The notes beneath the pieces are model-generated. The model ran no database searches and was not told the origin of the DNA. It saw only the letters and a program-made list of their open reading frames with translations. A program made the translations under genes and the position numbers. Positions 1-64,000 of a stretch of DNA of 64,000 nucleotides are shown here, piece after piece (within the stretch, counting starts at the first letter, position 1; every line of letters begins with the position of its first letter). Source of the stretch: Symbiodinium sp. CCMP2592 (taxonomy: Eukaryota; Sar; Dinophyceae; Suessiales; Symbiodiniaceae). The stretch is taken from NCBI GenBank assembly GCA_905221615.1, contig CAJNDT010001225.1:806001-870000 (forward strand), written 5' to 3'.

Positions 1-552
1 GCCACTGCTTCGGATCTTGCGGAACTCGCCCAGGATCTTCGCTTGTGTTTGTCACAGGCTGCGAACCTCGAGGGCAGGCTTCTTAATGTGGAACATTTGG
101 TGTGGCCTTGGAACTATGACACTTCTCTTTTGTCGGAAGCTGCGGATCGGTTTCTGGCTATAGAACAGAGGTTGGCTGCTCTTTCCGAGGGTTTAGATTC
201 GGTGTCGCTTCATGTCAGCCAGACTGCTTTGCAGACGGATGCATTGTCCTGGAGGTTGGATCGCTTGGAAACTCGTGTCAGGTTGCTCTGGGAAAACGTT
301 GATGACCTGCGGTCGGCTCTGGGCCTATTGGTTCCAACGATCACCGGTGATCCCCAGGTGGCGGCTCAGGCACTATCAGATGCTCTTCCCGCCCGGGTGG
401 CACGGGCTGAACAGGCCCTCCAGTCTTTGTCTCAGCAGGATACGGCATCTGGGCACAGTTCACTACTTGACCGAGTGGCTCGCCTCGAGTCCTTGGTGTC
501 GCAGCTGCCGGTGATCTTGAGCTCCGATATCCATAGCCTCCGCTCTGACTGA
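1..552 (+). CDS. Coiled-coil protein of element 1, 3' part
   Basis: The frame is open from the first base of the window and ends at a TGA at 550-552, giving 183 residues of a protein whose start lies outside. It is rich in Leu, Ala, Glu, Arg and Ser with heptad-like spacing (for example WRLDRLETRVRLLWENV), so an alpha-helical coiled coil is likely. No catalytic motif is visible and I do not recognise the family. A similar coiled-coil ORF occurs at 8410-8868 near the right end of the same element, and the bases just after both stop codons resemble each other (gac/gcc-aggttgtg), which suggests related parts of the element. A structural or capsid-assembly role is only a guess. Confidence 0.5.
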   Translation, partial: ATASDLAELAQDLRLCLSQAANLEGRLLNVEHLVWPWNYDTSLLSEAADRFLAIEQRLAALSEGLDSVSLHVSQTALQTDALSWRLDRLETRVRLLWENVDDLRSALGLLVPTITGDPQVAAQALSDALPARVARAEQALQSLSQQDTASGHSSLLDRVARLESLVSQLPVILSSDIHSLRSD

Positions 553-738
553 CAGGTTGTGTTTACCGGGCATCAAGGCGATTTTGCAAACTGCTTTGGA
601 AAATTCGGCGATTCACTGGTTCTCTTTGGACCTTTTGCCTTGGCTAGCTGTGCATGCCTGCCGATCAGCCTGCCGCTTTTGCCTATCTGCTAGGCTCAGG
701 TTTTGGGGGTGGGGTTGCATAGCTCAGGGTCTCTCTGA

Positions 739-2712
739 ATGATCATGACCAGCCGCTGGCTGCCGGATGGAACGCCTCGCAAGCCGTCTCTTCCTGCGCC
801 AGTGCCGGCTCCGAGCCCGGCTCTGGCTCCATTGCTGCTACCTAGGTGCCGCTGCGCGCCTTTGGCCTCGGAGCCCCCGGCTTCTGTACCATCATTGGCG
901 CCGAGGTTTCGTCCTCCGAGCATTGTGGATTCGTCTGAGGTCTCCGAGGGTGGCTTTGCTCCGCTCCGCCGTGCAAGGGTGCTCCCAAACCTGAATGATT
1001 TTCCTCCTGCCCCGGCTCATCCCTACAAGCCGGCTGCACCGGGCACGATGTTGTCGGCTTGGCAGAATGCAAAAAATGAGCAACTTAAAGTGTGGCTGGC
1101 CCTGGCAGCCACAGCTGCTGCTGCTTCTGCAATGGTGGCAGAGCTCTTGCAGAGTCCAAACTCTTCGGTACTTCTGGTGCGCCTGGTTCAGGGGAACGCT
1201 CCTTCGACTCTCACCAACAACTTCGGTCGTTGGAAACATTGGGTCGATTTTTGCCAGGTCCAATCTGCGGATGAATGGGCACCCAAGGTAGCCTTTGCGA
1301 TTTCTTGATCACGCACTGCAAAGGTCTTCTGGGGTCGGCTATCGCGTGGCTAAAGGCCTTCAGGTTCATCACTACGCGGCTGGAGGTCCAGTCATTCAAG
1401 GTGGCGCTACAGTCCGAGGCAGTGAGGGCCTTTGGCAAATCCGTGAATGTGGTTCAGCGCAGGGAGACAGCACCATTCCCGCTTTCTTTCGTCATTTGGT
1501 TGGAAAGGCAAGTGCTGGATGCGGCCCAGTCCGCGGCACATCGGATTCGGTGTGGCTTCGTACTGGTTTGCGTGTTTGCCAGCCTCCGTTGGTCGGATGC
1601 TCAGTGGTCTCCGCCTTCCTTTCTTCACTTGGATCGGCAGGCGCTTCTGGGATGCGCTACAAGGACGAAAACCACTTCTCGATCCATGCCGTGGGGAGCT
1701 TGGGCCTCCCGGATTTCTCGCTAGGCCTCAAACGGTTTATGGCTGGGGCCAGGTCTGGCTGTGTCTGGTCCAGGAGGCGGTGACCCGTACTTCGGCGGCT
1801 CGTCCTGGGTTTCAGCCCGACTTTCTGGTGGCCGACTTGGGTCCGGATGTTCGTGCTCCTGTCTTCTTGGCTCCTTTGAGCCGTGCTGCTGGGGTGGTCC
1901 TGATCCGCAGACTTTTGGCGATGTGCTATGAGAGCTATCCGGCGGACCAACGGCCGGACTTGTCCCTCATTGGCGTGCACAGTGCCAAAGTCACCTTCTT
2001 ATCCTTGGCTAAGCAGCTCTTGTTGGACGAAGCCTTGCGGCGAGAGCAAGGACACCACCGCCCGCCGCCGGGGCACGCCATGACCCGGTTATACGGCAGA
2101 GATGATGTTTCAGGTCCCCTGGCACTCCAGTCTTCTATCGTCCAGCCAGTGGCGAATGGATTCCGGCCGCTGCGGCCGGCCCTCAGGGGCGGTTCTCCGC
2201 CACTCCCCGACGTCGCATTCTCTCTGCCCGCTCTGGAGCCGGTGGCCTCGGAGGCGCGTTCTCCTTCGGTTGTGCCCAGGCTCCACGACAGAGAGCCGTT
2301 GGTTCTCGATCAAGATTCGAGCTCTGATTCCGAAGATGATGCTCCGGCGGCGGCTCCCGAGGTCGAGTCCACATCAGCGGCCCCGGCCGCAGCTTGGGAA
2401 CTGGTGTCGTCCGGTGACGTGGTGTCTTCACCGCAGGATCTTGGTGAGCCTGAAGAGTTTGAATTTTTATTTAATCCAATGACGTCAATTGTGCATCTTG
2501 CCAAGCCTTGCCGGGCAGATCATCCCGCTTGTCAGTTCCGCCCAGCTCCGGACGCAGTTGGGGATGCTCCTCTTCGCCCGGGTTGCTCCATAAGAGGCAA
2601 TCTGGCAATCGGAGCGTTAGTTCGGACATCTGAGATCCCGAAGGGTGCACGTTTGTGCTTGAAGCACGGGTGTGGGAAGGACCCCGCACTTGCATCCTTG
2701 CTGGACTCATAG
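739..2712 (+). pseudogene. Tyrosine recombinase of element 1, frameshifted
   Basis: A DIRS-order tyrosine recombinase (cuts and rejoins DNA for insertion of a circular cDNA) spread over shifted frames. The frame at 739-1308 gives a Pro-rich N-terminus and the core-binding part (LTNNFGRWKHWVDFCQ); the frame at 1275-1724 gives the first catalytic Arg in FASLRWSDAQW (codon near 1587); the frame from about 1720 to 2712 gives the HxxK box in GVHSAKVTF (near 1975) and the final His...Tyr in HAMTRLYGRDDV. Frame changes fall near 1275-1310 and 1700-1725, so no single product is made. The C-terminal region has the acidic/Ser linker and Cys-containing tail also seen after the recombinase of element 2. 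It lies upstream of gag, as in element 2. Confidence 0.7.
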
Positions 2713-3042
2713 GTCTCTTTCGGGCGTGGTTGCGGGGCTTCCTTGCCTGCCTGGGGGTGCACGCTTGCACCGCGGGCCTTGTGCACGGTCGGAGCCGCCT
2801 TTGCATCTGCCTCGCCGGAATCGCTTCACGGCGCCTTTTGATCTGCCGATGTTAGTGCATTTGGCACTGCGCGGCTCGACGCTTCGAGCTAGATGAGATC
2901 GGCCAACCGGCCGTGGCCTTCTACGTAACCTCAGGTTGCAAAAGCTGGGATTGCCGCTTGGTGTCTAATGACTAATGTTCTTCTGCACTTCTTGGCATTT
3001 GGCAATCGCTAGCGTTTGGCTGCTAGGAACTTAAGAAAAGCC
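2713..3042 (+). other. Spacer between recombinase and gag of element 1
   Basis: About 330 bp with no supported gene. The short open frames here lack family similarity that I can see. Confidence 0.4.
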
Positions 3043-4092
3043 ATGGCAGGATCCGCCGTCATGCTCGATGATCCGGCCGCTTTTACGGGCCTTCTCACTA
3101 GATGGGCGGTCCCGGATGCAGTCAAGGATAAGCTTCATGATGCAGGCTACAACACCATGGCCCTCCTGGCCCATGCTCTCCCGTCCTTGGATGACCTCGA
3201 GGCCTTTGTTGAGTCTTTGCTGGGCAGAGCAGTGGGTGCGGACCCGACGGTCCCAATTTTCTCTCCGGAGGCGGCTGCCCTTCGTCGTGTGCTTAAAGAG
3301 TGCATCAACCTGGCAGGGCCGGCCGGTGCTTCGTCCCCGGCTGCACCGACCCCGGCAGCTGTGAGACCTAAACTTCAAGCTGCGGATGTCAACTCGCTTG
3401 TGGTGGAGTTCTCGCGCAAATATCCTTCGGAACTCCTTCGCCCGGAGGTCATGCCAAGTCTGCCTTTCCTGAATGCGGTCAAGGATGCGGTCGATTCCAA
3501 GCAGCTCTCCTGGATTTCATGGCGACTTCGGACGAGTGAGTCAGATGAACAGGCTCTCACCGAGCGACGCAAGCCGCGCACGGACTCGCAGATGCTACAG
3601 TCTCTGCTCGGTCCGGTCTCGGATGAACTTGTGGTGGATGTTCCGCAGCACCTTCCCCTTGAGTCTGTGATTCGTCGATACCTTGACCGCATGTCTTATG
3701 CCCTAGCGGTTCTTGATGCCTGCCACTTACTGACTCTGAAGAAACTCTCGGAGAAATTTGTGAGCCTGGCGACAGCGATCCCGATTGACCGTTCCCTGCG
3801 AGGACCCACGCTGGCAGAGGCTATGGATGCCGATCGTGTGCTTTGGAGTGCCATCTGCTCCTTGCAGAAGGAATACGGCTGGTCTTTGCAGGATTGTGTC
3901 TCTGAATTGACGCATGTCCGTTCGGACCTTCACAACGCTTTGGCTCCGCGGCCGAAGATGCACCAGGGTGGAGGTGAGCCTCGCGGCAAACGCCAGCGCG
4001 CTGAACCGCCGCCCGCTCCGCATCCAAATCCTCGAGCCAAAGCCAAGAGCAAGGCCAAGCCACGCAAGAGTGCGGACGCGGGTTCCTCCAAA
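3043..4092 (+). pseudogene. Gag-like protein of element 1, separated from its zinc finger
   Basis: Start chosen at ATG 3043 (gccATGgca context). The frame is open to 4242, but the plausible gag part stops near 4092, after the basic tail PRAKAKSKAKPRKSADAGSS. The N-terminal helical part and the Lys/Ala-rich linker match in style and position the gag of element 2 (13679-14913), which continues into Cys/His motifs. Here that continuation is missing on the + strand; a CCCH motif preceded by a matching frame is found on the minus strand at 5670-5723. Residues after about 4092 are probably antisense read-through of the inverted methyltransferase block. Expected role: nucleic-acid-binding capsid protein. 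Confidence 0.6.
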
Positions 4093-5579
4093 GATCGCAT
4101 CTCCATCAGCAACTGGCCGAGCAATTGGGCTCGCCAAACAGCTTTGTGCGCCCGGGATCCATGTTGGCACTCGGACGCGAGGTCGAGTATGTCCGGCCTG
4201 TTGGATAAGAAGAGCCAGCGCTTGGACACATCCATGCCGTGATGACAAGCGGCAACTTGGGCACCGAATGAAAGTGTGCTGGATATCCACTGTTGCATGG
4301 TTTCTGTCAAAAAAGTCATGGAAGATGGCGGCTGTTCAAAAACAATGCAGCCTCCGAGAGCCGCGACACTGGAGAGAAGCTCCCGACATCGATCATGAAG
4401 TAAAGCACTGTTCTGAGCCACCATAGATTGGTGCCAATCATTGGAAAGACAACCGAGCGGCTCCTCCGGTGTGCGGCACGGGGGCGGTCCGCCCGGTCGA
4501 AGTTTGAGAAGGCTGAATTCCCCGCAGGGCGGAGACGCTATGGCCGCTCCCACCACGCCGCTGGAGCAGAGCGCCAGGAGTTGAGCAAAAAATTCATCAT
4601 CCAGAAGGTCGAAATCCTGGCAATGAATGATGTCAACTGGTTGAAAGCAGTCCTTGCCCAAGGCTTGCATAGCCGCACTGACAGGAGCCCCGGCCCCGGA
4701 ACAAATATCCAGAAAGAAACGCCCCGAATTGCAGTCGCAGACAAAGTCGGAATCAGGCAATTGGGGCAAGTCAGGGCAAATCCCTGGCCGGAGTTGGTGG
4801 CCGGAACCGACCGCACTGACGGAGTTGGGCCGTGGGAGCAAGTCCCGCTGATCCTCAGTGAGTGCAAGAGCACGAGGGGCAATGGGCAAAGCACCTTTCA
4901 CAACCGAAGGGGAAGGAGGTCTAAACCCTAGGGAAAAAAGGCGGGCGGAAGTATTGGCAGCCAGCGACTCGCAAGCTCGAAGTGTGTAACCCACTAGAAC
5001 CAGACGGCGGCCTTCAAAGGGCAGGACTTCATGAAGGCAAGACGAGGCAGTGAAGATCACCGGGCCGCGACACACTGGTAGGGAGACAGCCGGGTGCTTG
5101 ACGCCATCATGTACCATCACATCGGCCCCGGAGGGGTGCGCAACCCGCAACTCACCCCCGGAGAAACATGAAATGGGAATGACCACATTGGGCAGGTCCG
5201 AGTTGGCTGTGTCACAATGCGCCTCGGAGGCAATGCCGTCGATCAAGACAAAAGATGAGTGGAAAAACCCTGGTGCCATTGAAGAAATAAGCGAATTCAG
5301 AACTCGCACCGATGAAGGGTGTGACCCGCATACCTTGCGCAGGCCAACCTTGATCCGATGGTAAAGACCAGCCGAGACCGAAGCCCCACTAGAGAACCGA
5401 TCATCAAGGTCAGGTGCTTCTTGCAGCAAAAGGTCAGCGAGCCTCTCAACGCTTTTACACGATAAGGCCACTGATTCGGACAAAATTGAATCTGCGAAAG
5501 ACTCAGCCTCAGACTGAGAGGTCCCATAGACCACAGGGGCAAAATCAGGCGGGGGATCAAGGTCCATGCCATCCTCCAC
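4083..5579 (-). CDS. 2-oxoglutarate dioxygenase-like plus cytosine methyltransferase-like domains of element 1
   Basis: About 499 residues before the inferred breakpoint; the open frame runs on to 3930 but the last part is antisense to gag. The first codon in frame is GTG at 5579, and ATG at 5567 is an equally good start. Residues about 80-205 look like a double-stranded beta-helix Fe(II)/2-oxoglutarate dioxygenase: HxD at H121/D123 (EAHCDTAN), distal H183, and R191 in FEGRRLVLVGY. Residues about 285-490 look like a C5-cytosine methyltransferase: motif I FFLDICSGAG (288-297), motif IV SPPCGEFS with C352, and a motif VI-like VFEQPP (E415). All these residues are visible. Substrate and activity are not known; methylation of the element's own cDNA or of host DNA is inference. 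Confidence 0.6.
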
Positions 5580-5669
5580 CGCTGCCCGTCAATGGGGGGC
5601 AGCATTATGCGCGGACGCAGGGTGAGCAGCCCCACAGGGCTTCCCATCAGATCCAAGGATCGGGCACTT

Positions 5670-5723
5670 GTGACTGAAACGGCATGATTTGTTTCTGCAC
5701 TTATCCGTTTGATAGCGGATACA
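5670..5723 (-). other. CCCH zinc-finger motif of the gag tail (inverted block)
   Basis: On the minus strand the frame reads C-x7-C-x4-C-x3-H (CIRYQTDKC, RNKSC, RFSH), followed by further Cys/His residues and a TGA at 5591-5589. The position corresponds to the Cys-rich tail of the gag of element 2. It is separated from the gag body by the apparent inversion. Confidence 0.55.
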
Positions 5724-5755
5724 CGCACCGACCCTGATGATGGAAGTTTCCTTAG

Positions 5756-7402
5756 CCGAATACGGCTGCGTACCCTAAATCGCTGGCTGCCGCTTTGGCT
5801 GCGCTTCTGGGAAGGTACACATCGTCTCAGGGCCGGCTGCTTCCCTGTGCAGAGTGGCGCTCTGTTCTGCCCCTGGACCCAGTTTGGCCTCAGCTGGGTC
5901 GCCGCATTGAGGATGGGGCAGGTGTCAATAGTACAGCGTGCTGGATTACTCCGCAAGCTGATGACCACCTTGCAGGTCTCCGTAAGAAGTGGACGCAGCG
6001 TCTGGTCGACAGTCGTCTCTGTCTCCGCATCTGTTCCACGTTGCAGGCTGGTACCGATAGTCCACCAATCAGCGCAGAGGAGCTTCAGCCTTTTCTCGAT
6101 GACCTGTGTTGCTCTTGTGAGGTTCCTGCAACAGAGGTCGAGAATTTTCTGTCGATTCAACCGGGACAGCCTTTCCGCTTGAACGTCCTTGAGAAGCTGC
6201 TGGCTGTTACTAAAGACCCTGAAGCGGATCTATGCCAGCATCTCCGGAAAGGTGTGCGAATTGGTGTGGACCACGAACTGCAGCCCTCGCCTCACTGGCC
6301 ACTTCGCACTGCGGATCCGATTGTGTCGGACCTTGTGATTTGCGAAGGTTCTTGGAAAAGTGCCTCCGACCACCCGGAGCAGGTCCGGGAGCTCCTGGCT
6401 CAGGAAATCGCTGAAGGCTGGATCGTGGAGAGACCTTCGGTTCAATACCTGCATGATCACTTCCCGGCGGTGGCTATCGGCAAACTTGGACTGGTTCTGG
6501 CGGAAGGTAGGTCGCCTCGACTCACGGTCGACAGCTCGATTAGTGGTGTCACGGCTGCTTGTCAGATTCCAAATCACATGCTGCTGCCACGCATATCCGA
6601 CGTTGAGGATTGCGCTCCCTCCTGCCTAGGCCGCCAACCTTGGATCACGGTTTCTTTGGATGTGCGCAAGGCTCACCGCATGGTCATGGTGGAACACTGT
6701 GACCAGGCTCTGCTGGCCTTCACCTTCGAAGGACGCGTCTTCACGTCCAGCACCCTTAATTTCGGGGCCAGAGCATCCGCTTTTTGGTGGGCCAGAGTTG
6801 GTGGAGCCCTGCTTCGTTTGTCGCACGCAGCGATCTGGCTTTCGCATCTGCTTTGGGGCTACGTGGACGATTTTTTGGGAGGTTTCCGCGGCGATGTGGC
6901 TCCGATCTCTGCTTCCATTTGGATTCTCTTGCTCCTAGCACTGGGAGTACCACTTTCTTGGCCAAAGTGTGTCTGGTCGTCGGAGTGCATTTGGATTGGA
7001 TGGTCCATCAACCTTGAAAGCTGGGTTTGCGAGCTTCCGGCTGCGAAAATTTCCAAAATTCTTGATCAAATCGCTGAGCTACTTTCTGCTGGGGACAAGG
7101 TCAAGTTCAAAACTTTGGAATCACTCATCGGACGCCTATTGTGGGTTACCGGCTTGTGGACGGTGCTTCGGCCTTTGCTGTCCCCATTGTATGCAGCTCT
7201 GCAGCGCTTACCAGCTTCCTCGGTTGGTGTCAGCCCTGAACTGTGGGCTGCGATCAAGCGCAACATCGCTGAGGATTGCGTGCTGACCCGCTCTGTTGGG
7301 CACCCGTCCTTCCATAAACGCGCTTGCATTACCCGTGCGGCCAATACATTTGTCCTGGGCATCCGCTGCGAGTCCTCGGGGATGTCGGCAGGTCAAGCTT
7401 AA
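5756..7402 (+). pseudogene. Reverse transcriptase of element 1
   Basis: The frame is open from 5756 (after TAG 5753-5755) to 7402. The likely product is a DIRS-type reverse transcriptase that copies element RNA to cDNA. Visible RT features are the motif A stretch VSLDVRKAHRMVMV and the catalytic YVDD at 6860-6871 in GYVDDFLGG, then a thumb/connection region. No start codon is needed if it was fused in frame to the methyltransferase domain, as in element 2; here that upstream part is inverted. The frame is lost near 7345-7400, after which RNase H continues in another frame. Confidence in RT is high from YVDD and context. Confidence 0.75.
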
Positions 7403-8045
7403 TTGCATGGCGTGCCATTTTCCAGGGCACCCCCTTCATGAAGGCGCTTCGTAGCCCGCTCCCGCTGAAGGTCATCGCGGAGGCGGATGCCTTTGCCGAT
7501 GCGGAGGTGTCTGGGTTAGGAGGCTACGCCATGTGGCCCAGTGGTCGCACTGTCTGGTTTTCTATTTCCATTAGAAAAGACAGTCAGGAGTGGGCTGCTC
7601 TCACTTCGTGGTTCCCTCCGCCCCTCCAGGCGCATATTTCGGCGTTGGAACTCCTGGCTCAATTACTGCTGCTTTGGTGCGTCTTCGCCACTCTGCCTTC
7701 CAATCGTGGACTCTGTCGGGCTTGCCTTCGATCGGACAACTCCGGTGCAGAGGCCTGTGCCTCCAAGGCCCTTTCCTCGGTGCTGTCCATGAGCGAGATT
7801 GTCAAGAAGTTCCTTGCGTTTCAGGCGTGGTCTGGTGTCCAAGCGGAGGTCGAGCACATGTACCTGGGTATCGCAATGAACTTGCAGATGCGCTCAGCAG
7901 GCTTACACCTACTGACATTGCACCCTTGCCCCTGGGTGACCGTGTGCATCCGCCTTTGCAATGGCTTCTTGAGCAGCGGCTCTTGCTGGAACCTGCTTCG
8001 GCCTCGTGGCCGCCTCCTTTCAAGACTTGGATGAGTAGTCCCTGA
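7324..8045 (+). pseudogene. RNase H domain of element 1, frameshifted
   Basis: An RNase H-type domain follows the RT in two further frames. The frame at 7324-7855 contains ADAFADAEVSGLGGY, HISALELLAQ and LRSDNSGAEA, matching the acidic D, E, D positions of retroelement RNase H. A frame change near 7855 then gives VPGYRNELADALSR, the usual last box. With the RT/RNase H shift near 7345-7400 there are two breaks, so the enzyme is inactive here. Confidence 0.65.
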
Positions 8046-8409
8046 GTGCGATGTTTTATTATCATTTCCACATATTTGCAGGCTTGATCGCCAGCGGCGA
8101 AAATACATTGCGGTACGCTTCACTGTGTTGTCTGAAGCCTTGTTGCAGAAAGCTGCTCTTTTGCCATGCCGTGCACGCGTGGGAGATGTGCGACCGGGTG
8201 ATCTTCAGCACGCTTGCTGACGTCGATCATGCGTGCCGCCCCGGCCGTGAAGATTGTTGCCGGCTCCTTTCTTGCACTCTGCTGCGGACTTTGAGCTCCG
8301 GCTTGACGGTGTCCGTTCCAAAATCTGTGATGTATGACTGCTGCCGGCCTCGCTTGCCTTCCGCAGTCTTTTGCTTACAGTATCCAGGGTCTTCTTGCAT
8401 TGCACTAAC
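8046..8409 (+). other. Spacer in element 1
   Basis: About 360 bp between RNase H and the second coiled-coil ORF. I see no supported gene or repeat. Confidence 0.35.
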
Positions 8410-8868
8410 ATGTCGGGCCACTCGGTGGAATCTTCTTCCCGTCTGTCCGGTGATGCTCCAGAGTCGTCTCCTTGTTCGGGGCCGGTTCTACGGGAGGCTG
8501 ATCTTGGAGCGTTGGGGGCCTGTCCCCCGCCGTGTCTCCAATGCGATCTCCTTCGTGCGGAGGTGCTGATGCTACGTGCTGAAGTTGCGAGCCTGCGCAA
8601 TTCCAGCTTGGCCGCACTCTCAAATGCGATCTATGCCTTACAGGGCCAGCTCAACGAGGTTCGCCCACGTGGCGAGGATGACCATTTTTCATTCGTGTTC
8701 ACGGCGGTCGAAGAGAACACCGCAGCTCGCCTGCTGCGCTCGCCTTTGGCGAATGTTCGCTGCCTGCGCTATCATGAACAACGTCTGGACGCACTTGTCA
8801 ATCTCAATGCTGACATTGAACGTCGACTTCGCTTGCTGGACTTGGCATTGTCTCGGGCCTCAGGCTAG
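8410..8868 (+). CDS. Small coiled-coil protein of element 1
   Basis: ATG at 8410, TAG at 8866-8868, 152 residues. A Ser/Pro/Cys-rich head (about residues 1-45) is followed by Leu- and Arg-rich helical sequence (CDLLRAEVLMLRAEVASLRN and later IERRLRLLDLALSR), likely coiled coil. It lies between RNase H and repeat arm B1. No enzyme motif is visible and the family is not recognised. Element 2 has no counterpart at this place. It may be an accessory or structural protein of the element. Confidence 0.45.
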   Translation: MSGHSVESSSRLSGDAPESSPCSGPVLREADLGALGACPPPCLQCDLLRAEVLMLRAEVASLRNSSLAALSNAIYALQGQLNEVRPRGEDDHFSFVFTAVEENTAARLLRSPLANVRCLRYHEQRLDALVNLNADIERRLRLLDLALSRASG

Positions 8869-8987
8869 CTCTGACGCCAGGTTGTGCATCCGAGTGAAAA
8901 CCAGCGAATGTGTTCTGCACTTCATGACATGTTTCCAATTTATTTCGGGTCTTTTCCCCTGTCCGGGTCGCGAAACGATCTTTACTT

Positions 8988-9147
8988 GGCTTTCGACCCT
9001 TTCAAACCCTTCCCCCTGACCAGTGCGTTTCCCCTTTCCCTTTGGAGCTTGCTCTCCACGGTGGGACGGGGTTTTGAACGTTTGCTGCGTTGGCTGGGGG
9101 TTTCGTCGGGTTGGTCGATCGTTGACTCGGCATTTCCTTTCGAGAAA
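8988..9147 (+). repeat. Element 1 split direct repeat arm B1, left part
   Basis: Matches 28502-28661 base for base except one G/A difference. It is interrupted by the copia insertion after 9147 and resumes at 28129-28286. Confidence 0.85.
9143..9147. other. Target-site duplication of the copia element, left copy
   Basis: AGAAA at 9143-9147 and again at 28124-28128, immediately outside the two LTRs. The uninterrupted target is preserved in arm B2 near 28656-28672. Confidence 0.9.
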
Positions 9148-9327
9148 TGTTCGTTTGTAACCTAGTGCACGTAGTCCCAAGTAGAGTGTGTAGAGTAATC
9201 ACGAGAACACATGAAACATGTGTGTGAACCGCGACACGAAGGCTTAAGCAAGTCAGCCCGCGAAGTGAGAAAAGTGTGTTAGAGAGTAGAGTGGGAAGGA
9301 AGGCTTGAGAAGCCTTTAGTTTCAACA
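9148..9327 (+). repeat. 5' LTR of the copia element
   Basis: 180 bp, TGTT...AACA, identical by eye to 27944-28123. Very short for an LTR. It should contain the promoter and R region, but I recognise no TATA-like box. Confidence 0.92.
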
Positions 9328-10778
9328 TGGTAGCGGAGCTCCCTGATTCAGACCTCTTGGGAGCGATGAAGCTATCACAGGAACAACAGGTAGCTGTCGC
9401 CATGGTTTCCTTGGCATTGGCTTTTTCGCTGATGTGTCTGGCGAGAAGCTTTGTGAAAGAACTTGTGAGAAAGGAGACAGTGGAGCGCGTTGCTCCGGCT
9501 GAGGAAGAGCTACCAGAACTCTGGTACTCGCCTTACGGAGAGAAGACCCACACTTCAGGAAGATGTCATGGCCTCAGGAACGCAACCAGTGTACACCGAG
9601 TACTACCATGCAAGTACTGTTGCCCCGGTGGACTTCGATCCCGGGAACAACGCACCTTCGAGTACAAGAGAACCTTTTTGGAAGCAGCAGGAAAGTACCT
9701 TTGGCTAAAAGTCTTCATGGTTGTGGTTCTCATGGGCATGTCATGGTTCATGGTGTTTGAAGTGAACGAGACCTACGGCTACCCGTTGGCCACGAACCGC
9801 ATGCTGAACTACAGGAACAAGGTCCTCAGCCTCGATAACAAGAACCCCAAGAAGAAGCATGTGATAAAGGAGATTACCCCAGCGGATGTTGTACCTGCCG
9901 GGAAGAGCCAAGAAGGTGATCACACAGAACTTTTCACGTTGTGGTCGCATCTACATGAGCCCAATACCGAACCGAGAACGAGAACGAGATCAACGTCACG
10001 AGCTACCTCAAGAAGACGAACGTGTACTCCGAGTTCTACAAGAACAAAAGAAAAGGAACAAAGTTGCAACTACAGTTTTTATGAAGGTGATGTCGCGGAG
10101 TATAACGAGAACCTAAAGAACGAAGAAGTGCCCCACGTGAACTACTACAAGAACCTTGTGTTTGAGTTGGTCTTGGAGTTTCAAGAGTACCTTGCGAAAG
10201 CAGGAAGAAGCCTTGAGCCCGTCGTGAGCTACGTCGTGCGCACGTGTCACCCAGTACTACTTCTACTTGGGACCCCGCTTGGTATGGTCACTTGGATCTA
10301 CCTCTATTTTTGGGTCAGAGTTAAGCAAACAAAAAGAGAACAGTTGAAGAAGAAAGTTTCGAGAAGGAAGTTGCACAGGTCAGTTTGCAGCGTTCTTTTC
10401 AAGAAGCGAGTCTGGTTGCATGTTGTGTTGCTTTACAGTCACATGCAGAGTGCAGTTGCGATGGAGGAAGCCTTGCAAAGGCTCACGGACCTTACTGCCC
10501 AAAACACACAGCAGATACAAGCACTTGCCCAAGCAATGAACAGTCAGCAAGCACAGGCAGGTACCGCTTCACAACAATTACAGGAACTCGCGCAGTCAGT
10601 TTCACAACAGCAAAGAGCAATTACGGAAGCAACCCAAGCAACCAACACAGCATTGTCACAACAAGCAGAGCTTACTGCAAACGCGGTTGCAGCAACAGGA
10701 AAGCTTACAGCAGACGCAGTTACAGCACTGTCGCAGCACGCAGAGTCAAGAAGGCCAGGAGAGATCGACCTCCACAAG
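9327..10778 (+). CDS. Copia polyprotein, N-terminal membrane region (exon-like part before element 2)
   Basis: ATG at 9327 shares its A with the last base of the LTR. The 484 codons to AAG at 10776-10778 join in frame to ATG at 19497 if element 2 is removed. Hydrophobic segments about 20 residues long occur near residues 15-40, 125-150 and 310-330, so the N-terminus is probably membrane-inserted. Between them lies a small His/Cys motif (SGRCHGLRNATSV and PCKYCCPGG). The last part is Gln/Ala-rich helical sequence (EALQRLTDLTAQNTQQIQAL), likely coiled coil. The region is unusual for copia gag, which is normally soluble. The function of this extension is unknown; anchoring particles to a membrane is a guess. 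The frame now runs 5 codons into element 2 before a stop. Confidence 0.75.
9328..9342 (+). promoter_or_regulatory. Putative primer-binding site
   Basis: TGGTAGCGGAGCTCC directly follows the 5' LTR. It resembles the initiator tRNA-Met type site TGGTAKCAGAGC used by many copia elements, with one difference in the first twelve bases. It overlaps codons 1-5 of the polyprotein. Confidence 0.6.
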
Positions 10779-10955
10779 AGTTTACTCCTTTAAACTTCCC
10801 GAAGCAGAAAGGATGAACTCCTTATTCAGTTTTGCACAAATTTCATGTTTGTTTTAAACTGAAATTAGGAATCACGTTTGCAAGTTTTCCGGGCAGTGAG
10901 ATGAAGTGTGGCTCCGGCGACTTTCCTCTCAAGTGTGGGCACGGGGAAAACTTGT
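10779..10955 (+). repeat. Split direct repeat arm A1
   Basis: Begins AGTTTACTCC and ends ACTTGT. Matches 19139-19315 with one T/C difference in the ATGTTYGTTTT stretch. Confidence 0.9.
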
Positions 10956-10965
10956 AGGGCTAGGG

Positions 10966-11259
10966 ATGGCCGCGCGCCGTCGCGAGCTGCCTCCGGTGCC
11001 ACATCGGCGCCTTCTTCTCTTGTTTCTCGAGGAGGAAGAGGAGGTCCGGGGCTGGCGCAGTGAGATTCGTGCGTTGGACCTTGTCAATTTTCTGGGCGCT
11101 TCGCGTACGAATAGCTTGCTGCTGCGTTTTCTGGGCCTAGACTTTTCTTACGAGCTTTTCTGCGTCAACAGAGCTGTCCGAGTCATTTTGCTGGCTACTT
11201 CCGATTTTGCGGCTGCCGACGCGCGTCGCCTTCGGCTTCGCTACTTCGGTCTCCGCTGA
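10966..11259 (+). CDS. Small Arg/Leu-rich ORF at the 5' end of element 2
   Basis: ATG at 10966 just inside arm A1, TGA at 11257-11259, 97 residues with strongly basic and Leu-rich composition and one run of five Glu. No domain recognised. Its stop overlaps the next ATG in the pentamer TGATG (11257-11261), an arrangement that can allow termination-reinitiation; that use here is inference. It could instead be leader sequence without a protein product. Confidence 0.35.
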   Translation: MAARRRELPPVPHRRLLLLFLEEEEEVRGWRSEIRALDLVNFLGASRTNSLLLRFLGLDFSYELFCVNRAVRVILLATSDFAAADARRLRLRYFGLR

Positions 11260-11887
11260 TGCAGTCGGAAGCCGAGCCTTCCGATGCCGAAGATGGTCTG
11301 CCCTTGACATTCTTTTGGAAAGGGGTGGATGGAAGGTCTTCGGGGCAGCTTGGTGAAAATGCTGTGCCTTGCGATCTCCTTGAGGATGCCTCTCAGGCCG
11401 CAGGTGTGGCACACGGGGAGCATCTGGAGATAAACTCAGTTGATGGGGCTTTTTCTGCGAACTTAGATGTTTTCGAGGAAGATGTTTGGTCCTGTGGGAA
11501 TTCCGCTGCGGAACGAGACTGGTATAAAGTTGATTTGTCGGAAGATGGTGCTGCTCTGCCTTCAGAGGATTCAGTGGGCCTTCCGGCTGAAGCTCATGGT
11601 TTGGGCTTGTCATCTGCGGCGGCAGGTTCTTCTGCTGCTTCTGCTAGAAATCTGGACAGGTCGATGGCGGCAGCTTTCCAAACTTTGGATGTTCCTCAAG
11701 TAAAGCAAGTCTGGGAGAATGATTTCTGGGGAAGTATTTTTACTCCTCAGTCAGAGGATTCCTTCCGTGGGTTTTATGGAACTGGCTTCAAGAGGCCTCT
11801 GCAGCCTGGCGTCCCAGAAGGCGTCTTGGAGCAACCTTCCAAAAAAACCCGCAGAGGGCGGGAAGGGTCGTCACTAGAATTTTCGAG
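11259..11887 (+). CDS. Acidic N-terminal extension upstream of the element 2 recombinase
   Basis: ATG at 11259; the frame stays open to 12053, but sequence after about 11850 is better explained by the recombinase frame. About 200 residues rich in Ser, Glu, Asp and Gly, then a basic SKKTRRGRE. A run of seven A at about 11840-11847 (codons TCC AAA AAA ACC) lies at the switch: one extra base there would fuse this ORF to the recombinase frame without a stop. So it is probably the N-terminal part of the recombinase protein, reached by a ribosomal slip, or split by a 1-base deletion. Confidence 0.45.
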
Positions 11888-13447
11888 ATGGCCGTTGTCA
11901 ACAGAGTGGTTGCATCATGGAAGCAGCAGCGCGAGGAACAGCTTTTGGAAGCGGTCTGTGCTTGGGCTGTTTTCATTGGCAGATGGTCTGAAGGTGTGCA
12001 GGTGCGGGATCAGCTTTGTGAACTTCCCACTGACGATGAAAGGAAGGCCATGACTTACGATGTGCTGGGTGCAAAGGCCCCGGGAACACTTCGCAAGAGG
12101 TTAAGGAGTCTCTTGAAGTATGAAGCTTTCCTTCGTCAGAAGAAGCTGGTTTTCCCTGCAAACGAGATTTTACTTTACATGTTCCTCTGTCTTGAAAGGG
12201 ATGGGGGTGCCAGCTTATCTTCGCGAAAGGCTACGTATGAAGCAGTGGTTTTCTGCAGATACGTCCTGGGGGTAGAGGAGCTGGACCTATGTGTCAAGAG
12301 CAGGCGTTGCCTTGGCAATGCGTGCCGTGGCGAGGTGAGGCCGAGGAACAGGGCTTCGCCGCTAACGGTAGATGAGCTCTCCCTTCTGCGCGACCGGCTG
12401 GAGAACGCACAGGACCCGTGGGACCGCGTTTTCGCTGGAGCAGTTTTGCTGTGTGTATATTCGCGGTCAAGATGGTCAGACCTGATGCATGCAGAGGGAA
12501 TTATCTATGATTATGACAACCAGAAGAATCTTGCCTATGTGGAGTGCCCCGTGGCATACCATAAGAATATGAGGAGCCGAGTTATGCGGCATGATCTGCT
12601 TCCTATGGTGGCTCCTGGCCTGGGAGTTGCGGGTTCCAACTGGGCGAGGCTGTGGAAACTTGCTAGAGAGGAACTCAACATTCCAGATCCTCCGGAATTT
12701 CCTGTCATGCCGGCGCCGGACAAGTCTGGTGCTGCTAGTGTCAGGCCGCTGGACACTGAGGAGATGGGCAGGTGGCTGAGACATCTGCTAACGGGTTCGG
12801 GATCGAAGCAAGCTGACAGAAAGCTATCATCGCACAGCTGCAAGTGTACCATGTTGAGCTATGCGGCAAAGAGGGGAATCAGTATAGTCGACAGGCAGCT
12901 GTTGGGATATCACACGACGCCGCACCGCATGGCCCTGACATACTCCCGTGATTCTGCAGCTCATCCTTTGATGATCTTGGAGCGGATGATCAAGGAGATA
13001 AGGGATCGAGTTTTTCTTCCAGATGAGACTCGTAGCGGGCGCTTGGTGGGCAAAGCCGCTGACTCGCAGCAGCGGACAGAGGTAGTTGTGATAAAGGAGG
13101 AACATGACCCGCCCTCTCCTAGCGAAGGGGCTGATGCTGCTCATAACCTTGCAGGCGATGAAGAAGCCCTCGACGCTGAGGCCACCGGGCATATCACTAC
13201 GGACTCTTCCTCCAGCGACTCTTGCCCGGAGGAGGCCGAGGGACCGTTCTCGAAGCTGGTAGTGAATGTTCCCGAGGGTCATGATGTGTGGAGGCACGAG
13301 AAGTCGAGAGTGGTGCATTTTGCCCCTACCGGCTACACTAAGGTTTTTGCCTGCGGAAGGGCCATAGGATCTCTGCATGTCAAGATACGGGCAGAGGACC
13401 TCCGGTGGGACTTCAGCAAGTGTAGGATCTGCAACAAGAACGTTTGA
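11888..13447 (+). CDS. Tyrosine recombinase of element 2
   Basis: 519 residues from ATG 11888. Core-binding region about 60-150, catalytic domain about 155-365. The full catalytic set is visible: R195 (SRSRWSD), a candidate K226 (AYHKNM), H316 and K319 (SSHSCKCT), H346 (TTPHRMAL) and the nucleophile Y352 (TYSRD). After residue 370 comes an acidic Ser-rich linker and a C-terminal module with VHFAPTG...FACGRAI...CRICN, of unknown role. Such enzymes insert DIRS-order retroelement circles into DNA. It lies before gag, 231 bp upstream of its ATG, unlike the usual DIRS order with the recombinase last. The real start may be further upstream (see the ORF at 11259). Confidence 0.85.
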   Translation: MAVVNRVVASWKQQREEQLLEAVCAWAVFIGRWSEGVQVRDQLCELPTDDERKAMTYDVLGAKAPGTLRKRLRSLLKYEAFLRQKKLVFPANEILLYMFLCLERDGGASLSSRKATYEAVVFCRYVLGVEELDLCVKSRRCLGNACRGEVRPRNRASPLTVDELSLLRDRLENAQDPWDRVFAGAVLLCVYSRSRWSDLMHAEGIIYDYDNQKNLAYVECPVAYHKNMRSRVMRHDLLPMVAPGLGVAGSNWARLWKLAREELNIPDPPEFPVMPAPDKSGAASVRPLDTEEMGRWLRHLLTGSGSKQADRKLSSHSCKCTMLSYAAKRGISIVDRQLLGYHTTPHRMALTYSRDSAAHPLMILERMIKEIRDRVFLPDETRSGRLVGKAADSQQRTEVVVIKEEHDPPSPSEGADAAHNLAGDEEALDAEATGHITTDSSSSDSCPEEAEGPFSKLVVNVPEGHDVWRHEKSRVVHFAPTGYTKVFACGRAIGSLHVKIRAEDLRWDFSKCRICNKNV

Positions 13448-13678
13448 GCGAGGCGGCTAATAACCGAGTGTGAGCCTTGTTTGCGAGTCTTCAGTTGCAT
13501 GTTTTCTGCTCGCATGTGCGCACTCCGTGGAGTAGGCTTTGATTTGTTCGCTCGCGGAGGCCCGAGATGTGATCCATGGCAGATTGTTACATGTAAACAT
13601 GTTGAGAGATTTACATGGAGTTTGAGTGCGTTTTCTCACGTTGTAGGTTGGTGCTGCTAGGGTGCGTAGGTTCCGAAC

Positions 13679-14913
13679 ATGTCGACCGTGATCGAAAGCG
13701 AGGCTGCCTTTAAGCAGAGATGTGCTGAAGCTTCGAAGGATGCGACTCTGCATACCAAGTTGGAGGCACAAGGCATCAGGTGCTTCAAGACATTGGCTTT
13801 CGCGATAGGGTCGCCTCAGCAGCCGCCTACGGAGGCTCAGTTTGACGAATTCAGTGTGAAGGTGTACGGAGTTGCTCCTATACCATGGGGCAAACCGCAA
13901 TCTTGCGGCATCTGCACTTCGAGGCCACGACTCTAGTGGTTCAGACTTACAGGGACATGGTCACCAACGACCCGTCTGATCCATCGCACACCAGGAAGGT
14001 TCCGGTTCCTGAAAAACGGGCCAGGCTGGAATTCCAGAGGCGGCGACTTTCAGGAATGGAAATTTCTGGAGAGCTTGAGCCTTCGCATCAGCTTCTTGAC
14101 ATAGCAAATCAGCAATACGAGTCCGGAGTTCTTACTTGGATCCCTGCGTCGAAATGTGCCAAGAGGGAAGCTGAGGTCCTTGCATTGGGCAAGGATAGGA
14201 GCTCTTTGTTGCAGGTGGAACAAAACGTCATAAAGGTGGGGCCTGGTGACCAGGCTATCGCTTGTGATGTTTCGGATCCTCTGCGTTTTCAGTGGGCCAT
14301 GATGCGAAGAGGCATAGCTTTTGACAACTGTCACCTGCTGTCCTGGGATGTGCATCAGAGGTGGGTTCAGAAGATGCTGGATTGCCTTTCAGCAACCCCG
14401 CCACCGAGTTATAGCCCAGTCAGTTTGAATCAATGCATGCGTGCGGATAAGGAGCTTTTTCTGCTATTGGCCAGGGAGGCTGTGCCTCCTTTCAAGGTGG
14501 ACTCGCTCGGGGTTTCGCCGCTTGATGCAAAATTTTCAGCAATGATGTATGATGTCCGTCTTCAGCAGTTCCTGTTGCCGCTTCCGAAGCAGACAGCTCC
14601 TGTCTTGGCAGTGCCTGTGGATGATGGGGCGGGGAGTTCCTCCCAGCCCGTCCCGAAGGGGAAGGCCAAGGCAAAAGCAAAGGCGAAGGTGAAGGCGCGC
14701 ATCCGTAGGACTGTGCCAGAAGAGTTGAAGCAGTACTCTTGCAGGACAGAAGATGGAAATGTTTGTTGGGATTTCAATCTTGCCTCAGGCTGCTCTCTTA
14801 AGACTGAGAAGTGCAAGGGAGGGCTTAAGTGTGTCCGCGGCCTTCACATCTGTGCGAAGTGTCATAGGCCGGGGCATTCAGCAGTGTCGTGCAAAGCCAA
14901 GGCGCAAGAGTGA
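13679..14913 (+). CDS. Gag of element 2 with zinc knuckle, one frameshift
   Basis: Starts at ATG 13679. That frame ends at 13936, while the rest of the protein reads in another frame open from 13885 to 14913, so one frame change falls in the 13885-13936 overlap. Together about 400 residues: N-terminal helical domain, a middle part with WDVHQRWVQKML, a Lys/Ala-rich linker (KGKAKAKAKAKVKARIRR), then two Cys motifs, CWDFNLASGC...C and a CCHC knuckle CAKCHRPGHSAVSC. Role: RNA-binding capsid protein. The frame change may be a mutation or a recoding site; I see no classical slippery heptamer. Confidence 0.65.
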
Positions 14914-15122
14914 CTATCTGAGTCATTGTCGCCCGTTGTGTTGCATGATTCTTCTCACAGTGAGGACTGCACTTTTGGTGCAGCAGCCGCTGGAGAGCAG
15001 ACTCGGCCGTTGGTGTACCGTGCTCTCGAGCAGGTGCGGGGACCGGCGGAAGGGTCAATCTTGAATGATAAGACACTTCTTCAAGAGAAGTTGCAAGCGT
15101 TGAAGGCGAGGGCTCTTACTCG

Positions 15123-18100
15123 ATGAAGTCGCAGGTCGAGCCGAGGAAATCTCCTTGTGAAGGCCAGGCGCAAATTTCACCCAAGCCCAGCGGTCAGCTG
15201 GAAGTGCCAATGGCAGTGTCACCTGATACCCCTAAATTTGGTTCTAGTCCTCGCCCAAATAGGCCGCAGTTCACTGATCCTGAAGCTCTTGCGAAGTTTC
15301 TCTTGCGGCAGCCGTCGTGCTTGACAGCCAGTGCAGCTCTGGATCTTTTGGAGCTTTTGCCTCAGGAGGCGCAAAATCCTCCTAGGGCATTTCAGGGATC
15401 GGGTGGAGCTCGATTCAGCATGGGCGTCTACCGGCGTGGCGGTATTTTGGGTTTGCATAGGACTATGGACATGTTCCCGTTTTCTATCAAGGTTTTCAAC
15501 CTGCTTGTGAGTCGGGTGTGCCCTGCATTCAGTTACTCTTCACTTGCAATCCATGAAAATCTTGCCTCAGGATTGCACCGCGACGAGAACAATCGTGATG
15601 GCCCTACATTGTTGGTGCCTTTGACGGACTTTGAGAACGGTGAACTTTGGTTTCAGAAGGTTGGAGGTGATGTCGCTTCGTTGAATGACCCTTCTTTGGA
15701 GGGATGCCTGCTTGATGTGGCCGCCGGCCCCACCTTTTTCTCGAAGCCTAAAGATTTTCATGAGACTAGGCCGTGGGAAGGTCGCAGAGTTGTCATGCTT
15801 GCTTATTCGGTGCGTCAGTGCGAGGAGCTCCGGCCTGAATTACGAGCTGTCGCTGAGCGGCTCGGGTTTTCTGTGTCTCCTTTGGGTTTAGGCCCTTTTG
15901 TGGTTTCCTGGGACCCTAGGTGCCTCTCCCCTGTTAGGCCGTCGCAGCGTGATGCCAGCAGTGTCCAGCAGTCGGCGGCGGGAATGTACTTCGTTGAGTT
16001 GTGCGCTGGGACAGCTGTTCTTAGTAAGGCAGCTGCTAAGTTAGGCTTCCGGCCTTTTGCAGTTGATTCCTCTAGAAGGCGGGCTGGTGAACAAGTTGTC
16101 ATCATGGATTTGAGTGATCCAGCCCAGGCTGAAGCAGTTGTCGATTTCTTGCGAGTTGAGTATCATCACGTCATCTGTGTTTTCATCTCACCTCCGGTGG
16201 GCACCGCATCTTTCATGCGTGAACGGCATAAGCCTGGTTCTGCTGAACTTGATTTGAAGATGCCAAATGCTTTGAGGTCGGCGTTGCATCCGGATGGCTT
16301 GCCGACTTTGCGTGGTCGTGATAAACTCCAGGTTGAGCGTGCAAATCAACTGTTTGATCAGCTTGCAAACATTGCATGTGAGGCTTGTGATCTTGGAATC
16401 CTGACAGTCCTGGAGAGTCCTTCTAACAGCCGTTATTGGGACACCTCCTTCTGTGCTAAGGTGACAAATCATGTGCAGGGTCACTTTGTAAAATTCCATG
16501 CCTGTGTGCATGGAGGTCACAGACCCAAGTTGATGCAGCTTTGGTCGTCACAGGACGTTTTTGGCATGCTTGCGGGTCGCTGTGACGGGTCGCACGAGCA
16601 CAAACCGTGGCGACCTTTCATTTCGAAAAGGAAGCGGGTGAGCTTCATCACAGCAGATGAACCCGAATTTCCGCCGCTCCTCGTCGATCGTATCATTGGT
16701 TGCATCGTCCATGCGCATCCCAGCTTGTCCTTCGGGCCACGTGTGCTTGCACAGGCAATACAGGATCCTTCTGCGAATGTCGCCAGGATAAATCTGGGCA
16801 CTCAACCCAGGGGAAACTCCTTGCCTTCGCTTGTGTGGGAGTTTGACACTACGTTGGATTTTGTTGTGCCAGTGCAAAATGACAAGCCGTTGGAAGCTGT
16901 GCTTTCTTCCCTTCCAAAGGGCTCCAGAATCTTCTCGAGACGCGTGTGTGAGTGGGGTTCGCTGAAGAGTCTCCTCGAAGGAGTTGGCAAGCTAAAAACA
17001 AACATCGTGGGCTTGGACCCTTTGCATCCGCCTGCTTGTGCAGAGCTTGTGCAAGTCGGTGTACCGTGCTCTGAAGATGTCTTTGTTGAGAGAGCTATTG
17101 CGGCAGGACACCCACGGTCCTTGGCAGTCCATGTTGAGCCTTTCGTCACAGTTAGTGCACGTGCTAACTTTGAGGCTCCCCCGGCAGAACTTGCGGCCTT
17201 CAGGATTGATGCAATGAAGTTTTGGATTGGTCGTGCAGGTGCCCTCAGGGAAAAGGAGCAGGAACTTCACCGAAATCTCCCTGATCACCTGCGGCCCATA
17301 CTTAAAGGAAAGAAGCTCTTGCTTCTCCAAGAGATGATGAGGGCCGCAGGGTGTGAGGATGTTGACCTTGTTTCTGATATATGCAAAGGTTTCAAGTTGT
17401 CGGGCTGGCTTCCTGCGTCGGGTGAGTTTGTGCCGAGGTCCAGAAGGCCCAAATTCAGTGTCGAGACGTTGGGAGTTTTGTCGAAGGGCTTGAACAAAGC
17501 AACCTTGCAAAAGCTGTCCAGGAGGCAGAATTCCGAAATTGAAGAATCCACCTGGGTTGAAACCCAAAAGGAGATTGACGCAGGTTGGGTGTGGCTTGAG
17601 GAAGGGCCGGTTCCTGAGATGGTCTCGATTGCTATGCGCTTCGGAATCATGCAGAACAAATTGAGGGTCATCGATGACCTTTCTTGTTGCGGCCTAAACG
17701 CGACAGTGGGCTTGCTGGAAAAGTTTTGCTTGCATACGATAGATAAGCTTGCGGCCATGATGGCTCATGCTTTTGATGTCGTGTCCGGTGTTATGCCTGA
17801 GTGCTGCGGCCGAACTTTCGACCTTACGGCAGCGTACAAGCAATTTGGTGTGTGTGCTGCTGACCGTGAAAGGCTACGCATTGCTGTCAACAGGCCAGGC
17901 CACCACAAGCCGAGCTTCCTGGGCGTAAACGCCCTCCCCTTCGGAGGGGTGGGGTCAGTCGCTGCTTTCCTAAGGATAAGTGTCGCCTTGTGGAAGATCG
18001 GAATAGTCCTTTTCAGGCTATTCTGGTCTGCCTTTTTCGATGACTACAGCATAGTTTCTGCGAAGAGCCTGGAATCGAACGCCCAGTGGACTGTGGAAAC

Positions 18101-18992
18101 TTTGTTTGACCTGCTTGGTTTCCGCTTCGCCAAGGACGGGTCCAAAGCCGAACCCTTCGGAGTTACCTTCAACATGCTCGGCCTCTCTGTTGATCTGTCT
18201 TGTGTGAAGCAGCGGATCCTTCGTGTGGGTCATACTCAGAAGCGAAAGGAAGAGCTCACCGAGTACATCCAAACCATCCTTCAGGAAGGAAAGATCGACT
18301 CGAAGGCTGCCGAACGCCTTAGGGGTCGTATGGTTTTCTTCGAGGGTTTCACCTTTGGAAGGGTTTCTAATCGGGCTCAGCGAGTTGTTGCAAAGTGCGT
18401 GGAAAAGTCTGCCCCTCAGAATCTTACTGAAGATTTGATGTGGGCGTTGACGTGGCTGCGTGAAAGAATAGCCATGAGCCAGCCTTTAGTTGTCGAGCGA
18501 AACCTCATCACAACGCTGATCGTTTTCACTGACGGGGCTTGCAATCCAGAGGAAGGCACGGGAGGTGTCGGAGGCGTCCTTGTGAATGCCTCTGGTACTC
18601 CGTGCGAGTTCTTCGGTGAGGCAGTTCCAAGCGATTTGATGCAGCAGCTTTTGAGCATCAGTGCGAATCCCATTTTCGAGCTTGAGTTGATTCCAGCACT
18701 GATCAGCCTTATCATTTGGGCCGATCGCTTGAAAGGAGCTCAAGTAGTGTTCTATCTTGACAATGATGGTGCTCGCCATTCTCTGATCCGAACCTTTGGC
18801 GGTAGCGCACTCGCCAACTCTGTGATTGAATCTTTCCTTCAGCTTGAAACCACGTTGCAGCTGAAGACGTGGTTCGCTCGCGTACCGACTGCTTGCAACA
18901 TAGCAGACAATCCCTCACGGCTGGAATTTGAGCCTCTTTTAAAAAGAGGTGCTGCAAGGCGTGCTATTCCGTGGGACCAGGTCATGCCGTAG
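15123..18992 (+). CDS. Fused dioxygenase-like, methyltransferase-like, reverse transcriptase and RNase H polyprotein of element 2
   Basis: One uninterrupted ORF of 1289 residues from ATG 15123. Residues about 100-235: Fe(II)/2-oxoglutarate dioxygenase-like fold with HxD (H152, D154), distal H213 and R221/R222 in WEGRRVVMLAY. Residues about 285-500: methyltransferase-like, motif I YFVELCAGTAVL, a motif IV position reading SPPVG (Val where the element 1 homologue has the catalytic Cys) and VLESP. Residues about 840-1080: DIRS-type RT with RTFDLTAAYKQF and the catalytic AFFDDYS. Residues about 1125-1270: RNase H with FTDGACNP, FELELIPAL, FYLDNDGA and NIADNPSR. RT and RNase H look catalytically intact. 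No protease is visible, so how the domains are separated is unknown. What the first two domains modify is unknown. Confidence 0.8.
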   Translation: MKSQVEPRKSPCEGQAQISPKPSGQLEVPMAVSPDTPKFGSSPRPNRPQFTDPEALAKFLLRQPSCLTASAALDLLELLPQEAQNPPRAFQGSGGARFSMGVYRRGGILGLHRTMDMFPFSIKVFNLLVSRVCPAFSYSSLAIHENLASGLHRDENNRDGPTLLVPLTDFENGELWFQKVGGDVASLNDPSLEGCLLDVAAGPTFFSKPKDFHETRPWEGRRVVMLAYSVRQCEELRPELRAVAERLGFSVSPLGLGPFVVSWDPRCLSPVRPSQRDASSVQQSAAGMYFVELCAGTAVLSKAAAKLGFRPFAVDSSRRRAGEQVVIMDLSDPAQAEAVVDFLRVEYHHVICVFISPPVGTASFMRERHKPGSAELDLKMPNALRSALHPDGLPTLRGRDKLQVERANQLFDQLANIACEACDLGILTVLESPSNSRYWDTSFCAKVTNHVQGHFVKFHACVHGGHRPKLMQLWSSQDVFGMLAGRCDGSHEHKPWRPFISKRKRVSFITADEPEFPPLLVDRIIGCIVHAHPSLSFGPRVLAQAIQDPSANVARINLGTQPRGNSLPSLVWEFDTTLDFVVPVQNDKPLEAVLSSLPKGSRIFSRRVCEWGSLKSLLEGVGKLKTNIVGLDPLHPPACAELVQVGVPCSEDVFVERAIAAGHPRSLAVHVEPFVTVSARANFEAPPAELAAFRIDAMKFWIGRAGALREKEQELHRNLPDHLRPILKGKKLLLLQEMMRAAGCEDVDLVSDICKGFKLSGWLPASGEFVPRSRRPKFSVETLGVLSKGLNKATLQKLSRRQNSEIEESTWVETQKEIDAGWVWLEEGPVPEMVSIAMRFGIMQNKLRVIDDLSCCGLNATVGLLEKFCLHTIDKLAAMMAHAFDVVSGVMPECCGRTFDLTAAYKQFGVCAADRERLRIAVNRPGHHKPSFLGVNALPFGGVGSVAAFLRISVALWKIGIVLFRLFWSAFFDDYSIVSAKSLESNAQWTVETLFDLLGFRFAKDGSKAEPFGVTFNMLGLSVDLSCVKQRILRVGHTQKRKEELTEYIQTILQEGKIDSKAAERLRGRMVFFEGFTFGRVSNRAQRVVAKCVEKSAPQNLTEDLMWALTWLRERIAMSQPLVVERNLITTLIVFTDGACNPEEGTGGVGGVLVNASGTPCEFFGEAVPSDLMQQLLSISANPIFELELIPALISLIIWADRLKGAQVVFYLDNDGARHSLIRTFGGSALANSVIESFLQLETTLQLKTWFARVPTACNIADNPSRLEFEPLLKRGAARRAIPWDQVMP

Positions 18993-19002
18993 ATGATCGG
19001 GG

Positions 19003-19138
19003 TGAAGGAAGACGGCACGGAGTGTAGCATCCCACGTGGAAAAATAGAGTTGCGCGAGCAAGGGACCTTCGCACATTTATATGGATATATTATTCCATAG
19101 AAAACATATTGGATTCCGGTGTGCAAATAAGGAATAAG
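19003..19138 (+). repeat. Split direct repeat arm B1
   Basis: 136 bp from TGAAGGAAGACGG to GGAATAAG, 11 bp after the stop of the long ORF. Identical by eye to 19361-19496. Confidence 0.9.
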
Positions 19139-19315
19139 AGTTTACTCCTTTAAACTTCCCGAAGCAGAAAGGATGAACTCCTTATTCAGTTTTGCACAAA
19201 TTTCATGTTCGTTTTAAACTGAAATTAGGAATCACGTTTGCAAGTTTTCCGGGCAGTGAGATGAAGTGTGGCTCCGGCGACTTTCCTCTCAAGTGTGGGC
19301 ACGGGGAAAACTTGT
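19139..19315 (+). repeat. Split direct repeat arm A2
   Basis: 177 bp, pairs with A1 at 10779-10955. It abuts B1 directly and is followed by a 45-bp spacer (19316-19360). Confidence 0.9.
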
Positions 19316-19360
19316 CCCGCCCTCCCGACCCAGATTGTTTGAGCCTACCCCTTAGCCGTC

Positions 19361-19496
19361 TGAAGGAAGACGGCACGGAGTGTAGCATCCCACGTGGAAA
19401 AATAGAGTTGCGCGAGCAAGGGACCTTCGCACATTTATATGGATATATTATTCCATAGAAAACATATTGGATTCCGGTGTGCAAATAAGGAATAAG
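19361..19496 (+). repeat. Split direct repeat arm B2, right end of element 2
   Basis: 136 bp, pairs with B1. The copia reading frame resumes at the next base with ATGATC. Confidence 0.9.
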
Positions 19497-22400
19497 ATGA
19501 TCAAATCTCCAGAAGTCTTTGGCCCTACTACATACAAGGAAGAGCGTGATGGTTTTCTAGAGTTTCGGTTGAAGCTGAGAAGTTGGATAGGCGCTCTCAA
19601 CAACGACATCCTTGAGAAGATCAACGCAGTCGAGATGGATAGAAGAGAAGCATCATGGGAATGGAGCAAACTTAACCCAGGTGAACAAGCACTCTCAAGA
19701 AAGCTACATTCCATTCTCACCAGCTATACACGTGGTCGTCCTCTACGAACTCTAAAACAAGTGCCCAACGAGAACGGTTTCGAAGCATGGAGGTTGTTGG
19801 TGGAGGAACATCAGCCTCACAACCGTGCACGTTCTCTACAACTACTTAACGGAGTTCTTCACTACAGGTTCGACAAGCAAAGGTCAACACAAGAAAATAT
19901 TTTGAAGTTCGAGGAGTTGATTGAAGAGTACGAGAGAGCGAGTGGAGACCTTGTTGCGGACGACATGAAGATTTCCATCATCCTTGGAGGAACTGAAGGG
20001 AACATGAGACAACATCTTCTACTCAACCAGAAAGAGACCACAAACTACGGTACACTACGACAGTACCTCCTCTCCTACGAGCAAGCAGCAAGGTGGACTA
20101 CCACAGACCTTATCAACTCAGGAAAGGACCACCAAGGACAAGCAGACATGGATGTTTCACGAGTGGAATGGTGGAATAAAGGCAAAGGAAAAGATAAAGG
20201 GAAAGGAAAGAAAGGAAAAGGATTTGGCAAGTACAGCAAAGGCAAAGGCTTCGGCAAAGGAAAAGGAAAAGGAGAAAGCCAGTACTACTACAAAGGCCGA
20301 GGAAAAGGAAAAGGACGAGGAAAAGGAAAAGGCAGAGGCCGAGGATATGGCAAAGGCGGGGGAAAAGGCTACAGCAGCAAAGGAAAAGGTAAAGGCTACA
20401 ACAACCCAGGAATTGGTGTTTGTCATTACTGCCAAAAGCCTGGACACTATGAAGCCAATTGCAGACTCAAGCAGAGAGACATGCAGCAGAACGTCAGGAA
20501 CGCACAGGAGGAAGACGAGCAAAGCGTCAGGACGCAGCCTACTACAGTTCCAAGCAGTAGCGCTTCGGCAGCCACAACAACAAGAACTACAAGCGCGAAG
20601 TCTACAGCTAAGCCAACAGTTCGGCAAATCGCGATGTACCACATGGACAACGATCCCGTCACGTACCCTGAAGTTTTTGAACTTGACGAAGACGAAGAAG
20701 AGCTCGAGATCGAGTACTTTGGAAGAGTCTTGAGAGTGACGGAAGCTGAAGAGTTTGTTTTGTCAGAAGGAGAAGAGAGCGAAGAAGAACAAGAAGATCC
20801 TCTACTAAACTGGTACCTTGGACGTGAAGCACTACCACCACAAGAAGTTCTCTCAGTACGCGTTGTAGAGGAAGAGTTTTTCCAGGAAAGTGATCTTCAC
20901 CAAAGAATCGAAGTTATCCTGGATTCTGGCGCAGACGTTTCTCTTGTGCCCTCTTGGCTAGGAAAAGAAGGAACCCCTTTGAAGGTTCGCCCTTCGTCCA
21001 TTCAGGACGCACAAGGAAAGGCAATAAAGACGGAAGGCAGAAGGATGCTGAACTTAACGTTCTTTGATGACGACGGAAGCTTTTGTCGCATCCAGGAAGC
21101 CTTCACCGTTGCCTCGGTGATCAACCCGCTGATGGCCATAGGCAAGCTGTTTCGAGAAGGTTGGGAGTTGCGAGTGAACGAAGAAGAAGGTATGTGTCTT
21201 ACAGATGGAAGCTCAAGAATACCAGTGCATCTCCACAAGAACAGCTTGGCAGCCTATGCCTACGTACAAACTCCTTCAAGAAGCAGAAGTTACAGCAGCA
21301 ACAACTACAAGATGGTTCGCACAGTTGTTCAGCTCAACAAGCACGTTCAGGAAGCAGTGAACAGAGAAGAACCTGGTTGGCACAACACAGACAGCATGGT
21401 GATCGTGAAGTACGCCACTCAATGCAGCTATGAGAACCCATCTCTCATGTACAGCCCTACGCACTTTCCGTACAGAAGCACTTTGGTGAAAGAAGAGAGA
21501 GGATGGAGAGCAGTTGAAGTTTCAAGAAAGTACTCCGAGAAGGCAGACCCTTTTGAAGAGTTTGCAGAAGGAGAAAAGGAAGTGGTTACAGCCATTTCAG
21601 CAAAGCCAATTCCACTTTGGATCCTTGGCACCCCCTACGCTGCTGGAGACCGAGCAGACCAAGAAAGTCATGGTCGTGACTACTGGAGAATGGACCTCGA
21701 GAAGGGAGAAGTTGTTCGTCACCACGTAGTACCAAGAACTGTACTGTTTGACCCGACAGGAGTTGCCAACTGCCCTGTCCTCCTTGGAGATCTCGAGAAC
21801 AGCAGGTATACCCAAGGAGACTGCATTTACAGTACAGAGATCTACGAACACAGCGACGACTGGAGAGCAGACCGCCTACCTCTACGTGAACACTTCCGTT
21901 TACCGTGGTTTGGTCAAACAAGGTTTCGTGTGAAGCCAGGAGTTGTTGAAGACCTAAAAGCAGAAGCTGCAGCAGAGGAGCTAAAGAAGAAGAAGGAAGA
22001 GCACTACAAAGAGAAGGAAGATTCAGCAGCACCACCAGAAGCAGAGGAGAATAAAGACGAAGAGATGAGAGAAGCACCAGCAGACCAAGAAGCACCACAA
22101 GAAGTTGTTGAAGTTTTGGAGGAAAGCTTCTACCACGAAGGCGTCGAGTACACAGCGCAGAAAAGCAGTCTTAAGGAACTACAAGCACTTTGCAGAGAGT
22201 ACAGAGTGAAGACAACAGGAAGCAAGAAGCAGCTCTTGAAGAGACTCGCCACAGCAGTCAGAGAAGAAAGGCTCAGCACGCAGCACAAGGAACAACGGGA
22301 ACACCACCAAGCATACCACCTAGCACCACCACAGGAACCAACGGAAGAGGAGAGAGCGTACCACAACTTGACGCACCTTCCGTATCAGCCTTGGTGTCCC

Positions 22401-23042
22401 CATTGCGTTGCTATGAAAGCACGAGAAGACAACCACAAGAAAGGATTGAGCAAGCCAAGCAGCTCTACGGATTCCGCGAAGCCCGTCATCAGTTTTGACT
22501 TTTGCTATACAAGCACCACAGGAAGTGAAGAGCCACCAGCAGTGACTCTTGTCGCTGTGGACAGCTGGAGCAAGGCAGTTCTTTCGGTGCCCTGCAAGAG
22601 GAAAGGAGGTGCAGGAAGCACGACGCATCTCGCGGAAGCACTCGTGCAGTTCACCACGCAGCTCGGGTACAACACCCTCGTTCTCAAAGCAGACAACGAG
22701 AACGCAGCCAAAGCACTCAAGGACAAAGTACAGAAAGTACGCAGCAGCCTTGGACTTTCTACAACACTACAGGAAAGCATTCCTTACGACCACGAAAGCA
22801 ATGGAGCCGCAGAAAGAGCAATACAAACAGTACGGAGGCAAGCGAACACCATTCTCGATGAACTCAGAGAAAGAACACAGCTGGGAATACCACACGAGCA
22901 CGCAGTAGTAAGCTGGGCGTTTAGACACGCCTGCTGGCTACTCAACAGGTTCGCAGTGAGCAGCTCCACAGGAAGAACGCACAGGAAGTTATCCACGGAT
23001 ACCCCTACTCAGGGAAGCTTGTACCCTTTGGTACTGTTGTGA
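19497..23042 (+). CDS. Copia polyprotein: gag, zinc knuckle, protease, integrase
   Basis: Continues the frame left at 10778. In order: gag helical domain (about 19500-20110); a Lys/Gly-rich GKGKGKG basic region; CCHC knuckle CHYCQKPGHYEANC (about 20420-20462); acidic linker; aspartic protease with ILDSGADVSLVP (DSGAD codons near 20922-20936); integrase with an HHCC zinc site (YHNLTH and WCPHC, about 22350-22405) and catalytic D, D and E in ISFDFCY, LKADNENA and NGAAERAIQ (about 22490, 22690, 22805). Near 22979 one base appears to be missing: the following codons make sense only in the next frame, which carries on through VPFGTVVMAK, while this frame hits TGA at 23040-23042. Codon use is compact and Lys/Glu-rich as in the rest of the element. 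Confidence 0.85.
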   Translation: MIKSPEVFGPTTYKEERDGFLEFRLKLRSWIGALNNDILEKINAVEMDRREASWEWSKLNPGEQALSRKLHSILTSYTRGRPLRTLKQVPNENGFEAWRLLVEEHQPHNRARSLQLLNGVLHYRFDKQRSTQENILKFEELIEEYERASGDLVADDMKISIILGGTEGNMRQHLLLNQKETTNYGTLRQYLLSYEQAARWTTTDLINSGKDHQGQADMDVSRVEWWNKGKGKDKGKGKKGKGFGKYSKGKGFGKGKGKGESQYYYKGRGKGKGRGKGKGRGRGYGKGGGKGYSSKGKGKGYNNPGIGVCHYCQKPGHYEANCRLKQRDMQQNVRNAQEEDEQSVRTQPTTVPSSSASAATTTRTTSAKSTAKPTVRQIAMYHMDNDPVTYPEVFELDEDEEELEIEYFGRVLRVTEAEEFVLSEGEESEEEQEDPLLNWYLGREALPPQEVLSVRVVEEEFFQESDLHQRIEVILDSGADVSLVPSWLGKEGTPLKVRPSSIQDAQGKAIKTEGRRMLNLTFFDDDGSFCRIQEAFTVASVINPLMAIGKLFREGWELRVNEEEGMCLTDGSSRIPVHLHKNSLAAYAYVQTPSRSRSYSSNNYKMVRTVVQLNKHVQEAVNREEPGWHNTDSMVIVKYATQCSYENPSLMYSPTHFPYRSTLVKEERGWRAVEVSRKYSEKADPFEEFAEGEKEVVTAISAKPIPLWILGTPYAAGDRADQESHGRDYWRMDLEKGEVVRHHVVPRTVLFDPTGVANCPVLLGDLENSRYTQGDCIYSTEIYEHSDDWRADRLPLREHFRLPWFGQTRFRVKPGVVEDLKAEAAAEELKKKKEEHYKEKEDSAAPPEAEENKDEEMREAPADQEAPQEVVEVLEESFYHEGVEYTAQKSSLKELQALCREYRVKTTGSKKQLLKRLATAVREERLSTQHKEQREHHQAYHLAPPQEPTEEERAYHNLTHLPYQPWCPHCVAMKAREDNHKKGLSKPSSSTDSAKPVISFDFCYTSTTGSEEPPAVTLVAVDSWSKAVLSVPCKRKGGAGSTTHLAEALVQFTTQLGYNTLVLKADNENAAKALKDKVQKVRSSLGLSTTLQESIPYDHESNGAAERAIQTVRRQANTILDELRERTQLGIPHEHAVVSWAFRHACWLLNRFAVSSSTGRTHRKLSTDTPTQGSLYPLVLL

Positions 23043-26000
23043 TGGCGAAGAGGTTGAAGATTAAGAAGAAAGGTGACAGGATATGGAACGCAGGAATATT
23101 TTTAGGCAAGACAGAGCAAGACACATGGATCGTTGCACAGCCTGATGGCATACATATCACACGCAGCGTGAGACCACTACCAGAACAGTACGACTCCAAA
23201 AGAACAAGCAGCATTGAGGTCCATACCTGGAACCTCAACACACCACTCCTTTGAGCAAGAGTACTTCCAGAGAAGAAGCAAAGACAACGACCACAGCTAA
23301 GCATCCTGCCCCCTGTTGCCGAGGAAGAACGCGAACAGCTCGAGAACGACGAGGCCGCTAGCGACCCTCCGAGTTCGGAGGACAGCAGTGAAGAGCAGCA
23401 GCGAGCACTTGAAGACAGAGAGGAACAAAGCGAAGGCAGCAGCATGAGTGTGACGAGAGATAGAAAAAGAAGAGCTGAAGTTGATGACGATACCCTTTTG
23501 GAGGAACTCAGAGCAGTTGAACCACTTACAGCCTCAGCAGAAGCACTTTCAGCACCAGCTGAACCAAGAGCAGAAGCAAGCAAGCACAGTCTTGAGCCTG
23601 AGGAACCAAGCTCACCCAGCAAGCTACGAAAGCAGGTCAACAGAGCAGAGGAAACAGACGGTTACCTCAACATGCCTCATGATGATGAAGTCTACGAAGC
23701 AGATGATGAGTTTGTGTACGAGTCGGAAGAAGAAGAAGAGGATACAGAGAGTGAACCAACAGAAGTTTCTACCAAGGTCCCTGTCGAGTTCTTCGACGAG
23801 GAGAAAGGACCACCGAACGTGGATCCAGCTTTTCTTCAGAAGTTGGATGATGAAGCTACAGTCAAGGAAATCAAGAGGTTAACAAAGATGGGAGTTATTT
23901 CGTTGGTTTCTACGGACCCTCAGGAAGCAACTGAGAACGTACCTCTGGTAGACTCAGAGCAAGAACTTCACAAGTGGTTGACAACGAAGTTGGTGAAAGA
24001 TTGGAGGTTCAGAGAAGCTACAGGTTTTGAAGTTGAAGAAGCCAAAGAAGGAACAACAAAGCCCAAGCAGATTCAAAGATGCTGGCAACGACGTGCCAGA
24101 CTAGTAGCCAGAGAATACAAGACAGAAGGAAAAAGGGAAGATATATTTTCCCCTGCGACAAGCCCAGGAATTACAAAACTGGTGCCCATGCTGGCTCTCG
24201 CCAATCACTGGGCGATCTACAGTGTCGACGTGAAGGACGCGTTTTTACAAGTCCCTCAAAGAACACCTTGTTTGTGTCGAGTACCTGAAGAAGCAGCTCA
24301 CGTCGTACAAGCAATGCAGGAACAACAAGAACGCAGCCCTGGAACTTGGTGTTGGAAGTTAGGAAGAGTTTTGCCAGGTCAACGCGACGCATCCAGTCTT
24401 TGGTCAGACTTTTGTGATGGACTTTTGGTGGAAGAGAAGTTTGAGCGTTGTACAGCAGTTCCAGCACTTTACCGTCTTCTACGACAAGGAAAAGTGGTTG
24501 CAGTTTGCATTGTGCATGTAGATGACTTGCAGTTTGCAGGAAAGAAGGAAGTCATCGAACCAATCCTCAAGAACCTCAAGAAGAAAGTGAACCTACAAGT
24601 TGAAGGACCTCTTCTGAACGAGGAAGACTACGAGAAAGGATTTTCTGAAGAGACCGTGAAGTTTCTCAAAAGGAAGTACACGTACGAACATCATGAACTA
24701 CGAGTACATAGCGATAGCAAGTACGTGAAGAAACTCGTGGAGATCCTCAAGCTGGAGAAGAAGAAGGCCAAGAACTCACCTTGCACACCGGCTAGTCAGG
24801 AACCTGACGTATCCCAAGAACTGGACGAGGAACACTCGAGAACGTACAGAAGTTGTGTCGGCATTTTGTTGTACGTGGCGCACGACCGTCCGGACATTCA
24901 GTTCGCAGTACGTAGCCTAAGTGCTGCCATGACGAAGCCAACGGAACGCAAAAGAAAGGAGTTGGAGCACTTGGCGCTCTACCTCAAAGGAACGTCAGAC
25001 TACGCCGTTACGTACCACAGGAACAGCCCAGGAACGTCAGCTCTACGTCACCGCGCCGAAGAACCACAAGAACTACAAGAACCTCGAGAACAACCACGCG
25101 AACGTTTGCTCGAAGTTTTCAGTGACTCCGACTGGGCCGGAGACAAGCAGACTAGGAAGTCAGTGAGTTGCGCCATGTTCTACCTGGACGGTGCATATTT
25201 CTACAGCTACAGCAGGACACAAAAGTCAATAGCATTAAGCTCAGCAGAAGCAGAATACATGGCACTTACAGGAGCAGCAAGTGAAGGAATAGGTTTACAC
25301 GCAGCAGTTCGTTTCCTTACAGGAGAACGAGTACTACTCAAAGCATACACAGACAGTTCCGCGTGCCGCGGAATCACAAACCGCCAAGGAACAGGAAGAG
25401 TCAAGCACTTGCAGATTCGGTTACTTTGGCTACAAGCAGCAATACGCGAAGGCAAGCTTACTGTACACGCAGTCGGTACAAAGGAAAACACAGCAGACCT
25501 AGGAACAAAGCCTCTCAGCACGAAAAGAGTGAAGTTTCTCCTGAACATGATCGGCATGTGCAACAGCGAAGGAAGAGTTGGAGAGCAACAGCGAGAGGAA
25601 GAAGAAAAGGCACAAGTGGTGAGAAGACTCGAGAAGATCATGAAGAACAAAAGCAGCATGTTGTTTGCACTTTCGAGTTTGTTTGGAAAGACTGAGGCAG
25701 CCTACGTACCTTTCGCCGCAGCTCAAGAAGTAGCAAGCCCACAAGAAGTCCCAAGCAGTCCTGGAAGCATGTCGCTTCTGGAAGTCCTGGTGACGCTCGC
25801 CATGGTGTGCATGGCGGCATGGTTTGTCGTGAACGAGATGAGAAAGCCACAGCAGCACAAGAAGCCGAAGAGAGAAGAGAGGAGCAGCGGTGAAGAAGAG
25901 GAAAGCAGCTCAGGAAGCAGAAGTGGAGAGAAGAAGAAGAAGAACCGAAGGAGGAAGAAAGCAGAGAAAGACGAAGCGAAGACTGAAGCTCCTGCCGCTC

Positions 26001-27442
26001 AGGTGAACTACGACGTGGACTCCTTCGACGAGGCAAAGAAAGAAGTGACAGAGAGAGCAGAGAAGTTGAAGAAGGTTGAGGAAAGCCTGGAGAAGGAAAA
26101 GGAGGAGTTCGGAAACCAAAAGACAGAGTTTGAGGAGACAGTGAAAAGGTTTTTGAAGAAGCAGAAGGAGGTGAAGGAAAAGGAAGACAAAGTTACAGAA
26201 AGAGAAGAGAAGTTAGAGAAAGACCAAGAGACCCTCCAAGAGCAAGCCAAGGTCTTAAGCGAGAAGGAGACAGCCCTTGAAGAAGCTGAGGAGAACGTCA
26301 AAGCAAAGGAAGCAGAGGTTGAAAAGAAGAAGAAAGAGGCAGAGAAGAGAGAGAGAAAAGCCCAGGAAAGAACCGCCGGCTACGACCAGGAGAGAGAAGA
26401 GTACGCCAAGAAATACGTGGGCGACGCAAAGAAGGACCTGGAGAGAGAGCTTAAAGTACTAAAGCAAGAAGAGAAAGTAAGGAACCAGAAGCTCGACGAC
26501 CTCCAGTACGACTACAAGAGCCTCAAGGACGACTACCAGTACTTCAAAGGTTACTCACAGGAAGTGGACGCACTTCTACTTGCAGCTAAGGACAAGATCG
26601 TGAAGTACAAGAAGAAGGTCAAAAGCCTCAAGGAAACCATAGGTGCAGCCCTGTCTGGAAGCGAAGGTGAAGAAGAGACAGAAGAAGCGTACAAGAGCAA
26701 AGCAGAAGAAGAGAAAGAGAGGAAAGAAGCGCAAGCAAAAGAGGAAGAGAAGAAGAAAGGAAAAAGGCCAAAGCAGGTAGAGACAGAAGACCAAGAAGAG
26801 AAGCCGTCAAGCAACCAAGGAGACGAAGCTACCGTCGACCCCAACGACATAGCTGAGTTCACGCAGCTTGGCTACGTGTGGGAGTTCAACAAGAAGACGC
26901 AAGAGTACCGCGCGAAGTGCGAGGACAAGAAAGGAAGCACGAGAATCAAGAACGCTCCGGTGAAAGGCCGCCTCCTTTGGAACAAGGTGACGGAGTGCTA
27001 CAGAAGACACAACATGTGGTTTACAGACGGAAAGGAATTGGATAAATTTCTCGAGACCAAGGAGAACGAGAAGATCGAGGAAGAGGTGCAGCGACGCATC
27101 GGCATGAAGGGCAAGAGCGACAACACAGGAACCAAGGGAAAAGGCCCTTCCTGGGACGACGGACACAACGACGGTTGGTGGTACAACGACCAGTGGAACA
27201 ACGAGAACTGGAACACCAACGACGACGGCAGCAACTGGTACGAGAACGCGAACCCGAACAACAAAGGCTACTGGCAATCGCCAGAAGAGTGGGCGCAGCA
27301 GAACCACTGGGACCAGTGGACACCCAAAGGAAAGGGTAAAGGCAAGAAGTCCAAGAACTGGGTCAGACCCAGTGAAAGAATCCCGAGAAGGAATGATCGA
27401 GCAGGTCAAGCAGTGAACGCCTGTACATATGTACATAGCTAA
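23039..27442 (+). pseudogene. Copia polyprotein: integrase tail, RT, RNase H and C-terminal membrane/coiled-coil extension
   Basis: Same frame throughout, broken only by TGA at 23252-23254. RVT_2-type reverse transcriptase (about 23850-25000) has SVDVKDAFLQVP and catalytic VHVDDLQF (24512-24535). RNase H (about 25120-25560) has FSDSDWAGD, SSAEAEYMAL, YTDSSACRG and TKENTADLGTK. After RNase H come about 600 extra residues: a hydrophobic segment LLEVLVTLAMVCMAAWFVV (near 25780-25835), a long Glu/Lys coiled coil (about 26040-26640), a module with YVWEFNKKTQEYRAK, and a Trp/Asn-rich tail with GKGKGKK. A typical copia pol ends at RNase H, so the extension is unusual. With the missing base near 22979 restored and the TGA read through, the codon count from 19497 to 27442 is exact, supporting one original polyprotein of about 3130 residues. 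Confidence 0.85.
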
Positions 27443-27943
27443 GCAACGTAAGACTTGATGTATACTAGCGCAAGAATTCATGTACAAAGTGTGAGCAAAT
27501 GTATAGACGTAGCAAACTGGGGCAGTAAGCCTAGGTAAGCTATAACCTTCCAGAGTCCCACAAGAAGTTTCACAACAGGCAGGCTAGGAAGGTACAAGGG
27601 CCAGAAGTGGCAAGAAGCCGGAGAAGCCAAGAACAAAGAGAAGAAGCCCGAAAGAAGAAAAGCCCGTAGGCTACGTAAGGGCAGAAGGAAACCGGGGTAC
27701 GGGCCTCCCCGCAAAGAGTCCATAGGCTGGACCTAACTAGAACGTAGCTGTATATACAGAGTAGGTTTTTCAAGAAGGCCAATGTACAGACATAGAAGGC
27801 CTAAGTAGCAACAGGGCAGGAGTGCAGCTAGGTAAAAGACCAAGAACAACGGAGACGAAAGTCCCTAGCAGAAGCACTGTACAGTAAGCCCTAGCAGTTT
27901 CCAAGAACACCCTAGGAACCCGCAAGAACTTTCTGAGGCGGGG
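27443..27943 (+). other. 3' untranslated region of the copia element with polypurine tract
   Basis: About 500 bp without a supported ORF, rich in aagaac and gtac-like short motifs. The purine-rich GAGGCGGGG at 27935-27943 abuts the 3' LTR and is the likely plus-strand primer. Confidence 0.6.
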
Positions 27944-28123
27944 TGTTCGTTTGTAACCTAGTGCACGTAGTCCCAAGTAGAGTGTGTAGAGTAATCACGA
28001 GAACACATGAAACATGTGTGTGAACCGCGACACGAAGGCTTAAGCAAGTCAGCCCGCGAAGTGAGAAAAGTGTGTTAGAGAGTAGAGTGGGAAGGAAGGC
28101 TTGAGAAGCCTTTAGTTTCAACA
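27944..28123 (+). repeat. 3' LTR of the copia element
   Basis: 180 bp, identical by eye to the 5' LTR. Followed by the AGAAA target duplication at 28124-28128. Confidence 0.92.
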
Positions 28124-28128
28124 AGAAA

Positions 28129-28286
28129 ACATGTCGTTTTGGTGCGTGCACATTTCTCTATCTTTCGGAATGGAATTATATTTCGATTCCGTCTGCTCCC
28201 ATTTTGGAATATCTATCGGATGGATATTTCTCTATTTATATCTTGACTGGGAACTTGAACGTATACGGACTAAGAGGGCTTCAAAC
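28129..28286 (+). repeat. Element 1 arm B1, right part
   Basis: Continues the arm interrupted at 9147. Matches 28662-28819. Confidence 0.85.
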
Positions 28287-28501
28287 GATTTTCGTTTTTG
28301 AAACGATTTGGTTTGCTAGCCCTCAAAGCCCGGAAGGCAAGTTTTCGTTTTCAACACATGCCTTTTTCCTTTGCGCATGCTTGGACGTGGCAGTGTTGAA
28401 TTTCGCTTTCGTTTGCCTTTTTGGTTCAACTTCCGTTCCTGGTCAAAATTTTTCACCCACCACCATCCCCTTGCACCCGCCATGGGGGGTAGTTACGGTA
28501 C
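28287..28501 (+). repeat. Element 1 arm A2 (inferred)
   Basis: The 215 bp between B1 and B2. By the split-direct-repeat layout it should match an A1 arm lying upstream of this window, which cannot be checked here. It starts GATTTTCG and ends GTTACGGTA. Confidence 0.5.
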
Positions 28502-28819
28502 GGCTTTCGACCCTTTCAAACCCTTCCCCCTGACCAGTGCGTTTCCCCTTTCCCTTTGGAGCTTGCTCTCCACGGTGGGACGGGGTTTTGAACGTTTGCT
28601 GCATTGGCTGGGGGTTTCGTCGGGTTGGTCGATCGTTGACTCGGCATTTCCTTTCGAGAAAACATGTCGTTTTGGTGCGTGCACATTTCTCTATCTTTCG
28701 GAATGGAATTATATTTCGATTCCGTCTGCTCCCATTTTGGAATATCTATCGGATGGATATTTCTCTATTTATATCTTGACTGGGAACTTGAACGTATACG
28801 GACTAAGAGGGCTTCAAAC
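28502..28819 (+). repeat. Element 1 arm B2, right end of element 1
   Basis: 318 bp repeating 8988-9147 plus 28129-28286. It contains the empty copia target site, so it doubles as the pre-insertion allele. Confidence 0.85.
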
Positions 28820-29573
28820 CAGGCCTGCCTTGGATTGGGGCGGAACACGTCGCTCGTGCGATAGCTGGCGGGATCCTGACAAGGCCTGCATGGAGTGCAG
28901 CCTGTTTTGGTTTTATATCAGGCAGGCCACTGGCTTTCGATGCTTTTGCGCAAAGTGGGACTCATTGTGCGTCTCGTGCACTGACTCGTATGGCCGGTGA
29001 AAGGACTCTCCGTCATCGCAGTTTTGATCTGCGACTGACCACGGCGGTCTGTGTTTGCCGAGCGTGTCTGATCCTGCCGGCGGGCCACTTGGGCCATGGG
29101 AGGCATCAATGTGCTTGGACATGCGGCCATTGCGCTCACCAGTGTTTGCGGTGAGCAGGGCCTTATGAATGTATTGGGCCATTGCGCTCTCCAGGCTTTA
29201 CGGAGGGCAGGGCCAGTGAGCGGGGATGATGTCATAACATATGACGCCACGGACCAAAAGCGGAACGATCTCTGCTGGCAAGGCCCAAGTCGCATCCATG
29301 TGCATGGCTTCACGGACATGCGGCCATTGCTCTCACCAGTGTTTGCGGTGAGCAGGGCCTCATGAATGTATTGGGCCATTGCGCTCTCCAGGCTTTGCGG
29401 AGGGCAGGGCCAGTGAGCGGGGATGATGTCATAACATATTGACGCTGCGGACCAGTAGCTGAACGATCTCTGTTGGCAAAGTCCGCAAGTCGCAGCTTGT
29501 TTCACCGCTTTGTGTTCTTGTTCTTGCTAGTTAGGCTTTTTGTATGCGGTTGTGTGTTTCTAGGGAGCGAGTC
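28820..29573. repeat. Unique flank with a 198-bp-period tandem pair
   Basis: Segments 29114-29282 and 29312-29480 are near-identical (gacatgcggccattg through cgatctctg), differing by a few substitutions and one inserted base. Frames opened by the repeat on the minus strand shift between copies, so I do not call a gene. Confidence 0.6.
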
Positions 29574-30585
29574 AGGGCTCAACCCTGAGTTCCGATGTTA
29601 TGTTTCCCCCCCTCACCCTCCGGAGTCCGAACCCAGGGTTTGGGAACATTCCAGAAACCTATGCTCTTTACCCTCACCGACGCGGCTTGTTTGTTTTGTC
29701 CCTATGTTATGTGTCCCTTTGAAAGAATCGATCCCATGTTCGACAGTGTGTGTTCTGAGTGGGAAAGTTTGTGGGCTCTGCTCTAAACCAACTTCGAACC
29801 CTTTGATCGAATTCTGTTGTCAACTTCGTGACTGCAGAGCGCTTGCAGCCCTCTGTACAGTGCACAAAAAGCTTTGGAATCGCGACGTTGAACCGTAGCA
29901 GTGTTCGGGCGACGGGTGGAGCCCAGCTCTGTTCACAAAGTGTCGAAGCACTCGATTGGTTGACTTCGGATGGAAGTGATGTGTGCCAACGACGTCGTTG
30001 GAGTGGATACGCAATCAGTACAAAGGCTTGCCTGCAGGAAGCACAAAGGTAAGATCGCAGTGGGCACGTTGAAAATGGAAGTCGAAGCAACTGCGAGAAG
30101 GTTCGGAGTCAAACCGGTGGAAGTTTCGGTTGCGACGTGTCCTTTCCGCCATGGAGACAATTGGAGCGTAGTATGCTCTTAGCTCTAAAAGCATGCCGAC
30201 TCCGAACCGCTCGTCGGCTTCAGGTTTCTCAGAAGATCGAGTGCATTCTTGCGAAAGCGACAGGTGCCAGAGGCGGTTTTTCGAAATTCAGTGTCAATTT
30301 TTTTACAACGGAGTGCCCGATTGGAGAGTAAAAGGTTTGGAGACGCGTGAGTGCTGGAAGTTGTTCGTTTCTGTGTGCTCTATCTTGTGTGGTTGGAGCT
30401 CCCAGTGCTTCATGCTGTCGGACTCCTGCGTCCTCGCGTTGTCGCTTCTTTGTGCCTGTTTTGTACGGTCGTTTATGTCCTGGTTTGCTGTTTGCTGCTT
30501 TCCTCTGTGTCCAGGGTTACTGTTTGCTCTGCTCCGTCTCGTGCATTGTTGTTTGCTGCTTTGTGCTCCGTTGTGCGGTCGGGCT
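29573..30585 (+). repeat. 1013-bp direct repeat, copy 1
   Basis: From CAGGGCTCAACCCTGAG to GTGCGGTCGGGCT; copy 2 is 31167-32180, with only scattered substitutions and one extra T in a T-run. The ends are not TG...CA and I see no target duplication, so these are not clear LTRs. The short open frames inside have no recognisable product. Confidence 0.75.
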
Positions 30586-31166
30586 GCTGCCGCAGCCGAC
30601 GAGGCCCGCAGACGCCAAAACAAATCGATTGCATGCTGTGTGTTCGTTTCGATGTATTTCATTGTTCTTCCTTTGCATTTACACCCCCTAATTTCGTACG
30701 GGCTTCTGCTTCTTTCGTGTTGGAAAAAGACTTCTAGTTGATTCTTCTTCCTTGCTTTTCTCTAGAGAAAGATTTCAGGCGGTTCTTCCTTGTTTTCCCT
30801 CCCTAAAGCGATTATGTGCCTTTTCCTCGTATTTTCGTCGCTTTTAAACCACCTACAGGGATTTCGTGTGGGCTTCTCCTTTTTTCGTGTTGGAGAAAGA
30901 TCTCCTGTCGATTCTTCCTTGCTGTTCACTCCCCAAAGCGATTGCGTGGCTTCTCTTTTTTTCGTCTTGGAGAAGGTGGGTTCGGGGAACTCTATGTTCG
31001 AACCCTGGGTTCGCGGAACCCTATGTTCGAACATAGAGCTCCCCGAACCCAAGGTTCGAACATAGAGTTCCCCGAACCCAGGGTTCGAACATAGAGTTCC
31101 CCGAACCCAGGGTTCGAACACAGAAACCGAACCCCAGGTTGAACCTAAATTCGCGAAGTTCGAACC
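30586..31166. repeat. Spacer with fold-back and tandem TTCGAACATAG array
   Basis: Two diverged copies of about 130-bp T-rich sequence (TTTCGTGTTGGA, 30700-30970) are followed by a repeat array at 30978-31145. The arm 30978-31013 is the reverse complement of 31073-31108 (CGAACCCAGGGTTCGAACAT and on). The right side repeats a 28-29-bp unit in tandem. Confidence 0.6.
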
Positions 31167-32180
31167 CAGGGCTCAACCCTGAGTTCCGATGTTATGTTTC
31201 CCCCCCTCACCCTCCGGAGTCCGAACCCAGGGTTCGGGAACATTCCAAAAACCTATGCTCTCTACCCTCACCGACGCGGCTTGTTTGTTTTGTCCCTATG
31301 TTATGTGTCTCTTTGAAAGAATCGATCCCATGTTCGACAGTGTGTGTTCTGAGTGGGAAAGTTTGTGGGCTCTGCTCTAAACCAACTTCGAACCCTTTGA
31401 TCGAATTCTGTTGTCAACTTCGTGACTGCCGAGCGCTTGCAGCCCTCTGTACAGTGCACAAAAAGCTTTGGAATCGCGACGTTGAACCGTAGCAGTGTTC
31501 GGGCGACGGGTGGAGCCCAGCTCTGTTCACAAAGTGTCGAAGCACTCGATTGGTTGACTTCGGATGGAAGTGATGTGTGCCAACGACGTTGTTGGAGTGG
31601 ATACGCAATCAGTACAAAGGCTTGCCTGCAGGAAGCACAAAGGTAAGATCGCAGTGGGCACGTTGAAAATGGAAGTCGAAGCAACTGCGAGAAGGTTCGG
31701 AGTCAAACCGGTGGAAGTTTCGGTTGCGACGTGTCCTTTCCGCCATGGAGACAATTGGAGCGTAGTATGCTCTTAGCTCTAAAAGCATGCCGACTCCGAA
31801 CCGCTCGTCGGCTTCAGGTTTCTCAGAAGATCGAGTGCATTCTTGCGAAAGCGACAGGTGCCAGAGGCGTTTTTTCGAAATTCAGTGTCAATTTTTTTTA
31901 CAACGGAGTGCCCGATTGGAGAGTAAAAGGTTTGGAGACGCGTGAGTGCTGGAAGTTGTTCGTTTCTGTGTGCTCTATCTTGTGTGGTTGGAGCTCCCAG
32001 TGCTTCATGCTGTCTGACTCCTGCGTCCTCGCGTTGTCGCTTCTTTGTGCCTGTTTTGTACGGTCGTTTATGTCCTGGTTTGCTGTTTGCTGCTTTCCTC
32101 TGTGTCCAGGGTTACTGTTTGCTCTGCTCCGTCTCGTGCATTGTTGTTTGCTGCTTTGTGCTCCGTTGTGCGGTCGGGCT
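31167..32180 (+). repeat. 1013-bp direct repeat, copy 2
   Basis: Offset 1594 bp from copy 1 and nearly identical to it. Confidence 0.75.
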
Positions 32181-33072
32181 CCTGCGTCCTTTTACACTCA
32201 GTCGTCGTGTGTGTGCGATAGTCGTTTATGAAACGTCGGACAGCCTTCCGTGGGAGAGTGGTGGGAAAATCGCTGGCGCATGATTTCAAGTTTTCTCATG
32301 AGACAGGCTTTCATGTTTTCTATTGTTTTCTTGTTCATTTGTGACTGTTGCGCAGCGGAGTGTTGTGAGTTCATATCGTTGATGCCACTGAGGTTTTCAA
32401 TTGGTGCTCTTTCAATAGCCTTCACGGCATTACCCAACAGATGTTCTGCCTACGAACCCTACGAACACACACTTCATATCGCTTTCATGTTGCAGAGCAG
32501 ATAGCCAAGTCAGTCTATTAAACGACCTCCAGGGGCCTCTGTACTATTTTGGGGGGTTCCTTATTATAACCATAGTATCACATATACCGCAAAGTCAGTT
32601 GCTCAGATTTGAGGCAGCCGCATTCATGATGCGGTTCTAACCGGCACGCAGCCTCGAGGCTGCCGTTGACGATCCGAGAATCCACACAGCACTCTTCGCA
32701 CGTCGGTTTGGGGTTTAAGGTTTAGGGTTTAGGTCCGGTCGAACCGCTGTGGGAGGCCAAGGTCGTTTTTATGATGCCGTCAGGAAGCAGGAGGCAGCCA
32801 GAATCAGCCAAGAAGCGGGATATCGCCGAATGGGCGAAGTGAAGTGCACGTCGTGGTGAGGTAGTCGGGGAGGGACAATGCTCTGCAAGAATGATTGTGC
32901 ACATGCAAAGACCGAAGGATTGTGGCCTGCAACTTGCGTTGTGTTGATTGTTTTTTTGGGTGGGGGGTTGAGACTTGGTCACGCCGTTTTGCGATTTGCC
33001 GTTGAAACCGAAAAGTTTCGGGTCAAGTCTTAACTTCGCTCCTTTCTTTGCCTGACGTCAGCTCCGATCGCC
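32181..33072. other. Region upstream of the phosphate transporter
   Basis: No supported gene. At 32520-32600 there is a sequence (TTCCTTATTATAACCATAGTA) related to 43490-43520, probably pieces of one short repeat family. A first TTTAGGG motif occurs at 32710-32730. Just before the start codon at 33073 a pyrimidine-rich stretch ends in CAG (about 33040-33061), a plausible acceptor for the trans-spliced leader used by dinoflagellates; this is inference. Confidence 0.4.
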
Positions 33073-34860
33073 ATGGACGAAGCCGCGAAGCCTAGCCAGG
33101 GAAAGCTTGTCCTCATCACTATCGCGAAGATCATCGGTGTTCTTGCTTCGATCTACTTCTTCTTGATGGGCTTGGACATGATGGGCAGCTCCTTCCTGGT
33201 GCTTGGAGGCAAGGGTGCTGGAGACTTGTTTACCATCGTTGATAATCCAATCACGGGTTTGATGGTTGGCATTCTGGCGACGGTCCTGGTTCAGTCTTCC
33301 TCCACCAGCACCTCGATCGTGGTGGGCTTGGTCGGTGCCGGCCAAGTTTCTGTAAAGTATGCAATTCCCATCATCATGGGCGCCAACATCGGCACGTCCG
33401 TGACAAACACCATTGTCTCGATGGCGCATGCTGGTGAGCGTCTTGAGCTCGAGCGTGCTTTTTCCGGGGCTACAGCTGCTAGGTCAACTACTATTGACGT
33501 TATGGCTGTTCTGATTCGTTAATGCAACTGAATGGTAAATGGTCTTCCCTTGTTGCTGTCGAACTGAGCGGTCACTGGGTCTTGCGTATCAACTACCAAG
33601 GTTCATGACATGTTCAACTTCCTCAGTGTCCTCGTCATGCTGCCGGAGGAGGTGATCATTGGTGCCATTGCCGGAGAGGGTGGCCTCCTGTACTACATCT
33701 CGAAAGGAATCACAGAGGCTGTTGTGGGCCCTGAAACGGATGTGACATTCACGTCTCCGACCAAGTTCATCGTCGCCCCCTTCACCGATCTCTTCGTGGA
33801 CCCGAACAAGGACGTGACAAAGTCGCTGTCTTTGGGTGCACCTAAGGCGCACGCCATGCCGACTGGCCTGACTGGAAGCTGCCCGAGCACCATGGACTGC
33901 AGCAACTACTTCTGTGTTTCCTCTTCCATGAGCAAGAACTGGAAGAAGGTCGACAAGGATGCTTATGAGGTGCTGGCAGAGTGCAGCACCTACTTCCCGC
34001 TCTTGAACCACGGCTGCGGCTCGGACACGTGCTACTTGGAGGCTGACAAGTTTTATGCGCAGTCCATCGAGGCTGGCACTATCTTGGATGGAGGTGCCTT
34101 CTCCGGCATGGGTGATATCGCGGGCGGCATCTTCGGGTTGATCTTCTCCTTGATCATCGTCACCGCCACCCTGTTCTGCTTGGTGAAGCTCCTGCACAGC
34201 CTCATCATGGGCACTGCAAAGAAGGTGATCATGCGCGCTACGAACATGAACGATTATGTAGCAATTCTGGTCGGCCTTGCCATCACCTTCATCGTCCAGT
34301 CCAGCTCCGTGACGACCTCCACCCTGACTCCGCTTTGCGGGGTTGGAGTGCTGCCGGTGCACAAGATGTTCCCGATGACTCTGGGGGCAAACATCGGAAC
34401 CACGTTCACATCAATGCTTGCCGCCGTCGCAGTCATGAAGCCTGACAGCTTGCAGATCGCCTTTGTGCATTTGCTCTTCAATATCTTCGGAATCCTAATT
34501 TGGTTCCCAGTACCATTCATGCGCCGGATCCCCGTCAAGGCCGCCTGCCTGCTAGGCTTCTACGCCTCCTATTGGCGCCTGGTGCCTTTGATTTACATCC
34601 TGGTGATGTTTGTGGCCTTGCCCGGAGTGGCCCTTGCCATCTCTTTGCTGTATGGTGCCAGCATTGCCGGTGGCGTCGTCGTTACACTGCTAGCCCTTGG
34701 CGTCGTGGCCGGCTTAATTGCGTGGTGGTGGAAGGACGGCTGCTACAGGGTCGTCTCCAAGGAGCAGCGTGAGGAGCGCGCTGCAGAGATTGCTGCGGAG
34801 ATGGGCGAAAAGCCACAGGCCGAGACTCCTGTTGTGCCTGTGGCTGCCTGGGAGGCTTGA
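33073..34860 (+). CDS. SLC34-type sodium/phosphate cotransporter, two exons
   Basis: Exons 33073-33474 and 33601-34860 join in frame to 553 residues. Na/Pi cotransporters of this family carry inorganic phosphate with sodium across the membrane. The two inverted repeats typical of the family are visible, each with a QSSS signature: VQSSSTSTSIVV (residues 74-77) and VQSSSVTTSTLT (367-370), each followed by a GANIGT stretch. Between them lies a Cys-rich hydrophilic loop (CPSTMDC, HGCGSDTC), expected to be extracellular. Eight or more hydrophobic segments and a charged C-terminal tail follow. ATG 33073 sits in GCCATGG. The 126-bp intron (33475-33600) starts GC and ends AG. Confidence in family is high; substrate specificity is from family knowledge. 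Confidence 0.88.
33475..33600 (+). other. GC-AG intron of the phosphate transporter
   Basis: GCTGCTAGG...ACCAAG followed by exon G. Removing it joins SGAT to VHDMFN, the expected continuation after the first QSSS repeat, with the frame kept. The donor is GC rather than GT, as is common in dinoflagellates. Confidence 0.75.
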
Positions 34861-35755
34861 TCCACTACGCACTGCGCTGCTCGTGTGTCTGGCCAGCAGC
34901 CTTGCAGCAGCCTTGCATCACAAGTCCTCGCATTGGAGGGCTTCGTATTTGCGCATGACGAACCTAGGATTAAACAAGAACGTCGGGGCAGAATGAAGGC
35001 TGTTGCATGAGGCAGTGCCATCCACGCTTTCGGAGAACACGTTGGAGATGTTGTTCTCATCCTTCTTTTACAGAATCGTCTGCCGAATGCAGACCATCTC
35101 TGGGTGCTTGGCCAGGATCTGCCTTTCTTGCCAGCCATTTGTCCTGTTTTGGATTTAGTCAAAGAAAAGCATGTCTAGCCAATGGTGGCAAACGCAAGTG
35201 CTGTGCAACGAGTCCTCACGGCACGCTGGCCTGGGGCGACCTCAACAAGTCACATGCAGTTGTTGGTGGGGCAGACTCAGCCACAGGCGGCTCTCTTTTA
35301 ACATTTGCATGCAGCCATACTGCTAGGAGCAGTCGATCTACTCACTGCAATGCTGGTGTGTCTTGCCAGCAGACTTGCAGCAGCCTTGCAGCACAAGTCT
35401 TACGCTCGAGTACTCTAAGAGAAAGGCCGTTGCACGAGGCAGTGCCATCCAGTCTGGCGACGAACACAATTTTGAAGATGTTCTTTTCATGTTTCTCTTG
35501 CAGAATCTGCCGAATGCAGAGCATCTCTGGGTGCTTGGGCAGGATCTGCCTTTCTTGCCAGCCATTTGTCCTGTTTTGGATTTAGTCAAAGAAAAGCATG
35601 TCTAGCCAATGGCGGCAAACGCAAGTGCATGTGCAACGAGTCCTCACGGCACGCTGGCCTGGGGCGACCTCAAAACAGTCACGTGCAGTTGTTGGTGGGG
35701 CAGAATCAGCCACTGGCGCCTCTCTTTTCAACTCTTGCATGCGGCAATACTGTCA
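34859..35755 (+). repeat. Two tandem copies of the transporter 3' flank
   Basis: Copy 1 (34859-35334) begins at the stop codon of the transporter; copy 2 (35335-35755) repeats most of it, for example GATCTGCCTTTCTTGCCAGC and GGATTTAGTCAAAGAAAAGC. No supported ORF. Confidence 0.6.
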
Positions 35756-35921
35756 GCAGTCAGAAATGCGGTTTCCGCGCCTGTGTGAAGTGTTTTTTGT
35801 AAAACTCGTCTTGTAGGTTCTGGATACTCGAGCACCACGGAGAGGTCAGAGATCCTCCAGCTCTCGAGGACGAATCGCCAGCATCGAAGACAAAGGATTT
35901 GGAAAGTCAGGAGGTTGAGGG

Positions 35922-36030
35922 CCCAGAGAGCCCAATACCCCTTAATTAAGGAATATGGCTTAAATCATATTATGCGGCCCCTTATAATTCAAGGTATATT
36001 CCTTAATTAAGGGGTATTGGGCTCTCTGGG
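35922..36030. repeat. Fold-back element, family F1, copy 1
   Basis: 109 bp with long inverted ends CCCAGAGAGCCCAATACCCC / GGGGTATTGGGCTCTCTGGG around an AT-rich centre. No ORF; a MITE-like non-autonomous element. Confidence 0.8.
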
Positions 36031-36606
36031 GGTTTGGGGTTATTCAGTAATGGGGTCGCCGGTTTCAATCAGTTTAGGTTAGCTGCCGATTGTTTGGAGC
36101 GAGACACGACACGTGCTTAGCAGTTGCTCCTGTGCAAGAGGGCACGAGTCGCAAGTTGTGGAGTCAATTTCCTGAGATTTGAGACTCTGGAAGTGGCATC
36201 GGCTATGCATTTCAAAGCAGTCTCTGCAGCTATGAAAACATGACAGCCGGCATGGTGGTCATCTTGTGGAAATTTAGCCCTCGCCAGTGGGACACCTGAA
36301 ATGTGAACCCTAATCCCGAGTCCTAAAACCCAAAACGCTACACTGTCAAGACACTCTGCCGTTCGGCTCGCAAAAGAGATTCATTTGCACGGAGCTCTGA
36401 TGCTGCAGGGTCCGCGGTAAATGTCCGGAGGGTAAGAAAATCTGCGAAGCAGGTTCAGGTTTACTTCTGAACTGTTCATGTTTTGTTGCAATATCCCTTC
36501 GCTGATCGTTCGGGAGCATGCAGTTCTTCCCCAAAGTCTCTTTTTGCGCCAGATTCGCAGGGACATACGCACCCTTTTGCCATTGACATCGGCTCCTTGG
36601 CACGCC
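36031..36606. other. Region upstream of the G3E GTPase gene
   Basis: No supported gene. The frame of exon 1 is open upstream to 36478, but the first well-placed ATG is 36607. Confidence 0.35.
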
Positions 36607-37496
36607 ATGGCCATTGAGAACGGGTACAACCGCACAAACGAAGCTGCCGTGACTCGGGTTTCTGGAGACATCAGCTTGGATGAGACGGAGAAGCTTCCGG
36701 TGACTTTGCTCAGTGGCTTCTTGGGTGCTGGGAAGACGACAATGCTCACGCATGTCTTGAACAACCGGGAGGGCATGCGGGTCGCAGTCCTCGTGAACGA
36801 TATGGCATCGATCAACATCGACGCGGACCTTGTCGCCGACGGCGTGCGCTTGCAGGAGCGGGCGCTCGTCCGTGTTTTGGACAATTCTTTTGCCGTGCTT
36901 ACATAGCCGGCCGTGTTAGGATGTTTTCGGTCTAACTCGTCACATGATCTTTCCAGGTTTTATCCTCATGAGCATCGCCGCAGTCATTTCTTCAGCCGTC
37001 GACGGCGACGATGACGACGACTACGACTACGACCACAACAACACCAACAATTTTGATTACAGCGGGCAGCAAGGATTGCAACGCATACAGTGCACGATCA
37101 GCAGTAAAAGCGAGCCCAGACCAGCACCAGCTCTAACCCCCGCGCCCAGCGCCAGCACCAGCGCACCAGCACCACGAGCAGCACCACTACCACCAGCAGT
37201 ACGACAACGATTGCAACTAATCACCCATGTCACCACAGCAGTTGTTTTGGTCTATGCTGTACTGCTTTGTGCTTCTCGCAGCTGATGACTTTGGCCATCT
37301 TTGTGAGGTGTGTGATTATGTGCTTTGTGGCATATTACGAGTGCCATGATGCTACGAGTAGCGATGATTTTAGAAGAATTGATGGTGATACGGTAACGAT
37401 GATGCCAGATGTCGAGATGAGCTGATTTTGATATCATTCCCATTACTGCCATGCTGTCACGGCCCAGGAGAATAAAGACAAGTTGGTGGAACTCCA

Positions 37497-37530
<34 letters not shown>

Positions 37531-39642
37531 TTGATAGAGAGTGTCAAAGCTTTGGCCTTAGAGCGCCGCTATGAGCACCTCCTAATTGAGACTTAGCAAC
37601 TGCATGAGTAAAGGTCACTCTACACTTTTTGGGTACTATGTTGCCTTTAGAGCTGATATCTACATTCCCGCGACTTATGAACTCAGAAACTAAGGAGAGC
37701 ACCGGAATCTCCGAGCCGATGCCTGTGGCCAGCACATTCGCAGCTTCCGATGACAAGGGCCTGGCGCTTCTGGGCGGTGTCGCGAGGTTAGACACACTGG
37801 TCACGGTGGTTGATTGCAAGAACTTCCTGAATGATTATCGCTCAGAGGAGAGGGCTGTGGACCGGAAGGAGCTGGGTGCTGAGGACGGCGACAAGCGCTC
37901 CATCGTGGACCTCCTGGTGGAGCAGGTGGCGCCTTTGTATCGCCCGCCAGATCATAGGTAAGTTCGATGTATAAGGACGACCAAACCGGGACGCGCTTTT
38001 TCCGAACTCCCCAGGTGGAATTCGCGAACATGCTGGTCCTTAACAAGACCGATCTTGTCTCTTCCGAGGATCTTTCTCGCCTCAAAAGCATTCTGCAAAA
38101 GCTGAATCCGGTGGCACGTATGGTCGAGAGCCAGTTCGGTGTCGTCAGCCCGAAGCTAGCTCGGTGTTAGGAGTCCTTCTTGCTTTGGGATGCCGGATCT
38201 CTGCATTTCCTAGTGCTTCAGAACGAGAATCCCCGCAAAAAGCATTCCCTTCAGATAAACCCTAAACCCTAAACTAACCTTCGGAGCAGTCGGAAAAGAG
38301 GGGTTAAACAAAAAAAAAAACTCCAAACCCTTAACCAGGAAGCTCGTGCTGAACACGGGCAGCTTCGATATGAAGTGGGCTAGCATGGCACCGGGATGGG
38401 CGAGGGAGCTCCAGGGACAGGGCCACAAGCCTGAATCCGAGGAGATCGGGCTATGAGGGTGACGGTGTAGGGTTTAGGGTTTAGGGCTTAGGGTTTAGGG
38501 CTTAGGGCTTAAGGCTTAGGGTTTAGGGTTTGGGGCTTAGGGCTTAAGGCTTAGGGCTTAGGATTTAGGGCTTAGGGTTTAGGGTTTGGGGTTGAATCTA
38601 GGCTTGCGAAATAAAGCGAGTAACGATGGTGACAATAGTGAGTAGTGATAGGTGTCCGGGATTTTTTTGTGGGTTTTAGATAGACTGTTTAAGCGTTCAA
38701 ACGAGGTTTCTTGGGGGTGCTCAGGGGGCCATATAGTAGCGTTTAATGAAGGGGCTTCTGGTTTAGAGCCTTAACCGGCTGGTGGTTGTAAGGGTTTTGT
38801 AGGGTCTTGCTAGGGTTTGGGGTTTAGGGTTTAGGGTTGGGGGACCTACAGACCTACAGTCTACAATCCAGGAGTATGGCATTTCGAGCTTCGTTTATCG
38901 CGCGGACCGCCCCTTCCATTCTGAGCGCCTGGCGACCATGCTTCAGAAATTCTCCTTTCCGGGCATGCTGCGCTCCAAAGGCATTCTCTGGTGCAGCGGG
39001 AACAACGAGTCAGCTGTGGAGTGGAGTTCGGCGGGGCTCATCGGCGAGATCAAGCCGGGGCCCAGGCGCCACCTTGCGGGGTCGGAGAGAAGCCACAAAG
39101 CCGAACGAAGCGTTTCATCGCAGAGCTCTACAGCGTAAAGCTTTCTTTCCTTAACACCCGAAACCCTATCACTCGATACCCCAGTTGCCTAAACCGCAAC
39201 CCGAAGCTTAAACCGTAAGCCCGAAATCCTTTTCAACCCCAAGCCCTAAGCCCTAAATCCCTGTCGAAACCCGAGGTGGCTCGCCACCTCGGTGCCGAGA
39301 GCTCAGTGGCCGGCGCAGGCGGAGAAGTTCAAGGCGAGTCGCCACGGCGACCGACGGACGGAGATCGTCTTCATCGGAGCTGAGATGGTGGAGGCGTGCA
39401 GAGATTGGGGGTTTCAGGCATGCAGTAACCCTAAACCCTAAACCCTAAACCCCTCAGCTGGGGGGTTTAGGTGGAAAAGGATGGGTCTCGAGTTCGAGGA
39501 TTTGGGGTAAGTCTGGGTACCGAAACCTGGCGCAACTCCGAAGAAGGCTGACGTAAGGGCAGCCCTCGACGAGTCCTTGCTGACCGTGGAGGAGTTCCTT
39601 TGTCAAAGTTGGGTATCTTTTTACATGTTTATGGGTACTTAA
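36607..39642 (+). CDS. G3E-family GTPase (CobW/ZNG type metal chaperone), eight exons
   Basis: Manually assembled exons: 36607-36855, 37468-37587, 37695-37925, 38015-38151, 38339-38441, 38872-39065, 39276-39387 and 39544-39642, all frame-compatible, giving about 414 residues, normal for the family. G3E GTPases use GTP to deliver metals such as zinc to target proteins. Visible motifs: Walker [10 protein letters not shown] (exon 1), the metal-binding CxCC in [12 protein letters not shown] (exon 2), ESTGISEP (exon 2/3 junction), the base-specificity motif LNKTD (exon 4), NTGSFDM (exon 5), and the CobW C-terminal domain with [16 protein letters not shown] (exon 6) and [16 protein letters not shown] (exon 7). 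ATG 36607 is in GCCATGG context. Introns start GA (1, 2, 4, 5), GT (3, 7) or GC (6) and all end in AG. The last residues of exon 8 run into a repeat also found at 63740, so the true C-terminus is uncertain. Confidence 0.85.
36856..37467 (+). other. Intron 1 (GA-AG) of the G3E GTPase gene
   Basis: 612 bp, GAGCGG...GGCCCAG. CAGGAG occurs at both junctions. It contains a patch of Asp/Asn-like codon repeats (gacgacgactacgactac, 36990-37080) that opens a short frame; I regard it as non-coding. Confidence 0.7.
37588..37694 (+). mobile_element. Intron 2 (GA-AG), introner-like fold-back element
   Basis: 107 bp, GAGACTTAG...AACTAAG, flanked by GAG on both sides. Its ends are imperfect inverted repeats (CTTAGCAACTGCATGAGT against ACTCAGAAACTAAG), and it shares the blocks CACTTTTTGGG-like and CTTATGAACTCAG with a 102-bp fold-back sequence at 50880-50981 outside any gene. 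This suggests that a short transposable element is being used as an intron. Confidence 0.6.
38442..38871 (+). repeat. Intron 5 (GA-AG) with degenerate TTTAGGG array
   Basis: 430 bp, GAGATC...ATCCAG. Positions about 38465-38600 are almost entirely variants of TTTAGGG and GCTTAGGG, and a second patch lies at 38815-38838. The GAG at both junctions is repeated. Confidence 0.7.
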
Positions 39643-39885
39643 ACCCAATAAGGAATAATAATATAAATTGTTAATCCTATCCCAACCATGAACTAGTGAA
39701 GGTCCTAAGTAGTAGGATCCTTAGTGTAAGGACCCGAAAGTAAAGTGTCCCCCAATTTTTGGAGACTCTCAGGTTCCGGCAGGGAGCGCACCTGCCCTTT
39801 TACAAGCCCTTGCAGTGCTCCTTTGCACCGGAGCCTCGGGGCCCAGGAAGCCTGCAAAAGCAGATCGAGGCTTAGGTGATAGGTA

Positions 39886-39999
39886 CCCAGAGACTCCAAT
39901 ACCCCCTTAATTAAGGAATATGCCTTAAATTGTAGTAGGATCCCTAATATGATTTAAGGAATATTCCTAAATTATGTAAGGGATATTGGGGTGTCTGGG
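39886..39999. repeat. Fold-back element, family F1, copy 2
   Basis: CCCAGAGACTCCAATACCCC...TATTGGGGTGTCTGGG with the shared centre GTAGGATCCCTAATATGATT. More diverged than the other copies. Confidence 0.75.
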
Positions 40000-42065
40000 T
40001 ATACCAATACCGAATACGAATACTTGTGCAGGATCTAGGGTTTGGAGTATAGGATCTAGGGTTTAGGGTTTAGGCTTTAGGGCTGACAGTTTTGAGTTTA
40101 GGGTGTAGGGTTTGAAGATTAGGGCTGGAGCTTTAGGGATTTTGGGGTTTAGGTTTGAGCGTCGCGCGAAGAGGCAATTCTTGTCAGATGCCTAGCAGAT
40201 GCTGTGCTCCAGCGCCGCGTGGTTTTGAAGCCATATTCATTTCTGACTGTATTTTCGTAGTAGCACTGAAGAAGGTGTAACAAAGTCTGACAATCCAAGA
40301 TGCCAGTAGGAGTGCGGCTGCTCGGGAGACCAGACCGCCTTCAAGGTCCCAGCAAGAGCTGGGGACTCTGGTCCGCCACAGCGCGGTTTATTTCCAAAAT
40401 CTTCAGGAGAGGTCCTGAAGTGCAGAGGGGCGAGCTTTCATGTTGTCCTCAGAGATACAGGAGTCCTGTACAGAGCATCCAAGAGGATGCGGACTTGTGA
40501 AATCCGTCCGCAGTGTGTGACAAGGTCAGCCGGGCTTGGTGCTTGCTTCTAGTGCTTCCCGGATATCGACTCCCATCAGCCCTAAATCCTAAACCTTATG
40601 CAACAGCTTGAGCTGGTCATGTCTGTGGTACGAATTTGGTATGTCAGGCGGATGCCACCGCAACGAAACCTGCATCCTTTAACTTTAACCTCTACAGGTT
40701 GCAATAAGCAAAACGGCTGTTTTGCCAACATGTGCATGGTCCGTCTTTCTGGCAGGTGAATTTGAAGGATGCAGCTCCACTTCTCCTGAAGTCTCTTATG
40801 CGACGTTGAAGCATCCTGCATTTGTTTTGGGGCTCAAGCTTCAGCAGCACAGATGGGTGGTTCGCGGCTAAACTTACATGACATTCGGCGCGGTCCGCAC
40901 GCTAGTGAACATTCAAAATCACGGAGTGGTAGTCATCTCCGTAAACCCTAACCCGAAACCCCAAACCCTAAACCCTAAACCCGACACCCCAAACCCTACA
41001 CCCACGAGAGTGGCGGAGCAAGCAAAGCAGGCAAAACGTGAAGCAATCATGTCTTCGAGGCTCTAGCTCCTGTACTGCCCTAAATCCATGATGCCGGAAA
41101 CCCTGAAACTCTGAACTTGTTCAACCCTATGGGAGTTTCCGAAAATAGGGGACCCTAACAAAGTACTCTAAATCCTACTTATGGTAAGGAATGTTGATGT
41201 TCGAACCCGAACCCAAGGTTCGGGGTTCAAGTCAACCCCAACTGCGATCTGAGGTTAGGGTTCTGGTTAACCAACCCCATAGGTAGTATTATTAGGGAGA
41301 CCCCTTAAAGGGTACCCCTTCTGAACCCTACTTCTGGCTCTCTTAAAAGAGGCCTTATTGAGAGGGTCTATATCCCCAAGGGCCCCCCTAATCCAGCCTG
41401 AGGTTCCGGGTTCAGGTTCGGAACTATTGCAACCGAACCAGTTCACCGTTACTCCAACCCCGAACCCTGGCCAATGGGGCATTATGGAAAATACAGAGTC
41501 TTCAGCACTCTTCCTCCTTCATGCAGACTGCTGAATGTTTCGAAGTTGGTATCGAGGGTGACCAGATCGGCTTTGTGCAGGTTTCTTCTGTGAAACTTGG
41601 ACTCAAAATTGTCATGGTTTAGGCGTCTAGACTTTCCGGTGTTGACAGAGCTGAGTATCGTGTCGGAGGGGCGGAATGAAAGATGGTGCCAGGCCCTCAA
41701 GCTTTCTGCTTTCCACGAACTCCGGGAGGGGGGCCTCGGCCAACTCCAGTGTGAACTGCCACCCAAGAAGCACCCGGGTCTCGATGCCAGAACATACCAC
41801 AACACCCGAAAGCATTGAAACACATACAGCACAACATACTGTGAAGTTATGCGTAATCACCAATATTTGACCATAGTTGAACATGATGTAGGGATTACAA
41901 TGACTATGATGCTTGTGTATCTTTCAGTGTTATCATTGGTAGTACTACTACTAATGGTTGCTGCATTCGCATAGTCTGAGACTATGAGAAGCAGGGCCAT
42001 GTGGACGACAGCAAGGCGACATCCAAGGCAACTTGGCTTTTTGGGCTCCGAAGTTCTTCCTTCTG

Positions 42066-42190
42066 TCAAAGGGGAAAAGGAGGGACCCTTAATGGGGACC
42101 CCTACCCTATAATGGGCTATATAATGTGTATATCATAGCTATATTAAGGGTGTATACCTAGGGGTCCTTACTAAGGGTCCCTCCTTTGAT
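42066..42190. repeat. Fold-back element, family F3
   Basis: Inverted ends around AAAGGAGGGACCCTTA; a copy in the opposite direction lies at 51441-51577, sharing GGGCTATATAATG-like and TATACCC blocks. Confidence 0.65.
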
Positions 42191-42471
42191 CCTTGGATTC
42201 TGGCTTGAGATTTGAGGGGTTGCTGTAGGGTTCAGGTTTGAAAGGGGTGAAGGCTTAGTGTCGAAATTAGGTTAGGGGTTTCGGCTTGAAGGGCTTTGGG
42301 TGTCGTAGCGTGTAGTGTTCCGAAGCTCCTGCGATTCGAAAACTACGCAGCCCTTTGTCCTGCAATCAGTTTTTTTTGGGGGGTTCACGGGTTGGACAAG
42401 CCTTCTAGAGTCCCGTGATGTTCTGAGCCAGCGAATTGTTTGGCCAGGTAGGTCATGTCATGACATGCACC

Positions 42472-42608
42472 TACTTGGAGGGTCGGGGGACTTAGTAAGT
42501 AGGTAGTAAGTAGACTTATAAGTACCCTAAAAGGGACCCTAATTGGGGTTATGGTACTTATAAGTCCCTAAAATAACCAGTTACTACGTCCCCCGACCAT
42601 CCAAGTAG
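42472..42608. repeat. Fold-back element, family F4
   Basis: Ends TACTTGGAGGGTCGGGGGAC and GTCCCCCGACCATCCAAGTA are inverted repeats. A relative lies at about 62470-62595. Confidence 0.7.
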
Positions 42609-43683
42609 CTACTAGTGTGTTCGGATTCCACATGCAGGGCTCCCGGAACTTCTTGGTCATCCTCGTCCGGTGAAGGGTTCCTTTCGCCGGTTAAGGGTGG
42701 TAGTCGGATATGTTATGATAGGAATTGCGATGCTGGTAGTGGTGAGCCGAGCTTCGCAGCAGAAGTAGTGGTTGCAGCTTACTGGGCGGAGGCGCAGGAG
42801 GATGAGGATGTTGTTGTGGCTTCTTGTTGATGCTAATTCTGCAGATTTTGGTGAGGATGACCAAGCTGCACCACGTCCAGTTTCGGTGTTCCTCCACCCC
42901 ATGAAATTAACGGAGCTCTGCGTGCCTACATCGACACTGCGTCTCCGAGGTAGTCAAGCTTCCGCTTCCGAGCCTGGCCTTGGTAAAGGCCGAACCAAAG
43001 TGTGTGGGGATTGGGTTTAGAGGTTCAGGGTTGATAAGGGTTCCCTAGTCCCAGATCAGGCAATGACGTGGTGGATGCATCCATGGACTTGGATTGTCCT
43101 GAATGTGAAAAGTCCGAGGATCAACAAATCAAATACCAGGCCTTGGCAGAAACAGTGAGGGGCAGAAACTTCTGGCCTGAGGTTCTGATTCTGACACGAG
43201 AGTCTTATACTTCCATGTTCTTGGTCAGGGCCCAAAAAGGTGCAGGAAGTTGCAGGAATCTCATGCACTGAAGGCCATTGCTTGCAAGATGTCTACACAC
43301 CATTTCAATGACAGGTTATTTGATTCATGATCGAATGAATGGGTGAATCAAACTTGGAGCTCTATCCTTGCTTCAAGAAGATTGCTATAATATCTCCATC
43401 GTGGATCGCTTTGACTATGTGAGCCCACGGTCCCCAAAGGCCAGAAAACCAGAGAGTAGTATAGGGGCCTAAATGATTACCTATACTATTTTGGGAGGTT
43501 CCTTATTATAGTTATGGTATACTGGGCCCCCAAACCCTATCTTAATCACGCGGCGGTCTAGGTGAATCTGCGCCTCACGAAGTTTCAGCGGCTCAAAGAA
43601 CCACAGAGCATCAAGCCATGCTTGTTCATGGCTCGTTTGTCGGTGTGGAGACTGGCGGCATCTCACACACACACACCCACACA

Positions 43684-43685
43684 AC

Positions 43686-43728
<43 letters not shown>

Positions 43729-43790
43729 TATATGTACATATAAATGCATATATATATATATGTATGTATATGTATATATATATATAGTTA
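43684..43790. repeat. AC then AT dinucleotide microsatellite
   Basis: A run of CA followed by long TA/TG stretches. It lies just upstream of the decapeptide-repeat gene and keeps its frame open by chance (Ile-Tyr repeats); probably intronic or untranslated. Confidence 0.8.
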
Positions 43791-43915
43791 TATGTACAAA
43801 CTATATCCTATATTGCAATGATAATCAAACTCATTTGCCACGGGGTTTGCCACAGTCTCTGTGCCGCAGGGGACCTCCTGACCTGAATAGGTTCGTGGTC
43901 GTGTCCGAGGTTGGC

Positions 43916-46117
43916 ATGCGTGCGATCGTTGCTTTGAGAGAATCACGGTCATCGCTGGGGAAGCTCACAAGCGCGGATTTGTTGGTGAAGCGCGGTTTCA
44001 ATCTCAAAGAGATCAAAGAAGCTGGTTACACAGCCAAAGAACTCTATCGTGCGGGCTTCGCATTTCCAGAGTTTCTCTTGGCAAAATGCTCGGTGAAGGA
44101 AATGAAAGAAGCGGGATTCACAGCCGTCAAAATGAAAGTTGCTGGCTTCTCAGCGCAACAGCTACAAGATTCCGGCTTTACAGACAAGCAGTTGAAAAAC
44201 GCTGGTTTCACAGGCAAGCAAATGAGAGATGCTGGCTTTTCGCTGAGAAGCCTGCTTAAGGCCGGATTTACAATGAGAGAGTTGGGCGCTGCGGGGTTTA
44301 CCCCGGCACAGTTTCTCGAGGCGAAGTGCTCAAGCCAGCAGTTGAAAGAAGCTGGTTTCACAGCCAAGAGAATGATGGTTGCTGGCGTCTCGCTGGAAAG
44401 GCTGAAAGGGGCGGGCTTCACAGCGACGGAATTGAAGCGGGCAGGCTGCTCATGTCACGAGTTGCAAAAGTCTGGTTTCTCGCAGGAGCAGTTGAAAGAG
44501 GCCGGCTTCGCAGCCGGAACGATGATCGTTGCTGGCTCCTCACCAGGGGAGCTCAAGGATGCTGGCTTCACAGCTAGACAATTGAAAGAAGCCGGCTTCT
44601 CATGCGCACAGTTGCGAAACGCTGGTTTCTCGCCGAAGCAGCTGAAAGAGGCAGGTTTGTCCATACAGACATTCACGTGCAGTATGTGCAGCGGGCTGTC
44701 ATTGAGGGATTTGAAGGAGGCAGGCTTCTCAAAGCCGGATTTTCAAGATGCTGGTGTGTCCCTCAGGGACTTGAAGCAGGCTGATTTTGTTCCAAGAACG
44801 CTAAGAAATGCAGGCTACTCATCGAGGGAGTTGAAACAGGCAGGTTTCTCTCTCATGGAAATCGAACGTGGCGGCTTCTTACTCCGAGAACTGAAGCATG
44901 ATGGCTTCTCGGCAGTGGAGTTGATGGAGGCTGGCCTCTCAGCTGCCCAGTTGAAGGAGGCAGGTTACATGCCTACTGAGTTGCAAAAGGCAGGGTTCTC
45001 CATCAATGAGATTGAGGCTGCTGGCTTCTCACTCGAAACGCTGAGATGCACGGGTTTTTCAATTGTGGAACTTTTGCAGGCAGGAATCCATCTCAGTCTC
45101 GATCAATGCCTGGCAGCTCATTATTCGCTTCCCGAACTCAAAGAGGCGGGGTTCTCAGCCCGTGAGCTGAAGGGTGTCTTCCCGCTGCACGAGTTCCAGG
45201 AGGCGGGTTTCACATATGGTGAGATGAAGGAGGCGCAGTTTGCAGACACCGCTTTAAGCTGGGCCGGCTTCAAAGTCCTCTTCATAGAGATGCAGGATTT
45301 CATGTCAACAACTCCACCCTCAACGCCTCGATCTAGCAGCATAAAGGATTCTCAAAGAGTGGCAGAGCTCATTGAGGGGGGCCACACCCTCGAAGATTTG
45401 ACCGGGCTTGGTTTCCGACCTAAAGCTTTGACAGCGCACTACACCGTCCACGAGCTGAAAGCTGCTGGCTTCTCGGCCAAGAAGTTGAAGGAGGCGTATT
45501 CTCTCAGAGAGTTGCGAAGGGCTTCCTTCCGAGTCGCAGAGTTGAAGGAGTTTTCAGTTGCAGACTTGAAATCGGCTGGCTTCTCAGCCGAAGAGTTGAG
45601 ACAGGAGAACATCTCGGCTAAACAGTTGAGGGAGGCCGGTTTCTCACCGGCCGATTTACATGACTCCGGGTTCACACTTCAAGACTTGAAAACGTCTGGC
45701 TACTCCGCAGGGGATATGAAGGCGTGTCATTTTTCCTCGCGAGACATCAGGGAGGCCTTCTCAGCTCCGCCTGGAAGCTCAGAGCACGACAGCCCGATGG
45801 CTCCGCGTGGAAAGGATCCAGTTGAACCTCTGCAGGAGATGCGAGTTATTGCGAGTTTTTGGTCTCTTGAACAGATAAAAGGGAAACCCCAAAGATGAAC
45901 CCATAATTTTGTTTTCTCGTTCTTCCATTCCCTTTTGCAGGACTGCTTGCGAGCCATGTGCAAGTGCAGACTTCAGGCAGTGGAAGATGGAACTCGTGAG
46001 CAGCATCCTTTGGACCGACTCTTTCTGGAACGACCACAGAGCTGCCCCATGCGGCCCTTGCGGCGCCCCTGCGGCGTGATCGCATGCGCCGGTGACACCG
46101 ATCGGTGCTGCATGTGA
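43916..46117 (+). CDS. AGF/L decapeptide-repeat protein, two exons
   Basis: Start taken at ATG 43916; the open frame extends upstream through a microsatellite, so an upstream exon is possible. Exon 1 43916-45835 and exon 2 45941-46117 give about 698 residues. From about residue 25 to 600 the protein is a tandem array of a ten-residue unit, consensus LKEAGFSAKQ (A-G-F/Y, then three, E/Q-L-K/R), equivalent to paired pentapeptides with Phe and Leu at the central sites. Such repeats usually fold as a quadrilateral beta-helix; a binding or scaffold role is likely but the partner is unknown. A break near residues 440-510 lacks clean units. The 105-bp intron (45836-45940) begins GA, ends AG, and GCAGGA occurs at both junctions. 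Exon 2 encodes a Cys-rich tail. Confidence 0.65.
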
Positions 46118-46175
46118 AAGACTCGGTGCCAAGCGCTGGCCATGTTTCTTGTTGCCTCGGGAGCTGTTTGCCTTT

Positions 46176-46284
46176 CCCAGAGAGCCCAATACCCCTTAAT
46201 TAAGGAATGTGGCTTAACATATATAGGGCTTCATATTATGATTTAAGCTATAGTCCTTAATTAAGGGGTATTGGGCTCTCTGGG
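46176..46284. repeat. Fold-back element, family F1, copy 3
   Basis: 109 bp, same end sequences as copy 1 (CCCAGAGAGCCCAATACCCC), 50 bp downstream of the decapeptide-repeat gene. Confidence 0.8.
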
Positions 46285-49200
46285 TTCCCAGATTGACATT
46301 GGTAATCTCTTATGAGTGGACTGTTGGTACCTGAGCCGGAAAGCTCGAGTTCCGCAACTTAAAAGAAGTTGCGGAGTAGATGCGAATACTACGTCGTTTC
46401 GGTTTCTTTATGCAAACAGGCTCGCCTCATGATAGAGTAGGGGTCGGAATGATAGACAAGATTATTATTTAGGTGCCTTAGTATACCCTCCATCCTAAAC
46501 CCTAAAACCGTTGTCGCATGCGAAGGATAAGACTGCGTGACGGCCGGGTATGGACTCTAAGAGTCTTCATAACCGCCTGACGCCTGTCCTTGATGCGGGC
46601 TTGCCTTAATAGGCGTTGTCCACCGGGCGCAAACGCGTCCGCGTAGATCTCCAACCGCCTCAGTAGTCGACCGAAGTGGTCAAGCTCCTCCCAGCAATCG
46701 TAGTGAATGCCCACAGATCCTTGGAAAGGGTTTAGGGGTTCGGGGTTTTGGGCTTAGGGGAAGACGTGAGGCAGGTATGGGGCCTAGGATGCTCGGGAGT
46801 AGCGGCTGACGTGACGCAGGGCGCTGGGAGAGAAGGCCGTGCAGGTTGGCATTGCAAACTGTGCTTGACGGCATCCTTGCTCATGATCGGAAAATGCAGT
46901 CCTGGACCGTTTTGGATTTGCGCGTGGAATAGTCGTACAGCGATTGTGCAGCGGAATTGCAATTAGGACAGCTCCGATTAAGGTACTTGTCATCGTGGGA
47001 TCCTTGAAGTAAGCCCCACCCAAACCGTAGACCCCAGTGGCTTCCGGGCTAAAGCACGCTGCTAAACCCAAAACCCTTACAAGCCAAAAGAAGCTTGCCA
47101 GATCCCACAAGTCCCACGAACGCAGCTCCCGACCTCCGCTGTTGAAGTTTGAAGCGCGGAAGCCTCACTTCACCCAAAGCCCGTAGCGGGAACTTCGCAC
47201 AGCTTCGGGGTTCAGCATCGACGTCGCGGTTCAAGGTTTATGGACTAGGGTTTCCCGTTTTGGAGCAGGCTTGAGGGTAGAAGGCCCTTGATTTTGACTG
47301 TGCCAGGCAACGGAGACAGTCGCATCTGCTTGGCGACCGATTCGAATGCTTGCGCAAAAGTGTCTGTGTGTTGGCTTCCTGCTATACAACATTGAGCAAC
47401 CCTGGTGATAGTAACTAGTCGCCTTGCCCAAGTCCTTGGGCTCCGTAGCAGCCCACCAAGATCTCCACAGTAACTGTGGAAGAAGACCAGTTCTGACAAG
47501 AAATCCTTGGTCTGCTGAGCACAGTGCAGGCAATCAAGCCGGGTCAAGGAATGGCCTCGAAATCTCGGCATTCTCATTCTGAATGACACGATAGCATCCA
47601 TCTTGCCCTTCGGTTTCGATGTCAAGCACCGTGGCCTCGTCAGCAGCGACTATGCCCACCTCCTGCACCTTCACAGTTTGCGCAATGCAGGAATGCATTT
47701 TTGTAACCAGCGCTGCCCTTGCCTGCTCGTCCCAAGGAAGGCCGTCGAGAGTCCGGGATGGTTCCGTGATGTGATTCATGGAGATGGTGACGTTGCTGCT
47801 GGCAGCGATGATGGTAATCATTCTGTTCTTGATGGTGGTGATGCTAGTGGTGATGATGGTGGTGATGATGCCGACGATGACTGCGTTCAGGAGCTCCATC
47901 CCGATCATCTCCACAGATGTTCTGTTACATTATCGCCATCACCAGCATGACCGTCATCATGATCATTAATGCTGTCGTCCCATCCAACCACCTTTGGGTG
48001 GGGTACAAAATCTGAACCCTAAACCCTAAAACCCTAAGCCCTCAACCCTAAACATTCGACAACTCAGTTGTAGGGCTTTTCCGTCCAAGACGCCTTCAGG
48101 AAAACGTCGGACCTTCGCCGTGAAGCCAAGATATTCCGAAGCTCTAAACCTAAGTTTAAGGATCAGGGTTTTCTGCTGTCAGTGGTATTCATTTGTTTTT
48201 CCTGTGCTTCAATGTATTTCGTGAGAAGCTGCAAGTATGCTTGGATCGCCGTTTTGCTCGAGACCTCCTCTCGTTGGCTTAGTTTTGCCGCAGTTGAAAC
48301 ACAGCTGAACCCAACATCCTCACGGCATTCTGAGCGCATGTGAAGACATGCAGCCAAGTAGAATTGCCGGTGTGCAGTGTCGGGGCATCTAGTCTGGGGT
48401 GGGTCCCCGTTTAGGGCCCCTCTACTCATAGGATCCTTCAGCAACGAGCGCAACGAGTTTCTAGGGTAGACAAGGGGACCCTTCTTTGTTTCACTCCCGA
48501 GTGTGCATCCGTGGCTAAGAGTTGAGGTCGGCGCCTCGGTCAGCTTTGATCATTACCTTGATCGCAACACCCGAAGACCCGAAGGAACCAACTTTGAATA
48601 AGTTTTGAGGCAGCAGCCAGGGCCCTCATCCGGAGGCACAGTGTTGTGATTGTAACCGCAAGCTCGAAAGCGGAAGCCACCTTGCTGGTTTTGGATTGGA
48701 GGTGTTTGGGGCATAGGGTTCAGTGTGGATCTGTGTTGAGGTGTGCTGGCATGTAGGATTCTCAGACACGTGGCCATGGTTCCAGTTTCTTGAAGCACAA
48801 GCTCGCAGAGACATGCAGCAGTAGTTGTTGCAGGCCTTGTAAATAATCAACCCACCCTCATTAAGCAGCAGTTTAGAACGTCTAAGTACCTTAATTGGGT
48901 TATTTCCTCCTCAGAGCCAACTTAAAACGGCTCCTGACGCTTTCAGCATGCCGTTAGCCTTCTACAGCGAGTTAGCGGCTCATCCCTGTGCAATTTAGGC
49001 TTAGGGTCTTGGCTTCTTAGGCTTGGTTTTTGGGGGTTAAGGGTCCAGGCTGGTGGACTTCCAATCTCAACTCTTCAAATCCTGCTGCAACCAACGTCTT
49101 GCATAGAGGTTTTTATAAACACCTCTATTTTTTTTTAATAAAAACTTCCAATCTCAACTCTTCAAAAACTGCTGCAAGCCCACCGATCTGCCTGCAGCTG

Positions 49201-50879
49201 AGGCCATGTTCTGCACTTCGGGCACGGGCAAGCATGAACCCCAGAAGGGCACAGACCGCGGTATCCCAGCCCTCAGCCCTGAACCCTAAACCCTAAACTT
49301 TAAACCCTAAACCCTCAGCCCCCCCATGCAAAACTCTGATCCCCAAGCCCTAAGCCCTGGAGCCGCGACATTGAGCCCGAAACCAAGAAGTCCATCTTGA
49401 AGCCCGCAAGAGCCTCAAGCTTTGATTTGCTGCGAGGGCATGGATTCCTATTCGTTTCGAGTCCAAGTTTCGGAGTCCTGAGGTCCATGTGCCGTTTTAG
49501 TCAGGACCAACCGCCAACAGCGCCATCATAGCTGTCCGTAGGATTGTCACGGCTGTCATGCTTGTGGGCGGTTATCCGGGCCATCATGATATCATTACGA
49601 TCACTCCTATCAGTGCTACGAATTTCTGCCATTCAAAGATCTTCGAGGCTCTAGATTCTTCATGTGCATTGCAATATATGAATTTAAGCGACAATTAAAA
49701 TTATGACAGTTAGTATTTCCAATATTTCTATTAGTAGTTGTAGCATTTGTAGTTGTTTCTGTTACGGTTGATTTTTTGATATGGTTATTGTTGTTGTTAT
49801 TCTTTTGATTGTTCTTGTTGTTGGTATCATTATGTAGCTAATAGTGTTGAGGCCCTTCAGCAGGTGCTGAAACCGGTGATTTTGTGGCTTGGGATGCGGG
49901 GTTGCACGGTGAGTGCTGAGGTTTGTAACAGGCCCGTGAAGGGCGGTGTTGTCTCGCCTTGCTTGCTTTTCGTTGCTGCAAGTCAGTTGAAAATCCAGGC
50001 AGTTCGAGCCTGGGTACCCTAAATCCCAAAACCCTAAACCCTAAACAAAACCCTAAACCCTGAAGCCTTAAACCCTAAACCCTAAAGCCTTAAACCCTAA
50101 GCCCTGAACAAAACCCGAAACCCTAAAGCCTTAAACCCTAAACCTTAAATTCCCAAACCCTAAACCCTACAGCCTGAAACCCTAAACCTTAGGCCCTCGA
50201 CAGCCGCAAAAGAGACACTCCAAACCGCAAACTCCAAACCCAAGCCTCAGAAGGTCATGCGCCTATGAGGTTTAAGGGCTTAAATTTTAGGTTTAGAGTT
50301 TAGGGATAGGTTTTAAGGTGTAGGGATATGCTTTGCCTTAGCAGCCACTAAGGTCGTCCAGCTCGAAACCATCGCGACGATCGCAGGCACGAGCTGTCTT
50401 TGTGGCTCCATCGGAATTCCGTTGTATCTTGCCCCTGCGAACCCGAGCAGGAATGAGGGTTCAAAGGCCCTAAACGCTTCAACCAACCCTTGACGCCTAA
50501 ACCCTTAAACCAATAGACCCTTAAGCCCTTAGACCCTAAGCTCGAAAACCGGTAGGATGCAAGCTGACACGATTTGGGGTTCTTGGGTTTGCACGGCGTC
50601 ATGGAGACTTGAGAGCTTTGTGGTTTCTGGTGCTTCGGGATCAAGCTTTCGTGTAGCCTTTTGAGTTTTCTTGGTACACACACGTGGTGAATTTTGAAGA
50701 TCGAGTTCTCATCCCGGAAGGTTTCAGATGCCTTCGGAAGTTTTCACATCTTGCTGGCTGCATTTTCGGTTTTCGAGTTTAGGTTTATGGTTCCCTAAAC
50801 CCTAAATCCTACAGTAATAGGGTGCATGGATTGGGCTTTAATGTCTGCAGCCTCGAATCGCCCTGTCGCCCATAAAGCC

Positions 50880-50981
50880 CTTAGTAGCTGAGTGGATACG
50901 CTTCACACTTTTTGGGACAATATCACCCACTATAGAACCCAAAGTGTGCACTTTTTGGGGCTTATGAACTCAGCAACTAAG
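50880..50981. repeat. Fold-back relative of GTPase intron 2
   Basis: CTTAGTAGCTGAGTGGATAC...GCTTATGAACTCAGCAACTAAG, 102 bp, inverted ends, with an inner inverted pair around CACACTTTTTGGG. Not within a recognised gene. Confidence 0.6.
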
Positions 50982-51440
50982 AAGCACAAGTCACTCATCC
51001 CCTAAACCGTAAACACCATGGCCACCGTCGTATCCGACAAGACTTTAGGCCTGTCTGGCAAAAATGAGACCCAACCGAAATCCTCAAAGATTTGCTTTTA
51101 AACCAGATGCAGGATGGCTCTTCAAAGCCGGCGGCACGGAGCTCACCGACCAGCCTCGCTTGAGTTTTTTAAGAAACTTGCAATCCGAACCTAACTGTTC
51201 TGGGACCCTTGAGGGAACCCGTTGAGCAAACCGTGACGAGCTAGCTTATTAAGAAAAGCCCATGGTGCTTAGGATGTTTGGGATTTCGGGGGTTATTCGG
51301 AGGTTTCTTCACCCGTGTTGTGGTTCCGCAATCTGTGGGCCTGCAAGATGTTACAGGAACAGGCGACAAAGGAACTAGTTTATGGTTCGGGTGAGAGGTC
51401 CCTTAAGCAGAGCTGTCCTACAGTAAGTTGATTCCAAGGG

Positions 51441-51577
51441 TAACTGGAGGGACCCTTAAAAGGACCCCTAGATATATACCCTTGATATAGCTATTATATG
51501 CCCATTATATAGCCCATTTTAGGGTAGGGGTCCCCATTAAGAAAGGGTCCCTTCTTTTCCCCTTTGATTGATCCTTC
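51441..51577. repeat. Fold-back element, family F3, reverse copy
   Basis: GGAGGGACCCTTAAAAGGACC through GGGTCCCTTCTTTTCCCCTTTGAT; reverse relative of 42066-42190. Confidence 0.65.
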
Positions 51578-53530
51578 CAGAACAGTAGGCCCGACTCGGT
51601 CCGACTAGGCGGACAGCGCTACATAGTGTCGGATCCTACTTCAGAGCCTGATGGACCGACTCCCTAACCCTTAGCCCCTAAGCCTTCAGACCTTCAACTT
51701 TTAGGCTCTTACCCTAAACCCTGAACCCTAAACCCTTAAGCTCTTAAACCAGCAGCTTTGGCGCCCGGGTTTGAGACTGTCGGAGCTGCTTCCTTGATCC
51801 TTTGAGTCGAAGCTTGTGCCCCATGCAAGGCGGCAGAAGCGCACACCTTCAACCCAAAGTCAGTAAACTCTAAACCTAAACCCCCAAACTCTGTAAGCAC
51901 ATCTGCTTACGTGCAACGTCGGGGGTCTTGGGTGCAGAGTTCAGGGCTTGAGAGCTTAGGCTGTGGGGCTGTGGGGTTTGTAGGGTTGAGGGTTTAAGGC
52001 TCTAGGGTCAAGGGGTTCAGGAATTGTGGGTTTCTTGGACGAGTTACTAAAAGCAGCACTGCTGGAACGCTGGGGGAGCGTAGTAGGTCAGGGTTTAGGG
52101 TCTAGGGTTTGGGGGATCACTCCAAGTAGGGTACATACAGCCCCAGCAATAGCCTACTTGCTATTTTTCCAGATGCATTCAGCAAGCACGACGCGGTATA
52201 GACTGTAAACCTGGAGATTAAATGCCTAAGTGCCCAAAGTATCGATCCGGTAGCTCACCCCGTCTTAACCAACCGTTGGAATTTAGTATGTCCCTTCAAG
52301 GATCCTTGAATGACTGTAAAGGAATCCTTGTAGGGATGCTTTAAAGATGGTTCCTATGATAAGATCTTTTAAATCGCCTCCAAGTCCATCCCTGCAACAC
52401 CCTCTGCCCTATACCCCAAGCCGCCCCAAACCCTTAAGCCCTAAACCCCTAAACCCATAAACCCTAAGCCCTAAACCCTAAACCTTAAACCCTGTGTCCG
52501 AACCCCCAAGCCCAAACCGTGAACCAATGAACCCACGTCCCCTGAGCCCTCAATCCCGGAATCCCGACAAAACCCACACCGAAGCCAACTTACCCTAAGC
52601 CCCGCGCTTGCAAGCAGTTGTTCGAGTTTAGTTTCGGTTCAGACGGACTTTTATGGGAGCAACGCTAAGCTGTAAACACTAAACCTCGAAGTCTGAGCCC
52701 TCTCGCGCGTTCCGAGGTGCCTTTACTACTGCATTTCGATGTCAACAAGACTGTGATTCAGTCAGATAGCGTGCAGATGAAAGGCCGGGTCAGAGTGGTT
52801 TCAATTGGAAGCTACAGTGTCCCACTTCCTTTCCGTCATGTTGAAGGATGTTCTGTACAAATGCTTTGAGGTATATACTTGCAGAATTTCGAGCGCAGGG
52901 TTTTACCAGGTTCCATCAGGTTCAGGGTTTCAGTATCTGAAGGTACGGGCTGCATTCAGGCGTCAGGGCAAAACCTGGGCTGTAACTGAATTCGCCCGAC
53001 GAGGTATAGGTTTAGGATGTCCCCTTCCTCAACCTTGCTTTGCCAGCACCTTTGTTTGCTGCGGGCTTCGGGAGGGCCTTCTATTTCTATCGGTATCGTG
53101 ATTTGGCATAATATGTCTTTGATGGTTGCTACGACAGTGATCATCGCGGCAAGTTTGTCGCTGTCAAACAGTAGCCGCCATGAATCCAGAATGTGAGCGA
53201 GACTCTTAGACGCACCATTATGGCTTTCAATGCTAACCCCGGCTATTGTAACTGTTGCTGTTTGTGTTGGTAGTAGTCAATTGTGCTCATCTTTCCTGCG
53301 CTTATGGAAACAGTGAAGCCCCGAAATAGTGAAGCCCCGAATGCTAGCTCTAAGCCCAGAAACTGAGATCCGAAACCCTAAACCCTAAGCCCTAAACCCC
53401 AAACCCTAAAAACCGACTCCCCCAGACACGTACCGACCGCAGGGGTGGAGGAGGGAATCCGCGAGGGCATCGCAGACCTCTTCTGGGGAAACGTGAGCAA
53501 AAACGGAGGCGAGCATGGCCTTCCCCACGC

Positions 53531-53632
53531 ATGGGTGGTTGTCAAACTTAGGGTCCCTTTTTGGGTCCCTTATAATACGGCACCTAATATTTAGGGTACC
53601 AAAAAGGGACTATAATGTTGACAACCACCCAC
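53531..53632. repeat. Fold-back element, family F5
   Basis: ATGGGTGGTTGTCAAAC...GTTGACAACCACCCA. A second member lies at 63580-63687. Confidence 0.75.
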
Positions 53633-54839
53633 ATGTTTCCATTTTCTTGTGTAGGCGTTTGGGTTTGCGGTTTAGGGTGCGACCTGTTGTCGTTTTTTTT
53701 TTTTGGTTTAATTTCGGGTTTCTGAGCCAGGTCGCATCTCGGTTCAGGGCCCCTAGAGTAGTATCTTGCGGTTAGACTGTCGGCAATACTCTTTCTGACG
53801 ATTGTCACTCCCGTGCTGGTACAATCGACTGTGCTTGGGCCCGCAATGAAATGGATCATGATGACGACGATTGTGGTGGTGTTGTTGTTGTCGATGGTGG
53901 TGACTATGACGGTGACGGTATATGCTTGTACTTTTGCTGCGGCTGCTGCTGCTGATCTTGCTGATGATCTTTATGGTGACGGTGGTGATGATGGGTATGA
54001 CCAAGATGAGCCGGTATTTGGTTTCAATGCTTCGTTTTGACAACTGCGTGGTTGCATTGACGACGCTTCTCTGGATTTTTTCCTTTTGTGGGAGAGCTTC
54101 AAGGTTTGATTTTGCTCAGTGGGCCTTGCCTGTCTCTTGTGGTACGTTGCTTTTCCTCAGAGTTAAGAGTCTTAAACCCTAAACCTTAAATCCAAAATCC
54201 TAAGCCCTAAACCTAAATCCTAAATCCCAAACCCAAAACCCAAAACCCTAAACTTAAACCTTAAATCCTAGATCCGAAGTCCGCTGGGACCTCCTCACAC
54301 CCGTATTCGGCTAAGCCCATGCAACCTCCAACAGTCGAGCATCATCGGGGTTGGCTGCGTTCATGGGAGCCTCACGCCTTGATAAAGGTGGTGTTGAAGA
54401 CTCGTTGAGCTAAGCTGTGATTCCTTCTGGGGGCTTTTTGGTATTCATCTGCTGGTAGGATACTTTAGGCGCCTGGAGAGGAACCCTAACGCAGAACAGC
54501 CTTCCGACGTTCCTTGAGCCCAGAACACGAGGCCGTGTGCAGCTTCAGCAGCGAAGTCCCAAACCCTGAGTTACACGGGCCCCTCTGAAACGCACACAAC
54601 TATCGAAAGCCCTAAACTTTCAAATAATCAGAAACCGCAATCCCCAGGCCTTAAACCACTCTGCGCCCCTCCCATAAACCACTATCTATCTATCTATCTA
54701 TCTTTTTCTACACATAATACAGAAACAAAGCGCGACAATGAAAGTGCATCAGATAAGCATGAGCTAAGCAGCATGCACGAGGCTCCGAGACCTGGGAGTG
54801 GATCAAAGCCGAGCCCACCTGCACGCCCCCAAAGGCAGG

Positions 54840-54990
54840 GATGACTAAGAGGGTTCGGGGTTCAGGGTTTAGGGGTTTAGCGTTTAAAGGTTTAGGGTTT
54901 AGGCGGGGTTTAGGGTTTAGGGGTTTAGGGGTTTAGGGTTTAGGGGTTTAGGGTTTTACAAGTTTAGGGTTTAGGGTCAGGGGTTTAGGA
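54840..54990. repeat. Degenerate TTTAGGG array
   Basis: About ten TTTAGGG or TTTAGGGG units with substitutions, G-rich strand on +. Confidence 0.75.
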
Positions 54991-55236
54991 TAGACTGTAG
55001 TACAGCAGTGCGACTGGAGGTGGTATCGATCAGTCGAAGCTGAGGTCTTCGGCCCCCTGCTTGACTGGGTTGTCCTTTGGGACCTTTTTTAATTTCCCCC
55101 TCCCCTTTTGTAGAGAACCGTAATGGTAGATAATTTTCAAAACGGGCAAGGGGCTTAAAGGACAACTCAATTGAAGATCTTCATGTCTTTAGGGTCCTGC
55201 GGTGGTTTTGCTTTGGTGACTTCGGTTGCAGGAAGT

Positions 55237-55345
55237 CCCAGAGACTCCAATATCCTTTAACTAAGGAATATACCTTAAATTATAATAGGATCCCTAATAT
55301 GATTTAAGGCATATTCCTTAATTAAGGGATATTGGAGTCTCTGGG
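55237..55345. repeat. Fold-back element, family F1, copy 4
   Basis: CCCAGAGACTCCAATATCC...GGATATTGGAGTCTCTGGG. AAGT flanks both ends, a possible target duplication. Confidence 0.8.
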
Positions 55346-55390
55346 AAGTGTTCAGGGTTTGGGCAGCCCATGCCCCGAGCCCTGCATAAA

Positions 55391-55498
55391 TGGGAGTGTC
55401 CGAAAATCAGGGGGTACCTTCTTCTGAGGGGTCCTTCTTATAAGGATCCTACTATCTAGGGATGCTACATCAGGGTCCCCTATTGTCGGAAACTCCCA
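55391..55498. repeat. Fold-back element, family F2
   Basis: TGGGAGTGTCCGAAAATCAG...CTATTGTCGGAAACTCCCA. The intact sequence GTCCCCTATTGTCGG here shows the uninterrupted form of the site split at 56889-56982. Confidence 0.7.
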
Positions 55499-55605
55499 AA
55501 TCTCTTCTAGCATGAGAGTTTCAACGTAATTTTGCGCGCCGGAGTCTCCTGCGGAGGTACTTAGGATGCTCTTGGAGTGGGAGTGACGTCCGCGGTACTA
55601 CGTTG

Positions 55606-55712
55606 CCCAGAGACTCCAATCCCTTAATTAAGGAATATACCTTAAATTATAGTAGGATCCCTAATATGATTTAAGGAATATTCCTTAATTAAGGGATATT
55701 GGAGTCTCTGGG
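55606..55712. repeat. Fold-back element, family F1, copy 5
   Basis: 107 bp, 260 bp from copy 4 and very similar to it in the centre (GTAGGATCCCTAATATGATT). Confidence 0.8.
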
Positions 55713-56829
55713 TGTATGCAGATGACGATACGCTTGAGCTTGGTGAAAGATTTGAGGCAAAGCTTTGTGCAAATTCCTGCAGGCCCTACTCAGAGGCTCA
55801 GGGGACTTGATGTGCAGGTTCTAAAAAGCGTGGCGGCAATTCGGATAGCTCCTTCTCTGCATCCAACCCAAAACCGGCAAGTCCAAACCCTAAAACCTAA
55901 ATCTCCAATTTCTATATTTTCACACCGAAACTCCAATTTTTTTTATCCCGTAAGCTTTAAAGAGCTGCTACATAGTATGAGGCTTCGCGCTTCGGGGGTG
56001 GAGGGCTCTTTGCACCCAGAAAGCCCCAAAACCGAAACGTAAGGAACAACAGGCTTGAAGCCGCATTCAACATCCACGGCTGAAAAACCCACGTACTTTT
56101 GGGTTAGTGGTCCCAAAAACAATCCCAGCGACCTTGGATTTCATTTGCCTGGGAAGCGAACTTGTTCAAGTGCCACCTTCAGGAGTCAGAGAAAGCCTCG
56201 AAAAGCGAGACTCTAAAAGTGTGGGAGTTAGGATTGAGGGGACCCTTGGGGATAAAGACCCTCTCAATAAGGTTCCTTTTAAGAGAGCCAGAAGTAGGGC
56301 TCAGAAGGGGTAGTCTATCAAATAATACTACCGACACACCATGGATCCCACAGAAAAGGCCCTGAGCTGCAAGTAGTAAACCCTAAGTTCTCAGTGGCAG
56401 GATGATATCCTTGCAGTGGGGACGACGCCTCTGAACTACACCCAGTGGTGCAAGCGCACGGTGAAGGACCCAAAGTCTTTGGGAAGTATACTCCAAGAGC
56501 ATAGTCTAATCTAATTAAGGCCCCTGTATAACCCAAAACCCTGCATAAGGGCTTCTGTTAAGTTAGGGTTTCTTTAAGGGCTCCTATAGAGGGGTTAAGC
56601 TTTAGAGTCAACGCGTTGGGGATTAGGATTAAGAATTAGGGGGTTAGGGTTTGCGGTTCTGTGGTTTGTTGAAGGGTAATCATAGAGACCTTGAAAGGCC
56701 TTGAACATTAGAGTAGAATTTTTGTGGTTTTCTTGAGGGTTTAATTGCTTCAGGGTGTTAGGGATTGGTCTTCGGGGTGTAGGGCGGCGGGTGGGGGTGT
56801 GAAGTCTTCGGAATGTGTAGGCCAGGTTT

Positions 56830-57003
56830 AGGCTATTTTGGGGTCCCTATAAACCGGATCCTACTATTCGGGGTACTATAGGGTCCCCTCAACCCTAAAC
56901 CCTAAACCCTAAACCCTAAACCCTAAACCCTAAACCCTAAACCCTAAACCCTAAACCCTAAACCCTAAACCCTAAACCCTACCTATTTTCGGAAACTCCC
57001 ATA
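56830..57003. repeat. Fold-back element of family F2 split by an exact CCCTAAA array
   Basis: The F2 body (GGATCCTACTATTCGGGG...GGGTCCCCT) is interrupted at about 56889 by about 13 tandem CCCTAAA units (56891-56980) and resumes as CTATTTTCGGAAACTCCCAT. Confidence 0.75.
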
Positions 57004-57322
57004 TGTTTTATGAGGGGCTTCAGGGTCTCTGGGGTGGAGCCAGACCCCCAAAACCGCCTGTGTGGGGCAGCAATTAGGGTTTAGATAAGTCCTAGCCTCC
57101 CCATAATATAGGAGCCTTCATAATTAGAATAGGTTTTGGGGTATGGAACCCCCAAAATATCTGCCGAATCGATTTTGCAGGAGTTCTCCTAGCTTGGAAG
57201 ATGTGGGAAGACTTGCGTTTCTCTGCTGGGGCTCGACAGGGTTCTGGAACATCGTTCTGCCTCTCGAAGGGTTCGATAAAGGGTCTTTGGGTTTGCGTCA
57301 AGCGACCACTCTGCGAAGCATC

Positions 57323-59902
57323 ATGTCGCTTCCTGTGCATGTGCATCTGCTGAGTGGCAAGCGTGCCTCTATGGAAGTGGAGGCGGATGCATCCGTTGAG
57401 TCATTGAAGCAACGTGCGCAGAGTGCCCTGGCCACTGGTAGAGGAAGGCTGCTGAATTCTTCTGGGGAGGTGCTTGACGGAGCACAGACTGTCACAGAAG
57501 CGAAGTTGAGGAGCGGAGACGTGCTCACCCTGCATGTGAACCAAGTCCAGCTGAGAGCCCTCACAAGGTCATTCTGTGGGTTCTCTGCGTTCGCCGCGCT
57601 CCTGGGAGATGGATCTGTAGTCACCTGGGACCTTGCCACCCAAGGTTGGGAAAGCAGTGCGGTACAGCATCAGCTGCGAGATGTGCAGCAGATCCAAGCT
57701 TGTCGTTATGCATTTGCTGCAATCCTGGGCGATGGATCTGTGGTCACCTGGGGCAATGCCTCCTGTGGTGGTGACAGCAGTGCGGTACAGGATCAACTGC
57801 GAGATGTGCAGCAGATCCAAGCTTCTATGCAGGCATTTGCTGCAATCCTGGGCGATGGATCTGTGGTCACCTGGGGCAATGCCTTTTGTGGTGGTGGCAG
57901 CAGTGCGGTACAGGATCAACTGCGAGATGTGCAGCAGATCCAAGCTTCTGCTGGTGCTTTTGCGGCAATCCTGGGTGATGGATCTGTGGTCACCTGGGGT
58001 GATGCCGGAAGTGGTGGCGACAGCAGTGCGGTACGGGATCAGCTGCGAGATGTGCAGCAGATTCAAGCTTCTCCAGGTGCATTTGCTGCAATCCTGGGTG
58101 ATGGATCTGTGGTCACCTGGGGCAACGCTGGCCGCGGTGGCGACAGTAGTGCGGTACAAGCTCAGCTGAGAGATGTGCAGCAGATCCAGGCTTCTGAACG
58201 TGCGTTTGCGGCAATCTTGGGTGATGGATCTGTGGTCACTTGGGGTAGTGCCGGCTGGGGTGGCGACAGCAGTGCCGTCCAGGATCAGCTGCGAGACGTG
58301 CAGCAGATCCAAGCTTCCCCGCAGGCCTTTGCCGCAATCCTGGGCGATGGATCTGTGGTCACCTGGGGCAACGCCGCTTGCGGTGGCGACAGCAGTGCGG
58401 TACAGGATCAGTTGCGAGATGTGCAGCAGATCCAAGCTTGTCGTTATGCATTTGCTGCAATCCTGGGCGATGGATCTGTGGTCACCTGGGGCAATGCCTC
58501 CTGTGGTGGTGACAGCAGTGCGGTACAGGATCAGCTGCGAGATGTGCAGCAGATCCAAGCTTGTCGTTATGCATTTGCTGCAATCCTGGGCGATGGATCT
58601 GTGGTCACCTGGGGCAATGCCTCCTGTGGTGGTGACAGCAGTGCGGTACAGGATCAGCTGCGAGATGTGCAGCAGATCCAAGCTTGTCGTTATGCATTTG
58701 CTGCAATCCTGGGCGATGGATCTGTGGTCACCTGGGGCAATGCCTCCTGTGGTGGTGACAGCAGTGCGGTACAGGATCAGCTGCGAGATGTGCAGCAGAT
58801 CCAAGCTTGTCGTTATGCATTTGCTGCAATCCTGGGCGATGGATCTGTGGTCACCTGGGGCAATGCCTCCTGTGGTGGTGACAGCAGTGCGGTACAGGAT
58901 CAACTGCGAGATGTGCAGCAGATCCAAGCTTCTATGCAGGCATTTGCTGCAATCCTGGGCGATGGATCTGTGGTCACCTGGGGCAATGCCTTTTGTGGTG
59001 GTGGCAGCAGTGCGGTACAGGATCAACTGCGAGATGTGCAGCAGATCCAAGCTTCTGCTGGTGCTTTTGCGGCAATCCTGGGTGATGGATCTGTGGTCAC
59101 CTGGGGTGATGCCGGAAGTGGTGGCGACAGCAGTGCGGTACGGGATCAGCTGCGAGATGTGCAGCAGATTCAAGCTTCTCCAGGTGCATTTGCTGCAATC
59201 CTGGGTGATGGATCTGTGGTCACCTGGGGCAACGCTGGCCGCGGTGGCGACAGTAGTGCGGTACAAGCTCAGCTGAGAGATGTGCAGCAGATCCAGGCTT
59301 CTGAACGTGCGTTTGCGGCAATCTTGGGTGATGGATCTGTGGTCACTTGGGGTAGTGCCGGCTGGGGTGGCGACAGCAGTGCCGTCCAGGATCAGCTGCG
59401 AGACGTGCAGCAGATCCAAGCTTCCCCGCAGGCCTTTGCCGCAATCCTGGGCGATGGATCTGTGGTCACCTGGGGCAACGCCGCTTGCGGTGGCGACAGC
59501 AGTGCGGTACAGGATCAGTTGCGAGATGTGCAGCAGATGCAAGCCTCTCACTGTGCATTCGCTGCAATCCGGGGCGATGGATCTGCGGTCACCTGGGGCA
59601 ATGCCGACGATGGTGGCGATAGCGGTGCGGTGCGGGATCAGCTGCGAGATGTGCAGCACATCCAAGCTTCTGCTGGTGCATTTGCGGCAATCGTGGACGA
59701 TGGATCTGTGGTCACCTGGGGTAGTGCCGAGCTTGGTGGCGACAGCAGCGCTGTACAGCACCAGCTGCGAGATGTGCAGCAGGTCCAATCTTCTGCTGGT
59801 GCATTTGCGGCAATCCTGAGTGATGGATCTGTGGTCACCTGGGGCAATGCCGAGCATGGTGGCTACAGCAGCACGGTACAGGATCAGCTGAGCGATGTGT
59901 AG
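57323..59902 (+). CDS. Ubiquitin-like plus RCC1-type repeat protein
   Basis: ATG 57323 begins a ubiquitin-like domain (residues 1-77: MSLPVHVHLLSGKRASMEVE, later GRGRLLNSSGEVLDGA and LRSGDVLTLHV), giving 859 residues in all; the frame is open to 57143 but the domain fixes the start. From residue about 89 there are 19 tandem units of 41 residues (123 bp), consensus AFAAILGDGSVVTWGNA then GGDSSAVQDQL and RDVQQIQAS, which resemble RCC1 beta-propeller blades. Units 2-7 recur as units 11-16, with extra copies of the CRY/NASC unit between. Long open frames on the other frames and strand here are by-products of the repeat. A role in ubiquitin-related or chromatin binding is family-based speculation. 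The stop TAG stands where the repeat has CAG. Confidence 0.75.
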   Translation: MSLPVHVHLLSGKRASMEVEADASVESLKQRAQSALATGRGRLLNSSGEVLDGAQTVTEAKLRSGDVLTLHVNQVQLRALTRSFCGFSAFAALLGDGSVVTWDLATQGWESSAVQHQLRDVQQIQACRYAFAAILGDGSVVTWGNASCGGDSSAVQDQLRDVQQIQASMQAFAAILGDGSVVTWGNAFCGGGSSAVQDQLRDVQQIQASAGAFAAILGDGSVVTWGDAGSGGDSSAVRDQLRDVQQIQASPGAFAAILGDGSVVTWGNAGRGGDSSAVQAQLRDVQQIQASERAFAAILGDGSVVTWGSAGWGGDSSAVQDQLRDVQQIQASPQAFAAILGDGSVVTWGNAACGGDSSAVQDQLRDVQQIQACRYAFAAILGDGSVVTWGNASCGGDSSAVQDQLRDVQQIQACRYAFAAILGDGSVVTWGNASCGGDSSAVQDQLRDVQQIQACRYAFAAILGDGSVVTWGNASCGGDSSAVQDQLRDVQQIQACRYAFAAILGDGSVVTWGNASCGGDSSAVQDQLRDVQQIQASMQAFAAILGDGSVVTWGNAFCGGGSSAVQDQLRDVQQIQASAGAFAAILGDGSVVTWGDAGSGGDSSAVRDQLRDVQQIQASPGAFAAILGDGSVVTWGNAGRGGDSSAVQAQLRDVQQIQASERAFAAILGDGSVVTWGSAGWGGDSSAVQDQLRDVQQIQASPQAFAAILGDGSVVTWGNAACGGDSSAVQDQLRDVQQMQASHCAFAAIRGDGSAVTWGNADDGGDSGAVRDQLRDVQHIQASAGAFAAIVDDGSVVTWGSAELGGDSSAVQHQLRDVQQVQSSAGAFAAILSDGSVVTWGNAEHGGYSSTVQDQLSDV

Positions 59903-61211
59903 CAGACGATTCTTCGCAAAAGTGAGAAGCAGCTTATGATCCCCTGCTTTCATGGGGTGCTGTAGGTTTTTGTTTGAGTTAATTTCGCGTTGATGCGCAC
60001 ATGTGGTATGCATTGATTGCTTCTCTTTCAGGGTTGTGTGTTGTAAGGGTTCCTGTAGATTTCGGGCTTGAACATGGCATCGCGATGGCAAAAACCGCTT
60101 GCACACCAAGCGCATTAGGCCCAAACTTCAGTCTGCGCCCCTAAATGGTGACCCCTATGCCTGCAGGCCCCTCAGCAGCTTAACACTGTTTACCAGAAAC
60201 CCTAGGCTGTAAATCCCTTCGCATTCTCCGAACTTGTCGTTGTTCCAGCGGTCACCCGAACCTCCGAATACCCTAAACCCTAAACCGGTAGCTACACCAT
60301 GCTAGGTTCCATGGCTCAAGCTCAAGCACTGTACATCGACGTGCATGCAAAAAACGAAGCACATGTGCAAAGAGGCCATCTTGCATTGATGACTTGCTGG
60401 AAGCCATCGTGCATGTTGAGAAGCACCCTAAGCTCTAAACCTTAAGCCCTAGACCCTCAACGACATAATATGACAATCACTGTCCATCGGACGTGAGTTC
60501 ATATTCGGTCCTTCGGGGTCGGGGTGGGGTTGTCGTGTGGCGTCCAGCATGTTTTCTCGGCCCCCAGGCGTTTTGGGTTCATTTGGCTTGGATATATCCT
60601 ACAAGCTGCCAAGACCCAAACCCTAAACCCTAAACCTTAAAGCCCTTTACCCTAAAAGAACCCTGAGAGCACGATATCTGAAACCCCTCAGCCTATAAAC
60701 CCTAAAAGAACCATGAGAGCCCTGATTCCCCCCAGCCTGGATCTGAAGCCCTAAAGCTTCAGCCTTCTGCAGGACAAGAAGGAGATGAAAGCAGCAGCGG
60801 CTCAGCTGAGAGCAGTTGGAGCACCTTTAGTGCCAAATCGTGAAACCACCTAAAACCCTGAACCCTAAACCCTACACCCTTAAACCCTAAACCCTAAACC
60901 CCAAAACGCTAAACCCTAAACCCTAATCCCTAAACTCAAAGCCCTGTATCATAATCATTTGATCTCCGAGGCTTCGGCCCTCAAACCCGAAGTCTTGACC
61001 TCAGCGTTTAAATCCTTTGGCCCGACCGCATTACATTCCGAATCCTTAACTTCCTTCCCCAAAAGGGGTTTAGGGTTTAGGGTTCAGGGTTTAGGGTTCA
61101 GGGTTTAGGGTTTAGGTTCAGGGTTTAGGGTTCAGGGTTTAGGGTTTAGGTTCAGGGTTTAGGGTTTAGGGTATAGGGATTGAAAGGGGCCTAGGGTTTA
61201 GGGCCTAGGGT

Positions 61212-61378
61212 TTGCTTTCCTTTGGTTAGTGGGGAATGGTAGGGTTCCCTTTAAGGGGGTCTATAAGGGTGACTATAAAGGATCTATGCTTACTTTTGGT
61301 TAGTAGGGAATGGAGGAATGGGGTACAATTATAACTGCTATTACCACCATTCCTCCATTCCCTACTAACCAAAGGTAA
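61212..61378. repeat. Fold-back element with long inverted arms
   Basis: ACTTTTGGTTAGTAGGGAAT (from 61292) pairs with ATTCCCTACTAACCAAAGGT (to about 61378). A diverged extra arm lies at 61212-61250. Confidence 0.75.
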
Positions 61379-61585
61379 GTCCCAAAGCGCTGTAAAAACG
61401 TAACCCTAGAAACTCCTTCAAAGAGTGATGACACTCCTCTGCCCAGGACCCCAACCCTTTGACCCGCAATCGTAAACCCCCAACTCCTCAGGCACACCCT
61501 AACACCCTAAACCCCAGACAGAACCCTCACCCAAACCGTTTTGAAGATTTGGACGCCCGCACGAAAGCCAGGTTCAAGAGTTTAC

Positions 61586-61699
61586 TAGGTTCTTGTTAAG
61601 GAACCTAACTCGTAAGTTACCATAGCAAGAAACCATCTTATTTGCACCATAAACTCCTGTTTTGGAAACTTGAGTTAATTTCCTTAACAAGAACCCAGT
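61586..61699. repeat. Fold-back element
   Basis: AGGTTCTTGTTAAGGAA and TTCCTTAACAAGAACCC are inverted ends of a 114-bp segment. Confidence 0.7.
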
Positions 61700-62469
61700 T
61701 TAGGGTCGATGGTGTCGGGCTTCAGGGTCGATGGTTCTGAGTTTCAGGGTCTGGGGCGGAGGAGTCAGGATTTAGAACTGAGGTTTTTCAGGGTTGAGGG
61801 TTTAGGATTCAGGGTTACGAGTTGGTTTAAGGGTTGAGGGCTTTGAGGATGCAGGTCGAGAATTTGGGGTTTGGGGGTTCAGGTTCACCAGGTAGCCAGC
61901 CAGCTCAAGAAGTAAGTGTAGATCTCCCAGCTCGAACAGCGAATGGTTTAGATTGACCTTGTCCAGCTGTTGCTGAGAGTGTCAGAGGACTTTGTAAGCA
62001 TGTCACGAGTGTGGTTTCGATGGGATAAACCCCGTCGGAGCACCTATAATCTCAATGACTTCCGGTGCTACTGTGTCCTTTAAGATGGGCTCCTGGCTTC
62101 AGTAGGACCTGGGGTTTGGGATTTTGAGGTTGGCTTATTTCTGTGTCTTAAGCAATCCTGGACCCTCAACGCGACCCTAAGCAGTGAAAACACCAGAAAG
62201 CCGGAAACCAACGCCTGTAGCTTGTAATTCCTGCACACTTGGGGCCCTGAGGACTTCGAAACCTACCTTGTTTGAGGTTTAGGGTTTAAGGTTCAATGTC
62301 AAAGTTCCTCGTGCTGTCTCAATACAGTTCTTCGAAAAGACGGAGCTTGGGCTCAGAGCCCTGGACTCTGAGCTCTAAGTCTCCAGAGCCGAACCCCCTC
62401 AACCCAAAGCCCTAAAAGTGCTCCATGACCCGAAAGGCACCATAAGGTCCTACGCATCCTGATAAATCC

Positions 62470-62595
62470 CAACTTAGAGGCCAAGGGGACTTAATAAGTG
62501 GCCTATATGTAAGGCCAGAAGTTGTATAATCCCAATTAGGGTACGTATACCCTCCATTGAGCCAACTTACTAAGTCCCCTGATCCTTCAAGTATC
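62470..62595. repeat. Fold-back element, family F4, second member
   Basis: CCAAGGGGACTTAATAAGT against ACTTACTAAGTCCCCTGATC, ending CTTCAAGTA as in 42472-42608. Confidence 0.6.
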
Positions 62596-63579
62596 AAAGC
62601 TTTTGAAGGCCCCTGTAAACCCCAAGCAAACCCTAAATGCTAAACCCGAAGCCTTAAACCGTAAATGCCATTGACCCTATGTGGATGCATGGGTAGTTGT
62701 AAGTATAGTTCGTTTGTGCCTGAGCCCCATGATCCTTGAAGTAAACTCTTAAGCCCTATTAGCCTAAACGCTACGCACAAAGCCCTAAACCCTAACCGTA
62801 ATCCCCAAGCCCTATAAACCCCAAACCTTAAACCCTAACCGTAGTCTCTAAGCCCTATAAACCCCAAACCCTAAACCCTCTGCATCTTTGCGGGGCATGG
62901 TCGATGCCAGGTTCGTTCCTTTTCCCTTGTGGCCGGGCAGCCCGTCGAGAAGGCCTGGGGTTCTTGGGCTGTTGGGGTTCAGGACAATTTGGGTTTTTTT
63001 TGGGGGTTTGGGGGTTTAGGGGTTTAGGGTTTTGAGCTGTTGGGGTTCAGGACACTTTGGTGTTGTTTTGGGGGTTTGGGGGTTAGGGGTTTCGAGGTTT
63101 CGGGTTTAGGGGTTTGGGGTTTTGAGCTGTGGGGGTTCAGGAGAATTGGGGGTTTCGGGTTTGGGGTTTCAGGATTTAGGGCTGTTCGGGTTCAGGGTTT
63201 GGGGCTTCTGGTTTAAGCCTGTCTGCTAGAGCGGCACAAAGCCCTACTATCCGCTTCCCGTTTTTTGGAGTGGTTCCAAATTTGACTTTAGGGTTTGGGT
63301 TGGGAAGGTTCGACCTGGCATGCCATACCTCTAAGGCTCAGCTCTGAACTAAAGGCTTGAGGGGTGCATAAGTGAAAAACCGGCTGACGAGGGTTCATTG
63401 AGGGTTTCGAACAGGTTTGGGGCTCAGTTACTCATGCCCCTTCAAGAAGCTTATAGAACCTCACGCTCGATACATGTTGAGGCTGCTTCTGGAGAACCTC
63501 GACTGTCTCCTCACACGCTGGACTTCAAGCCCTGAACCCTAACTCCGATCCCCAAGCCCTGAACCCGACTAAACCCTAA

Positions 63580-63687
63580 ATGGGTAGTTGTCAAAATCAG
63601 GGTCCAATTCTGGGTACCTAAAACATTCGGTGCCGTATTATATTAAGGACCCCCAAAACGGGGAGCATAATTTTGACAACCACCCAT
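63580..63687. repeat. Fold-back element, family F5, second member
   Basis: ATGGGTAGTTGTCAAAATC...ATTTTGACAACCACCCAT, about 108 bp. Confidence 0.75.
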
Positions 63688-63804
63688 AAATGATGCCTCT
63701 GGTGCCTTGAATCTTTGTCATAGTTGGTAGCATTTTACATTTTTATGGGTACTTAAACCCAGTAAGCAATGGAAATCGAAGTTTTTAACCCTATCCCAAC
63801 CATG

Positions 63805-63918
63805 AACTACCTTAACCTACGAAACCCTACTTTTTTTGTAGGTTCTTAATATAAACCCTAATATGAAATTTCTAGGGACCCTACAAAAAAGTAGGTTTTG
63901 GTAGGTTAAGGTAGTTTG
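63805..63918. repeat. Fold-back element next to a repeat shared with 39619
   Basis: AACTACCTTAACCTAC...GTAGGTTAAGGTAGTT form inverted ends. Just upstream, 63738-63803 repeats the sequence at 39619-39690 (ATGGGTACTTAAACCCA). Confidence 0.7.
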
Positions 63919-64000
63919 TGCCTTGAAGGAGATGCAGAAGCTCCTGCAAGTCACGATTAAGAAGATGCAGCTGCGACCAGAGGCCTGGTTTTTAGACTTT

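What the first reader, a model, noticed from the sequence alone, without database searches (positions are those of the whole stretch)
15123..18992. Retroelement polyprotein fusing an oxygenase-like and a methyltransferase-like domain to RT-RNase H
Seen: one intact ORF with HxD...H...R (H152, D154, H213, R221/R222), a motif I methyltransferase stretch, then RT and RNase H. Known: retrotransposon-borne cytosine methyltransferases have been reported in dinoflagellates, and animal DIRS elements carry an unrelated methyltransferase. A dioxygenase placed directly before the methyltransferase recalls TET/JBP or AlkB type base modification. Inference: the element may both write and oxidise base marks on its DNA or RNA.
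Basis: partly seen in the sequence, partly recalled or inferred. Interest (0 to 1): 0.85.

Follow-up and report, generated by a model that had tools for sequence, protein, structure and literature searches.

The report
Retrotransposon carrying a TET-like oxygenase
A jumping element of a coral-symbiont alga carries, inside its copying enzyme, a TET-like base-oxidising domain and a DNA-methyltransferase-shaped domain that has lost its catalytic cysteine in this copy, while sister elements in the same genome keep both sites, so that elements copied through RNA may edit chemical marks on their own DNA.

The parts
10776..10955 (+). terminal repeat A1 (element proper starts at about 10778, GAGTTTACTCC)
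   Evidence: 180 nt, 99% to A2; homology of copies L032-L034 starts at 10778
11259..12053 (+). 5' piece of the recombinase ORF; in this copy it lies in another frame than the 3' piece, in L032-L034 the ORF is open over 776 codons
   Evidence: 97% identical to residues 49-248 of the L032 frame
11888..13447 (+). tyrosine recombinase ORF (P0002), R..HK..HSCK..GYH..TYSRD
   Evidence: alignment with 9 further element copies over the motif region; no Pfam or PDB hit for P0002 in that role
13885..14913 (+). Gag-like ORF (P0003) with one CX2CX4HX4C knuckle, ends in TGA-CTA
14911..14917 (+). TGACTAT: UGA-CUA readthrough context at the end of Gag
   Evidence: TGACTA in 9 of 10 related element copies, Gag and Pol in one frame with one TGA between in 8 of 10; UGA CUA consensus in PMC4359377
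15123..18992 (+). Pol ORF: oxygenase, MTase-like, connector, RT, RNase H (P0001)
15393..15872 (+). TET/JBP-like 2OG-Fe(II) dioxygenase domain, residues 91-250; Fe ligands H152 (15576-15578), D154 (15582-15584), H213 (15759-15761); 2OG Arg R222 (15786-15788); N157 (15591-15593)
15963..16742 (+). C5-methyltransferase-fold domain, residues 281-540; V359 (16197-16199) at the place of the catalytic Cys
17493..18302 (+). reverse transcriptase, residues about 791-1060 (FFDD box); limits approximate, set by hand
18303..18989 (+). RNase H, residues about 1061-1289 (TDGAC); limits approximate, set by hand
19003..19139 (+). terminal repeat B1
   Evidence: 137 nt, 100% to B2
19136..19315 (+). terminal repeat A2, overlaps B1 by 4 nt
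   Evidence: junction shown
19361..19497 (+). terminal repeat B2, end of element

Best explanation
This is a tyrosine-recombinase retrotransposon whose Pol polyprotein begins with a TET/JBP-like 2-oxoglutarate dioxygenase followed by a C5-methyltransferase fold. Likely working: Gag-Pol is made by reading through the UGA that ends Gag, which carries the oxygenase, the MTase fold, RT and RNase H together into the replication particle. While or after RT makes the cDNA, the oxygenase oxidises a 5-methylpyrimidine (5-methylcytosine first choice) on the element's DNA; the MTase fold, which in this lineage has lost the catalytic Cys but not selection, serves as a DNA/SAM-binding partner that presents the substrate, as DNMT3L does for DNMT3A; the recombinase then inserts the circle without target duplication. 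The element would thereby erase or recode the host's near-universal CG methylation on its own copies. Shown: anatomy, predicted folds, residue conservation, selection. Inferred: the catalytic activity, the 5mC substrate, readthrough, the particle, the circle, the recency of insertion, the anti-silencing role.
For: Fold: oxygenase alone pLDDT 93.9, pTM 0.90; VIA-align ties ALKBH5 11.0, Naegleria Tet 10.8, TET2 10.7, FTO 10.5, and 48 of the 50 rows shown are AlkB, FTO or TET proteins. TET/JBP by sequence: profile A4 against 177635 PDB sequences gives 3 hits at E<=10, all TET2 (whole-sequence E 0.015-0.016), with the HRDxxN and HATxP segments in the same order; Tet_JBP is the only 2OG Pfam family hit: P0064 domain E 2e-5, P0084 E 1.5e-6, 3 of 11 and 2 of 12 domains of two overlapping sets at E<=10. 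Residues: of 36 domains with all six columns readable 35 keep H152 D154 N157 H213 G220 R222; N157 in 42 of 42 readable of 44 rows, many of them close relatives; fungal CcTET has Gly331 three residues after its Asp328 and has lost an H-bond that conventional TETs use to hold 5mC (PMC12730594 section 23; that this bond comes from TET2 Asn1387 is recalled). Own genome: 23 of 23 copies with a frame over 1000 codons and the region keep H, D, N, H, R, while 0 of 24 keep the MTase Cys (about five distinct subfamilies). Selection, window copy against L008: dN/dS oxygenase 0.12, MTase fold 0.09, RT 0.06, N-terminal tail 0.33. Readthrough context TGACTA in 9 of 10 copies. Host CG methylation as default state: PMC5890265, passage seen. 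Recent insertion (inference): the Copia element that it interrupts has LTRs with 0 of 180 differences and a 5-bp target duplication.
Against: No activity data. Structure alone does not separate TET from AlkB (Z within 1; Foldseek ranks ALKBH2/AlkB first). The window's own domain has no Pfam hit at all, and no member passes the Tet_JBP cut-off of 34.9 bits in hmmscan (best 28.0 for proteins; 29.6 for own-genome loci), though the protein database lists PF12851 for P0084. In one search the best single stretch has an independent E of only 0.42; another profile (A2) had TET2 at 1.5, behind a chance hit to a sensor kinase at 0.0011. The domain lacks the Cys-rich part of animal TETs (recalled), so DNA binding must come from elsewhere. 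In the pair L017/L022 (dS about 0.05) the oxygenase ratio is 0.42 on few changes. The window copy itself has a broken recombinase frame and a frame break between Gag stop and Pol, so this copy is probably not autonomous. The Gag stop context is TGAATC in the four C485-family loci and TGACAG in L041.
Confidence: 0.55

Rival explanations
1. AlkB-type RNA or DNA demethylase: the oxygenase removes N-methyl groups (such as m6A) from the element's RNA, as shown for an orchid Gypsy element.
For: Foldseek's best hits are ALKBH2/AlkB; ALKBH5 has the top VIA Z, tied; a retroelement-borne AlkB-family m6A demethylase is experimentally known (PMC9289625, abstract and passages seen).
Against: No AlkB Pfam family hit in the domains tested while Tet_JBP hits; PDB profile search finds TET2 and no AlkB at E<=10; the conserved HxDxxN and HATxP align with TET2.
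Confidence: 0.17
2. JBP-like thymine hydroxylase: it makes 5-hydroxymethyluracil, the base known in dinoflagellate DNA and found enriched over repeats in Breviolum.
For: The TET_JBP family includes thymine hydroxylases (passages); 5-hmU enriched over most repeats in Breviolum minutum, no JBP or dioxygenase named in that paper's main text (PMC11071213, passages and word counts).
Against: Fusion to a C5-cytosine MTase fold and N157 fit cytosine better; no specific JBP similarity was seen.
Confidence: 0.15
3. Write-and-oxidise in this very copy: the MTase-like domain still methylates, with another residue in place of Cys.
For: Motif I (E292, G296), E431 and R467 are kept; strong purifying selection on the domain; sister elements keep Cys.
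Against: Val cannot act as the nucleophile of C5 methylation (established mechanism, recalled); Cys lost in about seven lineages of the family tree if no regain is assumed, five of them with the oxygenase.
Confidence: 0.06
4. Protein hydroxylase or other non-nucleic-acid 2OG enzyme (P4H-like).
For: P4H, AspH and PHD2 structures occur among hits.
Against: 48 of the 50 rows shown are AlkB, FTO or TET proteins; no P4H Pfam hit.
Confidence: 0.05
5. Captured host sequence drifting without function.
For: Copies with stops and truncations exist.
Against: dN/dS 0.10-0.15 for the oxygenase at dS 0.34-0.57 in three pairs from two subfamilies; the fusion is kept in relatives at 26-27% identity (P0069, P0071, P0072).
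Confidence: 0.02

Closest known systems
SymbioDIRS-Dnmt3 (de Mendoza 2018, PMC5890265; section 6 and passages read)
   Same: Symbiodinium, tyrosine recombinase on a separate ORF, methyltransferase in Pol with RT, repeats A-coding-B-A-B.
   Different: There a recognisable Dnmt3 (found with PF00145) with key residues kept; here the MTase fold is invisible to PF00145 (0 of 37 members at E<=0.01), has lost Cys in this copy, and is preceded by a dioxygenase that the paper's main text does not mention ('oxygenase', 'TET', 'AlkB' 0 occurrences). None of the 124 PF00145 places listed for this genome (123 of 1338 candidates scored) falls on a locus of this family listed (compared by eye).
TET+ DNA transposons of fungi, Kyakuja, Zisupton and others (PMC12730594, section 23 and passages read)
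   Same: Mobile element with its own TET/JBP dioxygenase, presumably against methylation.
   Different: Those are DNA transposons and Helitrons; [quoted passage not shown] Here it is fused in one ORF to an MTase fold and RT.
Orchid Gypsy element with ALKBH5-like m6A demethylase (PMC9289625, abstract and passages)
   Same: Retrotransposon with a 2OG-Fe(II) nucleic-acid oxygenase.
   Different: AlkB family, separate ORF, one orchid lineage.
DIRS elements with Dam-like N6A methyltransferase (PMC5890265 passage; PMC6338049 passages)
   Same: YR retrotransposon with a methyltransferase domain.
   Different: Dam-like, structurally unrelated to cytosine MTases; no oxygenase described in the passages seen.
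DNMT3L (PMC11065753 passage)
   Same: C5-MTase relative without activity that is kept for another role.
   Different: Host protein; the comparison is by analogy only.

Membership tests
TET/JBP dioxygenases | double-stranded beta-helix 2OG-Fe(II) fold | tested here: met
TET/JBP dioxygenases | Fe triad HxD...H and 2OG-binding Arg | tested here: met
   H152, D154, H213, R222; 35 of 36 fully readable domains, P0027 the exception
TET/JBP dioxygenases | Asn three residues after the Asp (5mC contact in conventional TETs, recalled) | tested here: met
   N157, 42 of 42 readable rows; aligned with TET2 HRDxxN
TET/JBP dioxygenases | recognised by the family's profile (Pfam PF12851, cut-off 34.9 bits) | tested here: inconclusive
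   window domain no hit; relatives 24.4 bits (P0064), 28.0 bits (P0084), 29.6 bits (L043): significant but under the cut-off; P0084 is listed with PF12851 in the database
TET/JBP dioxygenases | oxidation of 5mC or thymine | not testable with these tools
   needs enzyme assay
AlkB family | AlkB-type sequence profile | tested here: inconclusive
   no AlkB family hit and none in the PDB profile search; fold tied with ALKBH5
C5-cytosine DNA methyltransferases | C5-MTase fold | tested here: met
C5-cytosine DNA methyltransferases | catalytic Cys in motif IV | tested here: not met
   V359 in this copy; among 73 readable of 82 relatives C 47, S 16, V 7, H 2, Y 1
C5-cytosine DNA methyltransferases | motif I (SAM), motif VI Glu, motif VIII Arg (labels recalled) | tested here: met
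   E292, G296, E431, R467; N of ENP is S in this copy
C5-cytosine DNA methyltransferases | recognised by PF00145 | tested here: not met
   0 of 37 members at E<=0.01
Tyrosine-recombinase (DIRS-order) retrotransposons | split direct repeats A-coding-B-A-B or inverted repeats | tested here: met
Tyrosine-recombinase (DIRS-order) retrotransposons | tyrosine recombinase ORF | tested here: inconclusive
   R, HK, HSxK, H, Y aligned in 10 copies (L039 has KSMK; HxxK instead of HxxR); by motif only: no recombinase hit in Pfam or PDB
Tyrosine-recombinase (DIRS-order) retrotransposons | RT and RNase H | tested here: met
   6 of 37 members hit RVT_1; profile to RT/RNase H structures E 0.047; FDD and TDGA columns nearly invariant
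Tyrosine-recombinase (DIRS-order) retrotransposons | no target-site duplication | tested here: inconclusive
   by eye none for window, L003/L032 and L004/L033; L005/L034 lies in TA-rich repeats and cannot be read; empty-site search did not complete
SymbioDIRS-Dnmt3 | Dnmt3-type domain in Pol, found by PF00145 | tested here: not met
   Cys absent in this copy

The most novel reading that the evidence does not exclude
Elements such as the C485 family of this genome methylate and then oxidise cytosines of their own cDNA with one polyprotein, a programmed two-step base modification built into reverse transcription, and such elements are a source of oxidised bases (5hmC or, acting on T, 5-hmU) over dinoflagellate repeats. 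In the window's lineage the writer decayed into a scaffold and the host's own methylation is the substrate.
Probability: 0.2. Interest if true: 0.93.

Novelty: new variant of a known kind. Interest (0 to 1): 0.8.

Why it matters
[quoted passage not shown] If the assignment is right, this is such an element, outside fungi, in a genus with default CG methylation (PMC5890265 passage) and a family in which 5-hmU is enriched over repeats (Breviolum, PMC11071213 passages). It makes testable whether mobile elements edit base marks during reverse transcription, and gives a candidate enzyme class for oxidised bases in dinoflagellate DNA. The repeated loss of the MTase Cys, mostly in oxygenase-bearing lineages, with the fold kept under selection, is a natural experiment on pseudo-methyltransferases.

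Tried and rejected
Rejected: canonical C5 methylation by this copy (V359). Rejected: drifting captured sequence (dN/dS). Rejected: identity with SymbioDIRS-Dnmt3. I fetched three PF00145 places with long frames (C3223, C2879, C400) to find a SymbioDIRS-Dnmt3 element for comparison; their long ORFs show no similarity to this family (part of C400 reads N) and I did not identify one. My note, that no intact own-genome copy keeps the MTase Cys (and '22' copies), was corrected: it holds for the 24 copies only (23 with the oxygenase region); the C485 family keeps Cys in 4 of 4 loci. The contrast oxygenase present 16 Cys/22 not Cys, absent 29/3 (rows without data and three partial domains left out) is not phylogenetically independent; the script's parsimony gives seven changes, one of them a regain, and with no regain I count seven losses, five with the oxygenase (L029 and P0072 set to 'not Cys' by hand). 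Absence of the oxygenase may in part be truncated gene models. The regex states printed are wrong for P0008 (oxygenase) and L026 (MTase); one search replaces them. Seven of 86 proteins were left out of the RT tree: no or short RT match. No viral-contig relative: 22 pattern matches, none confirmed (one scan of 8 allowed). Foldseek against predicted viral proteins has JBP1/TET entries of a giant virus (rank 2) and a phage (rank 9) among many other 2OG enzymes. PHROGs gave only a weak RNase H hit for P0001; NCBIfam nothing useful for six proteins. Paper listings without a TET/JBP retrotransposon in the titles and abstract starts shown: 20 of 36 shown; 6 of 6; 0 found; 13 of 14; 20 of 112; 18 of 18, none holding 'dinoflagellate'; 10 of 25. 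The held library is open-access PMC only; Iyer 2014 was seen only as a citation.
Full report
Observation. The ORF at window 15123-18992 is real. The window lies in an unnamed 1.1 Gb genome; its protein has five full-length open copies there at 98-100% identity, itself included, and open subfamilies at 39-43% (counts are lower bounds). Proteins named Symbiodinium sp. CCMP2592 lie on contigs of 626868, 1240650 and 38108 bases, the lengths of three contigs of this genome, so it is most likely that assembly.

The element. Split direct repeats A1 10776-10955, B1 19003-19139, A2 19136-19315 and B2 19361-19497 (99-100% identical) bound an 8.7 kb element of the form A-coding-B-A-B. Homology starts at 10778 in the three copies with a readable 5' end (L032-L034) and stops at 19495-19497 in six (L004-L009). 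B1 and A2 meet as GGAATAAGAGTTTACTCC, and by eye flanks show no target duplication where readable. Inside lie a tyrosine-recombinase ORF, a Gag ORF with one CCHC knuckle, and Pol. Gag and Pol share one frame with a single TGA between them in 8 of 10 related copies, and 9 of 10 have TGACTA there, the UGA CUA consensus for high readthrough in human cells (PMC4359377, passages). Subfamilies are related, so these are about five cases, four with CTA; the C485 family has TGAATC. In the window copy the recombinase frame is split into two pieces, 97% and 99.8% identical to one open frame of L032, and the frame is broken between the Gag stop and Pol; I describe this only.

Age. The element sits in the gag ORF of a Copia element (9148-28123) whose 180-nt LTRs do not differ and which has a 5-bp target duplication AGAAA and, 0.4 kb away, an unoccupied copy of its target. 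I infer that both insertions are recent.

Oxygenase. Predicted alone with 22 sequences, the domain has pLDDT 93.9 and pTM 0.90. VIA-align places ALKBH5 (11.0), Naegleria Tet (10.8), TET2 (10.7) and FTO (10.5) together; Foldseek lists ALKBH2, AlkB, CcTet and TET2. Structure does not choose among them. Sequence leans one way: the profile of 11 family domains finds three PDB sequences at E<=10, all TET2, whole-sequence E 0.015-0.016 (best stretch alone 0.42), HRDxxN and HATxP in order. A profile of 12 domains had TET2 at E 1.5 behind a chance hit to a sensor kinase at 0.0011, which I count as weak. Tet_JBP is the one 2OG family in Pfam that is hit, by P0064 (2e-5), P0084 (1.5e-6), P0086 (0.0028) and P0080 (0.12), always under the curated cut-off in hmmscan and never by the window's own domain. 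In the own genome PF12851 gives four matches (E 2.2e-4 to 3.0e-4, under the cut-off; 150 of 155 candidates scored), all in open frames of 1231-1283 codons of a sister family on C485 and three other contigs; intron-split host genes could be missed. The six key residues are kept in 35 of 36 fully readable domains, the exception P0027 having lost the distal His; the Asn after HxD is kept in 42 of 42. In fungal CcTET that place is Gly331 and an H-bond that conventional TETs use to hold 5mC is lost (PMC12730594 section 23), so a kept Asn favours 5mC; that the bond comes from TET2 Asn1387 is recalled.

Both intact. The C485 family of the same genome has an open 1283-codon frame, read whole in one copy, with HRDTHN...HATLPWSGRR, PPCGTAS, ENP, FYDD and TDGS; the first three sites are kept in 4 of 4 loci; its Gag is homologous to the window's (E 1.5e-39). 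Distant relatives P0080-P0083 have the same order and both sites; the records P0080 and P0083 are incomplete towards the C-terminus. In P0031 and P0079 the MTase part precedes the oxygenase.

Known work. De Mendoza 2018 found DNMTs by PF00145 in Symbiodinium DIRS-like and LINE elements (section 6 read). That profile misses this domain, and 'oxygenase', 'TET' and 'AlkB' do not occur in the main text. Retroelement-borne AlkB is known in orchids, TET/JBP in fungal DNA transposons and Helitrons, with the explicit remark that no retrotransposon was found. Novelty is claimed for the held library and the searches named in Tried and rejected only.

Judgement. What it works like: most likely a TET-like eraser or recoder carried by Gag-Pol, with a pseudo-methyltransferase. 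What it is a member of: by anatomy a YR retrotransposon; probably, not provenly, the TET/JBP family; not a functional C5-MTase in this copy.

Noticed in passing
window 9148-28123: Copia (RVT_2) element with identical 180-nt LTRs, 5-bp target duplication and a SAP domain in its first long ORF (19467-23042), interrupted in gag by the element described here; an unoccupied copy of its target lies at 28502-28819.
   Followed up: partly
window 14911-14917 and upstream loci L032-L034, L036-L042: TGACTA readthrough-type context at the Gag stop in 9 of 10 copies, Gag and Pol in one frame in 8 of 10.
   Followed up: yes
L002, L003: These two near-identical copies seem to end after B1 without the second A-B (homology stops at window 19139-19142), perhaps a recombined form.
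   Followed up: no
P0031, P0079: Polyproteins with the order MTase - oxygenase - RT; the RT part of P0079 did not match this family's RT at E 1e-5, so the pair of domains may have been shuffled between elements.
   Followed up: partly
window 43562-45898: 778-aa ORF of decapeptide/pentapeptide repeats (PF25296, E 3e-157).
   Followed up: no
window 57143-59902: 919-aa ORF with a ubiquitin-like stretch and RCC1-like repeats.
   Followed up: no
window 33610-34860: ORF with Na+/Pi-cotransporter domain (PF02690, E 3e-15).
   Followed up: no
G000, 124 places: Many PF00145 DNA methylase frames, with a large group of about 563-codon frames that may be the published SymbioLINE-Dnmt set (guess from frame length only).
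   Followed up: no
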